This document shows positions 1 through 64,000 of a stretch of DNA of 64,000 bases, piece by piece; position 1 is the stretch's first letter; the number at the start of each line of letters is the position of its first letter. The stretch comes from Nostoc sp. TCL240-02 (GTDB lineage Bacteria; Cyanobacteriota; Cyanobacteriia; Cyanobacteriales; Nostocaceae): the NCBI RefSeq assembly GCF_013343235.1, contig NZ_CP040094.1, positions 6,319,001 to 6,383,000 of the forward strand, read 5' to 3'. A program made the position numbers and the translations under genes. Below the pieces are notes generated by a model, which worked only from the letters and a program-made list of their open reading frames with translations, ran no database searches and was not told the origin of the DNA.

Positions 1-388
1 GTAATGCTGTACCTTCCCGACCGGCTGAACCTCCAAATAAATGTGTCAGGTCTGTTCCTAGCAAAACCAGAGGAGCCATACGAAAGGGAATAACACTTTT
101 GGGGTTATGGATTTCTTCAAGTAAAAGGTTATTTCCAGCTTCTACAGTCCGACCGAATTGATGATAAATCCAACCACTTAAGAAGCCACCAAGGGGAAGT
201 AATATGATAATCCAGCGATGGGATTCTCGCCAATCGGTTGCCCATTCTAATGATGCTAAAAGAGCCGCAGAAGCCGTTCCAGCAAGAATGCCAACTACAA
301 CAGAAATAGGCAACCACTTAATTATGTGTGGTAATGCAATAAACGGTTCAAATTGACGAAACAGTCTCGTGAATACACTGGCGAACAT
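1..388 (-). CDS. CLC-type fluoride/proton antiporter, 3' end outside window
   Basis: I translated this by hand from an ATG at 388; it stays open to the window edge (about 129 codons). The product begins MFASVFTRLFRQFEPF and has a hydrophobic segment near residues 23-45 and another near 58-72. It carries the CLC pore signatures GNNLL and GGSAGREGT. In known CLC proteins the GNN form replaces the usual GSGIP chloride site and marks the fluoride-selective CLC-F branch, which exports fluoride across the inner membrane in exchange for protons. A fluoride riboswitch lies directly upstream on the same strand (490-558), which fixes the role well. The start is supported by AAGGAG seven bases before the ATG. 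Only the N-terminal third is visible. Confidence 0.9.
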   Translation of the reverse strand, partial: MFASVFTRLFRQFEPFIALPHIIKWLPISVVVGILAGTASAALLASLEWATDWRESHRWIIILLPLGGFLSGWIYHQFGRTVEAGNNLLLEEIHNPKSVIPFRMAPLVLLGTDLTHLFGGSAGREGTAL

Positions 389-393
389 TCCAT

Positions 394-441
394 GACTCCT
401 TGAGATGCCATTTGTAGACTTACACTTTCTACAGGGGAGTC
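394..441 (-). promoter_or_regulatory. Probable expression platform hairpin hiding the CLC-F ribosome binding site
   Basis: On the minus strand GACTCC (441-436) is complementary to GGAGTC (399-394), which contains the Shine-Dalgarno of the CLC-F gene. Nested inside is TGTAGA (433-428) pairing with TCTACA (418-413). This two-layer hairpin could block translation in the absence of fluoride. No U-tract terminator is visible, so translational control is the better reading. Confidence 0.55.
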
Positions 442-489
442 AGGTGATGTCTTTAACCAAGCCCTACTCTCCCGCAGCTAGCGAAGAAA

Positions 490-558
490 GTAGGAGCCAT
501 TAGCCTTTCAGTGATGATTTTTCGGACTGAAAAGGCGGTTTGGGCGAGCTCCATCGCC
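490..558 (-). promoter_or_regulatory. Fluoride riboswitch (crcB motif)
   Basis: On the minus strand the conserved blocks come in the right order: GGCGATGG, then GCTCGCCCAAACCGCC, a variable hairpin, then GGCTAATGGCTCCTAC. These match the crcB-motif consensus (GGxGATGG, CGCC-AAAC-GCC, GGCTGATGGCxxCTAC), including both stems and the pseudoknot partners. It sits between the MFS stop codon and the CLC-F gene, so it should control only CLC-F. Fluoride binding is expected to switch expression on. Confidence 0.93.
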
Positions 559-594
559 ATTGATTTAAGGATACCATTTTTGCTTTTAATGGAA

Positions 595-1782
595 TTAATA
601 TTTGTTTCTTTGAGAAACTAATAATAATACAGCTGCCAACGCAAACAAGCTCCCAGCAATAAATGTCATTTCTGCTCCCAGTGTTTGCCACAAGCCACCA
701 GCTAGCAAACTGGCAGGTAAAAGCGCTAATCCTACAGCCAAGTTGAGGAATCCAAAAGCTGTGCCGCGCAGATTTGCAGGTATACTATCTGCCACTAGCG
801 CTAACAGCAATCCTTGGCTCATGCCTAGATGTAGGCCATAAAGAGCAAACAATCCCCAGCCTTGCCAAGGTGTCTGCACGAAAGCGAAACCCAGATACAC
901 TAAGGCGTATAGGAAAAATCCGCCTACCAGTAGCCCAAATTTGCCCACGCGATCAGAAAGTATTCCTAATGGGTAGGCGCTGAATGAGTAGGCGATGTTC
1001 ATCACCACTAATGTCAATGGGATGAGTGAGGCAGAAATCCCTATTTGCTCGGCTCGCAGCAACAAAAAGGCATCACTAGAGTTTCCTAAATTGAATAGCA
1101 GCGCCACTGCTACAAGTACCCAATATTTTTGGCCCAAACTGCGTAAAGCTTCCCTTTGCAGAGGATTGCTTCGGCTGACTTGAGTTTGCTTTGCTCTCGG
1201 TTCGCGCACTCCTACCGTTAATAAAGCTACCGCGAAGAATCCAGGGATGAGTGCTAGCCAAAAAACGAGGCGGAAGTTATTTTTGGAAGCAGTCATTAAG
1301 GTAAATGCTGCTAAAGGCCCCAAAAATGCTCCGATAGTATCGAGAGATTGACGCAATCCGTAAGCTGCACCGCGTACCTCTGGATTAGTAGAATCGGCAA
1401 CCAAGGCATCACGGGGTGCTACCCGAATCCCTTTGCCAATGCGATCGCCAAATCGAGCTATTAACACCCCACTTGAACTGGTAGCTACAGCAAATAGTGG
1501 TTTAACAAAGGTAGATAACCCATATCCAAACACCGCTAATCCCTTGCGATGTCCCAGGTAATCACTCAACGCTCCCGAAAAGATTTTTAAAACTGAAGCT
1601 GTTGCTTCTGCAATGCCTTCGATGATGCCTACAGTCAAAACATTCGCCCCTAAAACTGATACCAAAAATAAGGGCAATACAGAATGAATCATCTCAGTGC
1701 TAATATCTGTCAGCAGACTGACAAATCCCAATACCCAAACAGTGCGGGGAATTGTCTGGAAAAATTTGTTTTGTAGTTGCAT
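595..1782 (-). CDS. MFS transporter
   Basis: A 395-aa protein with about twelve hydrophobic helices, typical for a major facilitator. The loop after helix 2 carries SDYLGHRKG, resembling the MFS motif A, and helix 4/5 carries ARFGDRIGKGIRVAPRDALVADS, a pattern common in this bacterial subfamily. The substrate cannot be read from the sequence. It is an inner-membrane exporter or importer. It follows a small ORF (1810-2004) by 27 bases on the same strand and is divergent from a ChrB-like gene, so a metal or oxyanion efflux role is possible but inferred. The downstream riboswitch starts after its stop codon and should not affect it. Confidence 0.85.
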   Translation of the reverse strand: MQLQNKFFQTIPRTVWVLGFVSLLTDISTEMIHSVLPLFLVSVLGANVLTVGIIEGIAEATASVLKIFSGALSDYLGHRKGLAVFGYGLSTFVKPLFAVATSSSGVLIARFGDRIGKGIRVAPRDALVADSTNPEVRGAAYGLRQSLDTIGAFLGPLAAFTLMTASKNNFRLVFWLALIPGFFAVALLTVGVREPRAKQTQVSRSNPLQREALRSLGQKYWVLVAVALLFNLGNSSDAFLLLRAEQIGISASLIPLTLVVMNIAYSFSAYPLGILSDRVGKFGLLVGGFFLYALVYLGFAFVQTPWQGWGLFALYGLHLGMSQGLLLALVADSIPANLRGTAFGFLNLAVGLALLPASLLAGGLWQTLGAEMTFIAGSLFALAAVLLLVSQRNKY

Positions 1783-1809
1783 ATTTCCTGTTTACCTAAC
1801 TGGCATTTA

Positions 1810-2004
1810 CTACATCAACTCTGTAATTCTTGAGAACCAATAGGTGATTTCTGGATCGCTGAAAGTAGTCAACCTAGCAATTTCTTTGGCAAGTTGGTAG
1901 GCTTTCTCGCCTTTATGATGTTGAGCCAAACCAGCATGATTCAGCAGAACATCCTTCAAATCCCCCGAATATGTGGGTATGTGACAATTCCGCCGAAGCT
2001 CCAT
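1810..2004 (-). CDS. Small conserved-looking hypothetical protein, possibly a 5'-damaged gene
   Basis: A 64-aa ORF that I do not recognise; it has no membrane segment or known motif. It is the first ORF of the unit that continues into the MFS gene. In the same frame, coding-like sequence continues upstream through a single TGA (2025-2023) to an ATG at 2058 that begins MSLNHKVGSID. The original gene may therefore have started at 2058 and been cut by a nonsense change, with translation restarting at 2004. Equally, 2004 may be the normal start. Confidence 0.4.
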   Translation of the reverse strand: MELRRNCHIPTYSGDLKDVLLNHAGLAQHHKGEKAYQLAKEIARLTTFSDPEITYWFSRITELM

Positions 2005-2071
2005 ACTACGGATAATGGGACTTCAATCAATGCTTCCAACTTTATGATTCAGACTCATAATTTTTCTGAAA

Positions 2072-2132
2072 TGTAACAGGTGTTTCATCATTAGACTAGC
2101 AATACAATAAATTTAATGCAACACCTGTTACA
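2072..2132. promoter_or_regulatory. Two-dyad operator between divergent ChrB-like and MFS units
   Basis: TGTAACAGGTGTT (2072-2084) and its exact reverse complement (2120-2132) are separated by 35 bases. Each arm is itself an imperfect 16-bp palindrome of form TGnAACA-N2-TGTTnCA (2072-2087 and 2117-2132). The right dyad ends eight bases before the ChrB-like ATG, so a bound repressor would block both directions. Spacing and symmetry fit a dimeric regulator bound twice. Confidence 0.6.
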
Positions 2133-2140
2133 ATCTATCT

Positions 2141-2683
2141 ATGGATAGAAAGTGTTGGAACTTATTAGTGTACAAAGTACCCGCACAGCCTTCGACGCAA
2201 CGGGTGTATGTTTGGCGTAAACTCAAGGGCTGGGGCGCACTTTACCTACAGCAGTCGGTGTGCGTGCTACCGCATAGAGAAGACTTGCAACAATATTTGG
2301 CAGAATTGAAAGCAGACATTACAGCAGGTGGTGGCGAGGCAGATTTATTCACTATTTGGATTGATCAGCCTGAGCAAAACGCTATGTTGGTAAATCGTTT
2401 TCAACAGCAGGCAGATCAAGAATATCAAGAGTTTTTGGGGCAATGTCGGGATTTGCATAGCGAATTGAGCGAGGAACGGAAAATAGGTAATCTCACCTTC
2501 GCAGAATTAGAAGAGAATGAGGCGGAACTAAATAAACTGCGTTCTTGGTTGCCTAAAATCCGCGATCGCGATTTGTTTGATGCACAAGGATACTCCCAAG
2601 CCATTGAAGCTTTGAAGGCGTGTGAATTAGATTTTCAGCTTTTTAGCGAACAGGTGTATGAAGCAGAAGGTATAGGCTCATAA
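2141..2683 (+). CDS. ChrB-like protein (chromate resistance ChrB N-terminal domain)
   Basis: A 180-aa protein whose whole length resembles the ChrB N-terminal domain: the opening WNLLVYKVPAQPSTQRVYVWRKLKGWGA pattern (quoted only in part: PAQPSTQRVYVWRKLKG), the block LYLQQSVCVLPH, and a helical, acidic C-terminal half. ChrB proteins are tied to chromate resistance and can act as regulators of chr operons. Here the second ChrB domain is absent, so it is the short single-domain form. It diverges from the small ORF/MFS unit across a two-dyad operator, which suggests it either regulates or is co-regulated with the transporter. The start lies only eight bases after the operator and no clear Shine-Dalgarno is visible. 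Confidence 0.75.
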   Translation: MDRKCWNLLVYKVPAQPSTQRVYVWRKLKGWGALYLQQSVCVLPHREDLQQYLAELKADITAGGGEADLFTIWIDQPEQNAMLVNRFQQQADQEYQEFLGQCRDLHSELSEERKIGNLTFAELEENEAELNKLRSWLPKIRDRDLFDAQGYSQAIEALKACELDFQLFSEQVYEAEGIGS

Positions 2684-2982
2684 CCTGTATAACTGTCTGC
2701 ATTTAAACTAATAGCGATCACACTTGCAATTTCTGCCTGGATAAACAATTTCCTCCTACAGATAGATATCTTTTTATTATCTATAAACCTGAGTTTTCTT
2801 ACCAAGAGAGCAAGTGTCAAAAACAACTAAATTAGTGTTGATAAAAGTTAAGTAGGAAAACCGTACTTCTCTGATAGGTTTTCTGTACCATATATCTAAG
2901 TTGAGCTAGATACAATCAAAATATGGCTTAAGTAATGCTGTTTTCTAGAAAATTTATACAGCATTAGCAGGAGAGCGGAAAC

Positions 2983-3852
2983 ATGATAAATCAATTGAAA
3001 ACGGCTGCAATGCTCGCTGCATTAAGTGGGCTTTTGATAGCAATTAGTTACTGGGTAATTGGCGGTACTAGTGGTTTGATAATTGGAATTGGCTTGGCAG
3101 CAGCAACAAACCTGTTGTCTTGGTATCAATCAGATAAGATTGCTCTGGCAGTGTACCAGGCCCAGCCTGTGAGTGAAAGGGAAGCACCAGGACTTTATCG
3201 GATGGTGCAGAGATTAAGCGATCGCGCTAACATCCCCATGCCTAAAGTTTACATTGTTCCTAGCCAGGGTGCTAACGCCTTTGCTACAGGGCGCGATCCA
3301 GAACACGCGGCTGTAGCTGTTACAGAAGGCATTTTGAATATCTTACCAGACGATGAACTCGAAGGCGTTATCGCCCACGAACTTACGCACATTATTAATC
3401 GTGACACCCTGACACAAGCCGTTGCTGCGACTGTTGCTGGTGCGATCTCATTCCTAGCGCAAATGGTGAGTTATAGCTTATGGTTTGGCGGTGGTTCACG
3501 AGATAACAACAGAGGTGGTAATCCTTTGGGCGTTTTGTTAACAGTAATGCTTGCGCCATTGGCTGCAACGATTATTCAACTAGCAATTTCGCGCACACGA
3601 GAATTTTCTGCTGATGCAGGTTCTGCTAGATTAACTGGTAATCCCCGTGCATTAGCTAGGGCATTACAACGCTTAGAAGCCTCAGCAAAACAGATCCCTT
3701 TAAATGCCAATCCAGCTTTTGAACCGTTATTAATTATCAATTCTATCTCTGGACAGTTTTTAAGTAACTTATTTTCCAGTCACCCTGCTACAGAAGCACG
3801 AGTTGCAGCATTATTGAAATTAGAGCAACAACTGCCAACAAAAGCTTATTAG
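2983..3852 (+). CDS. htpX: Zinc metalloprotease HtpX homologue (M48)
   Basis: A 289-aa inner-membrane protease of the usual HtpX length. Hydrophobic segments lie near residues 7-25 and 27-46, with two more in the 150-205 region. The zinc site HELTH is near residue 130 and the third ligand lies in REFSADAGSARL near 206. HtpX cleaves damaged membrane proteins with its active site on the cytoplasmic side. The start is supported by AGGAG about eight bases before the ATG. The 300-base gap upstream holds only a 7-bp stem (GAAAACC 2856-2862 with GGTTTTC 2877-2883) and no gene. Confidence 0.92.
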   Translation: MINQLKTAAMLAALSGLLIAISYWVIGGTSGLIIGIGLAAATNLLSWYQSDKIALAVYQAQPVSEREAPGLYRMVQRLSDRANIPMPKVYIVPSQGANAFATGRDPEHAAVAVTEGILNILPDDELEGVIAHELTHIINRDTLTQAVAATVAGAISFLAQMVSYSLWFGGGSRDNNRGGNPLGVLLTVMLAPLAATIIQLAISRTREFSADAGSARLTGNPRALARALQRLEASAKQIPLNANPAFEPLLIINSISGQFLSNLFSSHPATEARVAALLKLEQQLPTKAY

Positions 3853-3935
3853 TTAGTCATTAGTCATTTGTCATTAGTCAACAGGGTGGAGTTTTAATCC
3901 GAGAATAAACTTTGCAATTTAAGGATGTTTTAACT

Positions 3936-4364
3936 ATGAATGCTAACAACATCGAATCCTTTGAAAGCACAGTCATTGAATCTACAGAATCCATAGTAAT
4001 TGTAGAAATTAGTTCTCAAACCGACGAACTAGTAGAAACCGAAATGGCTAACGAAAGTGATGAAGTGAAGCGCGAAACCAAAGCGCTGATTGAGGCGCTA
4101 AAAAGACGGGCTCAAGCTGAGGCTGATTCAGCAGGTACTCTCACACGTGAAACCTATTTGAAAGCTGTGCGACAAGCACGAGAATTGGTTGAAGGCAGAA
4201 AACTGATGCAACGCGATCGCTTAGAGGACTCTTGGGCGATAATTCAAGACGAAACTGAGAGAAACTGGTATTTATTGATGAAAGACTTAGTGGACTTCAA
4301 TTTTCGCCTGCAAAAAGCGGCTATTGCTGCTTGGGAAACCTTCAATAATCCTTACTCTCGTTAG
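3936..4364 (+). CDS. Hypothetical helical cyanobacterial protein
   Basis: A 142-aa product counted from the ATG at 3936, chosen because AAGG lies about ten bases upstream; a TTG at 3912 is the only longer alternative. The N-terminal 45 residues are acidic and Ser/Thr/Glu rich (IESTESIVIVEISSQT). The rest is charged and helical, ending in a Trp-rich segment (SWAIIQDETERNWYLLMKD). There is no signal peptide or membrane helix. I do not recognise the family. It stands alone between htpX and an M16 peptidase, all on the plus strand but with gaps that suggest separate units. Confidence 0.7.
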   Translation: MNANNIESFESTVIESTESIVIVEISSQTDELVETEMANESDEVKRETKALIEALKRRAQAEADSAGTLTRETYLKAVRQARELVEGRKLMQRDRLEDSWAIIQDETERNWYLLMKDLVDFNFRLQKAAIAAWETFNNPYSR

Positions 4365-4522
4365 TTTGCTGAACCTCTCCTTGACTTATAAAGTTCAAGT
4401 CTGTCCCTTTCCGACTCGGAGGGGGACAGCTTTTGCGTAGTAAAAGCTGGGAGAGGTCTTTTATATAGATTTTGCATCGCGGATAAGATAAAGAAGTAAC
4501 GTAGCTCTTCACACAAGTAGCA

Positions 4523-5803
4523 ATGACTTCAACCCTGCAAAAATTTAGTCGTCTTCATAGCCCAACCCTGCATCAGTTACCTAATGGTTTGACAATCATC
4601 GCGGAGCAAATGCCAGTTGAAGCTGTAAATCTTAACTTATGGATTAAAGTTGGTTCAGCCGTCGAATCTGATGCCATTAACGGTATGGCTCACTTTTTAG
4701 AACACATGATTTTTAAGGGAACAGAACGACTAGCTAGCGGCGAGTTTGAACGGCGAATTGAAGAACGGGGTGCTGTTACAAATGCCGCAACTAGCCAAGA
4801 CTATACTCATTACTATATAACTACTGCCCCCAAAGATTTTGCCGAACTTGCTCCACTACAAATAGAGGTAGTATCAAATGCTAGTATTCCTGATGATGCT
4901 TTTGAACGGGAGCGATTAGTAGTTTTAGAAGAAATCAGACGTTCAGAGGATAATCCCCAACGGCGGACATTTAGACGGGTAATGGAAACAGCCTATAGTG
5001 AGTTACCTTATCGCCGTGCGGTATTGGGGCCAGAATCGGTAATTTCTCAACTTAAACCCCAGCAGATGCGGGATTTTCATCATGGTTGGTATCAACCCCA
5101 GTCAATTACTGCTGTTGCTGTGGGCAATTTGCCTGTGGAAGAATTAATTGCGATCGTTGCGGAAGGATTTACAAAACTCTCCAGTACAGACGCAATTAAT
5201 CGCGCCTCTCCTCAATCACCATTAAATCCTGAGTCACCATTTACAGAAATTGTCCGTCGAGAATTTACAGATGACAGTCTCCAGCAAGCAAGGCTAGTGA
5301 TGGTTTGGCGGGTTCCAGGAATGGCGCAGTTAGATCGCACCTATGGATTGGATGTTTTAGCAGGAGTTTTGGGACACGGACGGACATCAAGATTGGTGAG
5401 GGATTTACGAGAAGAACGGGGGTTAGTTTCTTCAATTTCTGTGAGCAACATGAGCAATCAGTTGCAAGGGACATTTTATATTTCAGCTAAATGTGCAGTA
5501 GAAAATTTAGCAGAAGTAGAAGATGCGATCGCTAAACATATTCGCACAATCCAAACCGAGTTAGTCACAGAGTCAGAAATTGCCCGTGTACGGCGGCGAG
5601 TAGCAAACAAATTTATTTTTGGCAATGAAACACCAAGCGATCGCACCGGGTTGTATGGTTACTATCATTCCTTGGTGGGAGATTTAGAACCCGCCTTTAA
5701 TTATCCAGAATATATTCAAAGTCAAAATGCAACCGACTTAATGCAAGCAGCCAAAGAGTATCTTTCCCCAGATGCTTATGGTGTGGTTGTCGTTAAGCCC
5801 TAA
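4523..5803 (+). CDS. M16 family zinc peptidase (insulinase/processing-peptidase type)
   Basis: A 426-aa single-unit M16 protein. The inverted zinc motif HFLEH is near residues 57-61 and the distal glutamate lies in VVLEEIRRSEDN near 133. The C-terminal half holds the usual second M16 fold, including a GRTSRLVRDLREERGL segment. Bacterial members degrade small peptides, often as pairs; only one gene is present here, so it is probably a homodimer or partners with a distant gene. No signal peptide is seen, so it is likely cytoplasmic. Catalytic residues look intact. Confidence 0.92.
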   Translation: MTSTLQKFSRLHSPTLHQLPNGLTIIAEQMPVEAVNLNLWIKVGSAVESDAINGMAHFLEHMIFKGTERLASGEFERRIEERGAVTNAATSQDYTHYYITTAPKDFAELAPLQIEVVSNASIPDDAFERERLVVLEEIRRSEDNPQRRTFRRVMETAYSELPYRRAVLGPESVISQLKPQQMRDFHHGWYQPQSITAVAVGNLPVEELIAIVAEGFTKLSSTDAINRASPQSPLNPESPFTEIVRREFTDDSLQQARLVMVWRVPGMAQLDRTYGLDVLAGVLGHGRTSRLVRDLREERGLVSSISVSNMSNQLQGTFYISAKCAVENLAEVEDAIAKHIRTIQTELVTESEIARVRRRVANKFIFGNETPSDRTGLYGYYHSLVGDLEPAFNYPEYIQSQNATDLMQAAKEYLSPDAYGVVVVKP

Positions 5804-5812
5804 AAAAATGGC

Positions 5813-5935
5813 GAATTGGGCATTGGGAATTGGGCATTGGGCATTGGGCATTGGTATTTTTCCCCCTACTCCCTGCTCCCTGCCCCCTGCCCTCTTGCTT
5901 ATTACCCATTCTCCATTCCCCATTCCCAATTTAAT
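5813..5935. repeat. Heptamer tandem repeat region (STRR) able to form a hairpin
   Basis: Units of the type ATTGGGC/ATTGGGA run from 5813 to 5855. Complementary CATTCCC/CATTCTC units run near 5907-5931, so the transcript could fold into a long imperfect hairpin. Such heptamer arrays are typical of Nostocales intergenic DNA. It fills the gap up to the ATG at 5937 and may end the upstream transcript. Confidence 0.75.
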
Positions 5936-5936
5936 C

Positions 5937-6797
5937 ATGTGGACTCAAATCGACAACCATATCAGCCAGGTGACTGGCGAAAAATTTCAGAGTCAGCAAC
6001 GGCGATCGGTTGGTGGCGGATGTATCAACCAAGGTTATGCTGTTTCTAATGGTGACATTACCTACTTCGTCAAGCAAAATCTTGCATCCCAAGCTGCGAT
6101 GTTTGAGGCTGAAGCATTGGGTTTAAAGGAAATGCTAGCAACAGGTAGTATTCGCGTCCCCAAACCTATTTGCTGGGGTGTAGCTGAGAATTCTAGCTAC
6201 ATTGTGCTGGAATGGTTAGAACTTGGTAACGGTAACAGCAATTTATGGGAAGCGATGGGGCGCAAGTTAGCGACAATGCATCAAGCTAGCAGTAGCCAAG
6301 GTTTTGGTTGGAAAATGAACAATACCATTGGTTCAACACCCCAGATCAATACTTGGACAGAGGATTGGATAGAATTTTATATTAAACATCGTTTAAGTTA
6401 TCAATTTCAGTTGGCAAGGCGACGCGGAGGAAGTTTCCCCCAGCAAGAAAAATTATTAGCAGCTATCCCAGAACTATTGGCGCACCAGGTACAACCATCT
6501 TTAGTACATGGCGATTTATGGGGCGGAAATGCCGGGTGTACTGCATCAGGAGAACCCGTGATATTCGATCCAGCAACTTATTTTGGCGATCGCGAAGTTG
6601 ATATTGCTATGACAGAATTATTTGGTGGGTTCCCCGCAGCCTTTTACAAAGGTTATAACGAAGTTTTTCCTTTAGATGCAGGCTATGAGCAGAGAAAAAC
6701 ACTTTATAACCTGTATCACATTCTGAATCACTTCAATTTATTTGGCGGCAGTTATGCTTCCCAAGCGAACCGGATGATTGAGCAGATTTTGCGCTAA
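5937..6797 (+). CDS. Fructosamine/ketosamine-3-kinase family protein
   Basis: A 286-aa cytoplasmic kinase-fold protein counted from the ATG at 5937; a longer in-frame reading starts inside the upstream repeat array and is unlikely. It shows a phosphate loop region GGGCINQGY, the catalytic HGDLWGGN near residue 191, and the metal-binding FDPATYFGDRE near 210, all standard for this aminoglycoside-kinase-like family. Members phosphorylate sugars attached to protein lysines, so the adduct breaks down and the protein is repaired. Key residues are present. No operon partner is visible. Confidence 0.9.
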   Translation: MWTQIDNHISQVTGEKFQSQQRRSVGGGCINQGYAVSNGDITYFVKQNLASQAAMFEAEALGLKEMLATGSIRVPKPICWGVAENSSYIVLEWLELGNGNSNLWEAMGRKLATMHQASSSQGFGWKMNNTIGSTPQINTWTEDWIEFYIKHRLSYQFQLARRRGGSFPQQEKLLAAIPELLAHQVQPSLVHGDLWGGNAGCTASGEPVIFDPATYFGDREVDIAMTELFGGFPAAFYKGYNEVFPLDAGYEQRKTLYNLYHILNHFNLFGGSYASQANRMIEQILR

Positions 6798-6834
6798 CTA
6801 AAGCATTTCATTAATTTGTAGCAAATTAGATTTA

Positions 6835-6969
6835 GTGATGGCTTACATTGTTAATGCGATGGCTTACATTGTTAATGCGATGGCTTGCATTGTTAATGTG
6901 GTGGCTTGCATTGTTAATGTGGTGGCTTGCATTGTTAATGCGATGGCTTGCATTGTTAATGCGGTGGCT
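6835..6969. repeat. 21-bp tandem repeat, six full units plus a partial
   Basis: Units of exactly 21 bases ending in GGCTTGCATTGTTAAT (or GGCTTACATTGTTAAT) repeat from 6835 to 6960, followed by nine bases of a seventh. Variation between units is limited to a few positions (gc/gt, gat/ggt, tac/tgc). An ORF crosses it because 21 is a multiple of three, but it has no ribosome binding site and is not a gene. Confidence 0.95.
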
Positions 6970-7031
6970 GCGCGTCGTAAATTTTAAGCGTGACAACAAA
7001 CAGGAGGGTGGTTGTTACTTAAAAACTGATG

Positions 7032-7352
7032 TTACCTTAAAGTCACAATTTGATTCACCATCACCGCCAATGCCAACATTCCCAAAATCGTCATTAATCC
7101 CGCCGGCATAAACTTGCGTGTTTTAGCCAGTCGAACTGCAAAGACTACCACTAAAACAGCAGTAACTAACACTGCTAAAATCGAACCCCAGGTTTGCCCT
7201 TGGAGTTGAAAGTAAGCAGCGAGTATTAGTAATAAACCGCTAATACTACCACTTAGCAGTGAAACCTTACTTCTAGCTTGAATATAGCCAATAATGCCAC
7301 CAGCGATCGCTAATATGCCGTAGGCAAAAGCAGCAATTATACTTAAATTCAT
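7032..7352 (-). CDS. TMEM14-like small membrane protein
   Basis: A 106-aa product from the ATG at 7352 (MNLSIIAAFAYGILAIAGG). A longer frame starts at 7409 but adds a charged leader that family members lack. Four hydrophobic helices fill nearly the whole length, and the glycine-rich first helix with GIIGYIQARSKVSLLSG matches the TMEM14/UPF0136 family. In plants these are linked to chloroplast fatty-acid export; the bacterial role is not established. Confidence 0.8.
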   Translation of the reverse strand: MNLSIIAAFAYGILAIAGGIIGYIQARSKVSLLSGSISGLLLILAAYFQLQGQTWGSILAVLVTAVLVVVFAVRLAKTRKFMPAGLMTILGMLALAVMVNQIVTLR

Positions 7353-7454
7353 TGTTAATACATTTGTAGATTTTGACTTTACTGCCAAGGTCAGCAGACA
7401 ATTTACCATAGCTAAATAGCTATATCACACAGTTGATTGATGGATAATTAAGCG

Positions 7455-8792
7455 ATGCCAATAGCAAATACTTCTTTATATACAAAAGTTCAATACCTCC
7501 AGCGTCAAGCAGCCTCACTTTTACTGTACCAGTCTGTTCTCCAAGGCGAAGTGGGGATGGCATTTTTAGAACTGTTGCAAGCTATACGTTACACTGATTC
7601 TGATGCACGGGGTTGTCTCCAAGCCTACGGTCGTTACTTCCACGCTTTGGCTGCTAAAAATCAAAACTGGGAAGACTATTTAATTACTCAACTTCTCTTC
7701 TCTAAGAATCCTTTTACAAAACTGGCTGAAGTAAAAGAATTTGAAGAATTGCCCCCAGCTTTAGTAGCAGCAGTACAGCATGATTTACAAATATTACAAA
7801 GTCTCTATGAATGTAGCAGCGCCTCTTTGAGTGAGTGGATACAAAGCGTAGCTCACATGCCGATTTCGCCGGTAGTATGGTATAAAGAGCAAGAATTCGT
7901 AGGAGTAGAGACATTCGCTACATATTTACAAGATTTAGATAATTGGGGTGATGCTGTAGAAGAGTTAGCGGCTTATTATCGGCAATGTGGCTCTGGTTTA
8001 TTTGCAGAATATCGCGCTTTACGTTGGCAAGCTGGGCAGTTTATCGGTATCCGATATTCCGATCCGGTTAAGCTGAGTGCGCTTGTAGGTTACGAGTCTC
8101 AAAGAGATGCTTTGTTAAAAAATACAGAGTTTTTATTATCAGGAGAGATGGCACTCCATGTATTACTTTACGGTAGTCGCGGTTCTGGCAAATCTTCTTT
8201 AGTGAAATCTTTGTTGAATGAATATAGCGAGCGTAGCCTCCGCTTATTGGAAGTGACAAAATCTGATTTAAAAGACTTACCAGAAATTGTGGAATATTTA
8301 CGAGGAGTATCACAAAAATTTATCATCTTTGTCGATGATCTTTCCTTTGAAGAAGATGATGATGCCTTTAAAGCGCTCAAGGTCGTTTTAGAAGGTAATT
8401 TAACCGCGCGGCCGCAAAATGTAGTTGTGTATGCTACTTCCAATCGTCGCCACTTGATTCGGGAGTTTTTTGTGGATAGACCTACCCCCAAGGATAATGA
8501 AGAAGTCCATGCTTGGGATACGATGCAGGAGAAGCTTTCATTTAGCGATCGCTTTGGTTTAACCTTGACCTTTGAACCAGCCGATCAGAAAACTTATTTG
8601 AAGATAGTACAACATCTAGCAGCACAAGCTGAAATTAATATTACCCAAGAAGATTTGGAGTTTCAAGCATTACAGTGGGCAACTCGCCACAACGGTCGTT
8701 CTGGACGCACAGCACGGCAGTTTGTTGATTTTTTAAAAGCAGATTTAAGACTTTTTTATGTAAATAACAATACATCCAATACTTCTGATTAA
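7455..8792 (+). CDS. DUF815 AAA-type ATPase
   Basis: A 445-aa cytoplasmic protein with a helical N-terminal half (1-200) and a C-terminal ATPase. Walker A GSRGSGKSS is near residue 240, and the Walker B region IIFVDDLSFEEDD is near 290. VVYATSNRRHLIREFF near 325 acts as sensor 1 and is a hallmark of the DUF815 family. The function of this family is not known; the fold suggests remodelling of a protein or nucleic acid. It stands as a single transcription unit upstream of the TerB-C/DUF2791 pair. Confidence 0.88.
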   Translation: MPIANTSLYTKVQYLQRQAASLLLYQSVLQGEVGMAFLELLQAIRYTDSDARGCLQAYGRYFHALAAKNQNWEDYLITQLLFSKNPFTKLAEVKEFEELPPALVAAVQHDLQILQSLYECSSASLSEWIQSVAHMPISPVVWYKEQEFVGVETFATYLQDLDNWGDAVEELAAYYRQCGSGLFAEYRALRWQAGQFIGIRYSDPVKLSALVGYESQRDALLKNTEFLLSGEMALHVLLYGSRGSGKSSLVKSLLNEYSERSLRLLEVTKSDLKDLPEIVEYLRGVSQKFIIFVDDLSFEEDDDAFKALKVVLEGNLTARPQNVVVYATSNRRHLIREFFVDRPTPKDNEEVHAWDTMQEKLSFSDRFGLTLTFEPADQKTYLKIVQHLAAQAEINITQEDLEFQALQWATRHNGRSGRTARQFVDFLKADLRLFYVNNNTSNTSD

Positions 8793-8937
8793 AATTAATT
8801 TATTGATGATTAATTTTTTTGTTAGTTACATAAAAATATGATGCGCCAGTAACTAAAACTAGATATTTCAGAAATACTATGATACAAAACTTTGGAAAAA
8901 TGCCTTATTTAACCAAACAGAATAACCTGTGTATTCT

Positions 8938-8981
8938 AATTCGTAATTACATTGGACGGTACGCGAATGTAATTACGAATT
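8938..8981. repeat. Perfect 16-bp inverted repeat with 12-base loop
   Basis: AATTCGTAATTACATT (8938-8953) is matched exactly by its reverse complement at 8966-8981. A third partial copy (ATTACGAATTAG) follows near 9032-9043, just before the next ORF, and related sequence recurs near 44141-44153. The intervening DNA holds the GAGACGCTACGCCAATGGCGAG type repeat common in Nostoc. It may be a terminator-like structure or a small non-autonomous repeat. Confidence 0.7.
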
Positions 8982-9044
8982 ATGTAGCCTGCTTCTCGCC
9001 TTCTCTACGAGACGCTACGCCAATGGCGAGTATTACGAATTAGT

Positions 9045-10382
9045 ATGAAACTTACTTATTCTGATAATTTCACTACGCTAAAAACGAGCAATATGCAATC
9101 AGTAACGATCAGCAATCGATTTATACTAGGAATAGTTGCCTTTAGTGTAAGTTTTGGTCTTAGTCTCGTCCCAAGCTGGGATTTTAATAAAGCTTTTCTC
9201 ACAGGTTTAATTACTGCTGCTACTATCTATGCAGCAGCATTATTTGTAGATAAGCGGCGGAGAAATTATGAAATGTTTGTTTTAGGTTCTCTCCGCAAAC
9301 GAATTAAAGAAATGGAGGGGTTGAAAGCTCGTGTTGTCAGAGAAATAAATCAAATCGAAGAACATCATAATTTATTATATGCAGAGTCACAGCAACTCCA
9401 AAATCAAGTCACAGAAAGCCGTAATCAAAGAGATAGCTTACATCGAGAATTAAGAACATTTACCGGACAAAAAAAACAGCTAGAAACTGAAATCAATACT
9501 CTGCAAACTGAAATTAATAACTTGCAGAAAAATCAAACAGAATTGAATAATGCTTTTTCTATACTTACAGCAGAGAAGCGTCGTCTAGAGTCAAATTGTA
9601 ATGTATCTCGTGCTGAAATCACGCAATTGCAAAGCCAAATTTCAGAACTCCAGCAAGAGAAACAAGAAGTTGAAAGTAATTTAACTCTTTTAGGCAGACT
9701 CAAACCCCAATTAGAAGAAAAACTATACGAACTGCGAATTGCAATTCAAGAGTTAGAAGTTGAGACAACCCAAAAAAATCAGTTGCTGGTAGCGACAAAA
9801 ACCGAAAGAGAAAATATCCAAACCATCCTACATTCTTCACAAACCCAACTAGCAGAACACAAAGCCGAATTACAGCAGTTGCAAGGGCAAATTTCATTAT
9901 TGCAAGAAGAACGAGATTCATTGCAAAATCAAGTATGGGAATTACTCCAACAACTAGAAACATTTAATCAAGAACCTTTAGCTGATAATTTCCAAGAAGA
10001 TGATACTGAATTGTTTCCCTTTTCTGAAATAATGGAAACTACAGCAGTCATAAATAATTCGGAAATTGAGACATCAGAGAATATCCCTGAAGAATGGACT
10101 AATTTTTTAGAAAATCTCCCAGGATACGAACTACAAGTATTAAAAGCGATAGTCGAGCAAGATAATCCCAAGGCTGCTATCAAAAAAATTGCCGAAGCAA
10201 ATATCACTATGCCGAATCTTTTAATCGATTCTATCAATGAACGGGCAAATGATACTATTGGGGAATTAATAATTAACTCAGATTCGGAAATTCCAGAAGT
10301 TTACCATGAGCATATTACCCATGTCAAAAAAATGATTGCAACCCATGAAAGTCTCATGGCTAGACATGCGTCGCCAAATTAA
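9045..10382 (+). CDS. Membrane-anchored coiled-coil protein with TerB-C-like domain
   Basis: A 445-aa protein in three parts. Two hydrophobic helices lie near residues 28-45 and 50-68 (FILGIVAFSVSFGLSLVPSW, then FLTGLITAATIYAAALFV). A long coiled coil runs from about 85 to 320, rich in Gln, Glu and Leu. The C-terminal 100 residues contain GYELQVLKAIVEQDNP, TMPNLLIDSINERANDTIGE and an acidic tail, resembling the TerB-C domain of tellurite/stress systems. The coiled coil probably projects into the cytoplasm. The start is uncertain: 9045 gives the longest form, and 9093 (MQSVTISNRF) is possible; neither has a strong Shine-Dalgarno. The next gene encodes a DUF2791 ATPase, a known companion of TerB-type proteins. 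Confidence 0.72.
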   Translation: MKLTYSDNFTTLKTSNMQSVTISNRFILGIVAFSVSFGLSLVPSWDFNKAFLTGLITAATIYAAALFVDKRRRNYEMFVLGSLRKRIKEMEGLKARVVREINQIEEHHNLLYAESQQLQNQVTESRNQRDSLHRELRTFTGQKKQLETEINTLQTEINNLQKNQTELNNAFSILTAEKRRLESNCNVSRAEITQLQSQISELQQEKQEVESNLTLLGRLKPQLEEKLYELRIAIQELEVETTQKNQLLVATKTERENIQTILHSSQTQLAEHKAELQQLQGQISLLQEERDSLQNQVWELLQQLETFNQEPLADNFQEDDTELFPFSEIMETTAVINNSEIETSENIPEEWTNFLENLPGYELQVLKAIVEQDNPKAAIKKIAEANITMPNLLIDSINERANDTIGELIINSDSEIPEVYHEHITHVKKMIATHESLMARHASPN

Positions 10383-10478
10383 AATATTATTGCCGTCGTA
10401 AGATTAGTCGTAAGGTGAATATGTACCTTACCTATTTACTACGTGCTTATGCGTTTAGAATAAAAAGAAGTGTAATAC

Positions 10479-11801
10479 ATGGCAAAGCTCAAAATCTCGA
10501 AAAAAATTTCCACTGGTTTAATCAATTCCCTTGGTGCAGGGGTAGTACCAAGAGTAGGAGTTGAATATATCGCAGTAGGTCGAGAAAAAGAACTAAAAAG
10601 CCTATTACAAAATCTTGATGATATTGCAGAAGGTGTAGCAGCGTTTCGCTTCATAATTGGTAACTACGGTTCCGGGAAAAGTTTTTTATTGCAACTACTT
10701 CGCAACCGTGCTATTGAGCAAGGTTTTGTAGTAGCAGATGCTGATTTATCCCCTGAACGCCGATTAGCTGGAAGCAACAATGAAGGTGTAGCCACCTATC
10801 GAGAATTAATGAGCCATCTAGCTACAAAAACTCGTCCTGATGGCGGTGCTTTAGTCTCAATTTTAGAAGGATGGATTAATAAAATTCAACAAGAAGTAGT
10901 CAAAGAAACTGAAATGCGTCCCAATGACGATGGTTTTGATGACCAAGTTGAAGCGAAAATTAGGGAAGTAGTTCAGTATATTGAAGATTTAGTTCACGGT
11001 TTTGATTTTGGTAGCGTGATTATTGCTTATTGGCGTGGCTACCGAATAGATGATGATAATTTAAAAAATGCAGCGATGCGCTGGTTGCGGGGAGAATTTA
11101 CTACTAAAGTTGAGGCAAAAGCAGCTTTAGGAGTGCGGGTAATTATTGATGATGATAGTTGGTATGACTATATAAAACTGTTTGCAAAGTTTGTCGCTGA
11201 AATTGGCTATAAAGGATTATTAATTTTAGTTGATGAAGCCGTACATTTATATCAAATATCTACTACAGTCACGCGAGAAAAGAATTATAATCGACTCCTG
11301 GCAATGTTTAACGATACTATGCAATGTAAAGCAGAACATCTTGGTATTGTTGTTGGTGGAACAACCAAGTTTTTAGAAGATCCCAAACGAGGACTTTTTG
11401 CAGACCAAGCTTGGCAAAGACGCACAAAAGAAAGTCGTTTTGTTGCACAGGCTAATGTTCAAGAAAATTCAGGGCCAGTGATTCGGCTAAATCCGTTGAG
11501 TGAAGCAGAAATCTTGACGCTTTTGCAACGTTTAGCTGAGATTCATGCACTCAATTTTGCGTATGAACAAACTTTGACAAATCGTGAGTTGAAGGAGTTT
11601 GTGAAAGAAATTATTAATCGTTTGGGTGCAGAAGCATTACTGACACCAGGGGAAATTGTGCGAGATTTTATGAGTGTGCTGAATATTCTTCACCAAAATC
11701 CAGGAATTGCGTTTTCTGAATTAATTCATGGTTCTAAATTTAAACCTACTGCTATGGGTAAGGATGCAGATGAGGATAGTACAGCTGAATTTAGTTTGTA
11801 A
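10479..11801 (+). CDS. DUF2791 (BrxD-like) P-loop ATPase
   Basis: A 440-aa ATPase with Walker A GNYGSGKSF near residue 61 and Walker B LLILVDEAVHL near 247, plus the conserved DADLSPERRL and NPLSEAEILTLL segments. These fit the DUF2791 group, which includes BREX BrxD and ATPases found beside TerB-domain proteins and large helicases. In BREX the protein is one part of a phage-defence complex. Here no helicase, PglZ or methylase is adjacent, so a defence role is only an analogy. It follows the TerB-C protein by 96 bases on the same strand and probably works with it. Confidence 0.82.
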   Translation: MAKLKISKKISTGLINSLGAGVVPRVGVEYIAVGREKELKSLLQNLDDIAEGVAAFRFIIGNYGSGKSFLLQLLRNRAIEQGFVVADADLSPERRLAGSNNEGVATYRELMSHLATKTRPDGGALVSILEGWINKIQQEVVKETEMRPNDDGFDDQVEAKIREVVQYIEDLVHGFDFGSVIIAYWRGYRIDDDNLKNAAMRWLRGEFTTKVEAKAALGVRVIIDDDSWYDYIKLFAKFVAEIGYKGLLILVDEAVHLYQISTTVTREKNYNRLLAMFNDTMQCKAEHLGIVVGGTTKFLEDPKRGLFADQAWQRRTKESRFVAQANVQENSGPVIRLNPLSEAEILTLLQRLAEIHALNFAYEQTLTNRELKEFVKEIINRLGAEALLTPGEIVRDFMSVLNILHQNPGIAFSELIHGSKFKPTAMGKDADEDSTAEFSL

Positions 11802-11802
11802 T

Positions 11803-12489
11803 TTACTCTCTAGTAATTGGTAAACCAAGCCAATGACTAAGTTCATAAGCTAGCCAGTCAAGTTCTGGAGGAGTGACAGGAAAAAAATAGAATTCACCAG
11901 TTAAAATATCATACTTTTTGCTTCCTGCCCAGATTGTCAAAGAAGGTTGATTATAGATATCCTTACTTCGTTCTAGACGTAGAATATTCTGTCTGTAACT
12001 TGGAGATGGGTGAAGACGTTTAATTCCAAACAATTCATAAATCAGGGAAATTTTGTCATTATTAATATAAATCTTTTTTTTACCTAAAATACCTATGGAA
12101 ACAAAAATAAATAATATAATTGCAGATGATAAAAATATCATAAAAGATGCTAATGCCAAAATATTTAGACTATCAGAAAAAATTGGTAGAACAGGAATAA
12201 ATAAAAGAATTAGTATAGATATAATTAAATTAATAATAGTTTTTTGGCTAAAAAAACCTCTAGGTGGTATGAGAATTTCTAAAGAGTTAGCATTCTTAGT
12301 CAAAATAATTTTACTGCCAGGAGGTTTTCTAGGGAATGAATTACTTTGTATCCTGGGAATCTGAGATGTATTTCCCTGTAGTTGTAAGGCTTGCAAAGCG
12401 TCTTCAGCAGAAGTCAAACGTTGACTCGCAAGAGGTTCTGTCATCCTCCTCAACCAACTACTGAAAGTAGGATTAATATTAGCTACCTG
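11803..12489 (-). pseudogene. Distal part of the interrupted kinase gene (two TM helices and C-terminal domain)
   Basis: This segment continues the kinase gene 12490-13200 in the same frame after a single TAA at 12492-12490. The codons after the stop (QVANINPTFSSWLRRMTEP) restore the end of the kinase fold, so this is one gene with one nonsense codon and not two genes. The remainder holds two hydrophobic helices (IINLIISILILLFIPVL; ILALASFMIFLSSAIILFIF) and a C-terminal domain of about 85 residues ending near LDWLAYELSHWLGLPI. An internal ATG at 12453 leaves a 216-aa ORF that could be made separately only if it has its own start signal. None is obvious. Confidence 0.8.
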
Positions 12490-13200
12490 TTAAAATTCAA
12501 GCCGCAAGTCGGTTTGTGGTAAATCGGTTGGATGCTGACCTGTTACCAAGTAAATTAAAGTTGCTCCTAAACTGTAAAGGTCAGAAGCAGGAATAGCTCT
12601 ACCATTAAATTGTTCTGGCGGTACATAGCCATAGGTTCCCATCACTATAATTGTGCTACTTCTTCTGGCGATGGTTTGCACTGAACCAAAATCTACCAAG
12701 TACACTTCACCCACACTATTACCAGAGCGATTTGTTAGTAGAATATTGCTTGGCTTGATATCACGATGAATTACGGGCGGTTGACGGCCATGCAAATATT
12801 TGAGAATTTCTAGAATAGCTTTTGCTAGTTCCTTAACTTCTTCTTCACTGAAACTACGCCCAGCTTTGAGTTGTGCTTCTAGAGATTGGGCTGGGATATA
12901 ACTTTGTAGGAGTGCAAATCCTCTACTGTTGGGTGAATCTAGCTCAAAGTAGTCAAGGTAGCGGGGAATGGCTGGGTGAGAGAGTGCTTTGAGAGTTTCA
13001 GCTTCTCGCTCAAATAGTTTGAGGTCGTTCCATTCAAACTCATTACCAAAGGTTAGTATTTTGACTACTACTAATTCTAGAGTTTGTAAGTCACGAGTTA
13101 GCAGCGATCGCCGTCCGGCTTTTTTGCCAAGTTCCTGTTGCACTTGATACCGTTCCAACAGGATCTCTTGGTTAAAATCTGGCGATTCATGATTTGTCAT
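12490..13200 (-). CDS. Serine/threonine kinase, truncated by an in-frame stop
   Basis: As it stands this gives 236 aa. It has the catalytic lysine in VVVKIL near residue 46, HRDIKPSNIL near 145, VDFGS near 170 and the PPEQF activation-loop end near 195. The stop falls after TDLRLEF, just before the last helix of the fold (found in frame downstream). The family's usual form continues into membrane helices. The glycine loop is weak (LGKKAGRRS), as in many cyanobacterial kinases. Activity of the truncated product is doubtful. A sequencing error or readthrough cannot be excluded. Confidence 0.85.
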   Translation of the reverse strand: MTNHESPDFNQEILLERYQVQQELGKKAGRRSLLTRDLQTLELVVVKILTFGNEFEWNDLKLFEREAETLKALSHPAIPRYLDYFELDSPNSRGFALLQSYIPAQSLEAQLKAGRSFSEEEVKELAKAILEILKYLHGRQPPVIHRDIKPSNILLTNRSGNSVGEVYLVDFGSVQTIARRSSTIIVMGTYGYVPPEQFNGRAIPASDLYSLGATLIYLVTGQHPTDLPQTDLRLEF

Positions 13201-13612
13201 TTGCTAGTGACTCCAAAGCTTTATCGCTTTTATAGCTTTCCTGCTTGCTTCTGACCTACTGTAAGATTACTTATGTCCTGAATTTAAGACGAAATTAAAG
13301 CGTCAATTAAGAAACTATGTTGTAGCAACTAGCGCGTCGATTCGTATTTTCTCCTTGACATTACGGATGTAGCAGATAGCTTAAGTCTTTTTCCTACTTC
13401 AGAATTTCTTGACTCCCGCGTTATCATCTGAAAAAGATAAAACTTTTGTGAGGTGGGGAGGTTTTCTCGCTTAGGGAGTTCCGACAACTAAATCATCCCG
13501 TAGAATAGACAGGTGAAAACCCTGCCTCATAAAAAATACGGGAAAATTTTTAGAAATTCCTCAAGACTCAGGACTCGCTATTTATCTGCTCACTCAGGAC
13601 TCAGGACTCTTT
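13201..13612. other. Intergenic region between divergent kinase genes
   Basis: A gap of 412 bases with no supported gene. A short direct repeat of ACTCAGGACT occurs three times just before the 13613 start codon (13566-13608), which would fall in the leader of the downstream kinase. No clear terminator or operator is seen. Confidence 0.6.
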
Positions 13613-15214
13613 ATGTTAGCAGGCACAATTTTGCAAGATGGAAAATATACCCTAATTCAAGAAATAGGGCGGGGTGGCTTTGGTATTACATTTAAAGCTA
13701 CCCATCACTACTTAGGTCAGGAGGTGGTGATGAAAACCATCAATGAACGGCTGCGACAACATCCTGATTTTGCGAAATTTGAGCGCCAATTCCAAGATGA
13801 AGCCAGACGATTAGCTACCTGTATTCATCCAAATATAGTCCGAGTCAGTGACTTTTTTGTGGAAGCTGGACTGCCTTACATGGTAATGGAATACATTCGT
13901 GGCGAAACCTTGGGAGACGCATTTGTATTACCAGGAATAACCTTACCTGAAGCCACAGCAATTCATTACATTCGGCAAATTGGAGCAGCTTTACAGGTAG
14001 TACACAACAATGGTTTGCTGCACCGGGATGTTAAACCAGATAATATTATTCTTCGTCAAGGAACACAAGAAGTAGTACTAATTGATTTTGGCATTGCTAG
14101 AGAATTTAATGGCGGTGTCAGACAAACTCACACTGGTCTGGTTTCTGAAGGCTATTCTCCAATTGAGCAGTATTTGACGCAAGCGTCGCGCACACCCGCC
14201 ACCGATGTTTATGGTTTAGCCGCCACCTTGTATTCACTGTTGACAGCACAAGTACCTATGCCAGCATTATTGCGCGATCGCGAACAAATGCCATCCCCCC
14301 GCGAATTGCAGCCACATTTGAGTGCTGCTGTCAATCAGGCAATAATGCGCGGTATGGCGGTGGAGTCTCGTTTTCGACCAGCGACAGTTGCTGAGTGGTT
14401 ACAACTCCTACCTGGAAATGAGGGGCTGATGACACCGGAAGCCTTAGCAACTTATGCAGTCCCAACTGTCAATTTATCTGCCCAGCAAGCTGCAACTTTA
14501 CTTGGGAAAACTGGCCAAAATCGCCTTCATAAGCCATCTGTGTTGGCACCTAACCCAGGCATCGCCAAAGAAAATCTACTGGCAAAAAAACCAGGATCGT
14601 CTCAAATACTCATTGGTGTAGGTGTAGCCTTGATTGCTGCTACCGCAGGTTTTGGCATCACTAGCATTTTACCCAAATCTCAGCCGCAGCCAACTGCAAA
14701 GCCGCTTTTTGAACAGCCTACTCAAAAACCCGCTGCGAAAGTACCTAGCTTAGAAAATGGTGCAGAGACTAACACCACCTCAAGAACAGAATCAGCACCT
14801 CTTTCTAATTCCAAGCAGCGCCGACGTAATCGCCGTTCTTCCTCCGAAGAAACTCCTAGCAGCCCTACAGGAGAATCACAACAGGACGATTTGCAGCAAT
14901 CTCCATCTTCACCTAGCGTTTCCCCCACACCCTCGCTAGTGGAAAAACTACGGGCGATCAGATCGTCTCGTAGCGCTTCTCCCGCACCATTGCCACAAAG
15001 TAACTTACCTGCTTCTAATCAGAATTCTGCTTCTCCTCAATTGGTAATTCCATCAAATTCTGTGGTTATACCAGCAGCACCACCGATACAATCCAAACAG
15101 TCAGATCCTTCTGCTGTAGTAGTACCAACACTAGAAAAGCAAAATACACCGACTGAGAATCTACCACAGAGCGATCGGAAACTTCAGGAAAAGCTACAAG
15201 ATGACAATAATTAG
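13613..15214 (+). CDS. Membrane-anchored serine/threonine protein kinase
   Basis: A 533-aa protein with a complete N-terminal kinase domain (about 10-265). It has glycine loop GRGGFG, VVMKTI lysine, HRDVKPDN near 137, DFGIA near 158 and a GYSPIEQY activation segment, the usual cyanobacterial form. A hydrophobic helix lies near 329-352. A low-complexity Ser/Pro/Gln/Arg tail follows and would lie outside the cytoplasm if the kinase is inside. Targets are unknown. It is divergent from the broken kinase at 13200 and ends 42 bases before the CapA gene, which converges on it. Confidence 0.9.
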
Positions 15215-15256
15215 CCGATTTTAGATTTTGTCTTTTATCTAAAATTAATCTCATGT

Positions 15257-16429
15257 TTATTTCTTTTTCTGTACAACAACTTCCCCCTTCTTATTAATCT
15301 TTACCGGATTTTTAGGAAAAGCTTGCTTATTCAAAGAACGCATGAGTTTCACAGTCCTAAAATACCGATCAATTTGAGGAATTCCTTGCCTATCCATCCG
15401 CACAGGGATAATTTTACTTGATACCAAATCTCCGATAGAGTTGAGTTTAACTTCTAAAATCATAGAGTCACCCGTCTGTGCATTTGTAGATAAAGTTCGA
15501 TATCCTAGAAAGTTTCCTAAAGAATAGGCAATGATTTTTCCCTTATAGATTTCCATCGCTCTCGGAACATGAGGCCCATGTCCTATTACTAAATCTGCTC
15601 CCGCATCAATCATGTTTCGAGCAAACTTAATTGAATTACCTCGATTTTCTCCATAAAAAAACTCTGTCTCATTCTTAATATGTAGTGCCCCCGTCCCTTC
15701 GGCTCCGGCGTGCATCGATACTACTACAATGTTTGCTTTATTTTTAGCTTCTGCTATAAGTGCTTGAGCTGCTCCTAAATTATGAATGGAATTATACATT
15801 TCATAAGGAGAAAAACCCACCATTGCCACGGGGATATTGTTAGCTTTCAAATAAAGAATTTGATTTTTATGACCTAATGTTGCAATGCCCACAGCCTCAA
15901 GATTTTTCTTTGTATCTTTGAACCCTACCGGGCCAAAATCCATTGCATGGTTATTGGCCATATTAAACACATTAAAACCAACCTCAGCAAATAGGCGAGC
16001 ATATCCAGGTGGGGAACGAAAAGCAAAGACTTGTCCTTTATTAGTATCTTTGGTGGTGTAAGGATAATTAGTTAAGCTACTTTCAAAGTTACCAAATAAA
16101 ATATCAGATCCTTGCAAGTGAGTTCTCACTGACTTTGGTAATAATTGATCTCGAAACCTGGGTAATCTATAGTTAGGAAAATTAGTACCAGGAATAATAT
16201 CTCCAACAGCTTTGATAGTAATAGTATCTGGAAAAGTTTGCTGTTTTGGTATTAGTGACGTAGGTTCAGGAATGCCAATCGGTAATGGTACAGGTTCAGT
16301 GGGTGTAGTAGCAGCGTTTAATTGCTGTGATTGCCCAAGCCGAATAACGACTCCTATACTAATACCCATATATAAACAAATACTGATAAAACTAAATGAA
16401 AGCCCTCTCCCCACAATGAGATTCGCCAT
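15257..16429 (-). CDS. CapA/PgsA-family metallophosphatase-like protein
   Basis: A 390-aa protein with an N-terminal hydrophobic anchor near residues 9-29, then a Pro/Thr linker. The CapA domain (about 70-340) is marked by AVGDIIPGTN, FGNFESSLTN, NMANNHAMDFG, VVSMHAGAEGTG and IGHGPHVPRAMEIYKGK. These are the metal-binding motifs of this calcineurin-like fold. Family members take part in poly-gamma-glutamate or capsule production, but most cyanobacterial copies are uncharacterised. It is probably exported or membrane-tethered. No capsule genes are adjacent. Confidence 0.88.
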   Translation of the reverse strand: MANLIVGRGLSFSFISICLYMGISIGVVIRLGQSQQLNAATTPTEPVPLPIGIPEPTSLIPKQQTFPDTITIKAVGDIIPGTNFPNYRLPRFRDQLLPKSVRTHLQGSDILFGNFESSLTNYPYTTKDTNKGQVFAFRSPPGYARLFAEVGFNVFNMANNHAMDFGPVGFKDTKKNLEAVGIATLGHKNQILYLKANNIPVAMVGFSPYEMYNSIHNLGAAQALIAEAKNKANIVVVSMHAGAEGTGALHIKNETEFFYGENRGNSIKFARNMIDAGADLVIGHGPHVPRAMEIYKGKIIAYSLGNFLGYRTLSTNAQTGDSMILEVKLNSIGDLVSSKIIPVRMDRQGIPQIDRYFRTVKLMRSLNKQAFPKNPVKINKKGEVVVQKKK

Positions 16430-16995
16430 CGTTCATTCCTCACACGATGGCATTAGTTTATCCCACAAATCTGTGTTGTTGCTGTATATTTTAGTGTTTT
16501 CTAGGCAATATTTGACTCAGTAACCAGGTAAATATAATCTTGCTAATGTTTATTCGCTCCAGAACTTAGTAAAAGCCATATGGTTTTTGCCATAGAGATA
16601 CATCATTTTTCTCTTGTTCTCAGAGAATAATCATGAAAGTTGATAATTATCAGCAGATACAGCAAATGTTAGGACTAGAAAATGACTTATTAGTACGAAT
16701 ATCAAGTAGTTATGTTGACTAAAATCACACATGAATAATGATTTACATTACGTATGTTATTGTAGTGTAATGATACAAGATTTCATGGCAGATATCAACA
16801 ACATGTATAATAATGCACTAGTTATTACTCGTTATATAATAATTTTTTTGACGAGAAAATCAAAATATTCATTATTATTTATAGTATTTTTATCTTTTTG
16901 TATATCATTACTGCTGGCATTAATTCATGGTACATTATTGTACTTCTCTTGAAGCTAAAAGGATGTCTCTAGCCGCTTATAAAATAAATAAAAAC
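16430..16995. other. Intergenic region left of the integrated element
   Basis: AT-rich DNA, 566 bases. A 29-codon ORF (16633-16722) and a 73-codon ORF (16731-16952) with a hydrophobic C-terminal end exist, but neither has a convincing ribosome binding site and I recognise neither. I do not call them. Confidence 0.5.
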
Positions 16996-17054
16996 GGAGA
17001 GGGGGGGATTCGAACCCCCGTTGGGTTTCCCCAAAACGCATTTCGAGTGCGTCA
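16996..17054 (-). pseudogene. Displaced 3' half of tRNA-Ser(CGA), left attachment site (attL)
   Basis: On the minus strand this holds the anticodon arm (loop CTCGAAA), a variable arm (TTGGG-AAA-CCCAA), a T arm (five G-C pairs around TTCGAAT) and the acceptor strand CCTCTCC. No D arm follows; sequence beyond 17054 is element DNA. It is what remains of the original tRNA 3' half after integration. It should not be a working tRNA. Confidence 0.9.
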
Positions 17055-17121
17055 AGCCTAGTAGATGGACACTATGTCTGGTAAGTGTTACAGTGTTTTG
17101 AACGGGATATCACTGATAGAC

Positions 17122-17142
17122 CTGTACCAATACCTGTACCAA
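17122..17142 (+). promoter_or_regulatory. Left arm-type integrase sites (two CTGTACCAA repeats)
   Basis: CTGTACCAA occurs at 17122-17130 and 17134-17142, between the left core and the integrase start codon (17156). The same word in the same orientation occurs three times near the right end. Placement on both sides of the crossover site is what arm-type sites of tyrosine integrases look like. Binding here could also repress the integrase gene. Confidence 0.65.
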
Positions 17143-17155
17143 GGCAAGCAATAAT

Positions 17156-18376
17156 ATGGCATTAGCGAAGAGTAGATATACTCATTTATCGGTTGGCGCG
17201 GTAAAAAATGAAGATGGTACTTTTTATCGCCTCAGATTTAGTACCGCTTTAGGTAGAAAAACTATCGGACTTAGCAGTGATGAATTGCAGGCATATAATA
17301 TTGCAATGTTGGTCGACGAAGAAGTGACGAGACAATTGGCTACCAGTACAGAGGTTGACCTGGATAGCTTGAGGGAACTAGTGAAGTCTGAATTGAGTAA
17401 GGTAAAACAAAAACAAGGCAAGAGCAACATCAGGCTAATAGAGAAAGATGACTTATGTGTGCTGTGGGACAACTACGTAAACTTCCATGTGAGCTTGGGA
17501 CAGTGGAGTGAGACTTATATCCAGAGTCATATATCGTTGATACGACGATTACTTGAATCCTGTCCCGTTACCAAGTTAGAGCAAAAACAGGAGTTAGTAG
17601 AGTGGTTGTTTTCCAGTAATACTCGCACCAAGCAAACATCCAAGGATAGATTGAAGCTCATTGTCGCCGCTATTGACTGGAATAGTAAGCACGGTAATAT
17701 TCCCCGACGTTGGGGTATAGAGTATCGAGACCTACTCAATGGCATAAACATCAAGCAGGAGAAAAAAGTTGCTTACAAGGATGACGACACACAAATAGAT
17801 ATATTTAAAGTGAAGGAAATCTATCAAATACTAGAAGCTTTTAGGGATGATACGCTCTCTCGTGTGAGTGGTAAACACAGGCAGTATTGGAGGTACGTAA
17901 CATTCTTATGGCTTACAGGCTGTAGACCTTCTGAGGCAGTAGCACTCAAATGGGATAACGTTGACCTCAATAAAAAACGTATTAAAATCTGCGAAGTAGA
18001 GATGGTCAGAGGTGGTCAACGTATTACTCGTGCAAGTACAAAAACTGTAACGTATAGGTTCTTCCCGATAAATAATGAACTGGAAGAATTACTACTACTT
18101 GGTAGTAAGCGCACAGGGTACGTATTCGTTAACGGTGAGGGTAAGCCAATCTCTCATGCTGCCTTTTACTCTGTTTGGGGCACAGTTCTCAAAAAATTGA
18201 ATTTGCACTACAGAGTTCCCTATCAATTACGGCATACAATGATTTCATATCATGCCAACAATGACTACCCATTACACAAACTTGCAGAGTTAGTTGGTAA
18301 TAGTGAAGAAGTTATCAAAGAACACTATCTCAGGCTTGACATTGAGAGAATATCGCTGCCAGGTATTATCAAATAA
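17156..18376 (+). CDS. Tyrosine recombinase/integrase of the element
   Basis: A 406-aa integrase. The catalytic half starts near residue 215, with arginine I in TGCRPSEAVALKW near 262 and the box YQLRHT near 361. The following helix reads LAELVGNS, where most relatives have LLGHS, so the usual histidine is asparagine. The nucleophile is in EHYLRLD near 397. The N-terminal half should bind arm sites and core. It reads inward from attL, 100 bases from the core. It should catalyse both integration into and excision from tRNA-Ser; no excisionase gene is obvious. Confidence 0.93.
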   Translation: MALAKSRYTHLSVGAVKNEDGTFYRLRFSTALGRKTIGLSSDELQAYNIAMLVDEEVTRQLATSTEVDLDSLRELVKSELSKVKQKQGKSNIRLIEKDDLCVLWDNYVNFHVSLGQWSETYIQSHISLIRRLLESCPVTKLEQKQELVEWLFSSNTRTKQTSKDRLKLIVAAIDWNSKHGNIPRRWGIEYRDLLNGINIKQEKKVAYKDDDTQIDIFKVKEIYQILEAFRDDTLSRVSGKHRQYWRYVTFLWLTGCRPSEAVALKWDNVDLNKKRIKICEVEMVRGGQRITRASTKTVTYRFFPINNELEELLLLGSKRTGYVFVNGEGKPISHAAFYSVWGTVLKKLNLHYRVPYQLRHTMISYHANNDYPLHKLAELVGNSEEVIKEHYLRLDIERISLPGIIK

Positions 18377-18394
18377 TTTTTTTACAAAAAAAAG

Positions 18395-18429
18395 ATACCC
18401 CAGAGTAGTGTAGTGCTACCTTGGGGTAT
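18395..18429. terminator. Bidirectional terminator between integrase and LamG gene
   Basis: An 8-bp perfect stem, ATACCCCA (18395-18402) with TGGGGTAT (18422-18429), is preceded by an A run and followed by TGTTTT. It sits between convergent genes and can stop transcripts from both sides. Confidence 0.8.
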
Positions 18430-18440
18430 TGTTTTCTGAA

Positions 18441-18485
18441 GTGTCATATTTGGATGTCACTCCAGATGACATATTTACATGTCAC
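18441..18485. repeat. Four-site array A (RTGWCAY, 13-12-13)
   Basis: Boxes GTGTCAT, ATGTCAC, ATGACAT and ATGTCAC have TG starts at 18442, 18455, 18467 and 18480. It lies between the integrase terminator and the LamG stop codon, so it is not in a promoter for either gene. Confidence 0.85.
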
Positions 18486-18489
18486 TTTT

Positions 18490-19323
18490 TTAGCTAGTAG
18501 GTATAACCGATAGGTCATTATTACCGTTAACGGTAATTCTTAGATTATCCATCCTGAAGTTACCATAGTAAGTACCGCCTGGTTCACTACCTATCAGAAT
18601 GTTGGCGTTGGTATTATTAATGTTACTCGTGCCAATACTGGCAGTACCTTTTTGCACTCCATTAACCCAAACAGATATCACTCCATCCACTCGTTTGATG
18701 CCGATGTGATAAAGCGTATTTACTGCCACTGGAATACTTGTTATTCCGACATAGCCACTACCACTGTAGAAGTAAACTCCCATAACACCAGTGCTATCTA
18801 GCTGAATAGCAAAGGTAGAATTGGAGGCATTTCCACCATATTTATTAATTATGGCTGCTGGTGCTACCGATACAAACCTTATAAAGAAGTCAATTACAAA
18901 AGTAGAGTTACCAAAATTGTAATCGCTTCTATTGGGTATACTGGCATACCCTGCGTTACCAGTTAATAGGGATGACCCCGACAATAGAACCACACTACTA
19001 TCTACTGATGCTGTCCCAATAAGTGAGATGGTATTGTCTAGTGCCACATCTGTTGGTGGTGTTGCATTAAACAAAGACTTGAACACAACAGTTCCATTCC
19101 ACGTCGGTGTTGTCCCCCCACCCGAACTGCCACCACTACCACCGCTTGATAATCCTGCCAACAAGTCGGCTTTTGATATCTTATAGGGTGTATTAGTGCT
19201 GTCAATTCCAATAAAATAATCACCACTTGCAGCAACAGTTTTAACGATTGTTGGAACTGTCAGCCCACTGTATGTATTGTAGTAATTGTTGATTACTTGC
19301 AATGCCCTTTTATAAAGTGTCAT
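18490..19323 (-). CDS. LamG-like (concanavalin fold) virion-type protein
   Basis: A 277-aa protein. The N-terminal 65 residues are a separate small region, followed by a Gly/Ser linker (GGSGGSSGGG). A LamG-type jelly-roll then runs from about 75 to 265, with YASIPNRSDYNFGNSTFVIDF, NTLYHIGIKRVDGVISVWVNG (quoted in part: YHIGIKRVDGVISVWVNGVQ) and a terminal NFRMDNLRITVNG strand. Such domains bind sugars and are common on phage tips and fibres. No signal peptide is present, which fits a virion part more than a secreted enzyme. GGAG lies six bases before the ATG. It is last in a minus-strand unit with the 67-aa and 524-aa genes. Confidence 0.8.
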   Translation of the reverse strand: MTLYKRALQVINNYYNTYSGLTVPTIVKTVAASGDYFIGIDSTNTPYKISKADLLAGLSSGGSGGSSGGGTTPTWNGTVVFKSLFNATPPTDVALDNTISLIGTASVDSSVVLLSGSSLLTGNAGYASIPNRSDYNFGNSTFVIDFFIRFVSVAPAAIINKYGGNASNSTFAIQLDSTGVMGVYFYSGSGYVGITSIPVAVNTLYHIGIKRVDGVISVWVNGVQKGTASIGTSNINNTNANILIGSEPGGTYYGNFRMDNLRITVNGNNDLSVIPTS

Positions 19324-19324
19324 A

Positions 19325-19528
19325 TTAATCTCCTATAAGTTGGTCGGCATGTATCCACGAGAGTGTAGCAATCAAGCCACCATCAGCAACATAGAGCATA
19401 TTCAAATCACTATCAACACTCAATATCTCGCCCTCAGATTGCATCCCGTAATTGTCGATATATTGCACTATTTCACCTATCCTTACCATCACCGTTTCAT
19501 GCTCATCATCTGCTATTGAATACGACAT
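19325..19528 (-). CDS. Small acidic hypothetical protein of the element
   Basis: 67 aa, acidic (MSYSIADDEHETVMVRIGEI), with predicted beta strands and no membrane segment. It overlaps the end of the 524-aa gene by 23 bases and stops one base before the LamG start. This tight packing supports it as a real gene translated by coupling. I do not recognise it. Confidence 0.6.
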   Translation of the reverse strand: MSYSIADDEHETVMVRIGEIVQYIDNYGMQSEGEILSVDSDLNMLYVADGGLIATLSWIHADQLIGD

Positions 19529-21080
19529 TTTTCTTCTTCCCTGTTATGTCTATAAGGTTTATTGGTGGTACATTGATGCCTACATTAAGGTAAGCATGAG
19601 TAAATGTCACTATCCCAGATTTATGTACAGTTGGAACTTCCAGAATCTTCCCTCTTACCGTTACTTTGTCAGGTCTACTAGAAGTAGCATTAGTACGCTT
19701 ACTTCCTACTCTCAGAAGGTCATCATTAACAGAATGCCCTTGTATATCTAGTACTTGTTCTACTATCCTTCTAGCCTCTTGTTGGGATATCACGTCAAGC
19801 TTGAATTGATACCCTTTCTCATGGTCGGCATAAGTATAGGTTTGAGTACCTTTTGATATCTTGAGTGGCGGTGTTGCAAATTTGGCGTGTATACGTTCAG
19901 TAAGTGTTTTGAGGTAGTCGTCTGTTGCAAAATCTTCCTTATTTTTGTTCATCAACCTGAAGGCTATCTGCATCGACAATGCGTCAACAATCTCACCTTT
20001 ACTAGATATCCTGTTTTGCTTGCGATAGAACTTCAATACCACTTCAGGTCTATGCCTTCTATCAGGCATTTCAGTAGGTAATGTACCGTAAATAGTACCA
20101 AGGTCACGTCCATTGAACTGTTCGTGTGTTGAAAGGTATTGGATGATTTGTGGTTTAAGAAGTTCTTCGCTACCACCAAGCACTATTTTCTCGTCTGGGT
20201 TTTGCCTATTGGGCGTTATCTCCACATATCTTTCATGCCCCAATACTGGAGTTTTCTCGCGCTCCAACATTGCTGTAGAGAGAAACGTATCCACAGCATT
20301 CGCAACAACATAACCCGCTTCTACGCATGCCTCGTCTGCTTCTTCTTGGAACTCTTCAGTAAACTCTCTCAACGCTCCTTCGGCACCGAAAACATTATCC
20401 AATAATTGCTCATTCGCTATAGCAAAACTCCAAGGTTGACTACCAGCGCTACCCCATGCCCTGACAACCTTTTCAGTGTTAGCGCCAAGTAGTTTTTTCA
20501 CTAATTTACTTTGACTCTTAATGAACTTGCGAGCGTTTTTGTAGGTTTCCGTAAGAAAGATTTGAGTACCTAATCGCAATGCCGAATTGAATAATGCACT
20601 CATATTTTGCAATATTTCTTCTAGTGCTTCTTCGCTCACTTTTTCTAGCACCACAGCGCCTAATGGTTCATTGAATACCATAATGGCTGCTGCTGGCAAA
20701 ATACCACATACAGCATACCCAAAGGCATTACCCAAAGCACCGCCAAGTTGAGCCATTAACGCAGTCCATTGAGATTTAATACTGGCATCAAGTTGCTCAT
20801 CTGTAGCATTCCAATTAAAGTTCCAAATAAACTGTTTTGTCGCCACAAACCAACCCCAAAAAGAACTCCATGAGAACTTAAAGTATTGCGTTACCTTGCC
20901 AAACAAGAAACCTGTTAATGACCATGCTGCATTAAATACATATCCTATGAAGTCAAGCACTCCATTGCCAGTACTGCCATTTCTGGTGATACCCTGTTCC
21001 ATGCCACGAATGATACGTGTGCCAACCTCACCCCTAACAACACGACTTGTTAACCTTGCTAATTCAAACTTTATTGCCAT
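19506..21080 (-). CDS. Large element protein with hydrophobic N-terminal third
   Basis: A 524-aa protein that I do not recognise. Residues 1-40 are basic and contain VRGEVGTRIIRGMEQGITRN. Aromatic and hydrophobic stretches lie near 44-75 (FIGYVFNAAWSLTGFLFG; WSSFWGWFVATKQFIWNF) and at 105-140 (GGALGNAFGYAVCGILPAAA), enough to insert into a membrane. The C-terminal half is soluble, with PEVVLKFYRKQNR and an OB-like tail. The start at 21080 is preceded by GGGGTAGGGT, which also precedes the 25620 gene. A membrane-active or inner-membrane virion component is possible. No ATPase or nuclease motif is seen. Confidence 0.75.
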   Translation of the reverse strand: MAIKFELARLTSRVVRGEVGTRIIRGMEQGITRNGSTGNGVLDFIGYVFNAAWSLTGFLFGKVTQYFKFSWSSFWGWFVATKQFIWNFNWNATDEQLDASIKSQWTALMAQLGGALGNAFGYAVCGILPAAAIMVFNEPLGAVVLEKVSEEALEEILQNMSALFNSALRLGTQIFLTETYKNARKFIKSQSKLVKKLLGANTEKVVRAWGSAGSQPWSFAIANEQLLDNVFGAEGALREFTEEFQEEADEACVEAGYVVANAVDTFLSTAMLEREKTPVLGHERYVEITPNRQNPDEKIVLGGSEELLKPQIIQYLSTHEQFNGRDLGTIYGTLPTEMPDRRHRPEVVLKFYRKQNRISSKGEIVDALSMQIAFRLMNKNKEDFATDDYLKTLTERIHAKFATPPLKISKGTQTYTYADHEKGYQFKLDVISQQEARRIVEQVLDIQGHSVNDDLLRVGSKRTNATSSRPDKVTVRGKILEVPTVHKSGIVTFTHAYLNVGINVPPINLIDITGKKKNVVFNSR

Positions 21081-21102
21081 ACCCTACCCCTATTGCTGTG
21101 AG

Positions 21103-21147
21103 ATGACATGTAAATATGTCACTTTAAATGTCATCTAAATATGTCAT
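21103..21147. repeat. Four-site array B (RTGWCAY, 13-12-13)
   Basis: TG starts at 21104, 21117, 21129 and 21142. It lies upstream of the 524-aa gene start (21080) and downstream of the 561-aa stop (21168), so it could act as an operator for the 524-aa/67-aa/LamG unit. Confidence 0.88.
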
Positions 21148-21167
21148 CTGGGAAATATACATTCTAC

Positions 21168-22853
21168 CTACCTGACAATTTCTCTGCCGTCGTTATCGTA
21201 GTTGCCTTTTTCTGTCCCAATCTCTCGTATTTTAGGGCGTTGGTCGTAAGGTCTACCCCAAGGATTAATAGTATCGGTGATACCAGAAACCTCGATAAAA
21301 CCTCTTTCAGCTTGTTCTGTGAAATCATTAAAACTACCCTGCTCATTCTCCTTATGATTGGCGCTGATAGCATCAGGATTACCTAGCAGTTTTTGTTTTA
21401 GGTCTTCCACAATATCACCCGTCAATGACCGCCAATTTTGAGCATTCCATCTTGCTGCCATTGTCTTGAGTATTTTAAGGTCATCTTGCAGGTCATTTTT
21501 ATCAGTGTTTTCATAGGTGACAATTTTGATGTTTTTTTCTTTCAATGTTTCAGTAATATTCTGTCCGTTGGGGGTAAAAAGTGATGGTATTTCTTTTTCT
21601 TTTTGCTCAAGTTTGTACCCTAAAAACTCAGCATTAGCTAGTGTTACATCAAGCGTTTTTACACCCAATTGTTTTGCCATCCCTGCTTCTGCCATTGCCT
21701 TGATAGCGGTGATAAGTGTTGCCTGAGTATCACGCTTCGTTGTTATCAAAAGCCCTAGTAGCTCTGCCAGTCCTTCGGCAACATTGGGTAGTGATATTGT
21801 TTCTGTTTGGTCGCCATCTTTCGTAAGGTCGGTATCCTCCACTTTTATCTCAATAGGAAAAGCACCAAGCAATGCATCCAATTGTTGCATCTGCCACAAC
21901 ATCAATTCTGCGAGTGACTCAATGTTGATATAGCTTGGATTCTGTTTTGCAAAGTTATCAGGCACACTTGCAGGTAGGCTACCCACACGTTTGATGAGTA
22001 GCTTCAGTAATGCGTCGTTGTTTTGTTGACCGGGGCAGCACATATCTTTATCCTCTTTTTCTTTTTTTTTACGCTTTGGCGGTGGTGGTGGGTCTGATGT
22101 TGGAGTGAATGATGGACAACCTAAAGCGTCGGGAGAACTAACATACAGGTTGTCAATAATGGGAGTAAAATCACCTGCACTCAAATCATCAAGTATTGCA
22201 TTCACAGATACTCTATCAGTGCCACTTTGAATCTCCACATTCATGCCACTGACGTAGTAGGAAGGATATGAAGATAAGTACCTCTGAGGGTCTCCATCAG
22301 CACCACAACCATTACCTATTTGTGGGTAGATTTTGTAAGTACTGCCATTACCAGCAGTCTTTACCTCACTAACGCCTGAACTACCCCCAGAGTTATAGAA
22401 GTCGTAAATGTCGCCTGTAAAATCGGGAAATTTCGACTTAATCAACTGAAGGATTATATTTGGTGATGAGTTCTCTGACTGCCTGACATACCCATTGATG
22501 TCAGTGTCGTATACAAACCCTAGTATTTTTGATGCATAAATCACCCTAAAGGTAATCAATCCACATCGGGATAAATCCATGCGTCGTAGCTTATCGATGT
22601 CATTGGGTGGTACTTGAGGTAGTTGACAGTATGGGTTCCTATGAGTGAAAGTTCCGAAACGAGTTGTGAGTGTAATATTGCATGGGTCAACGTTGAGAGT
22701 TGCGTCTTTGAAATCTTGATAAATTCTTCCAGCAACAGTTCTTATAGGTGCTGATGCTTGACCGGGGAAAATAGGAATAGGTCGAAAGTTTTCATTATCT
22801 TTTATCAGCTTCATTAACTCACTTTTTTGAGTATCAGCGAAATAGCCCATCAC
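21168..22853 (-). CDS. Large element protein with proline/lysine hinge, virion-like
   Basis: A 561-aa protein with no recognised family. The N-terminal part (1-250) is beta-rich with several cysteines (DPCNITLTTRFGTFTHRNPY). A hinge DPPPPPKRKKKEKEDKDMCC near 255-275 divides it from a helical half with repeated alanine and leucine (AEGLAELLGLLITTKRD). The end is charged and rich in Asp/Arg (EIGTEKGNYDNDGREIVR). Its start overlaps the stop of the 262-aa gene by four bases (22850-22853), so the two are coupled. The size and layout suggest a structural or attachment protein. Confidence 0.75.
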   Translation of the reverse strand: MMGYFADTQKSELMKLIKDNENFRPIPIFPGQASAPIRTVAGRIYQDFKDATLNVDPCNITLTTRFGTFTHRNPYCQLPQVPPNDIDKLRRMDLSRCGLITFRVIYASKILGFVYDTDINGYVRQSENSSPNIILQLIKSKFPDFTGDIYDFYNSGGSSGVSEVKTAGNGSTYKIYPQIGNGCGADGDPQRYLSSYPSYYVSGMNVEIQSGTDRVSVNAILDDLSAGDFTPIIDNLYVSSPDALGCPSFTPTSDPPPPPKRKKKEKEDKDMCCPGQQNNDALLKLLIKRVGSLPASVPDNFAKQNPSYINIESLAELMLWQMQQLDALLGAFPIEIKVEDTDLTKDGDQTETISLPNVAEGLAELLGLLITTKRDTQATLITAIKAMAEAGMAKQLGVKTLDVTLANAEFLGYKLEQKEKEIPSLFTPNGQNITETLKEKNIKIVTYENTDKNDLQDDLKILKTMAARWNAQNWRSLTGDIVEDLKQKLLGNPDAISANHKENEQGSFNDFTEQAERGFIEVSGITDTINPWGRPYDQRPKIREIGTEKGNYDNDGREIVR

Positions 22854-23638
22854 ACATACTCCCTTATCTCAATAGAAGCTGTACCACTTGCTATTACTGC
22901 ATAGTATGAGCCGGTGTATATTGGTGCTAAAGCCTCATAATAATCACCGGGTGCTAACTTCACTGCATAGCTCGAAGTTTTAACAGTATTAACAGTATCA
23001 ACAAAAACGTCCACTAAGGAATTGTTTTGAAAGCTAATACCAGTCCTATTGTTGTTACTGTTAACGATTTTGCTTGCAGTAGTAGTAATAGTGTTGGCAA
23101 TGCGTGACGACGTATCACTTATACGCTCTACGGTTACTACCCTCTCAAGGTCAGCAAACACCGTTATCTTATCACTACCAAAAGCACCGTTTTGTAATAG
23201 TCCAAAACCTACGTTTTTCATTTGAATACCTACCATTGCATTGCTACCAAGTGCATGGTCACCAAGGGAATATTCTCTATATGGGTAAGGATTTGGATTA
23301 AGCAATGAGTACGCTGCTATTCGTTGCCAATTCGTACCGTTATTTGTAGTCAGCAATATATCCATCTCGATGCGTGGTGATTTCCACTCAAGGTTGATAG
23401 CATCCAGTAACTGTTTACTCTCACTGTCCTCTAGGTCAAATACTGGAAACGGTACTGTTGCAATGTTGTAGATGAACGCTACAGCCTTAAGATTCTTCAC
23501 CTCAAAGTACTCATTCACCACTCTGTAGCCTGCTTTAGTGAATGATGTATATGTGAAAAGTGGTACTACATTTGTTTGAGTGTTGGCATCCAATGTTATT
23601 GCCACTTTGGTTTTGATAGTGAAAGTATCGAGTGCCAT
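22850..23638 (-). CDS. Element protein with C-terminal beta-sandwich like phage virion proteins
   Basis: 262 aa. Residues 1-150 are beta-rich and unknown. The last 65 residues (RTGISFQNNSLVDVFVD, KLAPGDYYEALAPIYTGSYY, AVIASGTASIEIREY) follow the pattern N-R-x-G-h-x-h-x-N then Y-T-G-x-Y-A then a terminal E strand. I know this layout from small decorating domains of many phage virion proteins. No signal peptide. It is the first gene of the minus-strand pair with the 561-aa gene, with AGAGG five bases before the ATG, divergent from the 112-aa gene. Confidence 0.72.
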   Translation of the reverse strand: MALDTFTIKTKVAITLDANTQTNVVPLFTYTSFTKAGYRVVNEYFEVKNLKAVAFIYNIATVPFPVFDLEDSESKQLLDAINLEWKSPRIEMDILLTTNNGTNWQRIAAYSLLNPNPYPYREYSLGDHALGSNAMVGIQMKNVGFGLLQNGAFGSDKITVFADLERVVTVERISDTSSRIANTITTTASKIVNSNNNRTGISFQNNSLVDVFVDTVNTVKTSSYAVKLAPGDYYEALAPIYTGSYYAVIASGTASIEIREYV

Positions 23639-23737
23639 ACACGCCTCTAGGGTAAAAAGTTATTCTTACTGGTTAACCTGTAGGAAAAAATTTGTCTAGT
23701 ACCCAGATTTTCAAGACGGGTATGGTCGTAAAAATAA

Positions 23738-23782
23738 GTGTCACTCAAACATGTCACTCCAGATGACACTTTAAAATGTCAC
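23738..23782. repeat. Four-site array C (RTGWCAY, 13-12-13)
   Basis: TG starts at 23739, 23752, 23764 and 23777. It lies between the divergent 262-aa and 112-aa genes, about 60 bases upstream of the strong plus-strand promoter, so it could control both structural blocks. Confidence 0.88.
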
Positions 23783-23840
23783 TTTGAAACAACACGTACC
23801 CTTGCAGAATCACGTCGTTCAGTAATATTTTTACAGGTAC

Positions 23841-23869
23841 TTGACATTGCTTCAATACCTTGCTAATAC
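23841..23869 (+). promoter_or_regulatory. Strong promoter of the 112-aa structural-type gene
   Basis: TTGACA (23841-23846), a 17-base spacer, then TAATAC (23864-23869) preceded by TGC, an extended -10. This is the best consensus-type promoter I saw in the element. It is followed by a 40-base leader and a CGGAG ribosome binding site. Confidence 0.75.
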
Positions 23870-23910
23870 TTAGAGCATCCCAAAAAACACTTATACGGAG
23901 TGTAGTAAAA

Positions 23911-24249
23911 ATGGCTGCTACTGCTGATTTAACACTGGCTGAGGTTTCTGCTGAAATCTTGGATACCGACGTAAAAGATTACGTTGCTGCAATGGATGCT
24001 TTACCTGGCACTGCTGGCATGAGTGAATTTCTTGCCAAGTTCTTGCAAGGTGCTGCTATTGCACAATCTAAAAAGAATACTGCCAACACTACTGCTGCTA
24101 CTGGTGAACTCCTAAACTCATACCCACTACCTACGACTGGCACTGTACAGACTGACATTGGTAGTGGGTTACAAACTTTTACAAGTACCTACCAGTTAAC
24201 AGTTATATCCGGCGCTGGCATTAGTGCTACTGTTCCCGCTCGTGCATAG
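23911..24249 (+). CDS. Small Ala/Thr-rich protein, candidate major structural protein
   Basis: 112 aa from the ATG at 23911; the frame is open to 23860 but the earlier start lies inside the promoter leader, and ACGGAG precedes 23911. The sequence is MAATADLTLAEVSAEI, helical to about 60, then a Thr/Gly-rich beta-like tail ending in VPARA. Codons are strongly biased to GCT and ACT, unlike its neighbours, as expected for a very highly expressed gene. With the promoter at 23841 and an attenuating terminator after the stop, it looks like a protein needed in many copies, such as a coat or scaffold protein. I do not recognise the family. No signal peptide or membrane helix is clear, which argues against an inovirus coat. 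Confidence 0.7.
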   Translation: MAATADLTLAEVSAEILDTDVKDYVAAMDALPGTAGMSEFLAKFLQGAAIAQSKKNTANTTAATGELLNSYPLPTTGTVQTDIGSGLQTFTSTYQLTVISGAGISATVPARA

Positions 24250-24263
24250 TATCTCATAACCTT

Positions 24264-24290
24264 GTAGGGTGAAATTCCCTACTCTTTTTT
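24264..24290 (+). terminator. Partial terminator between the 112-aa and 205-aa genes
   Basis: Stem GTAGGG (24264-24269) with CCCTAC (24277-24282), followed by a run of seven T. It should lower expression of downstream genes relative to the 112-aa gene. Confidence 0.75.
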
Positions 24291-24304
24291 TAGGAGTATG
24301 AACG

Positions 24305-24922
24305 ATGGCAACGCAGTCCTTGAAACACGTATTCTATCCACTTTACATGGATAAACCCGGTAGTGGTGTAGGCGAAGTAAGAAATAAGGCTTATGGTGTA
24401 TTCGCTACACGACTCTCTACCCATAGATTTCTGGATATCCCAGACTCTAAAATTTTTGTAGGTGATATCGAGCGTGAAGCTAAGGGAGGTATCCGCACTT
24501 TCACTTTGGCTGACGGCACAGTGCTATCACAAAGTAAAGAAAACAGTGATGGCAAAGTAGCAGATTACGTCTACACTGTCAAAAAGAGAATTGGTCAAAA
24601 ACGTGTCATTATTCGCACGGGTAAGAGGATATACCCAAGTGATTCTAAAAAGACACAAGTTCATACACTGAGCTTTGCTTTTCCAAAATGGGCAACAATT
24701 CCCGTAATATCCGATGCACTCGGTGAATTCATCCCCCCAGCTAAAATTGCTCGTGACGGAACGCCATCTTCCACCGAAATTGAACCATACTACACTATCG
24801 AAAAAGGTGGTACTTATGGTATCTGGCAACAGACAACAGCACAATCTAGCATCGTTGCTGGCACTAATGTTACTGAACTTCTGAACAAAATTCGGGCTGA
24901 CGGTGGAGACATTAAGCAGTAG
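24305..24922 (+). CDS. Hypothetical structural-type protein of the element (205 aa)
   Basis: 205 aa, start supported by AGGAG eight bases upstream. It has basic stretches (VKKRIGQKRVIIRTGKRIY), several short beta-like segments, and an aromatic N-terminus (FYPLYMDKPGSGVGEVRNKAYG). No membrane helix, enzyme motif or known family is seen. It sits between the 112-aa and 155-aa genes in one transcript, so a virion or assembly role is inferred from context only. Confidence 0.7.
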   Translation: MATQSLKHVFYPLYMDKPGSGVGEVRNKAYGVFATRLSTHRFLDIPDSKIFVGDIEREAKGGIRTFTLADGTVLSQSKENSDGKVADYVYTVKKRIGQKRVIIRTGKRIYPSDSKKTQVHTLSFAFPKWATIPVISDALGEFIPPAKIARDGTPSSTEIEPYYTIEKGGTYGIWQQTTAQSSIVAGTNVTELLNKIRADGGDIKQ

Positions 24923-24931
24923 GTCACTCTT

Positions 24932-25399
24932 ATGTATGATATCGCTAGTGAGTGGAAACAAGTTATCAACGTTAGTCGCAAGGCTGTTAAAAATGTCAAT
25001 GGTAAGTACTTGCCAATAGCACCAATAGAGCCTGATACAGTACTGACTCACAATACCATTGCACTCTATCTCACTAGCGAAAGTGCTAACCCTAATTGGT
25101 ATAAAGCAGGGTATCTGTATCAGGCTTTTTTCATACCATTCGGCACTGCTGGTGCTGCACAAGGTGAGCAAATCAAAGTAATCCTGAATCGCTATATGAT
25201 TCACAGGTTTACGACATTTCCTGATATTGAAAACAAGTACGTGTTGAGCTACTCGCCTGAAAGTTACTACAAAGATGTAAAGTTGCAAGTCTGGGAATAT
25301 GTTGGCACTAACCAGGGAGCAACCTTGGATAGTTTGCAGACAACTCAAAAGGCAACGTTAGCCAAGGTGAATAGTATTCAACAGTCACTAAATAGATAA
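24932..25399 (+). CDS. Hypothetical structural-type protein of the element (155 aa)
   Basis: 155 aa, ten bases after the 205-aa stop. Beta-rich with aromatic residues (NWYKAGYLYQAFFIPFG) and a conserved-looking block HRFTTFPDIENKYVLSYSPES; the last 30 residues are helical. I do not recognise it. A clear terminator follows, so it closes the 112/205/155 transcript. Confidence 0.7.
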   Translation: MYDIASEWKQVINVSRKAVKNVNGKYLPIAPIEPDTVLTHNTIALYLTSESANPNWYKAGYLYQAFFIPFGTAGAAQGEQIKVILNRYMIHRFTTFPDIENKYVLSYSPESYYKDVKLQVWEYVGTNQGATLDSLQTTQKATLAKVNSIQQSLNR

Positions 25400-25424
25400 T
25401 ACAAATTTTGGGTAATGAAGTGTT

Positions 25425-25466
25425 ATACCCAGCATGGTTTAAAAGCTATGTTGGGTATTTTTTTTG
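25425..25466 (+). terminator. Terminator of the 112/205/155 transcript
   Basis: ATACCCAGCAT (25425-25435) pairs with ATG-T-TGGGTAT (25448-25458), followed by nine T. A classic intrinsic terminator. Confidence 0.88.
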
Positions 25467-25489
25467 GGTGTAGGGTGTATTGTTCCGAA

Positions 25490-25533
25490 GTGTCATATTT
25501 AGATGTCACTTAAAATGTCATTTTTAATGTCAT
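25490..25533. repeat. Four-site array D1 (RTGWCAY, 13-12-12 variant)
   Basis: TG starts at 25491, 25504, 25516 and 25528. This is the only copy whose last spacing is 12. It lies after the terminator of the structural transcript. Confidence 0.8.
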
Positions 25534-25550
25534 GGATAAAAATTTATTGC

Positions 25551-25595
25551 ATGACATGTAAATATGTCGATACAAGTGTCATCAAAAAATGTCAC
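25551..25595. repeat. Four-site array D2 (RTGWCAY, 13-12-13)
   Basis: TG starts at 25552, 25565, 25577 and 25590; the second box is ATGTCGA. It ends 25 bases before the 89-aa gene and makes a tandem pair with D1. Confidence 0.82.
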
Positions 25596-25619
25596 TCTGA
25601 TTTAGTAGGGTAGGGGTTT

Positions 25620-25889
25620 ATGAGTAACGAGGTTATTATGTGGATTGTCGGATTATCTGTACCAGCTTTCGTGAGCTTATTAGTACTGTTTGTGCAAGAG
25701 CGTGGAATACATCGTCGTCAACGGATGGCTGATTACGCTAGTAAGGAGCGTGTCATGGTGCTACTTGAAAACGATATCAGCAACTTGAAAAGCACCACAG
25801 ATAAGATGTCTGTAGTGCTAGATAGAGTAGATGTTAGGCTAGATACTTTGTCGGAGCGAATGGTCAAGGTAGAAACTAAGTTGCAGTAG
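25620..25889 (+). CDS. Small membrane-anchored coiled-coil protein
   Basis: 89 aa. One hydrophobic helix lies near residues 7-25 (MWIVGLSVPAFVSLLVLFV), then a basic stretch (RGIHRRQR), then heptads to the end (NLKSTTDKMSVVLDRVDVRL). This resembles phage XhlA/spanin-like or holin-associated membrane proteins, but sequence identity cannot be judged by eye. GTAGGGTAGGGG precedes the ATG, a leader word shared with the 524-aa gene. A role in host membrane disruption or signalling is possible. Confidence 0.7.
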   Translation: MSNEVIMWIVGLSVPAFVSLLVLFVQERGIHRRQRMADYASKERVMVLLENDISNLKSTTDKMSVVLDRVDVRLDTLSERMVKVETKLQ

Positions 25890-25942
25890 CTTGTATTGCT
25901 AGTACCAATTCATTCTTGTTCATGTTGCCATAACCCTTTATT

Positions 25943-26695
25943 TTAAGGTTTGTGGCAATTTTTTTGAGTTCTCTGATAGAGAGAGTGTTCGGTGGTTTTT
26001 AAAGCCCTATTAACACGCTCAGATATTCCACCCTTCCTGTATCTTGAGAACTCAAACTTCATTTTTGCTATCCTGACAAGTAGTTGTACTTCTGATACAT
26101 GATTTAAACCAATGTCAGAAGCACCGCTTATTAATTCCATCTCCTTTAAGTCAGATGCTGTCTTGCCACATACAGCAACGGTAATCGCGTCGTGTGCCAT
26201 AGCAGCATTAAACTTATAACGTATACAACTATTCTGAAACGCTGACTGTGCATCAGTGCAAAATAGGCGTGATTCCTCCCACGACACACGACTGTTGATA
26301 GCTTGACGTTCATATTGTTGCTCTGATTTGACGATGCTAAAGACTGCGTCACAACGACGTTGTAGTGCCTCTTGCATACATGCCGATACCAACGCTTGGG
26401 CTTTGATGTTGCCTTTGAATGCTTGCGACATCCAGAAGTCTGATGCGATATCGACAGGAATAGCATTTATCTGTCTACCTGTGCCAGATATTGAAAATTT
26501 GTCGAAGCTGAAACCTTTACCGGGTAAATGGTTCAATCGATTTTCCTTTAAAAAACGTCGGAACCCAATCTCAGATAATTCAATCGCTTCGGCTACTTGA
26601 GTTTGACTCATTACGTAATCACCGTTGGGCAACTGAAATACTTCTATTTCAATACCAGCGATTTGAATTAACGCACGTTTGGCTTTGTCTGACAT
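25943..26695 (-). CDS. Antirepressor-like protein (250 aa)
   Basis: 250 aa. The N-terminal 60 residues read IEIEVFQLPNGDYVMSQTQVAEAI with a helix-turn-helix feel, and IPVDIASDFWMSQAFKGN follows. This layout is like phage antirepressor/regulatory proteins of cyanobacterial elements. The C-terminal half is helical with three cysteines and no known motif. It ends convergently with the 89-aa gene, 53 bases apart. It leads or joins the minus-strand regulatory block with the 106-aa and 107-aa genes. Confidence 0.68.
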   Translation of the reverse strand: MSDKAKRALIQIAGIEIEVFQLPNGDYVMSQTQVAEAIELSEIGFRRFLKENRLNHLPGKGFSFDKFSISGTGRQINAIPVDIASDFWMSQAFKGNIKAQALVSACMQEALQRRCDAVFSIVKSEQQYERQAINSRVSWEESRLFCTDAQSAFQNSCIRYKFNAAMAHDAITVAVCGKTASDLKEMELISGASDIGLNHVSEVQLLVRIAKMKFEFSRYRKGGISERVNRALKTTEHSLYQRTQKNCHKP

Positions 26696-26836
26696 GATTG
26701 ATACTTATGTACTACTTTGCGAGGATAACCGGCTTTGGCAATACTGCCAAGACCCTGTATATATTGAAGTGATATTGAAACCTGTTATTTCGTGTTAGCT
26801 ATTGGTGTAAACCTTAGTAGCATTTAAAATGCTTGA

Positions 26837-27157
26837 TTATTCCTTAGTCAGTAGGTGTAATTGGGTAACTTTTTGAGGAATAGTCAAGTTATCAAAAAAC
26901 ACCTTCAGTTCAGACTCTAGTCCATCTTTTCGCGATACCTTGCTATATTCCTTCTCCACATCAATCTCGTAACCGTACTCAGAAGCCTTGGAAGCGATTG
27001 TCTTGAATTCTTCGTGAGTAAGTTCACGTCCTAGCTCACGCTGACACCAGAAAAACAATTGCTCTACAGTGTAGTTGTGCTTTAGGTAGCCAATTACTGT
27101 GCCCGCTAAACGTTCTGCGTTAGTTGTCCTTGATTCTACTGCTTTGGAATTTCTCAT
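26837..27157 (-). CDS. Hypothetical small helical protein of the element (106 aa)
   Basis: 106 aa, charged and helical, with a block VEQLFFWCQRELGRELTHEEF. No known domain. It lies between the antirepressor-like 250-aa gene and the basic 107-aa gene on the same strand with gaps of 100-140 bases, and probably belongs to the same regulatory block. Confidence 0.62.
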   Translation of the reverse strand: MRNSKAVESRTTNAERLAGTVIGYLKHNYTVEQLFFWCQRELGRELTHEEFKTIASKASEYGYEIDVEKEYSKVSRKDGLESELKVFFDNLTIPQKVTQLHLLTKE

Positions 27158-27258
27158 ATAAGTCCTGTGTGATTTGTGTGTTGTTTACTGTTATCGAGAA
27201 CAGTAGTTTAACGACGTACTGAGGTCGTGTAAACGAATACTTCTGAAGTCAATATGAG

Positions 27259-27582
27259 CTATTGATTAGCTTGTGACTTATCCCTTTGTTCGCTGTCTTG
27301 TGCATAAATACTGCTAGCATCAATCCCTAATCTATTCAGCAAAAGTCTAAGTGTTGAAACTAGCTTGCGTGCTTGTTCGTAACGTGGTGAGGTCTTCTTT
27401 TCTTCACAAGTCTTTTCCCATACGGCAACCTCTTTCTCTAGGTCAATTAAGAGTTGATAGATGTCATCTAACTTACTAGCAATGGATGTTGGAACCCATT
27501 TCTGTACTACGTCATCGACATACTTCTTCTTCCTCCCTGAGCCTGGTTTTCTAGTACCACTACTTGGAATACCTCTAGGCAT
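27259..27582 (-). CDS. Basic DNA-binding-like protein, possible ribbon-helix-helix (107 aa)
   Basis: 107 aa from the ATG at 27582 (MPRGIPSSGTRKPGSGRKKK); an ATG three codons earlier is also possible. The basic glycine-rich N-terminus is followed by VVQKWVPTSIASKLDDIYQLL. This has the strand-then-two-helices pattern of ribbon-helix-helix proteins (V-x-x-x-V-P-x-S-I-x-x-K-L-D). The rest is a helical dimer-like region. If so, it is a candidate to bind the short palindromic boxes of the eight arrays. Not proven. Confidence 0.65.
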   Translation of the reverse strand: MPRGIPSSGTRKPGSGRKKKYVDDVVQKWVPTSIASKLDDIYQLLIDLEKEVAVWEKTCEEKKTSPRYEQARKLVSTLRLLLNRLGIDASSIYAQDSEQRDKSQANQ

Positions 27583-27808
27583 AAAACTCAATTTTTGTGT
27601 GTATGTGGGATATTAACAGCGCTATGGAGTCGATGAATCCCTGAATCCCTTGCTGTTGTTTCCTTATATCATTTATGTCACATCAACGAAAAAGTGTCAA
27701 TCATTCTTGTGATAAAAATAAGAAAATAACCTGAAACATATACTGTGACTAGGTAAAATCATTTTTACAAGTATCTTGGTGATATTGGGCATACCCTATC
27801 ATTCCTGG

Positions 27809-27853
27809 ATGACATGTTTGAGTGACATTTTTAGTGACATGTTTTAATGTCAT
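27809..27853. repeat. Four-site array E (RTGWCAY, 13-12-13)
   Basis: TG starts at 27810, 27823, 27835 and 27848. It overlaps the last codons of the BRO-N gene, so the coding sequence has accommodated the array. It lies 227 bases upstream of the 107-aa gene. Confidence 0.85.
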
Positions 27854-28448
27854 TCAATTTACTAAGGTAGGGATTGTGGCTACCAACTATTTGTTTGTGC
27901 TTGATATACTCCTCACCCTCGTGACGATAATGCTCTACGTATAGTCGTGAGTACTCTTGTTCAAGTGAGTCGTATTGTTCCTGTAATGACTTGAGTGATT
28001 TTGTCGTAGCATCGATGCGTTCTGATAACAGTTCCTTGCGCTTCATCAGTTCGGCAACCTTTTTGTCGAAGGTAGTGGAAGTCCTAACATGTGCGTTGTT
28101 AGGAATGCTGTAACTACCAGTCCGGCGTATAGCGGGTATTACCTCGGATGTCAGCCACTTTTTAAAGCGCTTGGTTGATGGCTTGCGACTTGTTAAGACA
28201 AGTGCATACAATCCTGGTTCATTCACACACCATACCTTCTGCGCCCTGGTGCTAGCAAATTTGCCACTGACATCATTTAAAGTTATGTCACGTGTTTTTT
28301 CGTCATCGTCCAATTTACTAATAGCTGTTGATGGATTTGTAATCTCTAATGCCTTGCAAATATCAGCCGCTACCCACCAAGGGTCTATTGCAGTACCTAC
28401 AAAGCGTATGTCGTGTGTTTCAAAGCTGAAAATAGATAAGTTACTCAT
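27831..28448 (-). CDS. BRO-N domain antirepressor
   Basis: 205 aa from the ATG at 28448 (MSNLSIFSFETHDIRF); the 14-codon longer form is unlikely. The BRO-N domain covers about 1-110: VGTAIDPWWVAADICKALEI, the KLDDDEK loop and WCVNEPGLYALVLTSRKPST with FKKWLTSEVIPAIRRTGSY. A coiled coil follows near 125-175. BRO-N proteins bind DNA and act as phage antirepressors. The last codons run into array E. Confidence 0.88.
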   Translation of the reverse strand: MSNLSIFSFETHDIRFVGTAIDPWWVAADICKALEITNPSTAISKLDDDEKTRDITLNDVSGKFASTRAQKVWCVNEPGLYALVLTSRKPSTKRFKKWLTSEVIPAIRRTGSYSIPNNAHVRTSTTFDKKVAELMKRKELLSERIDATTKSLKSLQEQYDSLEQEYSRLYVEHYRHEGEEYIKHKQIVGSHNPYLSKLNDIKTCH

Positions 28449-28483
28449 TATTCTTGTTCTCTGTGTATAGGTATTGTCTGTGA

Positions 28484-28528
28484 GTGACATTTTTACATGT
28501 CATTTAAAATGTCATATTTAGATGACAT
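28484..28528. repeat. Four-site array F (RTGWCAY, 13-12-13)
   Basis: TG starts at 28485, 28498, 28510 and 28523. It lies between the AntA stop codon (28530) and the BRO-N start (28448), just upstream of BRO-N. Confidence 0.88.
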
Positions 28529-28529
28529 C

Positions 28530-29108
28530 TCACACACTAAGGTACTTGTTGGCTTGTTTAGCGCGCTCTATTATTTCCCTGGCATCGAGTACAGCCCTTG
28601 CCAGTTCAGGGTTAGCATCAAGTACAGCTTTAGCTTCGGTGAATAACTCTTTTTGAATAGACTGTAATTCCATCCTCTTTTCAGCTAGTTCACTTTCAAG
28701 CACCCTAATGTGATGCCGTACCAGTGCATCGTTGGCTTTTAGTTCAGTGAGTTTTGATGTGCTGACAGATGGTAATGCTTTGATATTTGCTTCCTTGGCA
28801 ATACTTTCACATTCAATAAAGTATTTGCGGATGACTTTACCCTGTTCTGTACCTGACATCATCGCAAAACACTTAAAGCAATCAACTGTCAACATAATAT
28901 GTTTTCCCGGTCTGCCCCCGTTAGAGGCTTTTTTACCCAAAGTTAAAAAGTCTGTGCCTTCTTCAAAATTAGCTACAAGGCAATCAAGTGCTTTCTGTTT
29001 TGATGCCCAGCCCAGCCATAGCCACGCATCATCAAGGTCAATAGGAAATTGTTCATCAGAGTTATAAATTGAGAGTGCAAGTGTCTTGTCAAAGGTAAGC
29101 TGTGTCAT
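28530..29108 (-). CDS. AntA/AntB-type antirepressor
   Basis: 192 aa from the ATG at 29108 (MTQLTFDKTLALSIYNS). The AntA/AntB domain (about 15-95) is marked by FPIDLDDAWLWLGWASKQKAL, FEEGTDFLTLGKKASNGGRPG and HIMLTVDCFKCFAMMSGTEQG (quoted in parts under 21 residues each in a real search). A helical region follows to the end. AntA-type proteins relieve repression of prophages. Array G lies about 70 bases upstream of the start. Confidence 0.87.
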   Translation of the reverse strand: MTQLTFDKTLALSIYNSDEQFPIDLDDAWLWLGWASKQKALDCLVANFEEGTDFLTLGKKASNGGRPGKHIMLTVDCFKCFAMMSGTEQGKVIRKYFIECESIAKEANIKALPSVSTSKLTELKANDALVRHHIRVLESELAEKRMELQSIQKELFTEAKAVLDANPELARAVLDAREIIERAKQANKYLSV

Positions 29109-29174
29109 TGTTTTGTCATTGGGTATTGTGTGCGTTGAAGCGATGTTGAAACCTGTTGTATGTGTTGTTGTGAG

Positions 29175-29219
29175 ATGACAATAAAATATGACATCTGGAG
29201 TGACACTCTGGGATGTCAC
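29175..29219. repeat. Four-site array G (RTGWCAY, 13-12-13)
   Basis: TG starts at 29176, 29189, 29201 and 29214; the first box is ATGACAA. It lies upstream of the AntA gene. Confidence 0.85.
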
Positions 29220-29844
29220 CTAGGAAGTACTACCTACCACTACTACGTGCTTTATTGTAAGCAGTTTGCATTTTTTCCCACCTACTTACCGCCGCCACGT
29301 GAAAGCTATGCAACAAGTCAAATCTCTCTTGCTCTTCATAGTCTTCATGTGAACCTAAGATAGTGAATTACCACCACACAAACTACCAAAAGTCAAGAGT
29401 AAAGCATAAATATCTCACACATAAGCAAAACTTACACCTTACTGTAAAAAGTAGGGTGTTTTCTTGTGAGTGCGTGAATGATAAGTAAACTTAAAACTGT
29501 AGATTTACAGGATTGATATACAGTAAGGCTTTTAAATATTCCGATTTAAAATCGGAATAATAAGAACTTATGAATCATCTATTGATAAGTAACCTAGCGT
29601 ATAACGAACAGTGTGCAGTAATGCTCAGAACGCTTTACCAGCAACGCATTGAAGCCTATAACGAAGGTTTTTCTTTATAGGCAGTTACATACTTTTTGCT
29701 TATATGTCATTAGCGATAAGTTTTCATTATCAACACTGGTGCTGACTTTATCACAGCATTTTCACTCACAAAGCATACGTATCAAGCATTGCAAGGTGTT
29801 TACTATTTTTGTAAGTAGAAAATATGAACTTATTGAACCATTTA

Positions 29845-29875
29845 CTGTACCAACTGTACCAAAAACCTGTACCAA
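29845..29875 (+). promoter_or_regulatory. Right arm-type integrase sites (three CTGTACCAA repeats)
   Basis: CTGTACCAA at 29845-29853, 29854-29862 and 29867-29875, all in the orientation of the two left copies, 111 bases from the right core. Likely integrase arm sites. Confidence 0.65.
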
Positions 29876-29944
29876 GTCCTACAGCACAAAATGACCAAAA
29901 ATAAAAGGGGAAAACCTAAGAACCTTACCCTGTATGCATTTAAC

Positions 29945-30030
29945 GGAGAGGGAGAGATTCGAACTCTCGAAGAAATTGCTTTCTTAACGCATTTCGAGTG
30001 CGTCACCATGAACCGCTCGGACACCTCTCC
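29945..30030 (-). tRNA. tRNA-Ser (anticodon CGA), hybrid of host 5' half and element 3' half (attR)
   Basis: 86 bases. Acceptor GGAGAGG pairs with CCTCTCC; there is a D arm, an anticodon loop CTCGAAA (CGA), a long variable arm (class II, as expected for serine) and a T arm GAGAG/CTCTC around TTCGAAT. The first part up to the anticodon arm is host sequence. The variable arm, T arm and 3' acceptor strand come from the element and differ from the displaced half at attL. All stems pair, so it should be functional. Confidence 0.93.
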
Positions 30031-31177
30031 AGATATTTATTCACACATTTTAGTATATATATATTCAAATGCCGTGAATTGAGGGAAATTTTAACTCATT
30101 TCCTATATTACTATAACATTAGCGCTTTATCTGCGTAACAGAATGCTTCGGAAACACCAAAGGCTAATTACAGTGATTTTCAGGTAAATAGACCATAGGG
30201 TAGGGGCGCAAGGCCTTGCGCCCCTACTACGACGGATGTGGTTCAAATACATGAAAACTGCTGTAAGGTTTGTATACATCGGAAAAGACATCACAAATAG
30301 GGGATAGAGAGCTTTTATCTCCCTCTATGGCTTTTCTGATTTTTTCCCCTAGTTCGGTGTTAACACTTTGAAAACCCAGATGCAGACCAACTTTGCAAAT
30401 TTTCGGACGTGTCTAATGAACAATGCCAAGCTTTTGAAGCTGCGGCATAATCTTGGACAGGCGTGTTTTTACACTCATTGAGATGCCCCCGTATTCAAGG
30501 GATACCTTTTACAGTGTCGGCTCAATATCTCTGTGACAATTAATGAGTAAAGTTCTACAATATATACTATGAATTTTTGATTACATCTGTGCATTTTTGC
30601 ATTCATGGAATGAATAAATGTTGCACTTTATACGTACTAAAGAGCCATTAATTGCTAGATTATAGTTTATTATTCATTGATAAAAGTGTACAAACTATTG
30701 CACCAAGCATATAAACCATAGACGTGTCAGCATCTTTTAAAACTAAAATATAAAACAGAGACAACACTACAAAAACAAGTACCGTTATTTTCAACATAAA
30801 ACCTAACAATTTCAACCATAACTACGAAGAAAATACATCAGAAGTATGTCTTACGTTTTTTGAAATTGTTGCTTGCAGAAAAATATTTCAATTTTTAATA
30901 GCATTTAAGACTTCACTATGGAGAAATTATTGAATCTCTATTCTTAATATATTTCTGAAGTGAGTGTTTACCTGATTGTAATTATGACAGTTTTTTTTGT
31001 GGTAGTAACTAATCTAGACAAAAGTACTTATATCAAGTACTTTTGCTAAAAAAACTGGTTCACAAATCTGAGCTAATTTTGTTGATGAATATTTTTTACT
31101 CTTCTCACTTCTTTGAATCTAGAGTATATCATCAACCGAGCGGTAGCATAAGTGACTTATCCTGCATTACCACGTAG
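30031..31177. other. Gene-poor AT-rich region right of the element
   Basis: No supported gene. It holds a perfect 28-bp palindrome at 30200-30227 (GTAGGGGCGCAAGG and its complement), a type scattered in Nostoc genomes. A perfect 11-bp inverted repeat also lies at 31019-31029/31035-31045 (CAAAAGTACTT, 5-base loop). I see no tRNA or known RNA here. Confidence 0.6.
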
Positions 31178-31352
31178 CTCGACTTTATCCATTTTTTGGC
31201 AACACTCAAGATGACGCTGAAACCTTTATAGGACAGTAGTTTTACTTTTTCGATTTCAGCGTGAATCAGTGATATGGAAAAACTTTTTGCCAAAAAGCTA
31301 GGGGTTTTGCTCTATAAGGAGAACCAAGTTCTTAATTTTGGATAAAGTCGAG
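31178..31352. mobile_element. MITE-like element with 14-bp terminal inverted repeats
   Basis: CTCGACTTTATCCA (31178-31191) is repeated inverted at 31339-31352. The 175-bp interior has no ORF but contains a second inverted pair around TTTTGGCAA/TTTGCCAAAA. No clear target duplication was seen. The length and structure fit a non-autonomous transposon copy. Confidence 0.65.
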
Positions 31353-31405
31353 TTCTGCCTACGCCAACCCTTTTAGCGATCGCTCTCCACTATATAAAGG
31401 AGCTA

Positions 31406-33850
31406 TTACGGTTGAATCCGAAGTGTTAACACCACTGTACTAGTGAGAGTCTGGGAAGGTAGCCAAGCTAAAAGCGATCGCTTAATTAATTCAATCACAG
31501 TCTGTTCCTTCAAGGATGAAGCCTGTTCATCTAGCAGCAACTGTCTCACCCGTCCCTGGCTAAGTTGGAATTCAAACACCAAATCACCACCGAAACCTCT
31601 AGGGAGTTGAATTGCTTGCAAGTATTGAGTCAGCAGAGAAATCATCTGCTGATTCAATCCCGTCACGCTCACAATCTGTAAATGAGGGACAGAGGATTCC
31701 TCTTTCCGTAAGGCTTTTAAATCTTCCAATTGTGGCATCGAGCTTTCGGAAACTGATAACAGGCTATCAAGATTACTAAAATCATCAGCATATCCAAGTT
31801 CAATTTCTGACAATGACTCCATCTCTTCAAACCGTTGCATCGGTTTTGCTGGCGCAGACATTGGGGATGGTGGTGGTAATACAGACATTGGAGATGGTGC
31901 AGATTGTTTCTTTGCTTTCTGGCGACTGCTTGCCATTCCACCCCCTGGAGCTGCACCAAAAGACACGTTACTAAAAATACCCTCATAGCTGATTGCTTCA
32001 GGTATTTCCACAGGTACTTGCACAGATATAGAATCCTGGTTGGGATTGACTCTGATATCATCACTGACGGCAACAAAAGCCGTATATTGCGATAACAGTT
32101 GATAAGTCAGAGCTGTATCTATCACCGCTTCTACACCTCCCTTTGTGTCGCCACTCACCATTTGATTCATTAAATCCTTGATGCGGGAACGTCCCCAAAG
32201 TTGAGCAATCGCAGGATTACCTGTTTGTGGAAAATCCAGATGAAAACTGTGCTGATAACGCCTACCACCTCCAGTAATGCCAGTAACGTGCAACTTTCCA
32301 GAATGCGCGTCTGGTTTGCGTCCAAATAACACTAACGGTTGCTCTGCAAATAAATCTGGTGGTGTCGATGGATACATGATTGGAGATTCACCATCACCTT
32401 CCCATTGCAATTGAATATTGGCGAGGACTGGATTATTGATTTGGTGGAAGAATTTTTCTACCACTTCATCTACAGGTTCATCATGGCGAATAATCCGAGC
32501 AATACCCCGTCCTAATTCTGCAATCCGATTGAGTAAGAAACGATTCACCGAACTACCTGCACCAAAGCTATGAAGGCGGGTTCCTGGCTGGAGACGCTGT
32601 TTAACTTCTGCTAAAATTTGGTTTTCGTTGCCGATATAGCCATCAGTTAGTAAAACAATATTTCGCAAGCGTCCCGGATTTGTGGGTTTTAAATTTAAGA
32701 CGGTGCGAATACCGCCTAACATTTCCGTTCCACCATCGGCGTTTAAACGATTGATATAGTTGATTGCTAATAAACGATTTTGGAAAGTATTGGCGAGGGG
32801 AACTGGTGAGAGTTGCTGTGTAGTATCGGAAAAATCAATAATGCTAAAGGTATCATCGGGATTGAGTCCATTGATAAAACGGCGCATCAATTCCTGACAT
32901 TGCATCAGTGGTTCGCCGCTTTGAGAACCGGAGGAGTCGATGAGAAACACCATATCTTTGGCGACAATCTCATCAGGACGGTACTCAACGGCGGGAATCA
33001 TGTATAAGGCAAAGTGTCCACCCCGTTCATCGGCTTGGGTAAGCGTAGTTGTTTGGGTGTTATTACTGCTAACTTGGTAGCGTAAAATTAGGTCTTTGTT
33101 GGGTATTGTGTCTCCACCACCTAGTTTGACATTCACTAACTGTCCTTCACGGATGATTTGGATTTGGTGAGAGGGTGAGTTAATATCTTGAATCTCAACG
33201 CCAGCATTAATTTCTATAGTGACATTAATATCATGACTTGAGCGCATCCCGGCTGGCAAAATGGGAGCGTTCAAGCGGGAAGCATCTGGAACTAAATCGG
33301 TATCTTGATTTAAAGTCATGGGTGCAATGGCTGAACCACCCCCGACAGCATTTTCTTCGATGGTGATTCCGGGAATGTAACGGGGGCCAACAACCATTGG
33401 GAAAACAAATTCGTAATTTCCCCCCTCAAATTTTAGGCTGTCGCTGTAGCGAATAATCACATCAATTTGTTCGCCTGGCTTGATGTTTGCCAGAGATTGG
33501 GTGAAGATATTGTCTCGTTCTTGTTCGAGAAGTCCGGCTGTCTGTCCTTGTTTTCTGGCTTGTTCGTAGATGGCTAAAGCTTCTTGACGTTTTTTGATGC
33601 TGCCTTGAATTGTGCGATCGCCTATACGAATCAGCATATCATCAACGGCGGCTTCATCGGGTAAGGGGAAAATATAAACGGCTTCTAGGGTTGTGGTAAA
33701 TGGATTTTCAAAACTTTGGGTAACTTCCACCCGTGAGATGTTACCAGCGATTTTGGCTTTTACTTCAGTGTGTTTGAGGGGAAAGGCAATCTGTTGGTTG
33801 AAGTTTTGCAGATATAAGCCACTGGGTTGTTGTTCTAGGGTTTGAGTCAT
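31406..33850 (-). CDS. VIT and von Willebrand A domain protein
   Basis: 814 aa. An N-terminal VIT domain (about 10-140) is marked by VEVTQSFENPF, EAVYIFPLPDEAAVDDM and the KKRQEALAIYEQARKQGQTA segment. A vWA domain (about 295-470) carries the metal-ion adhesion motif DSSGS near 302 and TDG near 407. A third beta-rich region follows, then a Pro/Ser/Met-rich linker (PSPMSVLPPPSPMSAPAKPM) and a C-terminal helical domain of about 130 residues. There is no signal peptide or anchor. This is the bacterial version of inter-alpha-inhibitor heavy chain proteins; its role in cyanobacteria is not known. It stands alone. Confidence 0.9.
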   Translation of the reverse strand: MTQTLEQQPSGLYLQNFNQQIAFPLKHTEVKAKIAGNISRVEVTQSFENPFTTTLEAVYIFPLPDEAAVDDMLIRIGDRTIQGSIKKRQEALAIYEQARKQGQTAGLLEQERDNIFTQSLANIKPGEQIDVIIRYSDSLKFEGGNYEFVFPMVVGPRYIPGITIEENAVGGGSAIAPMTLNQDTDLVPDASRLNAPILPAGMRSSHDINVTIEINAGVEIQDINSPSHQIQIIREGQLVNVKLGGGDTIPNKDLILRYQVSSNNTQTTTLTQADERGGHFALYMIPAVEYRPDEIVAKDMVFLIDSSGSQSGEPLMQCQELMRRFINGLNPDDTFSIIDFSDTTQQLSPVPLANTFQNRLLAINYINRLNADGGTEMLGGIRTVLNLKPTNPGRLRNIVLLTDGYIGNENQILAEVKQRLQPGTRLHSFGAGSSVNRFLLNRIAELGRGIARIIRHDEPVDEVVEKFFHQINNPVLANIQLQWEGDGESPIMYPSTPPDLFAEQPLVLFGRKPDAHSGKLHVTGITGGGRRYQHSFHLDFPQTGNPAIAQLWGRSRIKDLMNQMVSGDTKGGVEAVIDTALTYQLLSQYTAFVAVSDDIRVNPNQDSISVQVPVEIPEAISYEGIFSNVSFGAAPGGGMASSRQKAKKQSAPSPMSVLPPPSPMSAPAKPMQRFEEMESLSEIELGYADDFSNLDSLLSVSESSMPQLEDLKALRKEESSVPHLQIVSVTGLNQQMISLLTQYLQAIQLPRGFGGDLVFEFQLSQGRVRQLLLDEQASSLKEQTVIELIKRSLLAWLPSQTLTSTVVLTLRIQP

Positions 33851-34062
33851 AATCTTTACCTGGCGCTTTTGTTTCCTGTCTCTAGCGTAGGCGGGTTTTT
33901 CTGGGAGATATGCTCAGTTTTATGCTCAGTCGATGCTCAGTAGTAGGTTCACTTGTAAATAATGATTTTCGGTAAAATTGCCAGTCTAGTTACTGTATAC
34001 GTGTTTTATACTAATAAAACGTAACCTAAATTACATTAACCATACCTTACAAATTTATAACA

Positions 34063-34596
34063 GTGAATAAGTCACAGGCTATTAAGCTACTTGAAGGTGA
34101 AGGATGGACAACAGCAGATGCTAAACGTGCATTAGAGAAAATTGACTTTAATATTAATCCTGACGAAATTACTATTCGTAGAGCTATTTCACATTTTGCT
34201 GGTTCTGAACTAATAAATCGTCAGCGTCTTCAAGCTGCTCAGAAAGGTTTGGTAACGAAGAAAACAAACGAGCTTGAGCGAAAAGAAAAGGAATATGCAA
34301 CGAAAATTGATCGGCTTATAAATTCTCAAAGAGAGGAAAAGGATAAACGCGAAGCTGAAATTCAAAGTTTATACAGCAAAAGTAATCTTGTAGAAGATAG
34401 GCTCAAAGCTATAACTTCTCAAAATAAAGATTTGATAGTTGTAAATGAGCAACTAATGAAAGATAATAAAACCTTAAAAAATTTAATTGATGAAATCAGA
34501 CTCAAATTAGCTATAAATACCAAGAAAATTCTCCAGTATGAAGACAGCGAAATTCGGAAAGCAGTAATTCACTTATTCAAATCTACACTGGGTTAA
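34063..34596 (+). CDS. Coiled-coil protein, first gene of a three-gene cassette
   Basis: 177 aa with a GTG start; no ATG alternative gives the N-terminal helix. Residues 1-60 form a compact helical domain (SQAIKLLEGEGWTTADAKRAL). A long coiled coil then runs from about 65 to 150, and a short helix ends the protein. I do not recognise the family. It reads into the next gene with an 11-base gap. The cassette has low GC compared with its neighbours, which suggests transfer. Confidence 0.65.
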   Translation: MNKSQAIKLLEGEGWTTADAKRALEKIDFNINPDEITIRRAISHFAGSELINRQRLQAAQKGLVTKKTNELERKEKEYATKIDRLINSQREEKDKREAEIQSLYSKSNLVEDRLKAITSQNKDLIVVNEQLMKDNKTLKNLIDEIRLKLAINTKKILQYEDSEIRKAVIHLFKSTLG

Positions 34597-34607
34597 AAAA
34601 CAACTCT

Positions 34608-35048
34608 ATGACTGAGCATAACACTAAAAAAATAATTTTCAATGGTATGAGCTACCGCGATACTCAACGTGTTAACTCAAAAAATAGAAACAAGTTGAAG
34701 CAAGAAGATATACACTGGCTAAAAACAGAAGGTTACAAGAATGTTGGATGGAATAACCTTATTAGCCTTTATCATAAAATAAAGGATTTTTTAGATAAAT
34801 ATCAATTCGATGATTTGACACTTGAAGAATTATTTTTAGAAGCAGACCGAATTGGAAATAAATATTTTACCGTTCAAGAAATACAAGAAACTAATCACAG
34901 ATTAGCTAAAGAAGTGAATGAGATTGCAGAAGAGATCGATAAGCAATTTCCTGATACAGAAATAGAATTTATTGATTTTAGTAATAAGCCAAAAAAGACA
35001 TATAGGAAGCAAAATAATCAAAAGTTATACAGAACTGTCAAATATTAG
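34608..35048 (+). CDS. Hypothetical protein, second gene of the HNH cassette
   Basis: 146 aa, basic N-terminus (MTEHNTKKIIFNGMSYRDTQ) and C-terminus, with an acidic helical middle (FDDLTLEELFLEADRIGNKY). The middle ELFLEADRIGNKYFT resembles ELFKIADKIGSKRYH at the start of the next protein, so the two share a small helical motif. No known domain. Likely cotranscribed, with 11 bases to the HNH gene. Confidence 0.65.
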   Translation: MTEHNTKKIIFNGMSYRDTQRVNSKNRNKLKQEDIHWLKTEGYKNVGWNNLISLYHKIKDFLDKYQFDDLTLEELFLEADRIGNKYFTVQEIQETNHRLAKEVNEIAEEIDKQFPDTEIEFIDFSNKPKKTYRKQNNQKLYRTVKY

Positions 35049-35059
35049 AGGAAAGTCCA

Positions 35060-35509
35060 ATGAACCTTGAAGAAAAAGAACTGAATGAATTATTTAAAAT
35101 TGCAGATAAAATTGGCAGCAAACGCTATCATAAACTAACTCATCAAGATTTTGAAAATTATAGAAAATTCGATTACTGGCGATATGTTAATGGTGATTAT
35201 GAGTGTGGTACCACACAAGAAAGTAAAACTTGGGTGAGAGATAATTCAGACTGTTACTGTCCAATTTGTGGGGACAAGTATTTTGAAAAAGGTGGCAAAA
35301 CAATAGATCATAAGCTTCCTAGATCGCAATATCCCTGGTTATCAATGGAATTCAAGAATTTTTGGGTAATTTGTTTGATGTGTAACCAACAAAAGGGTGA
35401 GATGCATTGGTATGAGTATGAGCATTATATATTTGTTCGCTATCCTGATTATTATATTGGTGTAAAAGTTGCACGTCCTAGTTACTTGCTCCAGTCTCTC
35501 AAAGAATAA
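35060..35509 (+). CDS. HNH endonuclease, third gene of the cassette
   Basis: 149 aa. A C-terminal HNH fold holds CPICGDKYFEKGGKTIDHK from about residue 69, then LPRSQYPWLSMEFKNFWVIC, then CLMCNQQKGE. This gives four cysteines as two CxxC knuckles around the DH of the active site. GGAAAG precedes the ATG. HNH proteins cut DNA in defence systems, homing and mobile elements. Coupling to two unknown small proteins suggests a compact defence or mobile cassette, an inference from layout. Confidence 0.85.
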   Translation: MNLEEKELNELFKIADKIGSKRYHKLTHQDFENYRKFDYWRYVNGDYECGTTQESKTWVRDNSDCYCPICGDKYFEKGGKTIDHKLPRSQYPWLSMEFKNFWVICLMCNQQKGEMHWYEYEHYIFVRYPDYYIGVKVARPSYLLQSLKE

Positions 35510-35565
35510 AAAAATCTCGGCTCATTTCGGTGAAGGAATAATTGCCGCTTGTTATGCACTTGCGA

Positions 35566-35635
35566 AAAATTATTAACCAATCCAATATCGGATTTATAGT
35601 TTTTTTGTAGCTACAATTGGGTTATTAGAATTGTT
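35566..35635. repeat. Duplicated leader, copy 1
   Basis: The 70-base segment resembles 35936-36005 at a constant offset of 370 bases, sharing CCAATAT, GATTTATA/AATTTATA, TTTGTAG, AATTGG and TTATTAGAATT in the same order. It ends 24 bases before the 68-aa gene. Confidence 0.75.
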
Positions 35636-35659
35636 AAAAAATGATTTAGGAGTTGAAAT

Positions 35660-35866
35660 ATGAATGCTCACAAGATAGAACTTGTGTTAACTGAAGATGA
35701 AACTCTGACGCTACATGGTTTACCTTTTCATGCAGGTGACGCTGTGGAAGTGATTATTCTAGAAGCGAAGCCTCCAGATAACCAAGTAGCACTAAAATTC
35801 CAATTAGATACAAATCTTTATCCTTTGCACGATACACAGCCATACCATTATGAAAATCCATTTTAA
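35660..35866 (+). CDS. Small antitoxin-like protein (68 aa)
   Basis: 68 aa with GGAG 8 bases upstream. The first half (KIELVLTEDETLTLHGLPFHAGDAVEVIIL in parts: KIELVLTEDETLTLHGLPFH) resembles the swapped-hairpin fold of AbrB-like antitoxins, followed by a short acidic and Pro/Tyr tail. No toxin gene follows; the next gene encodes an NB-ARC ATPase. Orphan antitoxin or unrelated small protein. Confidence 0.55.
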   Translation: MNAHKIELVLTEDETLTLHGLPFHAGDAVEVIILEAKPPDNQVALKFQLDTNLYPLHDTQPYHYENPF

Positions 35867-35935
35867 TAAAAAGAAGAATACTATGCTAAAGCAAAATCTT
35901 TGAAAAAATAAGATGAAATTAACTTATTTTAAAGA

Positions 35936-36005
35936 AAAATTATTTGCCGCTCCAATATGGAATTTATACTTTCTTTGTAGGTAAAATTGGTTTATTAGAA
36001 TTATT
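35936..36005. repeat. Duplicated leader, copy 2
   Basis: Second copy of the segment at 35566-35635, about four-fifths identical by eye, placed upstream of the NB-ARC gene. Both copies end a short distance before a start codon, so they may be duplicated promoters or leaders. Confidence 0.75.
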
Positions 36006-36064
36006 TGAAACTCATTCCCAGATACCCTACTTATCTCATAAGTTGGAATCTAAACCATAGATGT

Positions 36065-37570
36065 ATGTCAAACTCGCTGAAAGCATCAACAGCAGGACTA
36101 GCAATTGTAGATAAATCCCGTCAACGTCTAGGTTGGACAAAAACTAACACGGCGCGTTGGTGGCAAGATGCCCATACCTCTAGAGCTACTTTACGCCGAT
36201 TTTGGCAAGGCGATCGCATCCAGCGAGAAATCTTCATCGCTATCTGCCAAGCTGTTGGTATTGTCAACTGGGAAGCGATCGCAGAATCATCTAATGCAGA
36301 CTTAGAATCTATTGCAGATATCACTACGCCTTACTTAGAATGCAATGAAGCACCCGATCTCGAAAGCTTTTATGGACGAAATCAGGAATTGGCGCAGTTA
36401 GAAGAATGGATAACTAGCCAAAACTGGAAATTAGTCACCATTAACGGTATCGCTGGTATTGGCAAAACCGCTCTAGCACTGGCTTTAGTAGACCGCATTC
36501 AGTCAAAATTTGATTGTTTAATTTGGAAGTCTCTACAAACTTCCCCATCTCTCATTTCCCTGCTGAATAGCTTACTAAACTCCTTTGAGCAAAGCGTTGC
36601 CCAAAATATTCAACAAGGTACTGCACAACTCATCCAGCAGTTACAAAAACGTCGCTGTCTGTTGATATTGGATGAATTCGAGGCTACTTTCTCCCAGCCA
36701 GAAGACCTCAGTTATGGTCAATTTATCCAACAATTAAGTCGAGAACGGCATCAAAGTTGTATTCTGATTAGCAGCCGCGAACAGATAAACACTGGTGAAA
36801 TTAATACTAAAACATTTCGCTGTTTAAATCTCAAAGGATTGCAAAAAATAGAGGCTGTAGAATTATTACAATCAAGGGGATTGACAGGCAAGGAACTGGG
36901 GTTATCAGTTTTAATTCAACTTTATCGCGGTAATCCCTTGGCGCTGAAACTAGTAACACCATTGATTCAGTCTGTATTTGCTGGGAATGTTGCTGCTTTT
37001 CTGAGTCAGCATACTCTAATTGTAGGCGATCGCTTGCGTGTGATTCTCAAACAGCAATTTGAGCAACTTTCCGGCTTAGAGCAAGACATTCTCTACTGGC
37101 TGGCTATTTGGCAAGAACCTGTCTCATTCTCTCGATTGCAAACCCATTTGCTGATATCCGTTGACCCAGCGATGGTTTTAGAGGGCATTGTAGCCTTAGA
37201 AAGGCGATCGCTTTTAGAAAAATGGGTCAGCGATTATGAATCCTCATTTACATTGCAACCCCTAGTAATGAAAGTGGTGACAGATGAATTGGTGGAACAT
37301 GCTGCTCAAGAGATTTATAAAGTTGTGCAGAGTAATGATATTCGTCATTTTCAGATATTGCGAACCCATTGGTTACTAAGACCAGGTACTGACGATATTG
37401 CAGGCGATCGCATTTTAACTCAACTTTGGAAAAAGCTTTGGCATTTGTATGGTGCAACTCTTCCACAAATATTTAATCAGATTCTGTTGTTGTTAAATGG
37501 TCAATCTCCTTTGGCAATGGGTTACATCAAGAGTAATGTTGCGATTCTCTCAGGAATAGAATCAGTTTAA
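36065..37570 (+). CDS. NB-ARC (STAND) ATPase with N-terminal helix-turn-helix, no sensor repeats
   Basis: 501 aa from the ATG at 36065 (MSNSLKASTAGLAIVDKSRQ); the longer frame starts inside the repeated leader. An N-terminal DNA-binding-like domain of about 75 residues (LGWTKTNTARWWQDAHTSRA) precedes the ATPase. Walker A GIAGIGKT is near 131, Walker B LLILDEFEA near 200 and ILISSREQ near 235. A winged-helix part follows near 340-420. Relatives usually carry WD40 or TPR sensor repeats next; this one ends about 80 residues later. STAND proteins act as inducible switches in signalling and defence. It may be a natural short form or a truncated copy. Confidence 0.82.
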   Translation: MSNSLKASTAGLAIVDKSRQRLGWTKTNTARWWQDAHTSRATLRRFWQGDRIQREIFIAICQAVGIVNWEAIAESSNADLESIADITTPYLECNEAPDLESFYGRNQELAQLEEWITSQNWKLVTINGIAGIGKTALALALVDRIQSKFDCLIWKSLQTSPSLISLLNSLLNSFEQSVAQNIQQGTAQLIQQLQKRRCLLILDEFEATFSQPEDLSYGQFIQQLSRERHQSCILISSREQINTGEINTKTFRCLNLKGLQKIEAVELLQSRGLTGKELGLSVLIQLYRGNPLALKLVTPLIQSVFAGNVAAFLSQHTLIVGDRLRVILKQQFEQLSGLEQDILYWLAIWQEPVSFSRLQTHLLISVDPAMVLEGIVALERRSLLEKWVSDYESSFTLQPLVMKVVTDELVEHAAQEIYKVVQSNDIRHFQILRTHWLLRPGTDDIAGDRILTQLWKKLWHLYGATLPQIFNQILLLLNGQSPLAMGYIKSNVAILSGIESV

Positions 37571-37610
37571 TAAAAAACAACCAGCCTAACTAACCGGCTG
37601 CATTAAATAA

Positions 37611-37697
37611 ATGAGTAATGAGTAATATCTATTACTTATTACTTGTTACTTATTACTTATTACTTGTTACTTATTACTTATTACTTATTACTCATTA
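37611..37697. repeat. Low-complexity TTACTTATTAC-type tandem repeat
   Basis: TTACTTATTAC and TTACTTGTTAC units repeat from 37611 to 37697, between the NB-ARC gene and devA, which converge. It is a typical Nostoc heptamer/decamer array. Confidence 0.85.
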
Positions 37698-37729
37698 CTT
37701 CAAAATTAAAGACAGTTGGAATCGGGGAT

Positions 37730-38434
37730 TTAAACCCTTGAATTTACGATAACAGCACGGTCATTTACTAATTTGCCATCTTCCATGTAGACAATGCGAT
37801 CGGCAATATCTAGAATGCGGTTGTCATGAGTAACTAAGAGAATAGTACAGTCCTGTTCTTTAGCTAGTTTTTGCATGAGGTTAACCACATCTCGTCCCGA
37901 TTTACTGTCAAGGGCGGCGGTGGGTTCATCTGCTAAGACTATTTGAGGACGACCTACCAACGCACGAGCGATCGCAACTCTTTGTTTTTGTCCCCCAGAT
38001 AAATCATCAGGATAATAATTCAGCCGATGCCCTAATCCTACCTCTTCTAACATTTGGGCTGAACGGGTTTTCATCTCTGCTGGCGAAATATTATTATGCA
38101 CTTCCAAACCCATTCTGACGTTCTGGAGTACTGTTAGGCTACCGTGCAAGTTGTGCGCTTGGAAAATATAGCCGTTATTGCGTCGCACCTGGGTTAGTTG
38201 TGCTGTACTAGCACCACAAAGTTCTTGTCCCAATATCTGCAAGCTGCCCGATTGGGCAGAACGCAAGCCGCCAGCTAAGGTGAGAAGTGTAGTTTTACCA
38301 GAACCAGAAGGGCCAGTCATAATAATAATTTCGCCGGCGTTAATATCTAGGTTGATATCAAAGAGAACTTGCTTGCGGAGTTGACCAGAACCAAAGTAAT
38401 GGTCGAGATTTTTAACAGAGATTACAGCAGGCAT
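37730..38434 (-). CDS. devA: DevA-family ABC transporter ATP-binding protein
   Basis: 234 aa. Walker A GPSGSGKTT near residue 40, Q-loop YIFQAHNLHGSL near 88, signature LSGGQKQR near 144, Walker B IVLADEPTAALDS near 160 and H-loop VTHD near 200. DevA powers the DevBCA exporter, known in Anabaena for heterocyst glycolipid export; other paralogues export other substrates. It is the last gene of a B-C-A order on the minus strand, after a short heptamer repeat. All motifs are intact. Confidence 0.92.
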   Translation of the reverse strand: MPAVISVKNLDHYFGSGQLRKQVLFDINLDINAGEIIIMTGPSGSGKTTLLTLAGGLRSAQSGSLQILGQELCGASTAQLTQVRRNNGYIFQAHNLHGSLTVLQNVRMGLEVHNNISPAEMKTRSAQMLEEVGLGHRLNYYPDDLSGGQKQRVAIARALVGRPQIVLADEPTAALDSKSGRDVVNLMQKLAKEQDCTILLVTHDNRILDIADRIVYMEDGKLVNDRAVIVNSRV

Positions 38435-38488
38435 ACTGATTTTAGATTTTAAATTTTAGATTTTGGATAAGTCTATTGTTGATTATCC

Positions 38489-38520
38489 CCATGCCCCATG
38501 CCCCATGCCCAATGCCCATT
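38489..38520. repeat. ATGCCCC heptamer repeats between devC and devA
   Basis: Four to five units of the ATGCCCC/ATGCCCA type lie in the intercistronic gap of the operon. They could form part of a transcript structure that sets relative expression. Confidence 0.75.
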
Positions 38521-38521
38521 T

Positions 38522-39697
38522 TTAAAACATATCTGCGGGGTCGGCAGACTGTAATTTTCGGGTGGCGATCGCACCAGAAATAATACACATAATCATAGTT
38601 AGTATTAGCACTGTGGTGGCTCGTGCTACGGTCATGTAAAGTGGCAAATTAGTAGCATTACGAGTTAGATGGTAAAGTCCTAAAGGTGCTATCATTCCTG
38701 GAATAAAGCCCAAAATTGCCAAAATTATCGCCTCTTCAAACACCACACCTAATAAGTAGAGATTGTTATACCCCATTGCTTTGAAGGTCGCGTATTCTTT
38801 GATATGAGAATTCACATCTGTAGAAAGAACTTGATAGACGATAATCACGCCTACCATAAACCCCATTCCTACACCCAAGCTAAAGATAAACCCGATGGCT
38901 GTATTTTTTTTCCAATAATCTGTTTCAAATTCGATAAATTCAGCTTTGGTCAAAACTTTAATATCATCATCTAAATGAGATTCTAAAGCTGCTTTAATTT
39001 GTTTTGGATCGTACCCTGGTTCGAGTTGAATCAAACCTAAACTGACACTGCTGGCTTCTCGTTTAGGAAATAGCCGCAAGAAGTTCTGGTCGCTGGTAAT
39101 TAGGTTCCCATCAGCTGCAAAGGATGCGCCGATTGAAAATAAGCCACTAATGGTAATCGTGCGGCGATCAATTTCAGTAGTTACAGGCAAGCCTTGTTCA
39201 ACTTGAGCGATCGCTTCTTTATAATCTCCTCTAGAGGCGCGATCGAACAGCAGGGTATCTGGTAGCTTCACCCGATCTATCTGGCTGTTCACATCTGGTA
39301 AGTTAAAAGCTTGCTTTTCAGGATTAATCCCGATAACTAGGACAGATGTCTTCTGGCGTGTTTTCGGATTCTTCCAATCGACAATGTTGACATACATTGG
39401 TTCTGCTGACTTCACCCCCTGTATGTCCATTGCTTGATACAGTCGCCGCCGTGTAAAGGTGGACGCATTTAAGACGTTACGGGCTTGAGGGCTAAGTAGA
39501 AAAATATCAGCCTGTATACTGTTGTGCAGTTTAGTATTACTGTCAAACAAGGCAGTCTGAAACCCTAGCTGCATAAACATCAGAATATCAGCGAAAGCAA
39601 TGCCTGACAATGCCACCAACAGACGGCTTTTTTCATGACTCAATTGCAACCATCCTAGAGGGGTTCGCTGCCGCAGTTGTTGAATAAATCCAATCAT
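38522..39697 (-). CDS. devC: DevC-family ABC transporter permease
   Basis: 391 aa. One membrane helix lies near residues 27-47 and three near the C-terminus (about 265-290, 315-340, 355-380), with a large periplasmic domain between. This is the FtsX/MacB-like layout of DevC. It overlaps the devB stop by four bases (39694-39697), so translation is coupled. Confidence 0.92.
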   Translation of the reverse strand: MIGFIQQLRQRTPLGWLQLSHEKSRLLVALSGIAFADILMFMQLGFQTALFDSNTKLHNSIQADIFLLSPQARNVLNASTFTRRRLYQAMDIQGVKSAEPMYVNIVDWKNPKTRQKTSVLVIGINPEKQAFNLPDVNSQIDRVKLPDTLLFDRASRGDYKEAIAQVEQGLPVTTEIDRRTITISGLFSIGASFAADGNLITSDQNFLRLFPKREASSVSLGLIQLEPGYDPKQIKAALESHLDDDIKVLTKAEFIEFETDYWKKNTAIGFIFSLGVGMGFMVGVIIVYQVLSTDVNSHIKEYATFKAMGYNNLYLLGVVFEEAIILAILGFIPGMIAPLGLYHLTRNATNLPLYMTVARATTVLILTMIMCIISGAIATRKLQSADPADMF

Positions 39698-41010
39698 AGT
39701 TCTATCACCGCTTTTACTTGCAGATTGGTAAACTTGGCAGCTTTGGTGCTAGATGCTTGATCTAGTTGCACATGAACTTCCACTACTCTGGCATCAATAT
39801 TGCTAGAAGGATCGCTGTTAACCAGATTTTGTCGCTGTACCTGCATCCCCATCCAATCAACGGTTCCTTGTAATTCTCCGGGAAGCGAATCGCTGATTAC
39901 CTTGACCCGTTGCCCCGATCGCACTTTGTTAATATCACTTTGGTAAACTTCTGCAACTGCATACATCTGGTCGGTTCGACCTAATTCTACAATCCCATCA
40001 CTAGAAACGGTTTCTCCGGCTCGTGTATGAATCTTCAAAATTTGTCCCGCTTCGGGTGCGCGAACATAAGCTTGATCGAGTTGCGCTCTAATTTTTGCCA
40101 TAGTCGCTTGAGCGCTGTCTACCTCTGCTTGGGCGTTGGCAATATCTGTTGGACGGACTTCAGCCGTTTGGTTCAAGGTGGCTTTGGCTTCGTTAATCTG
40201 CTGTTGCAAGCTAGCGATGATTTGATTGCGGTTAGCTTTGGCTTCTTTAATCTGCTGTTCTAAAGTTGCGACAGTTCTGGTTTTGTTGGCTTGATTTTCG
40301 ATTAACTGCTGAGTAGAAGTTTCTGCACTCAAGCGTTTTTGATCGGCTTGCTGACTGGAAATTGCCCCTGCTTTGTATAAAGCTTCGTAGCGTTGCACAT
40401 CTACTTGAGCGTTCCGCTTTTCGGCTGCTACCCGATCCACCGTTGCTTGTAAGCTCTCTCGTTGTCCTTGCAAGTCTGCTGCTAGGCGATCGATTGTGGC
40501 TTGCTGAGTTTTGATGTTTCCTTCTAGTTCGACTTGCAGACGGCTGACAGCAGCTTGCTTTGCTCCAATTTCTCCCTGTTTTGCTCCCGCTTTTACCTGG
40601 TCGAGGTTAGATTTGGCAACTTGAACTTGCTTTTGGGCCTCAACTAAACTTGCCTGCAAGCGATCGCGACTATCCATAATTGCAATTACCTGTCCAGCCC
40701 TGACGCGATCGCCTTCTTTGACTAAGAGTTTCTGAAGCAGACTTCCTTCAGTCGAAGAAGTTGCAGATAATTTCATGACTTCTCCATTTGGTTCTAAGCG
40801 TCCCAATGCTGTCACTGTTTTTACCACTGGTTGAACAGCTACTGGCGCGGCTGGCTTCTCATTAGCCGTGGCCTGAAACTTTAGCACCGTATAAACGCTA
40901 GCTCCACCGATTAGCAAAGATGTAATTACTGCTAGTGTAAGAGGCGATCGCAAAATATTTTGGGAAGACTTCAAATCTTCTAGTTTCCAGTTCTGTACCA
41001 TACTGTTCAC
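39694..41010 (-). CDS. devB: DevB-family membrane fusion protein (HlyD type)
   Basis: 438 aa. One membrane helix near 24-44, then the lipoyl-like half (LLVKEGDRVRAGQVIAIMDS), a long coiled coil (about 120-300), and the second lipoyl and barrel half (VRAPEAGQILKIHTRAGETV). It bridges DevC to an outer-membrane channel. First gene of the operon, divergent from a TetR-family regulator 244 bases away. Confidence 0.92.
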   Translation of the reverse strand: MNSMVQNWKLEDLKSSQNILRSPLTLAVITSLLIGGASVYTVLKFQATANEKPAAPVAVQPVVKTVTALGRLEPNGEVMKLSATSSTEGSLLQKLLVKEGDRVRAGQVIAIMDSRDRLQASLVEAQKQVQVAKSNLDQVKAGAKQGEIGAKQAAVSRLQVELEGNIKTQQATIDRLAADLQGQRESLQATVDRVAAEKRNAQVDVQRYEALYKAGAISSQQADQKRLSAETSTQQLIENQANKTRTVATLEQQIKEAKANRNQIIASLQQQINEAKATLNQTAEVRPTDIANAQAEVDSAQATMAKIRAQLDQAYVRAPEAGQILKIHTRAGETVSSDGIVELGRTDQMYAVAEVYQSDINKVRSGQRVKVISDSLPGELQGTVDWMGMQVQRQNLVNSDPSSNIDARVVEVHVQLDQASSTKAAKFTNLQVKAVIEL

Positions 41011-41056
41011 CTTTTAGCATTAATTGCACTAAACTGTTCAGTTCAATTTATGCTAA

Positions 41057-41076
41057 ACTAAACGGAGTAGTTTAGT
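41057..41076. promoter_or_regulatory. Likely TetR operator between devB and the regulator
   Basis: ACTAAAC (41057-41063) and GTTTAGT (41070-41076) form a 7-bp dyad with a 6-base centre. A related ACTAAAC lies near 41028. It sits in the divergent promoter region, where a TetR dimer would control both directions. Confidence 0.6.
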
Positions 41077-41254
41077 CAATAGTAAAAAGTCAAACTTGGC
41101 AATTAACCAGTTTTCCCTGGCTTCCCCACCAACATAAAAACAAGAATACGGGGATCAAGGAAACTGAGGGATTGGGAGAAAAAATAACTCCTGTCTCGTG
41201 CATTAAATGCCGATTAACTCATTAAAATTCTTTATAAGAGAGGATAATTAAGAA

Positions 41255-41869
41255 ATGGTACGCATTAAAACTGACGAAGTTGATCGAGATAATTCGCTTG
41301 ATAAAGTAGAGCAAATTCTGCAAGGGGCAATGCAGGAGTTCCTCCAAAATGGCTATGCTGGCACAAGTATGGATCGGGTAGCAGTAGCGGCTGGTGTTTC
41401 TAAAGCGACAGTCTACAGCCACTTTCAAGATAAAGAAGGGCTTTTTAAAGTTCTGATAGAGCAACTAGCAAGCAAAAAGAACAACTCTATTTTTGGCACA
41501 GTACCGATTGAGGGAGAACCAAGAGCCGTACTGCGTGGTATAGGAACCAAAGCATTAGAACTGATGAATAGCGACCAAGAGCATAGTGCATTTATGCGAG
41601 TATTAATAGGAGAATCTGGTCGTTTTCCTGAGTTAGCTCAAATTTGTGTTCATGCCATGATTAAGCCAGTAACGGAAACTCTCACTCAATACTTGGCTGC
41701 TCCGGAGCTAAAAATACCTGACCCAGAGGCAACAGCAAGAATTCTCTTAGGGGCATTGGTGCATTTTCATATTACTCAAGATGTGATGCATGGGAGGGAC
41801 ATTATCCCAATGGAAAGCGATCGCCTGATTGATGCGTTGACACACCTAATCACTAAATGCGCCGATTGA
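41255..41869 (+). CDS. TetR-family transcriptional regulator
   Basis: 204 aa. The N-terminal helix-turn-helix (about 18-65) contains YAGTSMDRVAVAAGVSKATV then YSHFQDKEGLFKVLIEQ, the classical TetR pattern. The C-terminal helical domain would bind a small ligand, perhaps the substrate of the adjacent DevBCA exporter. Divergent from devB, so it most likely represses the exporter and itself. Confidence 0.9.
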   Translation: MVRIKTDEVDRDNSLDKVEQILQGAMQEFLQNGYAGTSMDRVAVAAGVSKATVYSHFQDKEGLFKVLIEQLASKKNNSIFGTVPIEGEPRAVLRGIGTKALELMNSDQEHSAFMRVLIGESGRFPELAQICVHAMIKPVTETLTQYLAAPELKIPDPEATARILLGALVHFHITQDVMHGRDIIPMESDRLIDALTHLITKCAD

Positions 41870-42049
41870 TTGGCTATGTCCCATTCTTAGCTGATGGAGT
41901 GCTGTTGCCTATCCTCTGGCTTTTTTGGTTTCTTAACTTTGAGCTAAAATCCCACGGCTTAATTTGAAAACGAGCAATAGCAATGTTTTCATGGCCGTGG
42001 GAGTTTTAAAAGCTGGCACAAATACATCCTCCAGCGATCGCAAGATTAA

Positions 42050-42538
42050 CTAGGCAGGAATGACTTGAACAATTAGTGACCGTTTATCCAGTGACTGGAT
42101 TTTACCTACTTGACTGAGGTCTTTTGCAATTCTGTCTAGCAGTTCTCCTGCTTGGTCACGATATTGATGTTCTCGGCCTCGTAAACGAATGGCAAACTTC
42201 ACCGAATCGCCTTTACTCAACCACCCAACTGCTTTTTCAATACGTAAATTGTAATCAGCAATACCCACGTTTAAACCGAAACGAACTTCTTTTACCGTAG
42301 GTCTAGCACTCTGGCTCTGACGTTTTTTCTTTTGATACTGAAGCTTGCCATAATTCAGGATTTTGGCGATTGGGGCCTCTTTGCCTTGAGAGACTACAAC
42401 CAAGTCAAGCTCTAGGCTCTCGGCTAACTGTAGCGCCTCATTGGTGTCGATTAGACCACGATTGTTATTCTCATGGTCAATCAAGAAGACATGAGGTGAC
42501 TTGATTTGTGAATTAATCAGTTGCTTTTGGATTGCGAT
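42050..42538 (-). CDS. infC: Translation initiation factor IF-3 family protein, probable ATC start
   Basis: 162 aa if started at the ATC at 42538. From there the frame reads MAIQKQLINSQIKSPHVFLI then DHENNNRGLIDTNEALQLAE, which restores the full IF-3 N-terminal domain (INSQIxxPxVxLID). AGGAG lies nine bases upstream of the ATC. The TTG at 42484 would cut off the first conserved strand. Rare AUU/AUC starts are a known autoregulatory trait of infC. The C-terminal domain (KEVRFGLNVGIADYNLRIEK; IRLRGREHQYRDQ) is complete. It is divergent compared with standard IF-3 and may be a second paralogue. Divergent from crhC, with a 238-base gap. Confidence 0.8.
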   Translation of the reverse strand: MAIQKQLINSQIKSPHVFLIDHENNNRGLIDTNEALQLAESLELDLVVVSQGKEAPIAKILNYGKLQYQKKKRQSQSARPTVKEVRFGLNVGIADYNLRIEKAVGWLSKGDSVKFAIRLRGREHQYRDQAGELLDRIAKDLSQVGKIQSLDKRSLIVQVIPA

Positions 42539-42776
42539 AACGAATTTCTCCTAATTGTTCAATACTTTAATATTCCAAGTAATGCTAATTTAACACAACA
42601 CTGAATCAGAGCAACTTTAACCACACAATAGACTACAATCTGTTAGAATGTGGGACTGCGGCACTCGCTCTTCAGTCTTTGCGTTACTGCCCATCCAGCC
42701 TTTCAAGACTTTTTTATCCGTCCGCCTAAGACTGATGCCGCCATTGGCGACAGGCCGATGTTACTTTTGGAGTTTT

Positions 42777-44108
42777 ATGAATTTTTCTACTCTCGGCTTG
42801 TCCAATGAAATTATCCGTGCGGTTACAGAGCGAGGCTACACCGAACCTACGCCAATTCAGATACAGTCGATTCCTGCCGTCTTATCGGGTAGCGATTTAC
42901 TAGCTGGGGCACAAACTGGCACTGGAAAAACCGCTAGTTTTACCCTACCGCTTTTACATCGGTTATCGTCCCAGAAGAACGTCAAAGTTACATCTAATGG
43001 ATATCGCCCGATCCGGGCACTGATTCTCACCCCAACTCGTGAACTCGCCGCCCAAGTGGAAGAAAGCGTGCGCGAGTACGGCAAATACTTGCAGCTAAAC
43101 TCGATGGTGATGTTTGGCGGAGTCGGTATTAATCTGCAAAAACAGCGTTTGAAGAACCGAGTGGATATATTGGTGGCTACTCCAGGGCGACTGCTGGATC
43201 ACGTACAGCAGGGCACGCTGAACCTGTCACATATTGAGATTTTGGTTCTAGATGAAGCAGATCGGATGCTGGACATGGGCTTTATCCATGATATCCGCCG
43301 CATCCTTGCACTTTTGCCCAAACAGCGACAAAATTTGTTATTCTTCGCTACTTTTTCGGACAAAATTAAAGCACTAGCCGCCGGACTACTCAATAACCCG
43401 AAGATGATTGAGGTGGCACGCCGCAACGTCACCGCCGAGACAATCGCCCAAAAAATTTACCAAGTAGACCGTGACAAGAAACGCCAATTACTTTCTCACC
43501 TGATTCGGCGAGATAATTGGTATCAAGTGCTAGTGTTTACTCGTACTAAGTATGGCGCTGACCGTTTAGTTAAGCAGTTGGGTGAAGACCGCATTCAAGC
43601 ATTGGCAATCCACGGTAATAAGAGCCAACCGGTGCGTACCAATGCTCTGGCAAAGTTCAAGAATGGTAGCTTACAGGTATTGGTGGCGACAGACATTGCT
43701 GCTAGAGGTCTTGACATCAGCGAACTACCCCATGTAGTCAACTTCGATCTACCTAATGTACCGGAAGATTATGTTCATCGCATTGGGCGAACTGGTCGTG
43801 CTGGTGCGTCAGGTGAAGCCGTATCGCTGGTGTGCGTCGATGAATACAGTCTATTGACAGATATCGAGAAACTGATTGAGCAGCGTTTGCCAAGGGAAGT
43901 AGTGGCTGGCTTTGGCCCTAACCCTGATACAACGGCCGAACCAATCCCCAATGGACGACAACACAGACCCAAATCTGGAGGTGAAAAGCGATCACCTCGG
44001 ACTCCTAAACCGTTACAACGGACATCAGCTAAACGTAAAGCAGCGCCACCCGCGACTAATGGCGAGAAGCCTGGGGCTCGTTCGTCCGCATCGCGCCGTT
44101 CTAAGTAG
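42777..44108 (+). CDS. crhC: DEAD-box RNA helicase, CrhC-like
   Basis: 443 aa from the ATG at 42777 (MNFSTLGLS), with GGAG five bases upstream; an earlier in-frame ATG at 42648 would translate the leader. Motifs in order: Q motif, AQTGTGKT near 48, PTRELAAQ near 85, VLDEADRM near 160, FFATFSD near 190, TRTKYGAD near 255, [11 protein letters not shown] near 310 and [10 protein letters not shown] near 338. Motif III reads FAT instead of SAT, the trait reported for cold-shock CrhC of Anabaena. A basic, proline-rich tail of about 70 residues follows. The untranslated leader is long, at least 130 bases, as in cold-regulated genes. Confidence 0.88.
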
Positions 44109-44210
44109 GGACTGGGGACTGGGGACTAGTACCGCAAGGCGTAATTCGTAATTACCTATTTGCAAGGGTTTCAGATATTTCAAATGGGTGGCTTATTTAC
44201 GCTGTGCTGT

Positions 44211-44341
44211 ACTAGTAGTCTGTCCCATTAATTTTGAGAATTAAGAGAACGAACCGCAAAGGACGCAAAGTAGAAGAGATAAAGAAGAGAAATTTAAAAC
44301 TGATTCACCTATCAAAACTTTTGGGACAGACTACTACTAGT
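44211..44341. mobile_element. MITE-like element carrying the GAACCGCAAAGGACGC word
   Basis: ACTAGTAGTCTGTCCCA (44211-44227) and TGGGACAGACTACTACTAGT (44322-44341) form terminal inverted repeats with one 3-base insertion. The 131-bp element has no ORF and carries GAACCGCAAAGGACGCAAAG near 44251. The same interior word occurs in the element at 52126 and near 61130. Confidence 0.65.
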
Positions 44342-44386
44342 TCATGTCATTAGTTTTGATGGTTACGAGATCCCCGACTTCTTTAA

Positions 44387-45601
44387 TCAATCTATTACAG
44401 CTAAGACAGCTTTTGGCAACAACTTATCTTTAAACCAAACAATTCTGGCGGGGACATCATTTAATTTTACTCCCGCCTTTTCTAAATTAAGTCGCTCGGA
44501 AATTGCCAAAATTAAGTCATCACGTCCAGCCCGCCGCACCTGAGAAAATTTCTTTTGTAAATATTCTGGTCGCCAGTAACCAACAATTTCTAATAAGAAG
44601 GTGCGTCCATCAGAATGCACTAAGCGAAAATCGGGAATCATCACACTACCAGGAATTGGGATTAAATCAACTTCTCGCTCTAATGCCCAACCACTTTTCA
44701 AAGCATCCCACTTATCAGCAAAAGATGCTTCTAGCATACTATCGTAGGGTTTCCCTGGTGGATAATGGGATACTAAACCACATTCTGAATTCAGGGTGAA
44801 ACGTCCAGTCTTCCAAGTATTTGTATAAGCATCGCGGGTTTGGAGAATAGAAGCAAGACTCCATTTCGTAACGTGGAGTAAAGCGGGAATAAGTTTAGCG
44901 ATCGCTAACCCATATCGCGTACTAGGATTAAACAGACTCGTCGGCCCATCTATCGTAATCGTAAACCCGTGATCAGCATCACCCTCAATATAAGCCATCA
45001 ATTGAAACAACTTCAGATAGCGAAATAACAGCTTATATTCCCCCGGAACATTCCGATGAGCATTTAACACCAGTTTACTGGCCTTATAAAACACACCCTG
45101 CACCTGAGATAAGTTATATCTATTTAACAAATCTGGGGCTGTTGGTGCATCAAATACTGTCAAAATTTTATTTTCAGATAAATCAGCATATAATCCATTC
45201 CGAACCTGTTCCAATAAAACTTCGCGTTCAAGTTCTTGAGTTAACTCATCAGCAATTTTACTCAGAGTAGCTTGGGTTGATTCTCGACTAGAAACAGACT
45301 TTGCAGCCAACGAAAACACCCGTTCTCTTAACATTTGTGGTTCCAAAGGACTAACCACCTCAAAAGTGCAAAAACTGCTTTTGAGAATATAAGCTAACCC
45401 CCGCTTTACCCGATAATCTGTAGAATCTCCTTCAAAATCAGTCAGTTGTCGCTCAAGCACACCCTGAGTCTTCCCCACTGCTGATTGAAAATAATTAATT
45501 AACTCAATCGCCAACTCCGAAGTTTTTTGATCAATCTTCAGTCTCTTCGGAATGATCTCCTCTCCGTTTTGGCGATGCATCAGTAAGTCTGTCGGTAACA
45601 T
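44387..45601 (-). CDS. Bax1-type nuclease (DUF790), partner of XPB helicase
   Basis: 404 aa. The C-terminal PD-(D/E)xK-like part has DKWDALKSGWALEREVDLIP, then IPDFRLVHSDGRTFLLEIVG with the D and E-x-V of the active site, then YLQKKFSQVRRAGRDDLILA. In archaea Bax1 binds XPB and nicks DNA next to it. The gene starts inside the end of the XPB reading frame (71-base overlap), so the pair is translated together. The fourth motif residue is not certain by eye. Confidence 0.87.
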   Translation of the reverse strand: MLPTDLLMHRQNGEEIIPKRLKIDQKTSELAIELINYFQSAVGKTQGVLERQLTDFEGDSTDYRVKRGLAYILKSSFCTFEVVSPLEPQMLRERVFSLAAKSVSSRESTQATLSKIADELTQELEREVLLEQVRNGLYADLSENKILTVFDAPTAPDLLNRYNLSQVQGVFYKASKLVLNAHRNVPGEYKLLFRYLKLFQLMAYIEGDADHGFTITIDGPTSLFNPSTRYGLAIAKLIPALLHVTKWSLASILQTRDAYTNTWKTGRFTLNSECGLVSHYPPGKPYDSMLEASFADKWDALKSGWALEREVDLIPIPGSVMIPDFRLVHSDGRTFLLEIVGYWRPEYLQKKFSQVRRAGRDDLILAISERLNLEKAGVKLNDVPARIVWFKDKLLPKAVLAVID

Positions 45602-47132
45602 CTGAATTTTGGATTTTAGATTTAGAACTTCCCGTTGAATAATTAATTTCTAACTGTTCCGCAGCCTTCAAACTCCTTTCCTTCCCACTCCCATACACAA
45701 CCTCTAACTTCCCCTTCTTCTCCTCTTCCTCTCTGCGTCCTCCGCGCCTCTGCGGTTCGTCTCTCCTCTCCCCTCTCCGCCTAGCCGAAGTCCCCTCTTC
45801 ACTCGTATCCTCCGCCACCACCTCATACAAAATCGCCTGCTTATTCTCAATATTCCCCTTCCGTAAAATCCTCCCCAATCGCTGAGTATACTCCCTAGCC
45901 GAACCCGTCCCCGATAAAATAATCGCAACAGTTGCCGCAGGTACATCAACGCCTTCATTCAACACATGAGAAGCAACCAAAGTATTATATTTACCCTCTC
46001 GAAACTTGGTTAATATCTCATGCCGTTCCTTCACAGGAGTTTGATGAGTAATTGCCGGAATTAGCAACTCTTGAGAAATGCGATAAACTGTTGCGTTATC
46101 AGCAGTAAAAATTAAAATTCTTGCTGGATAATGTTCTGCCAATAAATTAATCAAAATTCGCAACTTCCCATCAGTCCCCAAAGCGATATCTTTCGCTTCC
46201 CGATGCGCTAACATCGCCCTACGTCCAGATTGCGATCTAGCACTCATTTGCACGAACATTTGCCAACCTTGTAGACTCCCCAAAGAAATCTTTGATTGCT
46301 TCAAAAAGTCGTTGCGGGTTTGAATGAGTTGATTGTATCTTTCTCGCTCAAGTTGCGATAACTTTACCTTAATTTGGACAATTTCATGTTCTGCTAACGC
46401 CTTCCCCGCCAAATCTTCGGCGCGTTTGCGATATACTTCTTCACCAATCAGAATATTTAAATCAGCGTGTTTACCATCAGTGCGTTCTGGCGTAGCAGAG
46501 AGTCCCAGACGATAAGGTGCGATCGCATATTCAGCGATAACCCGATTAAAATCTGTCGGTAAATGGTGACATTCATCAAAAACAATCAACGCATATTGAT
46601 TTCCCAAGGTTTCGGCGTGAATTGCTGCACTATCATAAGTTGCGACTAAGATAGCTGTTCTATCCCGCGAACCACCTCCCAGCAATCCCACCTCAGCATC
46701 GGGGAAAGCTGCTACTAAGTGTGCATACCACTGATGCATTAAATCTAAAGTTGGCACTACAATCAGCGTCGTGCGTGGCGTTGATTGCATCGCCATTTGC
46801 GCTAAATAAGTCTTTCCCGCCGCCGTGGGCAGCACAACTACTCCCTGCCTACCCGCCAGTTTCCAAGCCGCTAGCGCCTCAGTCTGGTGGGCATAGGGTT
46901 CCATTTCCAAAGTGGGAACCAAATCTACAGGATAAAATTGCTTGGCCTCATCGATAAAATTCACTTCTTCCGCTTGTAGTGCTTCTACTAGCGATCGGTA
47001 TCTAATTGCTGGAATGCGGAATTTTTCAACTCTATCATCCCACGTAGCATAATCCATCCAACCTTTGCCGCGTGGTGGTGGATGCAAAATTAATGTGCCA
47101 CGATCAAAATTTAGTGTAGGGGTACGAGCCAT
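45531..47132 (-). CDS. XPB-like superfamily 2 DNA helicase with repeat-derived insert
   Basis: 533 aa. Walker A PTAAGKT is near residue 102, DECHH near 187, [16 protein letters not shown] near 215. The second helicase domain shows [11 protein letters not shown] near 350, [20 protein letters not shown] near 395 and [10 protein letters not shown] near 425. XPB unwinds DNA at lesions together with Bax1. After residue 445 the sequence turns into Arg/Glu/Gly-rich filler, in which [17 protein letters not shown] is encoded by a genomic repeat (45731-45760). The remaining C-terminal 60 residues are likely dispensable linker. Confidence 0.88.
45731..45760 (-). repeat. Interspersed repeat copy inside the XPB helicase gene
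   Basis: Read on the minus strand, this is GAACCGCAGAGGCGCGGAGG then ACGCAGAG, a variant of the intergenic GAACCGCAAAGGACGCAAAG word. It is in frame and adds charged residues to the helicase C-terminus. Confidence 0.75.
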
Positions 47133-47149
47133 TTATGGGAATTGGGAAT

Positions 47150-47216
47150 TGGAGACTGGGGATTGGGGATTGGGGATTGGGGATTAGGGATTGGGGATTG
47201 GGGATTGGGGATTGGG
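47150..47216. repeat. GGGGATT heptamer tandem repeat
   Basis: Eight or so GGGGATT units with few changes lie just upstream of the cyclase gene. They are followed by TAGTTACTAGTTACTAGTAA and CCCCAGTCCCCAATCCCC, which can pair with the heptamer run. Confidence 0.88.
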
Positions 47217-47337
47217 ATTAGGAAAGTTCTTCGCTAGTTTTCAGTACTTAGTATCTAGTTACTAGTTACTAGTAACTAGTACCCAGTCCCCAGTCCCCAA
47301 TCCCCAGCCCCTTGATTACTAATAACGCAAAAAGTGC

Positions 47338-48639
47338 ATGATTAATCCAAGTAACTCAGATAAAACCCAATTAGATGCGCTCATTAGTCACGGAATGTCC
47401 AATCGGCAAACTAACAATAACCTTGCCGAATCCTACAAAGAACAGCGACAGAGCTTTCTTCTGAAACGGCTGCAATTGCAGGCGCAGATTATGCTGGTAG
47501 CGGGCTTGACTTTAATCGCTTTTTTCCTTTGGGCAAATTCATATCTAGAAGCCAAGATATACGCTTTTAAAATTGGGATTGTCGTAGAATTATTCACTCT
47601 TATTTGTTGGGGTTTATGTAAAACTCCTATCGGTCGTCGCCATCCTGACTTAATTTTTTTGAGTTTATGCTGGGCTGTAACTTGTGTTGTCCAAATTGAT
47701 ATAGCTTTATTGTTTAATAATCTGGAACCTAGAAGCAATATTTGGACTCTGATGTTTCTTACTCAGGCTACAATTATACCAGTTCAATGGTGGATGCATT
47801 TAATATCTCAACTCGGAACAATAATTTGCTATTTAACCTTATATTTATTATATAATCCTATATTGAAGAATCCATCAGCTTTTTATGCTGAACAAGGATT
47901 ATACTTTTTTTGGACTTGCATAATTTGTGTATTTTCTGTATTCTTATACGAACGCTTGAGAAAAAAAGAATTTTATGCACGTAAAGCAATGGAACTGGCG
48001 CAGCAAAAATCGGAACGGCTGCTACTAAATATTCTGCCAGGGATGATTGCGGAACAATTAAAACAACAGCCTACAACTATTGCTGATAGTTTTATGGAAG
48101 TTACGGTATTATTTGCCGACATTGTTGGTTTTACAGAGCTTTCAGCTCGTACATCTCCTACAGAATTAGTAGAGTTCTTAAATACAATATTCTGTTTGTT
48201 TGACCAATTAGCAGAAGTTCATGGAGTAGAGAAAATCAAGACTATTGGCGACGCATATATGGCTGTTGCCGGATTGCCAAATCAGTCTAACGATCATGCT
48301 TCAGCAATAGCAAATATGGCGTTGGATATGCAAAATTCTATAGCTATATTTAATGCAGAAAATAATCAATTATTTAGCATCCGTATTGGCATTAGTACAG
48401 GGCCAGTTGTGGCGGGAGTGATTGGTCTGAAAAAGTTTGCTTACGATCTCTGGGGAGATACAGTAAATACTGCTAGTAGAATGGAATCACATGGAATAGC
48501 TGGTAGTATCCAGGTTTGTGAAGCAACTTATCAACTTTTAAAAGATAAATACTTATTCCATAAGCGAGGTTTAATTCAGGTTAAAGGCAAAGGAAAAATG
48601 ATGACTTATATCCTCAAAGAAGTTAATTATAAAAATTAA
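47338..48639 (+). CDS. Membrane-bound class III adenylate cyclase
   Basis: 433 aa. Six hydrophobic helices lie between about 50 and 210. A C-terminal cyclase domain (about 245-425) is marked by VLFADIVGFTELS (two metal aspartates), EKIKTIGDAYM (lysine for adenine), IGISTGPVVAGVIG and YDLWGDTVNTASRM (aspartate for adenine, asparagine and arginine for catalysis). The residue pair marks an ATP cyclase, making cAMP. The N-terminal membrane part may sense a signal. It stands alone; the start is the first ATG after the repeat array. Confidence 0.9.
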   Translation: MINPSNSDKTQLDALISHGMSNRQTNNNLAESYKEQRQSFLLKRLQLQAQIMLVAGLTLIAFFLWANSYLEAKIYAFKIGIVVELFTLICWGLCKTPIGRRHPDLIFLSLCWAVTCVVQIDIALLFNNLEPRSNIWTLMFLTQATIIPVQWWMHLISQLGTIICYLTLYLLYNPILKNPSAFYAEQGLYFFWTCIICVFSVFLYERLRKKEFYARKAMELAQQKSERLLLNILPGMIAEQLKQQPTTIADSFMEVTVLFADIVGFTELSARTSPTELVEFLNTIFCLFDQLAEVHGVEKIKTIGDAYMAVAGLPNQSNDHASAIANMALDMQNSIAIFNAENNQLFSIRIGISTGPVVAGVIGLKKFAYDLWGDTVNTASRMESHGIAGSIQVCEATYQLLKDKYLFHKRGLIQVKGKGKMMTYILKEVNYKN

Positions 48640-48933
48640 TATAGTTATGCTGTTTGACGGATATAGAGAAATATAAAATATATAATTAGAGCGATAAATT
48701 TTAGCTATTTAACCTCTGCTAAAACTAAGCTTTAATCCTTTAGATAGATTCACAGCAAATAACTGTTTTAATGTGTATTGTTTCGATGCATAATAAATAT
48801 TGAGCGATGTCTACGACGGGCTGTGACGCTCTCTACGAGACGCTAGAAGCGAACGCAGACTGGCTAACGCATCGCATTGTCTAGCTGATTTGGGAATAAT
48901 CCTTTAGCTAGCTGCATAAAAGGAGAAGCCACA

Positions 48934-51900
48934 TTGAAAGGAACACGTTCCCTTCTAGCACCCTATGCTGTTGCACTATTGGCTGTTAGTAGCACATTGC
49001 TACTAACACTATTGCTACAGCCACTACTGAAACCAACTATATTCCTGCTGTTTTTTGCTGCCGTGGCGGTTAGTGCTTGGTATGGTGGTATGGAAGCAGG
49101 GTTGCTGGCTACTGCTTTATCTACTTTAACCGTTAGCTATTTTTTCTTAGAGCCAGTGTTTTCGCTCTCGGTTGCGAGTCTAGACAACATCAGACGGTTA
49201 GGCTTGTTTGTTCTGGTGACAACATTCATCACCTTGCTAAACTCAGAGTTACGCACTGCTAAACAACATCTTCAAATGAGTTTGCAGAAGTTAAAACTGA
49301 GTGAGGCAAAGTTTAGAAGGTTGGTAGAGTCCAACATTATTGGGGTAATTGTAGCCAATATGGATGGAGCGATCGCAGAAGCGAATGATGCTTTTTTACG
49401 AATGGTAGGTTATTCGCAAGAAGATTTAGTTGCCGGGCGGGTTCGATGGCGCGATTTGATCTCAGCAAAATATATTGAAGCAAACAACAGTGCGATGCCT
49501 ACGGCGGGCTACGCCTACGCAGAACTTAAAACCAAAGATGTGTGTCAGCCTTTTGAAAACGAATACATCTGCAAAGATCAGAACTGTGTTCCGATCCTGC
49601 TAAGTTCTGCTTTGTTAGAAAATAATTCTAACGATATTATCTCTTTTGTCCTTGATTTAAGCGAACGCAAACAGGTAGAGCTTGCCCTATGCCAAAGCGA
49701 AGAACGCTACCGCGCTTTTTTAGAGCAGAGTTCAGAAGGTATTTGGTGCATTGAACTAGAAGTACCAATTTCGCCAGACTGTCCAGCAGATGAACAAATT
49801 CAACATTTTTACCAATATGTTTACTTAGCCGAATGCAACAATGTGATGGCGCAGATGTATGGCTGTTCTCGTACCGAAGAAATTATCAACGCCAGACTAG
49901 GAGATTTTCTCGTTCCCTCCGATCCACATAATATTGCATACCTGCGTAATTTTATCCGTTCTAACTACCGATTAATCGATGCAGAGTCTCACGAAATAGA
50001 TAAGCAAGGTAATTCCAAATATTTTTTGAATAATCTGGTGGGAATTGTCGAAAATGGGCTTTTAGTTAGAGCCTGGGGAACTCAACGCGATATCACAGAA
50101 CGCAAGCGAGCCGAAGCAGCACTGTGTCAACGAGAAGATGAACTGCGGCTAATTACAAATGCTGTACCCGTCCAGATTTCTTATGTTGATACCCAGCAGC
50201 GTTATCGCTTTAATAACAAGGGATATGAAGATTGGTTTGGGCTATCCGCTTCCGAAATTCATGGTAAACACATTAAAGAAATTCTCGGAGAGTCGGTTTA
50301 TCAGTCAATTCTTCCTTATGTAGAAGCAGTACTTTCAGGAGAACAAGTAACTTACGAAACCCAATTACCCCATAAAGATGGCACACACCATTACATAAAT
50401 GTAAATTACGTTCCCCAGTTCAATCAGCAAGGAAAAGTTGAAGGATTTGTTGCCCTAATCACAGATATTACACTTCACAAATTAGCAGAAGCAGCACTAA
50501 AACAGAGCGAGAAACGGTTAAAGACACTCACCGAAAAAGTCCGCATAATTCCTTGGGAGGTAAATGCCACTACCGGAAATTTTACTTATGTAGGGCCGCA
50601 AACCATTGAGATTCTTGGCTATCCATTATCAGACTGGTACATCGATGATTTCTGGGCAAAACATATACATCCAGAAGATCGAGAATGGGCTATCCAGTAT
50701 TGTCAAGAATCTTCTTTAACACTGAATAATTATGAATTTGAATACAGAATGTTAGCTGCTGATGGCAGAATTGTCTGGCTATATGACATTGTTAATGTCG
50801 TGCGGGATGATAATGGGCCGCAGATGCTACATGGATTTATGCTCGATATTACCGATCGCAAACAAGCAGAGCAAGAACGCGAACAATTGCTTGAACGCGA
50901 ACAAGTAGCACGGGCTGATGCAGAAACTGCAAACCGGATGAAAGATGAATTTCTCGCCACCCTCTCCCACGAACTTCGCACACCCTTAAACGCCATATTA
51001 GGTTGGACGCAGCTACTTAGGAGTCGCAAGTTTGATGAGGCTACAACTGCACGGGCGTTAGAAACAATTGAGCGTAATACTAGATCCTTGACGCAACTGA
51101 TTGAAGATGTTTTAGATGTATCACGAATTATTAGAGGTACACTTCATCTAAGTATGCATCGGGTAAAACTTGTACCACTTTTAGAGGCGGCAATCGATAC
51201 TGTGCGCCCAGCAGCCGAGGCTAAAGAAATTAGCATCAACTGTAGATTTGATGGTGAAGTTGGGGTAATTGTGGGTGATGTCAACCGCTTGCAACAGGTT
51301 GTGTGGAATTTGCTCTCCAATGCCGTCAAGTTTACACCCAAGGGTGGAAGAGTTGATGTGCAATTGGAACGAATTGAATCTTCTGTGCAAATTCGAGTTA
51401 GCGATACAGGAATGGGGATTGCTGCTGAATTTCTCCCCCATGTATTTGAGCGCTTCCGTCAAGCTGACAGTTCGATTACGCGATCGCACGGCGGATTAGG
51501 ATTAGGGTTAGCGATCGTCCGCCACTTGGTAGAATTACACGGTGGCACAGTCTCTGTAGAAAGTCCAGGAATCGGACAGGGAGCAACATTCATTGTTAAT
51601 CTGCCCATGAAAGCCGTTTATGTAGAAGCTAATGCAGCAGAGCAGCTTTCAGCTGTGGTCAATATCCAAGAGGTTAACAATTACCTGCCCAGGCTAGACG
51701 ACTTGCGAGTGCTGATCGTTGATGATGAGGAAGACGCGCGTCATTTACTCACCACAATTCTAGAACAGTATGGGGCGCAAGTTATAGCAGTTGCATCTGC
51801 AAGTGATGCACTGCTTGCTTTACAAAAAGTTTGTCCTCATATAATGGTGAGCGACATCGGTATGCCACAAGAAGATGGCTATGCACTAATTCGGCAAGTG

Positions 51901-52074
51901 AGGGCGCTACCAGCAGAACGAGGAGGGCGGGTTCCAGCAGTGGCGTTGACAGCTTATGCTAGAGCGGAAGATCGGACGCAAGCTTTGTTAGCAGGCTTTC
52001 AACTCCACGTTCCCAAGCCAGTGAATCCCGCCGAGTTAGCTGCTGTAGTTGCCAACCTCACTGGACGCACTTGA
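48934..52074 (+). CDS. Hybrid histidine kinase with DUF4118 membrane part and PAS domains
   Basis: 1046 aa. TTG start supported by AGGAGAA seven bases upstream. Four membrane helices fill about 7-105 in the DUF4118 (KdpD-like) pattern. PAS-type domains lie near 125-245, 255-390, 400-515 and 525-650. HisKA has SHELRTPLNAIL near 677, HATPase has NLLSNAVKFTP near 800 and GGLGLGLAIV near 860. A receiver domain ends the protein (VDDEEDARHLL near 929, phosphorylated D in VSDIGMP near 973, KPV near 1028). An inner-membrane or cytoplasmic sensor that phosphorylates its own receiver; the output partner is not encoded nearby. Confidence 0.92.
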   Translation: MKGTRSLLAPYAVALLAVSSTLLLTLLLQPLLKPTIFLLFFAAVAVSAWYGGMEAGLLATALSTLTVSYFFLEPVFSLSVASLDNIRRLGLFVLVTTFITLLNSELRTAKQHLQMSLQKLKLSEAKFRRLVESNIIGVIVANMDGAIAEANDAFLRMVGYSQEDLVAGRVRWRDLISAKYIEANNSAMPTAGYAYAELKTKDVCQPFENEYICKDQNCVPILLSSALLENNSNDIISFVLDLSERKQVELALCQSEERYRAFLEQSSEGIWCIELEVPISPDCPADEQIQHFYQYVYLAECNNVMAQMYGCSRTEEIINARLGDFLVPSDPHNIAYLRNFIRSNYRLIDAESHEIDKQGNSKYFLNNLVGIVENGLLVRAWGTQRDITERKRAEAALCQREDELRLITNAVPVQISYVDTQQRYRFNNKGYEDWFGLSASEIHGKHIKEILGESVYQSILPYVEAVLSGEQVTYETQLPHKDGTHHYINVNYVPQFNQQGKVEGFVALITDITLHKLAEAALKQSEKRLKTLTEKVRIIPWEVNATTGNFTYVGPQTIEILGYPLSDWYIDDFWAKHIHPEDREWAIQYCQESSLTLNNYEFEYRMLAADGRIVWLYDIVNVVRDDNGPQMLHGFMLDITDRKQAEQEREQLLEREQVARADAETANRMKDEFLATLSHELRTPLNAILGWTQLLRSRKFDEATTARALETIERNTRSLTQLIEDVLDVSRIIRGTLHLSMHRVKLVPLLEAAIDTVRPAAEAKEISINCRFDGEVGVIVGDVNRLQQVVWNLLSNAVKFTPKGGRVDVQLERIESSVQIRVSDTGMGIAAEFLPHVFERFRQADSSITRSHGGLGLGLAIVRHLVELHGGTVSVESPGIGQGATFIVNLPMKAVYVEANAAEQLSAVVNIQEVNNYLPRLDDLRVLIVDDEEDARHLLTTILEQYGAQVIAVASASDALLALQKVCPHIMVSDIGMPQEDGYALIRQVRALPAERGGRVPAVALTAYARAEDRTQALLAGFQLHVPKPVNPAELAAVVANLTGRT

Positions 52075-52075
52075 A

Positions 52076-52107
52076 AAATTAAAAATTAAAAATTAAAAAT
52101 TAAAAAG
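52076..52107. repeat. AAAAATT heptamer run
   Basis: Four AAAAATT units directly after the kinase stop codon; a common Nostoc heptamer repeat. Confidence 0.85.
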
Positions 52108-52125
52108 AAATATTGAATCCATCTT

Positions 52126-52216
52126 AGGACTTACGCAAAATCATGATAAAACGAACCGCAAAGGACGCAAAGGACACAAAGGAATAAGAGTTTTAGAGGG
52201 TTCTTGCGTAAGTCCT
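52126..52216. mobile_element. MITE-like element with 13-bp inverted repeats AGGACTTACGCAA
   Basis: AGGACTTACGCAA (52126-52138) and its exact complement (52204-52216) flank 65 bases. The interior carries GAACCGCAAAGGACGCAAAG, as in the 44211 element, although the ends differ. No ORF. Confidence 0.7.
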
Positions 52217-52356
52217 GAACTATCCAATTTACTCAGATAATATTTTTCTTTCTCCCCCTGCCCCCCTGCCTAGACAGCGATGGGATATTTTTTTATTTGG
52301 AAGTCCCTTGACGGGGACTAGAATTAGAATTGACGTGACGTTTCTTAATAGCTAAA

Positions 52357-54201
52357 GTGTCAGATTCTCTGCCATTGCGCGATCGCTATCTTGCCTTAAT
52401 CGATGAAATTGTCGAAAGCACCCTTAAGGGCAAAATTAGCTCTGTTGATATGGTGTATCAAATGCTGCTTAAAGGAATTACTTCCGGTACAGGGGAAGTC
52501 TTTGAGTTAGTTTTGAGCGATCGCCTGAATGCTCTCCAAAGCCAAGTAGATAGTGAAAAAGACGAACTCAAGAAAGGCAAGGCTACTCGCAGTTTGAGAG
52601 CCATTAAGACCATTCAAAGCCAATGGCAACGTTGGCAAGAGCAAAACAAAACAACAGTTGCGATCGCTTCCGCCGTTACAGAAATTACCACAGCCACAGC
52701 TGACGAGCGTCTAGCGACATTTTTACGGATTACTGACCCCAATCAGAAGTATCCGCTAAATTTGCAACAGCTACAGCAATTATCAAAAGCGTTACAGCAA
52801 TTTGCCCAGGCAGATGCTGATTTACAACAGTTTTCCGAAGGGATTACCCGTGGTTTAGCTTCTTGGCAGCGATTGCAAGACAACTTGCTCAGTTGGATGT
52901 ACGAGCAAAAAGAAGCTTTAGGATTTGGCGGCGTACCTGGAGAACGTGGCCCTTGGGCAAGTTGGGCTAAACAACTCAATAGTGAGTTACCCAAAGCACT
53001 GCTTCGCACTTTAGCGATGGAAGAATCAGCAATTGAGTTTGCCCAGCGACAACGAGGAATCACCCTCAGAGATTGGGTGGAAATGGCATTAATTTTACAG
53101 TTCTTGCAACGGGGACTAATTAACTGGTTTGACCAACAAGCTTACGATGTTAAAGCCGGGCCAAAGTTGTCCATTTCCACTTTTTTGACCTTTGCAGTGA
53201 TTTGGAGTCAATTAGCCAGTGGTTTTGCAAGTATTGGCACAGTATACGCCGATGCCTGTTCTCAAATCATGCTCCAGATTTTGCGAACCTTTGCCCAGCG
53301 TCCATATTTTCCCTTTTACGGCGGGATTTTTGCCTCTTTCACTGGCACTTATTTGCGAGATGCCCTCGATTATTTGGATGAACCATTGCGACGGGGTGAG
53401 GGAACTCAGGAAAAAGCGCGAATTTTGACCCTTTTAGGTTATTCGCAGCGTGCTTTAGGACAATACCAGCGCTCAATCGATTTTCATCAGCAGGCGTTAG
53501 AGATAGCTAGGAATGCAGGCGATCGCGCTTGTGAAATTGCCAATCTCAACCACCTCAGCCGTACTTATGTGCAACAGCAAAATTATGCTGAAGCAATTAA
53601 CTACAGCCAACGAGCATTAATATTGAGTCGGCAAGCAGGCGATCGTACAGGCGAAGCAAACGCGCTAGTAAATTTAGGTTACAGCGAAGTTATGCAAGCT
53701 CAAGAACTCGAAAATCTAGAACCCGAAACTTATGAATCTGCAATTAACTATTTGGAACAAGGTTTAAAATTATCAGAAAAATTAGGTGATATTCAAAGTA
53801 AAGCTTTATGTGTCAGCAGCTTAGGAATCGCTTATCTAGTAATTGGTGAACACCAAACTGCAATTAAATATCTTGAAGATGGTTTTAAAACAGCGCAAGT
53901 TTCTGGCGATTTGTATCTGCAAGGGCGGAACTTAGCTTATTTAGCCGAAGCTTATTATCATCTCCAAAATGCTGAAAAAACCGTTTACACAGGATGTTTG
54001 GGAATGTATCTTTTGGAGCAAATTGCTTCTAATGAGTGGCGGCAAGCAGCAGGATTGCTGACAATTTTACAGGGGCAAATTGGGACAGAAGCTTTCCAAA
54101 ATTTCTTACAACAACATCGCCCTAAAATCATTGCAGTTATCGGTGTAGATGGATATGATTACATTCCAAAATTATTAGAAGTATATAAGCAAGATATGTA
54201 A
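52357..54201 (+). CDS. TPR-repeat protein with unknown N-terminal domain
   Basis: 614 aa, GTG start (MSDSLPLRDRYLALIDEIVE). Residues 1-330 are helical and unrecognised, including a hydrophobic stretch FLTFAVIWSQLASGFASIG near 277-295 that may be buried or membrane-associated. Tetratricopeptide repeats cover about 345-560 (ALGQYQRSIDFHQQALEIAR; AEAINYSQRALILSRQAGDR; TAIKYLEDGFKTAQVSGD). They form a scaffold for protein contacts. It lies between two hybrid kinases, but on the opposite strand from the second, so no operon is implied. Confidence 0.85.
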   Translation: MSDSLPLRDRYLALIDEIVESTLKGKISSVDMVYQMLLKGITSGTGEVFELVLSDRLNALQSQVDSEKDELKKGKATRSLRAIKTIQSQWQRWQEQNKTTVAIASAVTEITTATADERLATFLRITDPNQKYPLNLQQLQQLSKALQQFAQADADLQQFSEGITRGLASWQRLQDNLLSWMYEQKEALGFGGVPGERGPWASWAKQLNSELPKALLRTLAMEESAIEFAQRQRGITLRDWVEMALILQFLQRGLINWFDQQAYDVKAGPKLSISTFLTFAVIWSQLASGFASIGTVYADACSQIMLQILRTFAQRPYFPFYGGIFASFTGTYLRDALDYLDEPLRRGEGTQEKARILTLLGYSQRALGQYQRSIDFHQQALEIARNAGDRACEIANLNHLSRTYVQQQNYAEAINYSQRALILSRQAGDRTGEANALVNLGYSEVMQAQELENLEPETYESAINYLEQGLKLSEKLGDIQSKALCVSSLGIAYLVIGEHQTAIKYLEDGFKTAQVSGDLYLQGRNLAYLAEAYYHLQNAEKTVYTGCLGMYLLEQIASNEWRQAAGLLTILQGQIGTEAFQNFLQQHRPKIIAVIGVDGYDYIPKLLEVYKQDM

Positions 54202-54332
54202 ACAAGTGATTTGATGATTTGGATAGCGATATGGTGCCGAGTTTAGATTGTCAATATAACTAGAGGTAAATTACAACCAGTAAAGAGATAAGTTAAAAAC
54301 TATACAGGTAATTGCTGACAAGTTACAGCAGT

Positions 54333-57300
54333 TTACATATTAAGATTTTTCTTGATTAAAAAATCTTGAATACGGTTGATAAATTCTTCTAAATCTGCAA
54401 TTAAATTGACCATACCAGCAGTCTCATGTTTGCGACTCAGTAGTTCTAGTTCTTCTGCGGATTGCTGCATAAGTCTAACTCCCATATTTCCACTAGAACC
54501 CTTGAGATGATGAGCTTCCCATGCAATTTGTTGAAAGTCTTGAGCAGCGAATGCAGCTTTGGTAGACTCTAAATGACTTTGGCTATTTTCTTGAAACAAT
54601 TGCAAAAATTCTAACTCTAACTCTGTATCGTTGTCTGAAAGTTGATGTAAATATTCCCAATCAATTAGTAAGTCGATGAAATTTCTATTTTGACTATCTT
54701 GATTACTAAATGTAGAATCTGCGATCGTAACTGCCTGAGCAGTAATAATTATTTGACTCCAACGTTCTAGCACTACTGCTAAATCTTTTTTAGTTACTGG
54801 TTTGCTTAAATAGTCATCCATCCCTGCATCTCTACAGTTTTGTTGGTCTTCTGCCATAGCGTTAGCAGTAAGAGCAACTACTATAGGCTGCCGATGGCTA
54901 GCAAATGAGCTTGTTGACCGACGACGAATTTCTCTTGTGGTTTCCAAACCATCTAAAATTGGCATTTGGTAATCCATGAAAATCAAGTCGTAAGGAATTT
55001 TATCTAATATCTGCAAAACTTCTTGACCATTGGCGACAACATCAGCCTTATAGCCTAAATTTTGAAGCTGCTTAAGGATGACTTTTTGATTAACAAGGTT
55101 ATCTTCTGCTAGCAACAATTTTAACTTGGGTTTAGTCGAATCATGTATTGTTTCTACCTGTATTGGCACAAACGGTTGCTCAATTCTATAAACATGGGAG
55201 TCATTTAGTTTTGCTTGGCTTCCTAAAACATTGACAATTGTGTCAAACAACCGCGATGGCTTCACAGGCTTGACCAAATAATTAGCAAATCCGATGTTTA
55301 GCGCCCTTTGCACTTCATCTGTTTGATTAGTATAGGTCAACATTATTAAAGGGATATCAGCAATGGTAGGGTTTGTCTTAATTTGTATTCCCAAGTTCAT
55401 CCCATCTATTTCGGACATTTGCATATCAATTACAGCTATATCATAGGGTATTCCTTGCTCGACACTTTGCTGTAAAGCTTGGAGAGCCGTAGTTGCACAA
55501 CTAGCCTCGTCTACGTGCATCCCCCAACGGGTGGCTTGATGATAAATAATTTTGCGATTAGTTGCATTGTCATCTACAACTAATAAGCGCCGTTGACTTA
55601 AAAGCTCATGTTCATGATTTTGATAAACAGCTTGATGCTGTTTGGTGAAAGCTAACTCAAACCAAAATTTAGATCCGTTATCTATCTGACTTTCGACCCC
55701 AATTTCTCCTCCCATCAAATTTACTAACTGTTTACAGATAGCTAATCCTAAACCTGTACCACCATACTTACGTGTAATAGAAGCATCCACTTGAGTAAAT
55801 GGTTGAAAAAGTTTACTTTGGTCTTGTAATGCCATGCCAATTCCTGTATCTATAACGGAGAACTTGATCGTAGCTGTAGCGTAATTTTCTGATTGCAATT
55901 CTGCTCGTATCACCACCTCGCCAGCGCTAGTAAACTTAATGGCATTACCTATCAAGTTCATTAGAACTTGCCGTAGACGATTAGCATCTCCTTGAAGATA
56001 AGTAGGGACATTGCGATGAATCAAGGCGGCAATTTTCAATCCCTTATGATGTGCTTGAGGAGCCAACAATTCTAAAACTTCTTCAACACAACTGGATAAA
56101 TCAAAATCCAGAGTTTCAAGCATCATTTCTCCAGCTTCCAGTTTGGATAAATCCAAAATCTCATTGATGAGATAAAGAAGCGCGTCCCCACTGACACTAA
56201 TTGTTTCTGCTAAATCTCTTTGTTCTGGTGTTAAAGAAGTTTCTAATAGCAAACCAGTCATTCCCAAAACAGCGTTCATGGGAGTGCGAATTTCATGACT
56301 CATGTTCGCCAAAAAACTACTTTTGGCTTCTGAAGCCAATTCTGCTTGTTGACGAGCCATTTCAAGTTCTTGCCGTTGCAGGGTTTCGGCTTCTAATAAC
56401 TTGGCTTGAGTTAAAGCAATGCCTATTTGGTTAGCTAGTTCTCCTAAAAGTTCAATTTCCCAGCTTATCCATTGTCGGGAATGACTACATTGATGGGCAA
56501 TGAGCAATCCCCAAAGTTCATGTTTGAGGATAATGGGGACAACAACGTTAGCCTTAACAGCAAATCTTTGCAGTAATTCAATGTGGCAAGGTTGGATATT
56601 AGCTTGTTCGATATCTGTAATAGTTTGTATTCGTCCTTCACGGTATTTCTGGATGTATTTTTCCTCGAAACAAGTGTCGGTAATATTCTGTCCCAAAACT
56701 GTGGGAAAGTTGGGAAGCACTGCCTCTTGCAGCGCAGTTAAAGAATAATTTGATTCTAGCTGGAAGATTAATACACGGTCTGCCTTTAGAAGCTTTTGCA
56801 CCTCTGTAACGCTGGTTTTGAGGATCTCATCAATTTGTAAAGATTCACGAATTTTTAGGGTGACATTGGCTAACAATTTCGCTCGCAAGTTTTGTTGTTG
56901 CAATTCATTCTCTGCTGTTTTAAGCTGCTGGTAAGCAGTAGCTTGTTGAATTGCGATCGCCATCTGGGTCGAAAGCTGTTGCACTAGAGAGATTTCTTCG
57001 GCTTGCCAAAATCGAGGAGCAAGGCTCTCAACAACGTTCAGTAGTCCCCACAGATTGCCACTTTGGATAATTGGAACCAAAATTTTGGCCCTAGTCTGCA
57101 ACTTTTTCAATAGTTCTCGGTGGCAATCACTGATCTGTGCTGTGTAGATATCAGACACAACTCGAATTTCTTCATGGTGATATAGATCAAACACATCAGT
57201 AGCACAACAGGTATCGTGAACCTGTTTACCCAGGTAAGAAGCATAACCATTCTTTACTGAATCTGCCACCACAACCATGCTCAAGTCGGGTTGAAACTGC

Positions 57301-58445
57301 AAGATCATCGCGCGATCGCAATTTAAAAGCGATCGCACTTCTTGAACTGTTGTGTCGAGAATATCCTGTAGGTTGAGTGAAGAATGGACTTGCCTAGCAA
57401 TAGTTGCAATTAATTGTTCCCGCTCTGCTTTTGCCTTGAGTGTAGCTGTACGCTGTTGGACTAGCTCCTCTAATTCGGCGTTGCGATTTTTCAGCAGTGC
57501 TAATTTCTCTGCTTCTAATCGATTCACCTGATATTCCAATACTTCAACTAAATTAGTTAACTCGATCGGATTAAGTACTTTCAAAATACTGGTCTGGGTG
57601 ACGATCCCTAATAACTCTCCTTGAGTTCCAGTCACAGCTATCCGCTTGACCAAGTATTGCCGCATTAGCTCTTGAACTCTCCACAGAGAGTAGTCAGGGC
57701 TGACTGAGAAAACTGGCGTACTCATCACAACCTCGGCCTGGAAATGTTCAAAATCCAGTTCTAATGCTTGAAATTGGACAATATCTCGCTCTGTCACAAT
57801 CCCGACAGGTACTTGGATCAGTTGCCCTTGTGCCACTCGTTCTTTTACAAGCATCACCGAACTGACCCGATTTTCTGCCATCAGGTGAGTAATCGCTAGC
57901 ATAGAGACACTTGGAGCAGCACAAATCACTCCAGAAGTCATCACATCTTTCGCTAGACGTAGGTGTAGCAAGTCTATTGGACGCGACAATTGCTGTAAGC
58001 TCTCATGAGTCAATAGTCCAACTATTTCATCTTGTTCATTGAGCAGTGGCAAGTGGCGAATCCGATACTGCTGGAGTAAATTGACAGCTAAAAACAGGTC
58101 GGTAAATGCAGATTGATGTAAGCTAATGACTGGATGTGCCATCACATCAGCGATCGCCAGATTATCTAATCTTCGCATTTGAGAACTGAGGCGAACCACG
58201 TCTCGTTCAGTAAAAATCCCTAATAACTGATTCCCTTCAACAATTAACACGCAGCTTGATCGCGCTTCAAGATGCCTGGCTTCAATTTCCATATCTGCTT
58301 CTCTTGAAGATGAACACACAGTGCGACTACCACTCATCTGAGCGATCACCGCCATCACAGATGTACTTGGCGAAACGATCAGTGGGTTGCGAACAATCGC
58401 TGACTCCAAATCAGCTTCTGTCAAAGCAGTGGAAGATATGAACAT
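54333..58445 (-). CDS. Large hybrid histidine kinase with CBS, GAF, two receivers and Hpt
   Basis: 1370 aa. CBS motifs in tandem fill about 1-290 ([25 protein letters not shown]). A coiled coil lies near 300-345, and two GAF domains near 350-505 and 525-680 carry cysteines but are of unknown ligand. HisKA has [13 protein letters not shown] near 714, HATPase has [14 protein letters not shown] near 835 and [10 protein letters not shown] near 900. REC1 starts [12 protein letters not shown] near 963, REC2 [12 protein letters not shown] near 1110 with [11 protein letters not shown], and the C-terminal Hpt has [12 protein letters not shown] near 1305. A complete phosphorelay in one chain, cytoplasmic. 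CBS domains suggest control by adenine nucleotides. Confidence 0.93.
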
Positions 58446-58675
58446 TCTTACAAAGACATTTCAAATGTTTCAACTGACACTTTATAATGCCCTTTCCACT
58501 ACCCTATTTAACACGGGCACTAAAATATAAAAGAAAATAAACCGATATCTTCCAACAATTCAATAACGCATCTACGTTAAAAAATGACTTTGACATAACC
58601 CAAGCATATTGCCTTACAAAGGAGGGTTAGACGATATTCCCAAGCAAAATATCACTAATACTAAGCAGATTGCTG
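58446..58675. other. Upstream region of the hybrid kinase
   Basis: AT-rich, no gene and no clear operator. It probably holds the promoter of the 1370-aa kinase. Confidence 0.5.
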
Positions 58676-58784
58676 TAAGTAAGTTGGCACAATAAAATCA
58701 AACTATGTAATATTAATGAACTAGCCTAAAACCATTTTAGCTATTGCCTTATCCTAACGACAATTATTTACGCCAACTTACTTA
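58676..58784. mobile_element. MITE-like element with 13-bp inverted repeats TAAGTAAGTTGGC
   Basis: TAAGTAAGTTGGC (58676-58688) and its complement (58772-58784) flank 83 bases with no ORF. The right end lies three bases from the stop codon of the restriction-modification gene. Confidence 0.65.
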
Positions 58785-58787
58785 TAT

Positions 58788-60887
58788 TCAAGAAATTTGC
58801 TTCTTTTCTATTTGGTAAGCCTGTAATAGATATTCACCATTGAAATGAATCAGGTGAGTTGAATCTTCAGCAACCCAAACATCTGTTTCCCAAGCAATCT
58901 CTGCAAGATATGCCACCATTGCCTTACGGCTGAGAAATGTTGTTACCATCACCAGAGGGATTTCAGCACTTCTGAATAAGACTTCAAATTCTTTCTTCCA
59001 TTTAGGATTAATTGGCCCATGTGAAATTACAGCTTTAATCAGCACCAACCAGTTATTTGTTGTGAAGTGAATAATTACATCTGGCATTTTGCCGTGAGAA
59101 TCGATGTTAACGCCTAAATCTGTTAATGCTGCTGCATCAAAATGGGCAAACTTTTCATCTGTATCGCCAACATAGATGAGCTTTCCATTAGGTGTAAAAC
59201 GAAAAGCAAAATCATTAATAATTTTTTCAATCAGAATATTTTGACCACCTGGCGATAAAGTTTTAATATCTCCATCAATTACTATGGGAATACGAGACAT
59301 TTCCCGTTCTTGAGCATACTGCTTTTTCAAAGTTTCAACTGAAGCAAGATAAGTACAGATGCTTTTTTCCCATTCTTCAGTACCATAGGTTCGTAAGAGT
59401 TCGAGCGCACTATTCTGAATTTGATATGCAGTTTTTGGACTATTAACAGGGCGGCTTAAATTATCTGGATTAGCAACTATCAAACCTGCATCCAGAAATT
59501 GATGCACTGTCTGGCGGCGAACTGTTTCCCGTGTGTTGGGCTTATAAGTTTTGCCATAATGTTGAGCCATAAAGTCCATTATCGGCGTAATTCCCATCAA
59601 AGGGGAAGTTGCAAATTGCCAAGAGTCTGTCGGTTTTAAGCCAAGCAACGCTAGAAGAGTTAAAGCTGACCGTTCGTTCAGTTGTGTTCGAGGAAATCCC
59701 AATTGTGTCAATATTTGCAGCGCTTCATCAATTCGTGACTTAGTTACAATTGGATTATTCTCTGACAGATTCGACATACTCTGTAGCTGATTTTCTATAA
59801 GTTCATCAATTTTCCGCAAACAAGGAAACTGCTCTGTAATCTCTATCCCTAAAGCTAATAACTGTTCCAAATTAGAGTACTTTAATTTTCGCAAATCTGT
59901 GGCATTTACCTGAGTATGCCCATTGAACAACCGAAAAAAAGCATCAACTAAGGTTGAATTTAGATAAATAGCAAGCCCACGAGCCAAGCTAAGGCTAAGT
60001 CCCCGTCCATCTTTATGAAAGTAATTCAAGTGATTTTCAAAGCCGACATAGGCATAATTAAATTGATTGGCATCATAAACCATTGCGACAACACGCCTTT
60101 TTTCTTCTTTCGATGAAAATCTTTTGCATAAGACATAATGCTCATTTGGAATCAAAAGATTGGCTGTTTTTTCTAGGGAAACTATCGCTTGAGGCTTTTT
60201 GGTGATTTTTGGGTGTTCTACATATCCATTCGCTAAGTTCACCGGATAAATTAAAGGAACCGTATTGTTTTCTAGATTTACTCTTAAGTACTCTTTTGAT
60301 CGAAAATCTACTACCCGTCCGGTTGAAACTGTTATTCCTAAATCTTTCAAAGTGCAGGGAAAAATTTCAATTCGCTCAACGATTTGCTTGCTAATCTTAT
60401 CTGGAATAATATGAATAAACTGCTCTTGATCGTTGGGATTAACTAAGGCTGTATATGGTACAGATTGTGACATTATCAAGTCATCATTAGCCCCAAAACT
60501 AGTATTGATAATGACGCTGCTAGATTTTTGCCTTTTTTTTATAGCTTGGATGATAATAGTTTCCTGCAAAATATCATCGTCACTAAATGCTTCTTGCCGC
60601 GACTCAAAAAGATGTACTTGTTGTAAAGCCATCATCTCTAAAAACATTTTGCGGAAGTCACGGAAATATGGCCCATTACAAAAACAAAAACTACGTGGGG
60701 TAATTGCTACAAACTCCCCACTTGGTTTTAGAAGTTGCGCTGTAGCTGCCATAAAACCAGTGTAAAGATTGCTAGTTTCCAAACCGATGGAATGCAGCAA
60801 TTCACGCACCTTAGAATTAGCATTAATTTTTAAATAAGGCGGGTTGAGAATAGCATGGGTAAATTCTGTTGCCTTTGCACTATTCAA
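58788..60887 (-). pseudogene. Restriction-modification fusion (Eco57I-type methylase plus BsuBI/PstI-type nuclease), 5' part missing
   Basis: A 699-aa reading frame from a TTG; the frame is open 29 codons further up (ending at a TAA at 60977-60975), giving KFLVLTEPYDFIEDAVRLLQ. The product begins just before the adenine-methylase motif IV, ILNPPYLKI near residue 14, so the SAM-binding motif I region that should precede it is absent. Target-recognition-like sequence follows. The C-terminal 330 residues match BsuBI/PstI nucleases (KLIYVGDTDEKFAHFDAAAL; GVNIDSHGKMPDVIIHF; TDVWVAEDSTHLIHFNGEYL). The nuclease half looks whole. The lost N-terminus abuts a tandem duplication made of genomic repeats, so a deletion or rearrangement is likely. 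Confidence 0.75.
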
Positions 60888-60934
60888 TAAACCAATCTGA
60901 AGTAGCCTGACTGCATCTTCGATAAAATCATACG

Positions 60935-61229
60935 GTTCAGTTAAGACTAAAAATTTGCAATCAAAGTCAATTTTTTAACGTAGACGCGGAGCGGCTTGCC
61001 GTAGGCTACCGCCAAGGCGCAGAGGACACGGAGAGAAAAAAGAAATGCTTAAGCCAAGCGTATTGCGTTATAAACTAATACAGTTCAGTTAAGGCTAAAA
61101 CTCTTTGCCAAAGTCAATTTTTTTAACGAACCGCATTCGCGCAGCGTCTCGTTAGAGAAGGACGCAAAGGACGCAAAGAGAAGAAAGAAATGCTGGAAAT
61201 GCTTAACCCAAGCGTATTGGTTTATATAA
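60935..61229. repeat. Tandem duplication of about 148 bp built of genomic repeats
   Basis: GTTCAGTTAAG starts unit 1 at 60935 and unit 2 at 61083. Both continue with AAAGTCAATTTTTT, a repeat block (one with GACGCGGAGCGGCTTGCC, one with GAACCGC and GGACGCAAAG), and AAATGCTTAA-CCAAGCGTATTG. The first unit overlaps the open 5' extension of the restriction-modification gene. Confidence 0.75.
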
Positions 61230-61345
61230 TTCTAAATCCTTTGTAAAATCTTATTTTTCTACCTTTATGCCTTTTACAGCTTGCCGCAAAGGGCATAAAG
61301 GGAGAGAGGATTCAAGTAATTAGTGTAAGTTTATTTAATCAACAC

Positions 61346-62698
61346 TCAAATAAGTCCTGCTGATTCATATAATCGTTTAAGCATTGCTGAAATCCTTGCA
61401 CCATAATCTAAATCTGCTGACCATCGCCCTGATAGCTGATCGATTAATGTTGCAATCCCGCGTGTAACAAAGCGAAATCTTGGATCTACTACTTCTTGTA
61501 CCAAAGGTTCTAAACTGGCGTAAGCTTTTAAATGTTGGATGTGTGCCCTCACTCCAATTCTGGCACTTGGAAAAGATGCAGCTTCCGAACCGCCACCGAT
61601 CGCACCTAAACCTGCAAAGTTATTTTGCTCAGGTTTAATATCACCGCCGAAACGTAAAAATCCAGTTTCTACACACATTTGGCAAAAGGCAATATCATAG
61701 TTTACTCCCTCTATCCCTGCTTCTTCCCGATAAAGTTTGGGAATATCAGGAAACTTTGCCAAAGCATTTTCGTTATTGTTTCTGAGGAATAATTGCAACT
61801 GTATTTCTGAAGTATTACCATTTGACATAACTCGTTCCAATTGACCTGGGCAAACGATCAAATTGGAGCGCAAACTGACAGTCCGAGTTGCAGCATCCCA
61901 ATTAACCGCAACATTAAAATCTCGGAGTTCTATTGCTTTAATATAAACTATTTTACGATAGGTAATTCGATTAACATTAGCTGCTTTTGAAAGATCAATT
62001 CGCAGCCGATCTACTAAATCAATGGGGATGTAAGCATTGCCATTAACTAATACTCCTTGTTCTGAGTAATTTTGGCCATTAATATTAATATTAATTGGTG
62101 GATAATTTGCTTCGGCTGGAGTGCCAGGAGTAGGATCGATCGCACGACTCCAAGTTACCAATCCATCAGCAATGCCTAAAGCAAAATCACGGCGACGAGT
62201 TTGCAGCAAAGCCCGATCCTCTGGATTGCTAAGAAAGCCCACTTGCATTGCCAAAGCTGGAAGCGTTGTCTGGCGACAGAATGCTAAACTACCTAATCCA
62301 CTATCTGTATCTGGCTTGACTCCCCGATTCGGTAATTGGGGGACGCGGCGCAATAATCCCACTAGCAACTGTTCACCATTGCTTTTACGATCGCTATTAT
62401 TCGCAATATAAAAGACGCTAGCCCCACGCACAGAAGGGCTGCTAGCTGCATCAGATTGAATCTCTAAGGCAACATCACCCCGGCGGCCGCGAGAATTGAT
62501 CCAGGTGATGGTTTGGGCGGCACTCAAGTCATCGGGAACTGCTAAAATTTCCAAATTCCGCGCCCTCAGTTCCGTAACGATCAAATCCCGCAGCAGAATC
62601 ATCTCTTTCGCTTCAGTTGTACCACCTGCGATCGCACCTAAATCGATTCCTCCTGCTTCTCTGCCTCCATGAGCGGCTGATATAAAAATACGTCCCAT
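61346..62698 (-). CDS. Cell-wall N-acetylmuramoyl-L-alanine amidase with glucosaminidase-like domain
   Basis: 450 aa. An N-terminal amidase_3 domain (about 1-185) has the zinc histidine in SAAHGG near residue 9, a glutamate in GTTEAKEMILL near 31, and ALAMQVGFLSNPEDRALLQ near 150 with the usual E replaced by Q in this segment. A stalk-type domain (about 200-275) is followed by a glucosaminidase-like domain (about 290-440) with CQMCVETGFLRFGGDI and NNFAGLGAIGGG. No signal peptide is visible, so export may use another route, or the start may be upstream. The enzyme would cut peptidoglycan. Confidence 0.82.
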   Translation of the reverse strand: MGRIFISAAHGGREAGGIDLGAIAGGTTEAKEMILLRDLIVTELRARNLEILAVPDDLSAAQTITWINSRGRRGDVALEIQSDAASSPSVRGASVFYIANNSDRKSNGEQLLVGLLRRVPQLPNRGVKPDTDSGLGSLAFCRQTTLPALAMQVGFLSNPEDRALLQTRRRDFALGIADGLVTWSRAIDPTPGTPAEANYPPINININGQNYSEQGVLVNGNAYIPIDLVDRLRIDLSKAANVNRITYRKIVYIKAIELRDFNVAVNWDAATRTVSLRSNLIVCPGQLERVMSNGNTSEIQLQLFLRNNNENALAKFPDIPKLYREEAGIEGVNYDIAFCQMCVETGFLRFGGDIKPEQNNFAGLGAIGGGSEAASFPSARIGVRAHIQHLKAYASLEPLVQEVVDPRFRFVTRGIATLIDQLSGRWSADLDYGARISAMLKRLYESAGLI

Positions 62699-62839
62699 TT
62701 TCAGTATTTCCTCTGATAAAATTAAATGTAAGCAATTGTATAGATCATTCTTGGTCTAGCAACAAGAATATAATAGCTATCAGTTGGTAAACCCACCGCA
62801 GTGTTAACTACCAACTCATGACTTAACAAATAGACTAGA

Positions 62840-64000
62840 ATGCAAATCCCCCGCTTGCACCCAGATACAATTGAGGAAGTTAAACTACGGGCTGATATTG
62901 TAGATGTCGTCTCGGAATACGTAGTTTTACGCAAACGTGGAAAGGATTTTGTCGGTTTGTGCCCCTTCCATGACGAGAAATCTCCTAGTTTCACCGTCAG
63001 CCAGACTAAGCAAATGTACTATTGCTTCGGCTGTCAAGCTGGAGGAAATGCCATCAAGTTTGTGATGGAGTTGGGAAAGCGCTCTTTTGCCGATGTGGTG
63101 CTGGATTTAGCACGGCGTTACCAAGTACCTGTACAAACCCTCGAACCCGAACAACGTCAAGAATTGCAGCGTCAGCTATCTTTGCGTGAGCAGTTGTATG
63201 AAGTTCTAGCAACGTCCGCCCAATTTTATCAACACGCCCTGAGACAATCCCAAGGGCAAAAGGCGCTTCAATATTTGCAATCTAACCGCCAACTCAAAGA
63301 AGAAACTATCCAGCAATTTGGTTTAGGTTATGCCCCCGTCGGTTGGGAAACTCTTTATCGTTATCTAGTGGAAGATAAACATTACCCAGCGCAGATCCTA
63401 GAAAAAGCGGGATTGATTAAGCCACGCAAGGAAGGAGGCGGTTATTATGATGTATTTCGCGATCGCTTGATGATTCCCATCCGCGATGTTCAAGGGCGCG
63501 TCATTGCCTTTGGTGGCAGAACTCTCACGGATGAACAACCGAAATATCTGAATTCACCAGAAACGGAACTTTTTAGTAAAGGTAAAACATTATTTGCCCT
63601 CGATCAAGCCAAGGGTGGGATTTCTCAACTCGATCAAGCGGTGGTGGTAGAGGGGTATTTTGATGCGATCGCTCTTCACGCTGCTGGGATTAATAACGCC
63701 GTTGCTTCCCTCGGTACAGCCTTAAGTTTAGAACAAGTCCGATTAATTTTACGCTATACCGAATCGAAGCAATTAGTACTCAACTTTGATGCTGATAAAG
63801 CCGGAACCAATGCCGCCGAACGGGCGATCGGTGAAATTGCCGAATTAGCATACAAAGGCGAAGTTCAGCTAAAAATTCTGAATTTAGCCGATGGTAAAGA
63901 TGCTGATGAATATTTGCATAGCCACACGCCAGAAGATTATGGAGAACTGCTAAAAAATGCGCCACTTTGGTTAGATTGGCAGATTCAGCAAATTATTCAA
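62840..64000 (+). CDS. dnaG: DNA primase DnaG, 3' end outside window
   Basis: Translated by hand from the ATG at 62840 (MQIPRLHPDTIEEVKLRADI); it stays open for 387 codons to the window edge. The CHC2 zinc finger reads CPFHDEKSPSFTVSQTKQMY then YCFGCQAGGN near 41-68. The core domain contains FRDRLMIPIRDVQGRVIAFG, and the TOPRIM glutamate lies in VVVEGYFDAIALH near 270. It makes RNA primers at replication forks. An ORF on the opposite strand at 62722-62994 is a shadow. Confidence 0.96.
   Translation, partial: MQIPRLHPDTIEEVKLRADIVDVVSEYVVLRKRGKDFVGLCPFHDEKSPSFTVSQTKQMYYCFGCQAGGNAIKFVMELGKRSFADVVLDLARRYQVPVQTLEPEQRQELQRQLSLREQLYEVLATSAQFYQHALRQSQGQKALQYLQSNRQLKEETIQQFGLGYAPVGWETLYRYLVEDKHYPAQILEKAGLIKPRKEGGGYYDVFRDRLMIPIRDVQGRVIAFGGRTLTDEQPKYLNSPETELFSKGKTLFALDQAKGGISQLDQAVVVEGYFDAIALHAAGINNAVASLGTALSLEQVRLILRYTESKQLVLNFDADKAGTNAAERAIGEIAELAYKGEVQLKILNLADGKDADEYLHSHTPEDYGELLKNAPLWLDWQIQQIIQ

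Follow-up and report, generated by a model that had tools for sequence, protein, structure and literature searches.

Symmetric multi-box arrays at gene boundaries of integrated elements in Nostoc: candidate sites for silencing of the resident element

An integrated element of 13 kb in Nostoc sp. TCL240-02 carries eight arrays of four RTGWCAY boxes. Arrays of this kind were found in 12 elements of 10 genomes, with two G295 contigs counted as one element. Judged from their sequences, the arrays may be operator or stoperator sites of one element-encoded, multimeric DNA-binding protein that silences the resident element. This reading is held tentatively, at slightly less than even confidence. Coordinates of the element are those of the window, which is the whole stretch of 64,000 nucleotides that was analyzed.

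The integrated element, which had been proposed from the DNA letters by an earlier sequence-only reading, was confirmed at 17035-30005, and its ends are a 20-bp repeat in tRNA-Ser. The left copy, attL (17035-17054, AACGCATTTCGAGTGCGTCA), is the tRNA-Ser anticodon arm and is preceded by a displaced 3' part of tRNA-Ser, placed by eye at about 16994-17034. The right copy, attR (29986-30005), lies within an intact tRNA-Ser gene (29943-30031, minus strand). The eight arrays proposed by the same reading were all found at the positions given and all within this one element. Array 1 (18441-18485, gaps 13-12-13) lies between the convergent genes of a 406-aa tyrosine integrase (17156-18376, plus strand; Pfam PF00589, E 3.7e-17) and a 277-aa protein with a LamG-like domain (18490-19323, minus strand; PF13385). 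Array 2 (21103-21147, 13-12-13) separates two genes of the same direction, encoding a 524-aa member of a conserved block with relatives found (19506-21080, minus strand) and a 561-aa protein (21168-22853, minus strand) with relatives in 65 genomes out of 388 from the order (its own counted). The gene of a 262-aa protein follows (22850-23638, minus strand; relatives in 60 genomes out of 217 from the family, its own counted). Array 3 (23738-23782, 13-12-13) is in a divergent gap, and beyond it are three small genes of the conserved block (129, 205, and 155 aa; 23860-25399, plus strand).

Arrays 4a (25490-25533, 13-12-12) and 4b (25551-25595, 13-12-13, one off-consensus box) share one gap, and array pairs occupy the same gap in L031 and L082. 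A terminator-like hairpin is located directly before array 4a; promoter-like and terminator-like sites of the window element are at the level of shuffled sequence overall. The next genes encode an 89-aa protein (25620-25889, plus strand), a 250-aa protein with a relative in L115 (25943-26695, minus strand), and p110, a basic protein of 107 aa (27259-27582, minus strand), whose five relatives found in the genus are all in stretches with arrays. Array 5 (27809-27853, 13-12-13) runs over the end of a Bro-N domain gene (27831-28448, minus strand, stop at 27831; PF02498, E 2.3e-23), as had been described, and the product is anti-repressor-like by PHROG. Array 6 (28484-28528, 13-12-13) is followed by the gene of an AntA-like anti-repressor protein (28530-29108, minus strand; phrog_5817, E 6e-13; PF08346 below the cut-off) and by array 7 (29175-29219, 13-12-13). 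The starts of both genes were placed at inner ATG codons, and the open frames extend to 28490 and 29219, respectively. In the Pfam and PHROG scans, the clear regulators of the window belong to the BRO/Ant families.

The geometry was measured by a scan of the 64-kb window for the 45-bp pattern with up to three mismatches. Seven of the eight arrays were recovered, five of the seven perfectly, and zero matches were obtained in 100 dinucleotide shuffles of the window. The single spacing exception and the one-base deviations noted earlier are both real: array 4a has gaps of 13-12-12, and the core TGWCA is present in 31 of 32 boxes, the exception being TGTCG in the array at 25551. The first box of the array at 29175 ends in A, not Y. 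A sequence-only model built from the eight arrays was then run over the whole genome of 7,887,247 bp. Matches at E<=0.001 were confined to the window element and a second element, and the best match outside both had E=0.76. The flanking chromosome therefore does not carry the 13-12-13 pattern at this threshold, and the objection that the sequence-only reading had raised against itself, a similar density in the flanks, did not materialize.

The arrays are more than promoter operators, as had been suspected, because some lie in convergent gaps and one runs over the end of a gene. Across elements, they are mostly in gaps between genes, convergent gaps included. In six large elements, arrays were counted by hand in 6 of 9 convergent versus 1 of 12 divergent gaps (Fisher p 0.016). 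When five small or partial elements were added, the counts became 11 of 17 versus 5 of 18 (p 0.044); the bias is weaker because arrays are in 4 of the 6 divergent gaps of these elements. With narrower counts, p was 0.043 and 0.076. All these counts refer to hand-picked genes, and the widest includes G306, L153, and one L121 gap. The convergent-gap bias is more easily reconciled with stoperators than with promoter operators alone. DNA-looping anchors, another option raised earlier, gained no special support, as the distance between neighboring arrays is irregular, ranging from 61 to 2,662 bp in the window.

Such symmetric multi-site arrays are compatible with a multimeric binder, as the sequence-only reading had put it from the letters. 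Under the silencing reading, one protein dimer would sit on each 7-bp near-palindromic box, and the dimers would link up to form a short assembly bounded by the ends of the array. This assembly could block transcription entering or crossing the gap, and release of the element would strip the protein from all arrays simultaneously. Box letters, box number, and end gaps might together form an immunity code, with small satellite-like elements carrying the same kinds of arrays.

The related elements show which part of the geometry is kept. The expected conservation of spacing held for the symmetry, with exceptions; the 13-12-13 arrangement itself proved to be only one of several layouts. The layouts are four boxes at 13-12-13, five at 12-12-12-12 or 13-12-12-13, and six at 13-12-12-12-13, with cores of TGWCA or TRNYA, and each symmetric layout is characteristic of the element that carries it. 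One further element contains a relative of the arrays at 12-bp spacing. Some array-bearing elements are only about 5 kb long. The five-box arrays of G489 hardly vary at their outer letters, with G in first place in 7 of 7 and C in last place in 6 of 7, whereas their inner flanks are variable; therefore, an array has ends. In the nine elements with a Bro-N domain, most arrays have 13-bp end gaps, and in the three elements without it (G489 twice, G306), the gaps are 12 bp throughout. Exceptions to this end-gap rule are one 13-12-12 array each in the window element and the second element, as well as the pairs of arrays in G471 and G295.

The arrays might also serve a host-encoded DNA-binding protein, such as one that silences foreign DNA, and the presence of a single array class within any one examined genome, except for one relic in L082, agrees with this. 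Strong model matches in the scanned genomes are nevertheless only inside elements, with three borderline matches in other genomes; the box code varies among genomes of one genus; and with a host silencer, further sites would be more likely in the rest of the host's genome. A host binder is thus very improbable. Borderline matches were seen in G501 and in G265, G480, and G491 (E 3.5e-4 to 5.9e-4); the scans of more than 40 genomes were run with stricter filters, under which weak matches are lost.

BRO/Ant proteins were found in 10 of 11 array elements, an integrase in 9, and no other listed family in more than 6. The one array-bearing element in which no BRO/Ant gene was found, G306, has boxes of another type. 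The second element of the same genome (C1:6201846-6218877), about 120 kb from the window element, bears the same arrays, one of them inside a reading frame (21773). The families common to the two elements are BRO/Ant (both proteins identical), integrase (distant), lamG, the 524/314-aa protein, and the 89-aa protein (identical copy); among these, BRO/Ant is the natural regulator. Against BRO/Ant as the silencer stands the annotation of these proteins as anti-repressors, not repressors. In addition, the Bro-N domains of L117 and L118 are 90% identical, yet the boxes are TGWCA in one and TRNYA in the other, so that box letters and domain did not change jointly in this one pair.

A more specific form of silencing can be proposed from this, although it is doubtful as a whole. 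Arrays of 4, 5, or 6 palindromic heptamers at transcription-unit boundaries would be read by a closed assembly of a BRO-family protein that counts boxes and end gaps and stops transcription everywhere at once, in full-size elements and in satellites of about 5 kb. Letters, number, and gaps would be the immunity code.

Alternatively, the operator arrays may be bound by a small regulator of the ribbon-helix-helix (RHH) or Cro/CI-like type that the large elements encode and that would act in trans, as a helper's protein, on the small ones. Dimers of RHH proteins such as Arc, MetJ, and omega recognize short palindromes and assemble on tandem sites. RHH genes are present in G489 (PF07878, E 5e-8) and G471 (E 2.4e-4, below the cut-off), and RHH-like frames were seen by eye, with no Pfam hit, in the second element, L115, and L121; the window element, where no RHH protein was recognized, is co-resident with the second element. 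RHH genes were thus not found in every array element. The arrays of G471 and G295 are alike (TRNYA, 13-12-12-12-13), but the gene beside the Bro-N gene is an RHH gene in G471 and a Cro/CI-like HTH gene in G295. A small RHH gene is less likely to be the binder, and RHH as the sole binder is weakened, since the same arrays occur in an element where a Cro/CI-like gene takes its place. Moreover, the TRNYA-model matches of G456 are only in its small element, where no RHH-like frame was seen by eye. This alternative is distinctly unlikely. Ranked by presence alone, BRO/Ant would be the first candidate, the RHH or Cro-like gene of the larger elements the second, and the 107-aa protein the third.

The 107-aa protein, p110, was also considered as an RHH protein, a question on which its AlphaFold2 model is uninformative. 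The model has two long helices and a mean pLDDT of 65, and a Foldseek search of this model against the PDB gave no match at E<=0.001. The comparison of p110 with solved structures gave nothing convincing (best E 0.12), and no match was found among plasmids.

The comparison of the two elements in one genome also bears on whether the arrays are recombination joints, i.e., sites where modules are swapped by homologous or site-specific recombination and arrays spread along. A block of the window (27804-29358) with AntA, BroN, and three arrays is 99.9% identical to the second element in inverted orientation, and one of its edges lies 5 bp away from array 5. In the int/lamG gap, a stretch of 94 bp that includes array 1 is 86% identical to the second element, although the genes flanking this stretch had no blastn match on either side. 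L088 and L089 differ by one gene adjoining an array, and L082 has a TGWCA relic inside an otherwise TRNYA element. Other edges of exchanged blocks, however, are off the arrays (77 bp, 139 bp outside, or past a gene), and homologous recombination is a by-product of any dispersed repeat. Since exchange leaves the symmetric spacing, the box number, and the element-specific code unexplained, recombination joints are improbable.

The gene content of the elements was considered with regard to packaging or partition, in which a structural or segregation protein would mark, compact, or segregate the DNA through the arrays, and satellites would copy the sites to use helper machinery. Arrays are kept in four small elements (L115, L116, L117, and L118) that yielded no relatives of the structural block. 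The 262-aa protein is predicted to combine a jelly-roll-like and a spike-like domain, a virion-like fold; the fold matches are of middling quality, unrelated proteins score nearly as well, and no function follows from them. Relatives of this protein were found neither among viral contigs nor among phage records, and the one relative among plasmids is on a circular plasmid of 20.8 kb. This plasmid has zero TGWCA or TRNYA chains of four. Repeats at 12-bp spacing recall those of plasmid centromeres. Packaging or centromere sites are usually clustered in a single place rather than spread over gene boundaries as many arrays. The irregular distances along the element also speak against this explanation, which leaves the BRO link unaccounted for and is considered unlikely. 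Arrays were present in only 5 of 38 partly overlapping stretches around relatives of the 561/262-aa genes (L040 and L041 of 40 excluded); therefore, they are dispensable for this gene block.

No described system with this exact geometry was found in searches of an open-licence library, and several known systems share parts of it. The conserved inverted repeats of phage phiC31 are dispersed palindromic operators of one repressor, with single repeats at early promoters; they are similar in dispersal and palindromy but are not known to form regular multi-box arrays. The heptad or iteron arrays of omega (pSM19035), ParR, and TubR form a few clusters at promoters or centromeres. They share the short boxes, the fixed pitch, and the expected cooperative multimer; the present elements differ in having many arrays each, in a box number that depends on the element, and in end gaps that are often wider. 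In G471, a small RHH gene is close to an anti-repressor-like gene, an arrangement that resembles P22 immI (Arc and Mnt with Ant), where dispersed multi-box arrays are not known. Cyanobacterial STRR-type heptamers are tandem, head-to-tail, without spacer, and spread over the chromosome, whereas the boxes here are 5-6 bp apart and confined to two elements of the genome.

The closest resemblance in placement is to the stoperators of Cluster A mycobacteriophages such as L5 and Bxb1, which, according to PMC6550527, are dispersed over one temperate genome, lie for the most part away from promoters, and have a consensus that varies with the phage group. Judged by gap count, many of the sites described here would likewise be off promoters, and their letters (TGWCA versus TRNYA) and box counts vary among related elements. 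The same source gives 20-30 stoperators per genome, each of 13 bp and oriented with transcription, and PMC9283540 describes a repressor of this group as a monomer on an asymmetric sequence. In place of such a single asymmetric site, each Nostoc array consists of 4-6 near-palindromic heptamers, spaced symmetrically in most cases.

Should the arrays silence the element, the system would be stoperator-like with a new kind of site, and specificity could lie in number and spacing besides letters. BRO/Ant proteins are common in viruses and, to our knowledge, are seldom assigned a DNA target; if the reading is true, they would gain a concrete, testable one. The findings point to a poorly described family of elements in Nostoc, inserted at tRNAs and in genes and accompanied by small satellite-like relatives.

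Other repeats were set aside. Those in L032, L090, and L100 (ATCGGGT...) were taken as simple tandem repeats, and the 12-bp repeats in L035, L086, and L099 are mostly inside reading frames. One repeat block of L099, at 15605-15761, is mostly in a gap.

The eight arrays that the sequence-only reading had described in the element, each with four near-palindromic 7-bp boxes, were verified. Seven of them are the sole matches to the 45-bp pattern (up to 3 mismatches) across the 64-kb window, and in the eighth, at 25490, the last gap is one base shorter. The core TGWCA is found in 31 of the 32 boxes. In 100 dinucleotide shuffles of the window, the pattern gave 0 matches. A model was built from the sequences of the eight arrays alone and scanned over the whole genome. 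All matches at E≤0.001 were within the window element or a second element, E2, and the best match elsewhere reached only E 0.76; the proposed restriction to the element, as opposed to the flanking chromosome, thus holds, with E2 added. The array architecture is real, strongly non-random and kept across related elements, with a code specific to the element.

The window element is bounded by a 20-bp direct repeat from the tRNA-Ser anticodon arm, and the copies at 17035 and 29986 give a length of about 12.95 kb. The right copy sits within an intact tRNA-Ser gene, and the left copy adjoins an apparent displaced tRNA-Ser 3' part. Besides a tyrosine integrase, the element encodes regulators with Bro-N and AntA-like domains and a conserved block of uncharacterized proteins. 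With the own genome counted, 65 of the 388 genomes in the order encode a relative of the 561-aa protein, and 60 of the 217 in the family one of the 262-aa protein; those with names are mostly Nostoc, which makes a Nostoc-like host probable. Repeated arrays of this kind occur in 5 of the 38 stretches around relatives of these two genes. Tolypothrix sp. PCC 7601 has a circular plasmid (NZ_CP064893.1; 20,757 bp) on which the 262-aa protein has a 51.5% relative; no TGWCA or TRNYA arrays were found on this plasmid.

E2 (C1:6201846-6218877) carries nine arrays by the model scan. The chain scan found unbroken TGWCA chains in 7 of the 9, with spacings of 13-12-13 in four and 13-12-12 in one, and a fifth box in two. 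Compared with the window element, E2 is larger, has a distant integrase and mostly different structural genes, and contains an ATPase module absent from the window element. Window 27804-29358, which spans AntA, BroN and arrays, matches inverted E2 sequence at 99.9% identity, and 25413-25978 matches E2 at 97.9%. These near-identical blocks indicate that the window element is a mosaic. One E2 array, at E2 coordinate 21773 (C1:6215773), falls within a 314-aa reading frame, in its 5' portion; the frame belongs to a conserved family. The surroundings of E2 (L113 ~6220-6400 and L114 ~6010-6613) and of one G489 element (G489b; L089/L102) are alike, and the genes beside both are, we presume, similar to cas6, cas1 and cas2. 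A frame that we take to be cas4-like starts left of the E2 integrase and continues right of the element, so E2 seems to interrupt this gene.

Relatives were found with chain scans and by searching for four closely spaced, near-palindromic boxes. As anticipated, the symmetric multi-box architecture recurs in related elements, in other letters and box counts. In total, 12 elements in 10 genomes bear arrays, with two G295 contigs counted as one element. In genome G489, two copies of the element each carry seven five-box arrays (12-12-12-12); in one copy, one of these arrays is degraded to three boxes. Six-box arrays (13-12-12-12-13) with TRNYA cores occur in G471 and G295, which also contain paired arrays. 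Four to six boxes are found in G490 (L115), G486 (L116), G467 (L117), G479 (L121) and G456 (L118), and the 12-bp-spaced boxes of G306 belong to another type, TTATNNNATAA, recognized by eye. Not all layouts are clean: arrays are irregular in L115 and L117, and the pairs in G471 and G295 combine gaps of 12 and 13. When each of 12 stretches was shuffled 20 times, no TGWCA chain of at least four arose and TRNYA chains numbered at most one. At the family level, array model R1 matched 4 of 217 genomes; within the genus, R2 matched 6 of 53 (three by single borderline matches) and R3 3 of 53, which indicates that any single code is rare. A window-type TGWCA relic (13-13) lies at L082:8158-8190, in the gap between the 524-aa and 561-aa protein genes of an element whose remaining arrays are TRNYA. 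Two ~97% identical element copies differ by an array-adjacent 295-aa gene (L088:4478-5636 versus L089:15131-15173) and by their integrases.

The arrays lie mostly in gaps between genes, frequently overlapping a stop codon or lying at most about 25 bp from one. In a hand count of six large elements, arrays were present in 6 of 9 convergent versus 1 of 12 divergent gaps (p 0.016). When five small or partial elements were added, in which 4 of 6 divergent gaps hold an array, the counts were 11 of 17 versus 5 of 18 (p 0.044). This convergent-gap excess, counted on hand-chosen genes, favours a role at gene ends.

The nearest system that we could document is found in Cluster A mycobacteriophages, whose stoperators are 20-30 repressor sites spread across the genome, the majority not promoter-associated, with a consensus that varies between groups (PMC6550527). 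The arrays may work in a similar way; however, the Cluster A stoperator is described there as a single 13-bp site, whereas the elements here carry multi-box arrays. No description of such arrays was found in searches of an open-licence library, and we infer that they act as a new form of dispersed operator system.

The reading frames of 11 elements, all but the second G489 copy, were clustered. BRO/Ant proteins, in which Bro-N and Ant merge by single linkage, were present in 10 elements, the integrase in 9, and any other listed family in at most 6. The end gaps are 13 bp in most arrays of elements with a Bro-N domain and 12 in elements without, an association that is suggestive, with few lineages and some exceptions. 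In the genus, chains of four lie within about 1.5 kb of 5 of the 30 Bro-N loci retrieved, so most Bro-N genes are without such arrays. Two findings speak against BRO: the Bro-N domains of L117 and L118 are 90% identical although their box classes are not the same, and G306 carries arrays but no BRO gene was found there. BRO/Ant is therefore only a candidate binder. Ribbon-helix-helix genes are found in G489 and G471; G295 has a Cro/CI-like HTH gene, yet its arrays are the same as those of G471.

Six of the 53 genomes in the genus, with the own genome counted, encode the window's 107-aa basic protein (p110) or a relative, and all six stretches concerned contain arrays. Relatives of the structural block were found in L121 (some) and in none of the four others, L115, L116, L117 and L118. 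No integrase was found in L117. These small elements may be satellites. The element at L118:8402-13443 has three arrays and genes for an integrase, BroN and p110, and is flanked by 57-bp repeats that lie about 5 kb from each other. The repeats match a tRNA-Phe end that is also the site of the 20-kb G471 element, and the L118 element resembles a minimal G471-type satellite. Within its genome, G456, matches to the TRNYA model are limited to this element.
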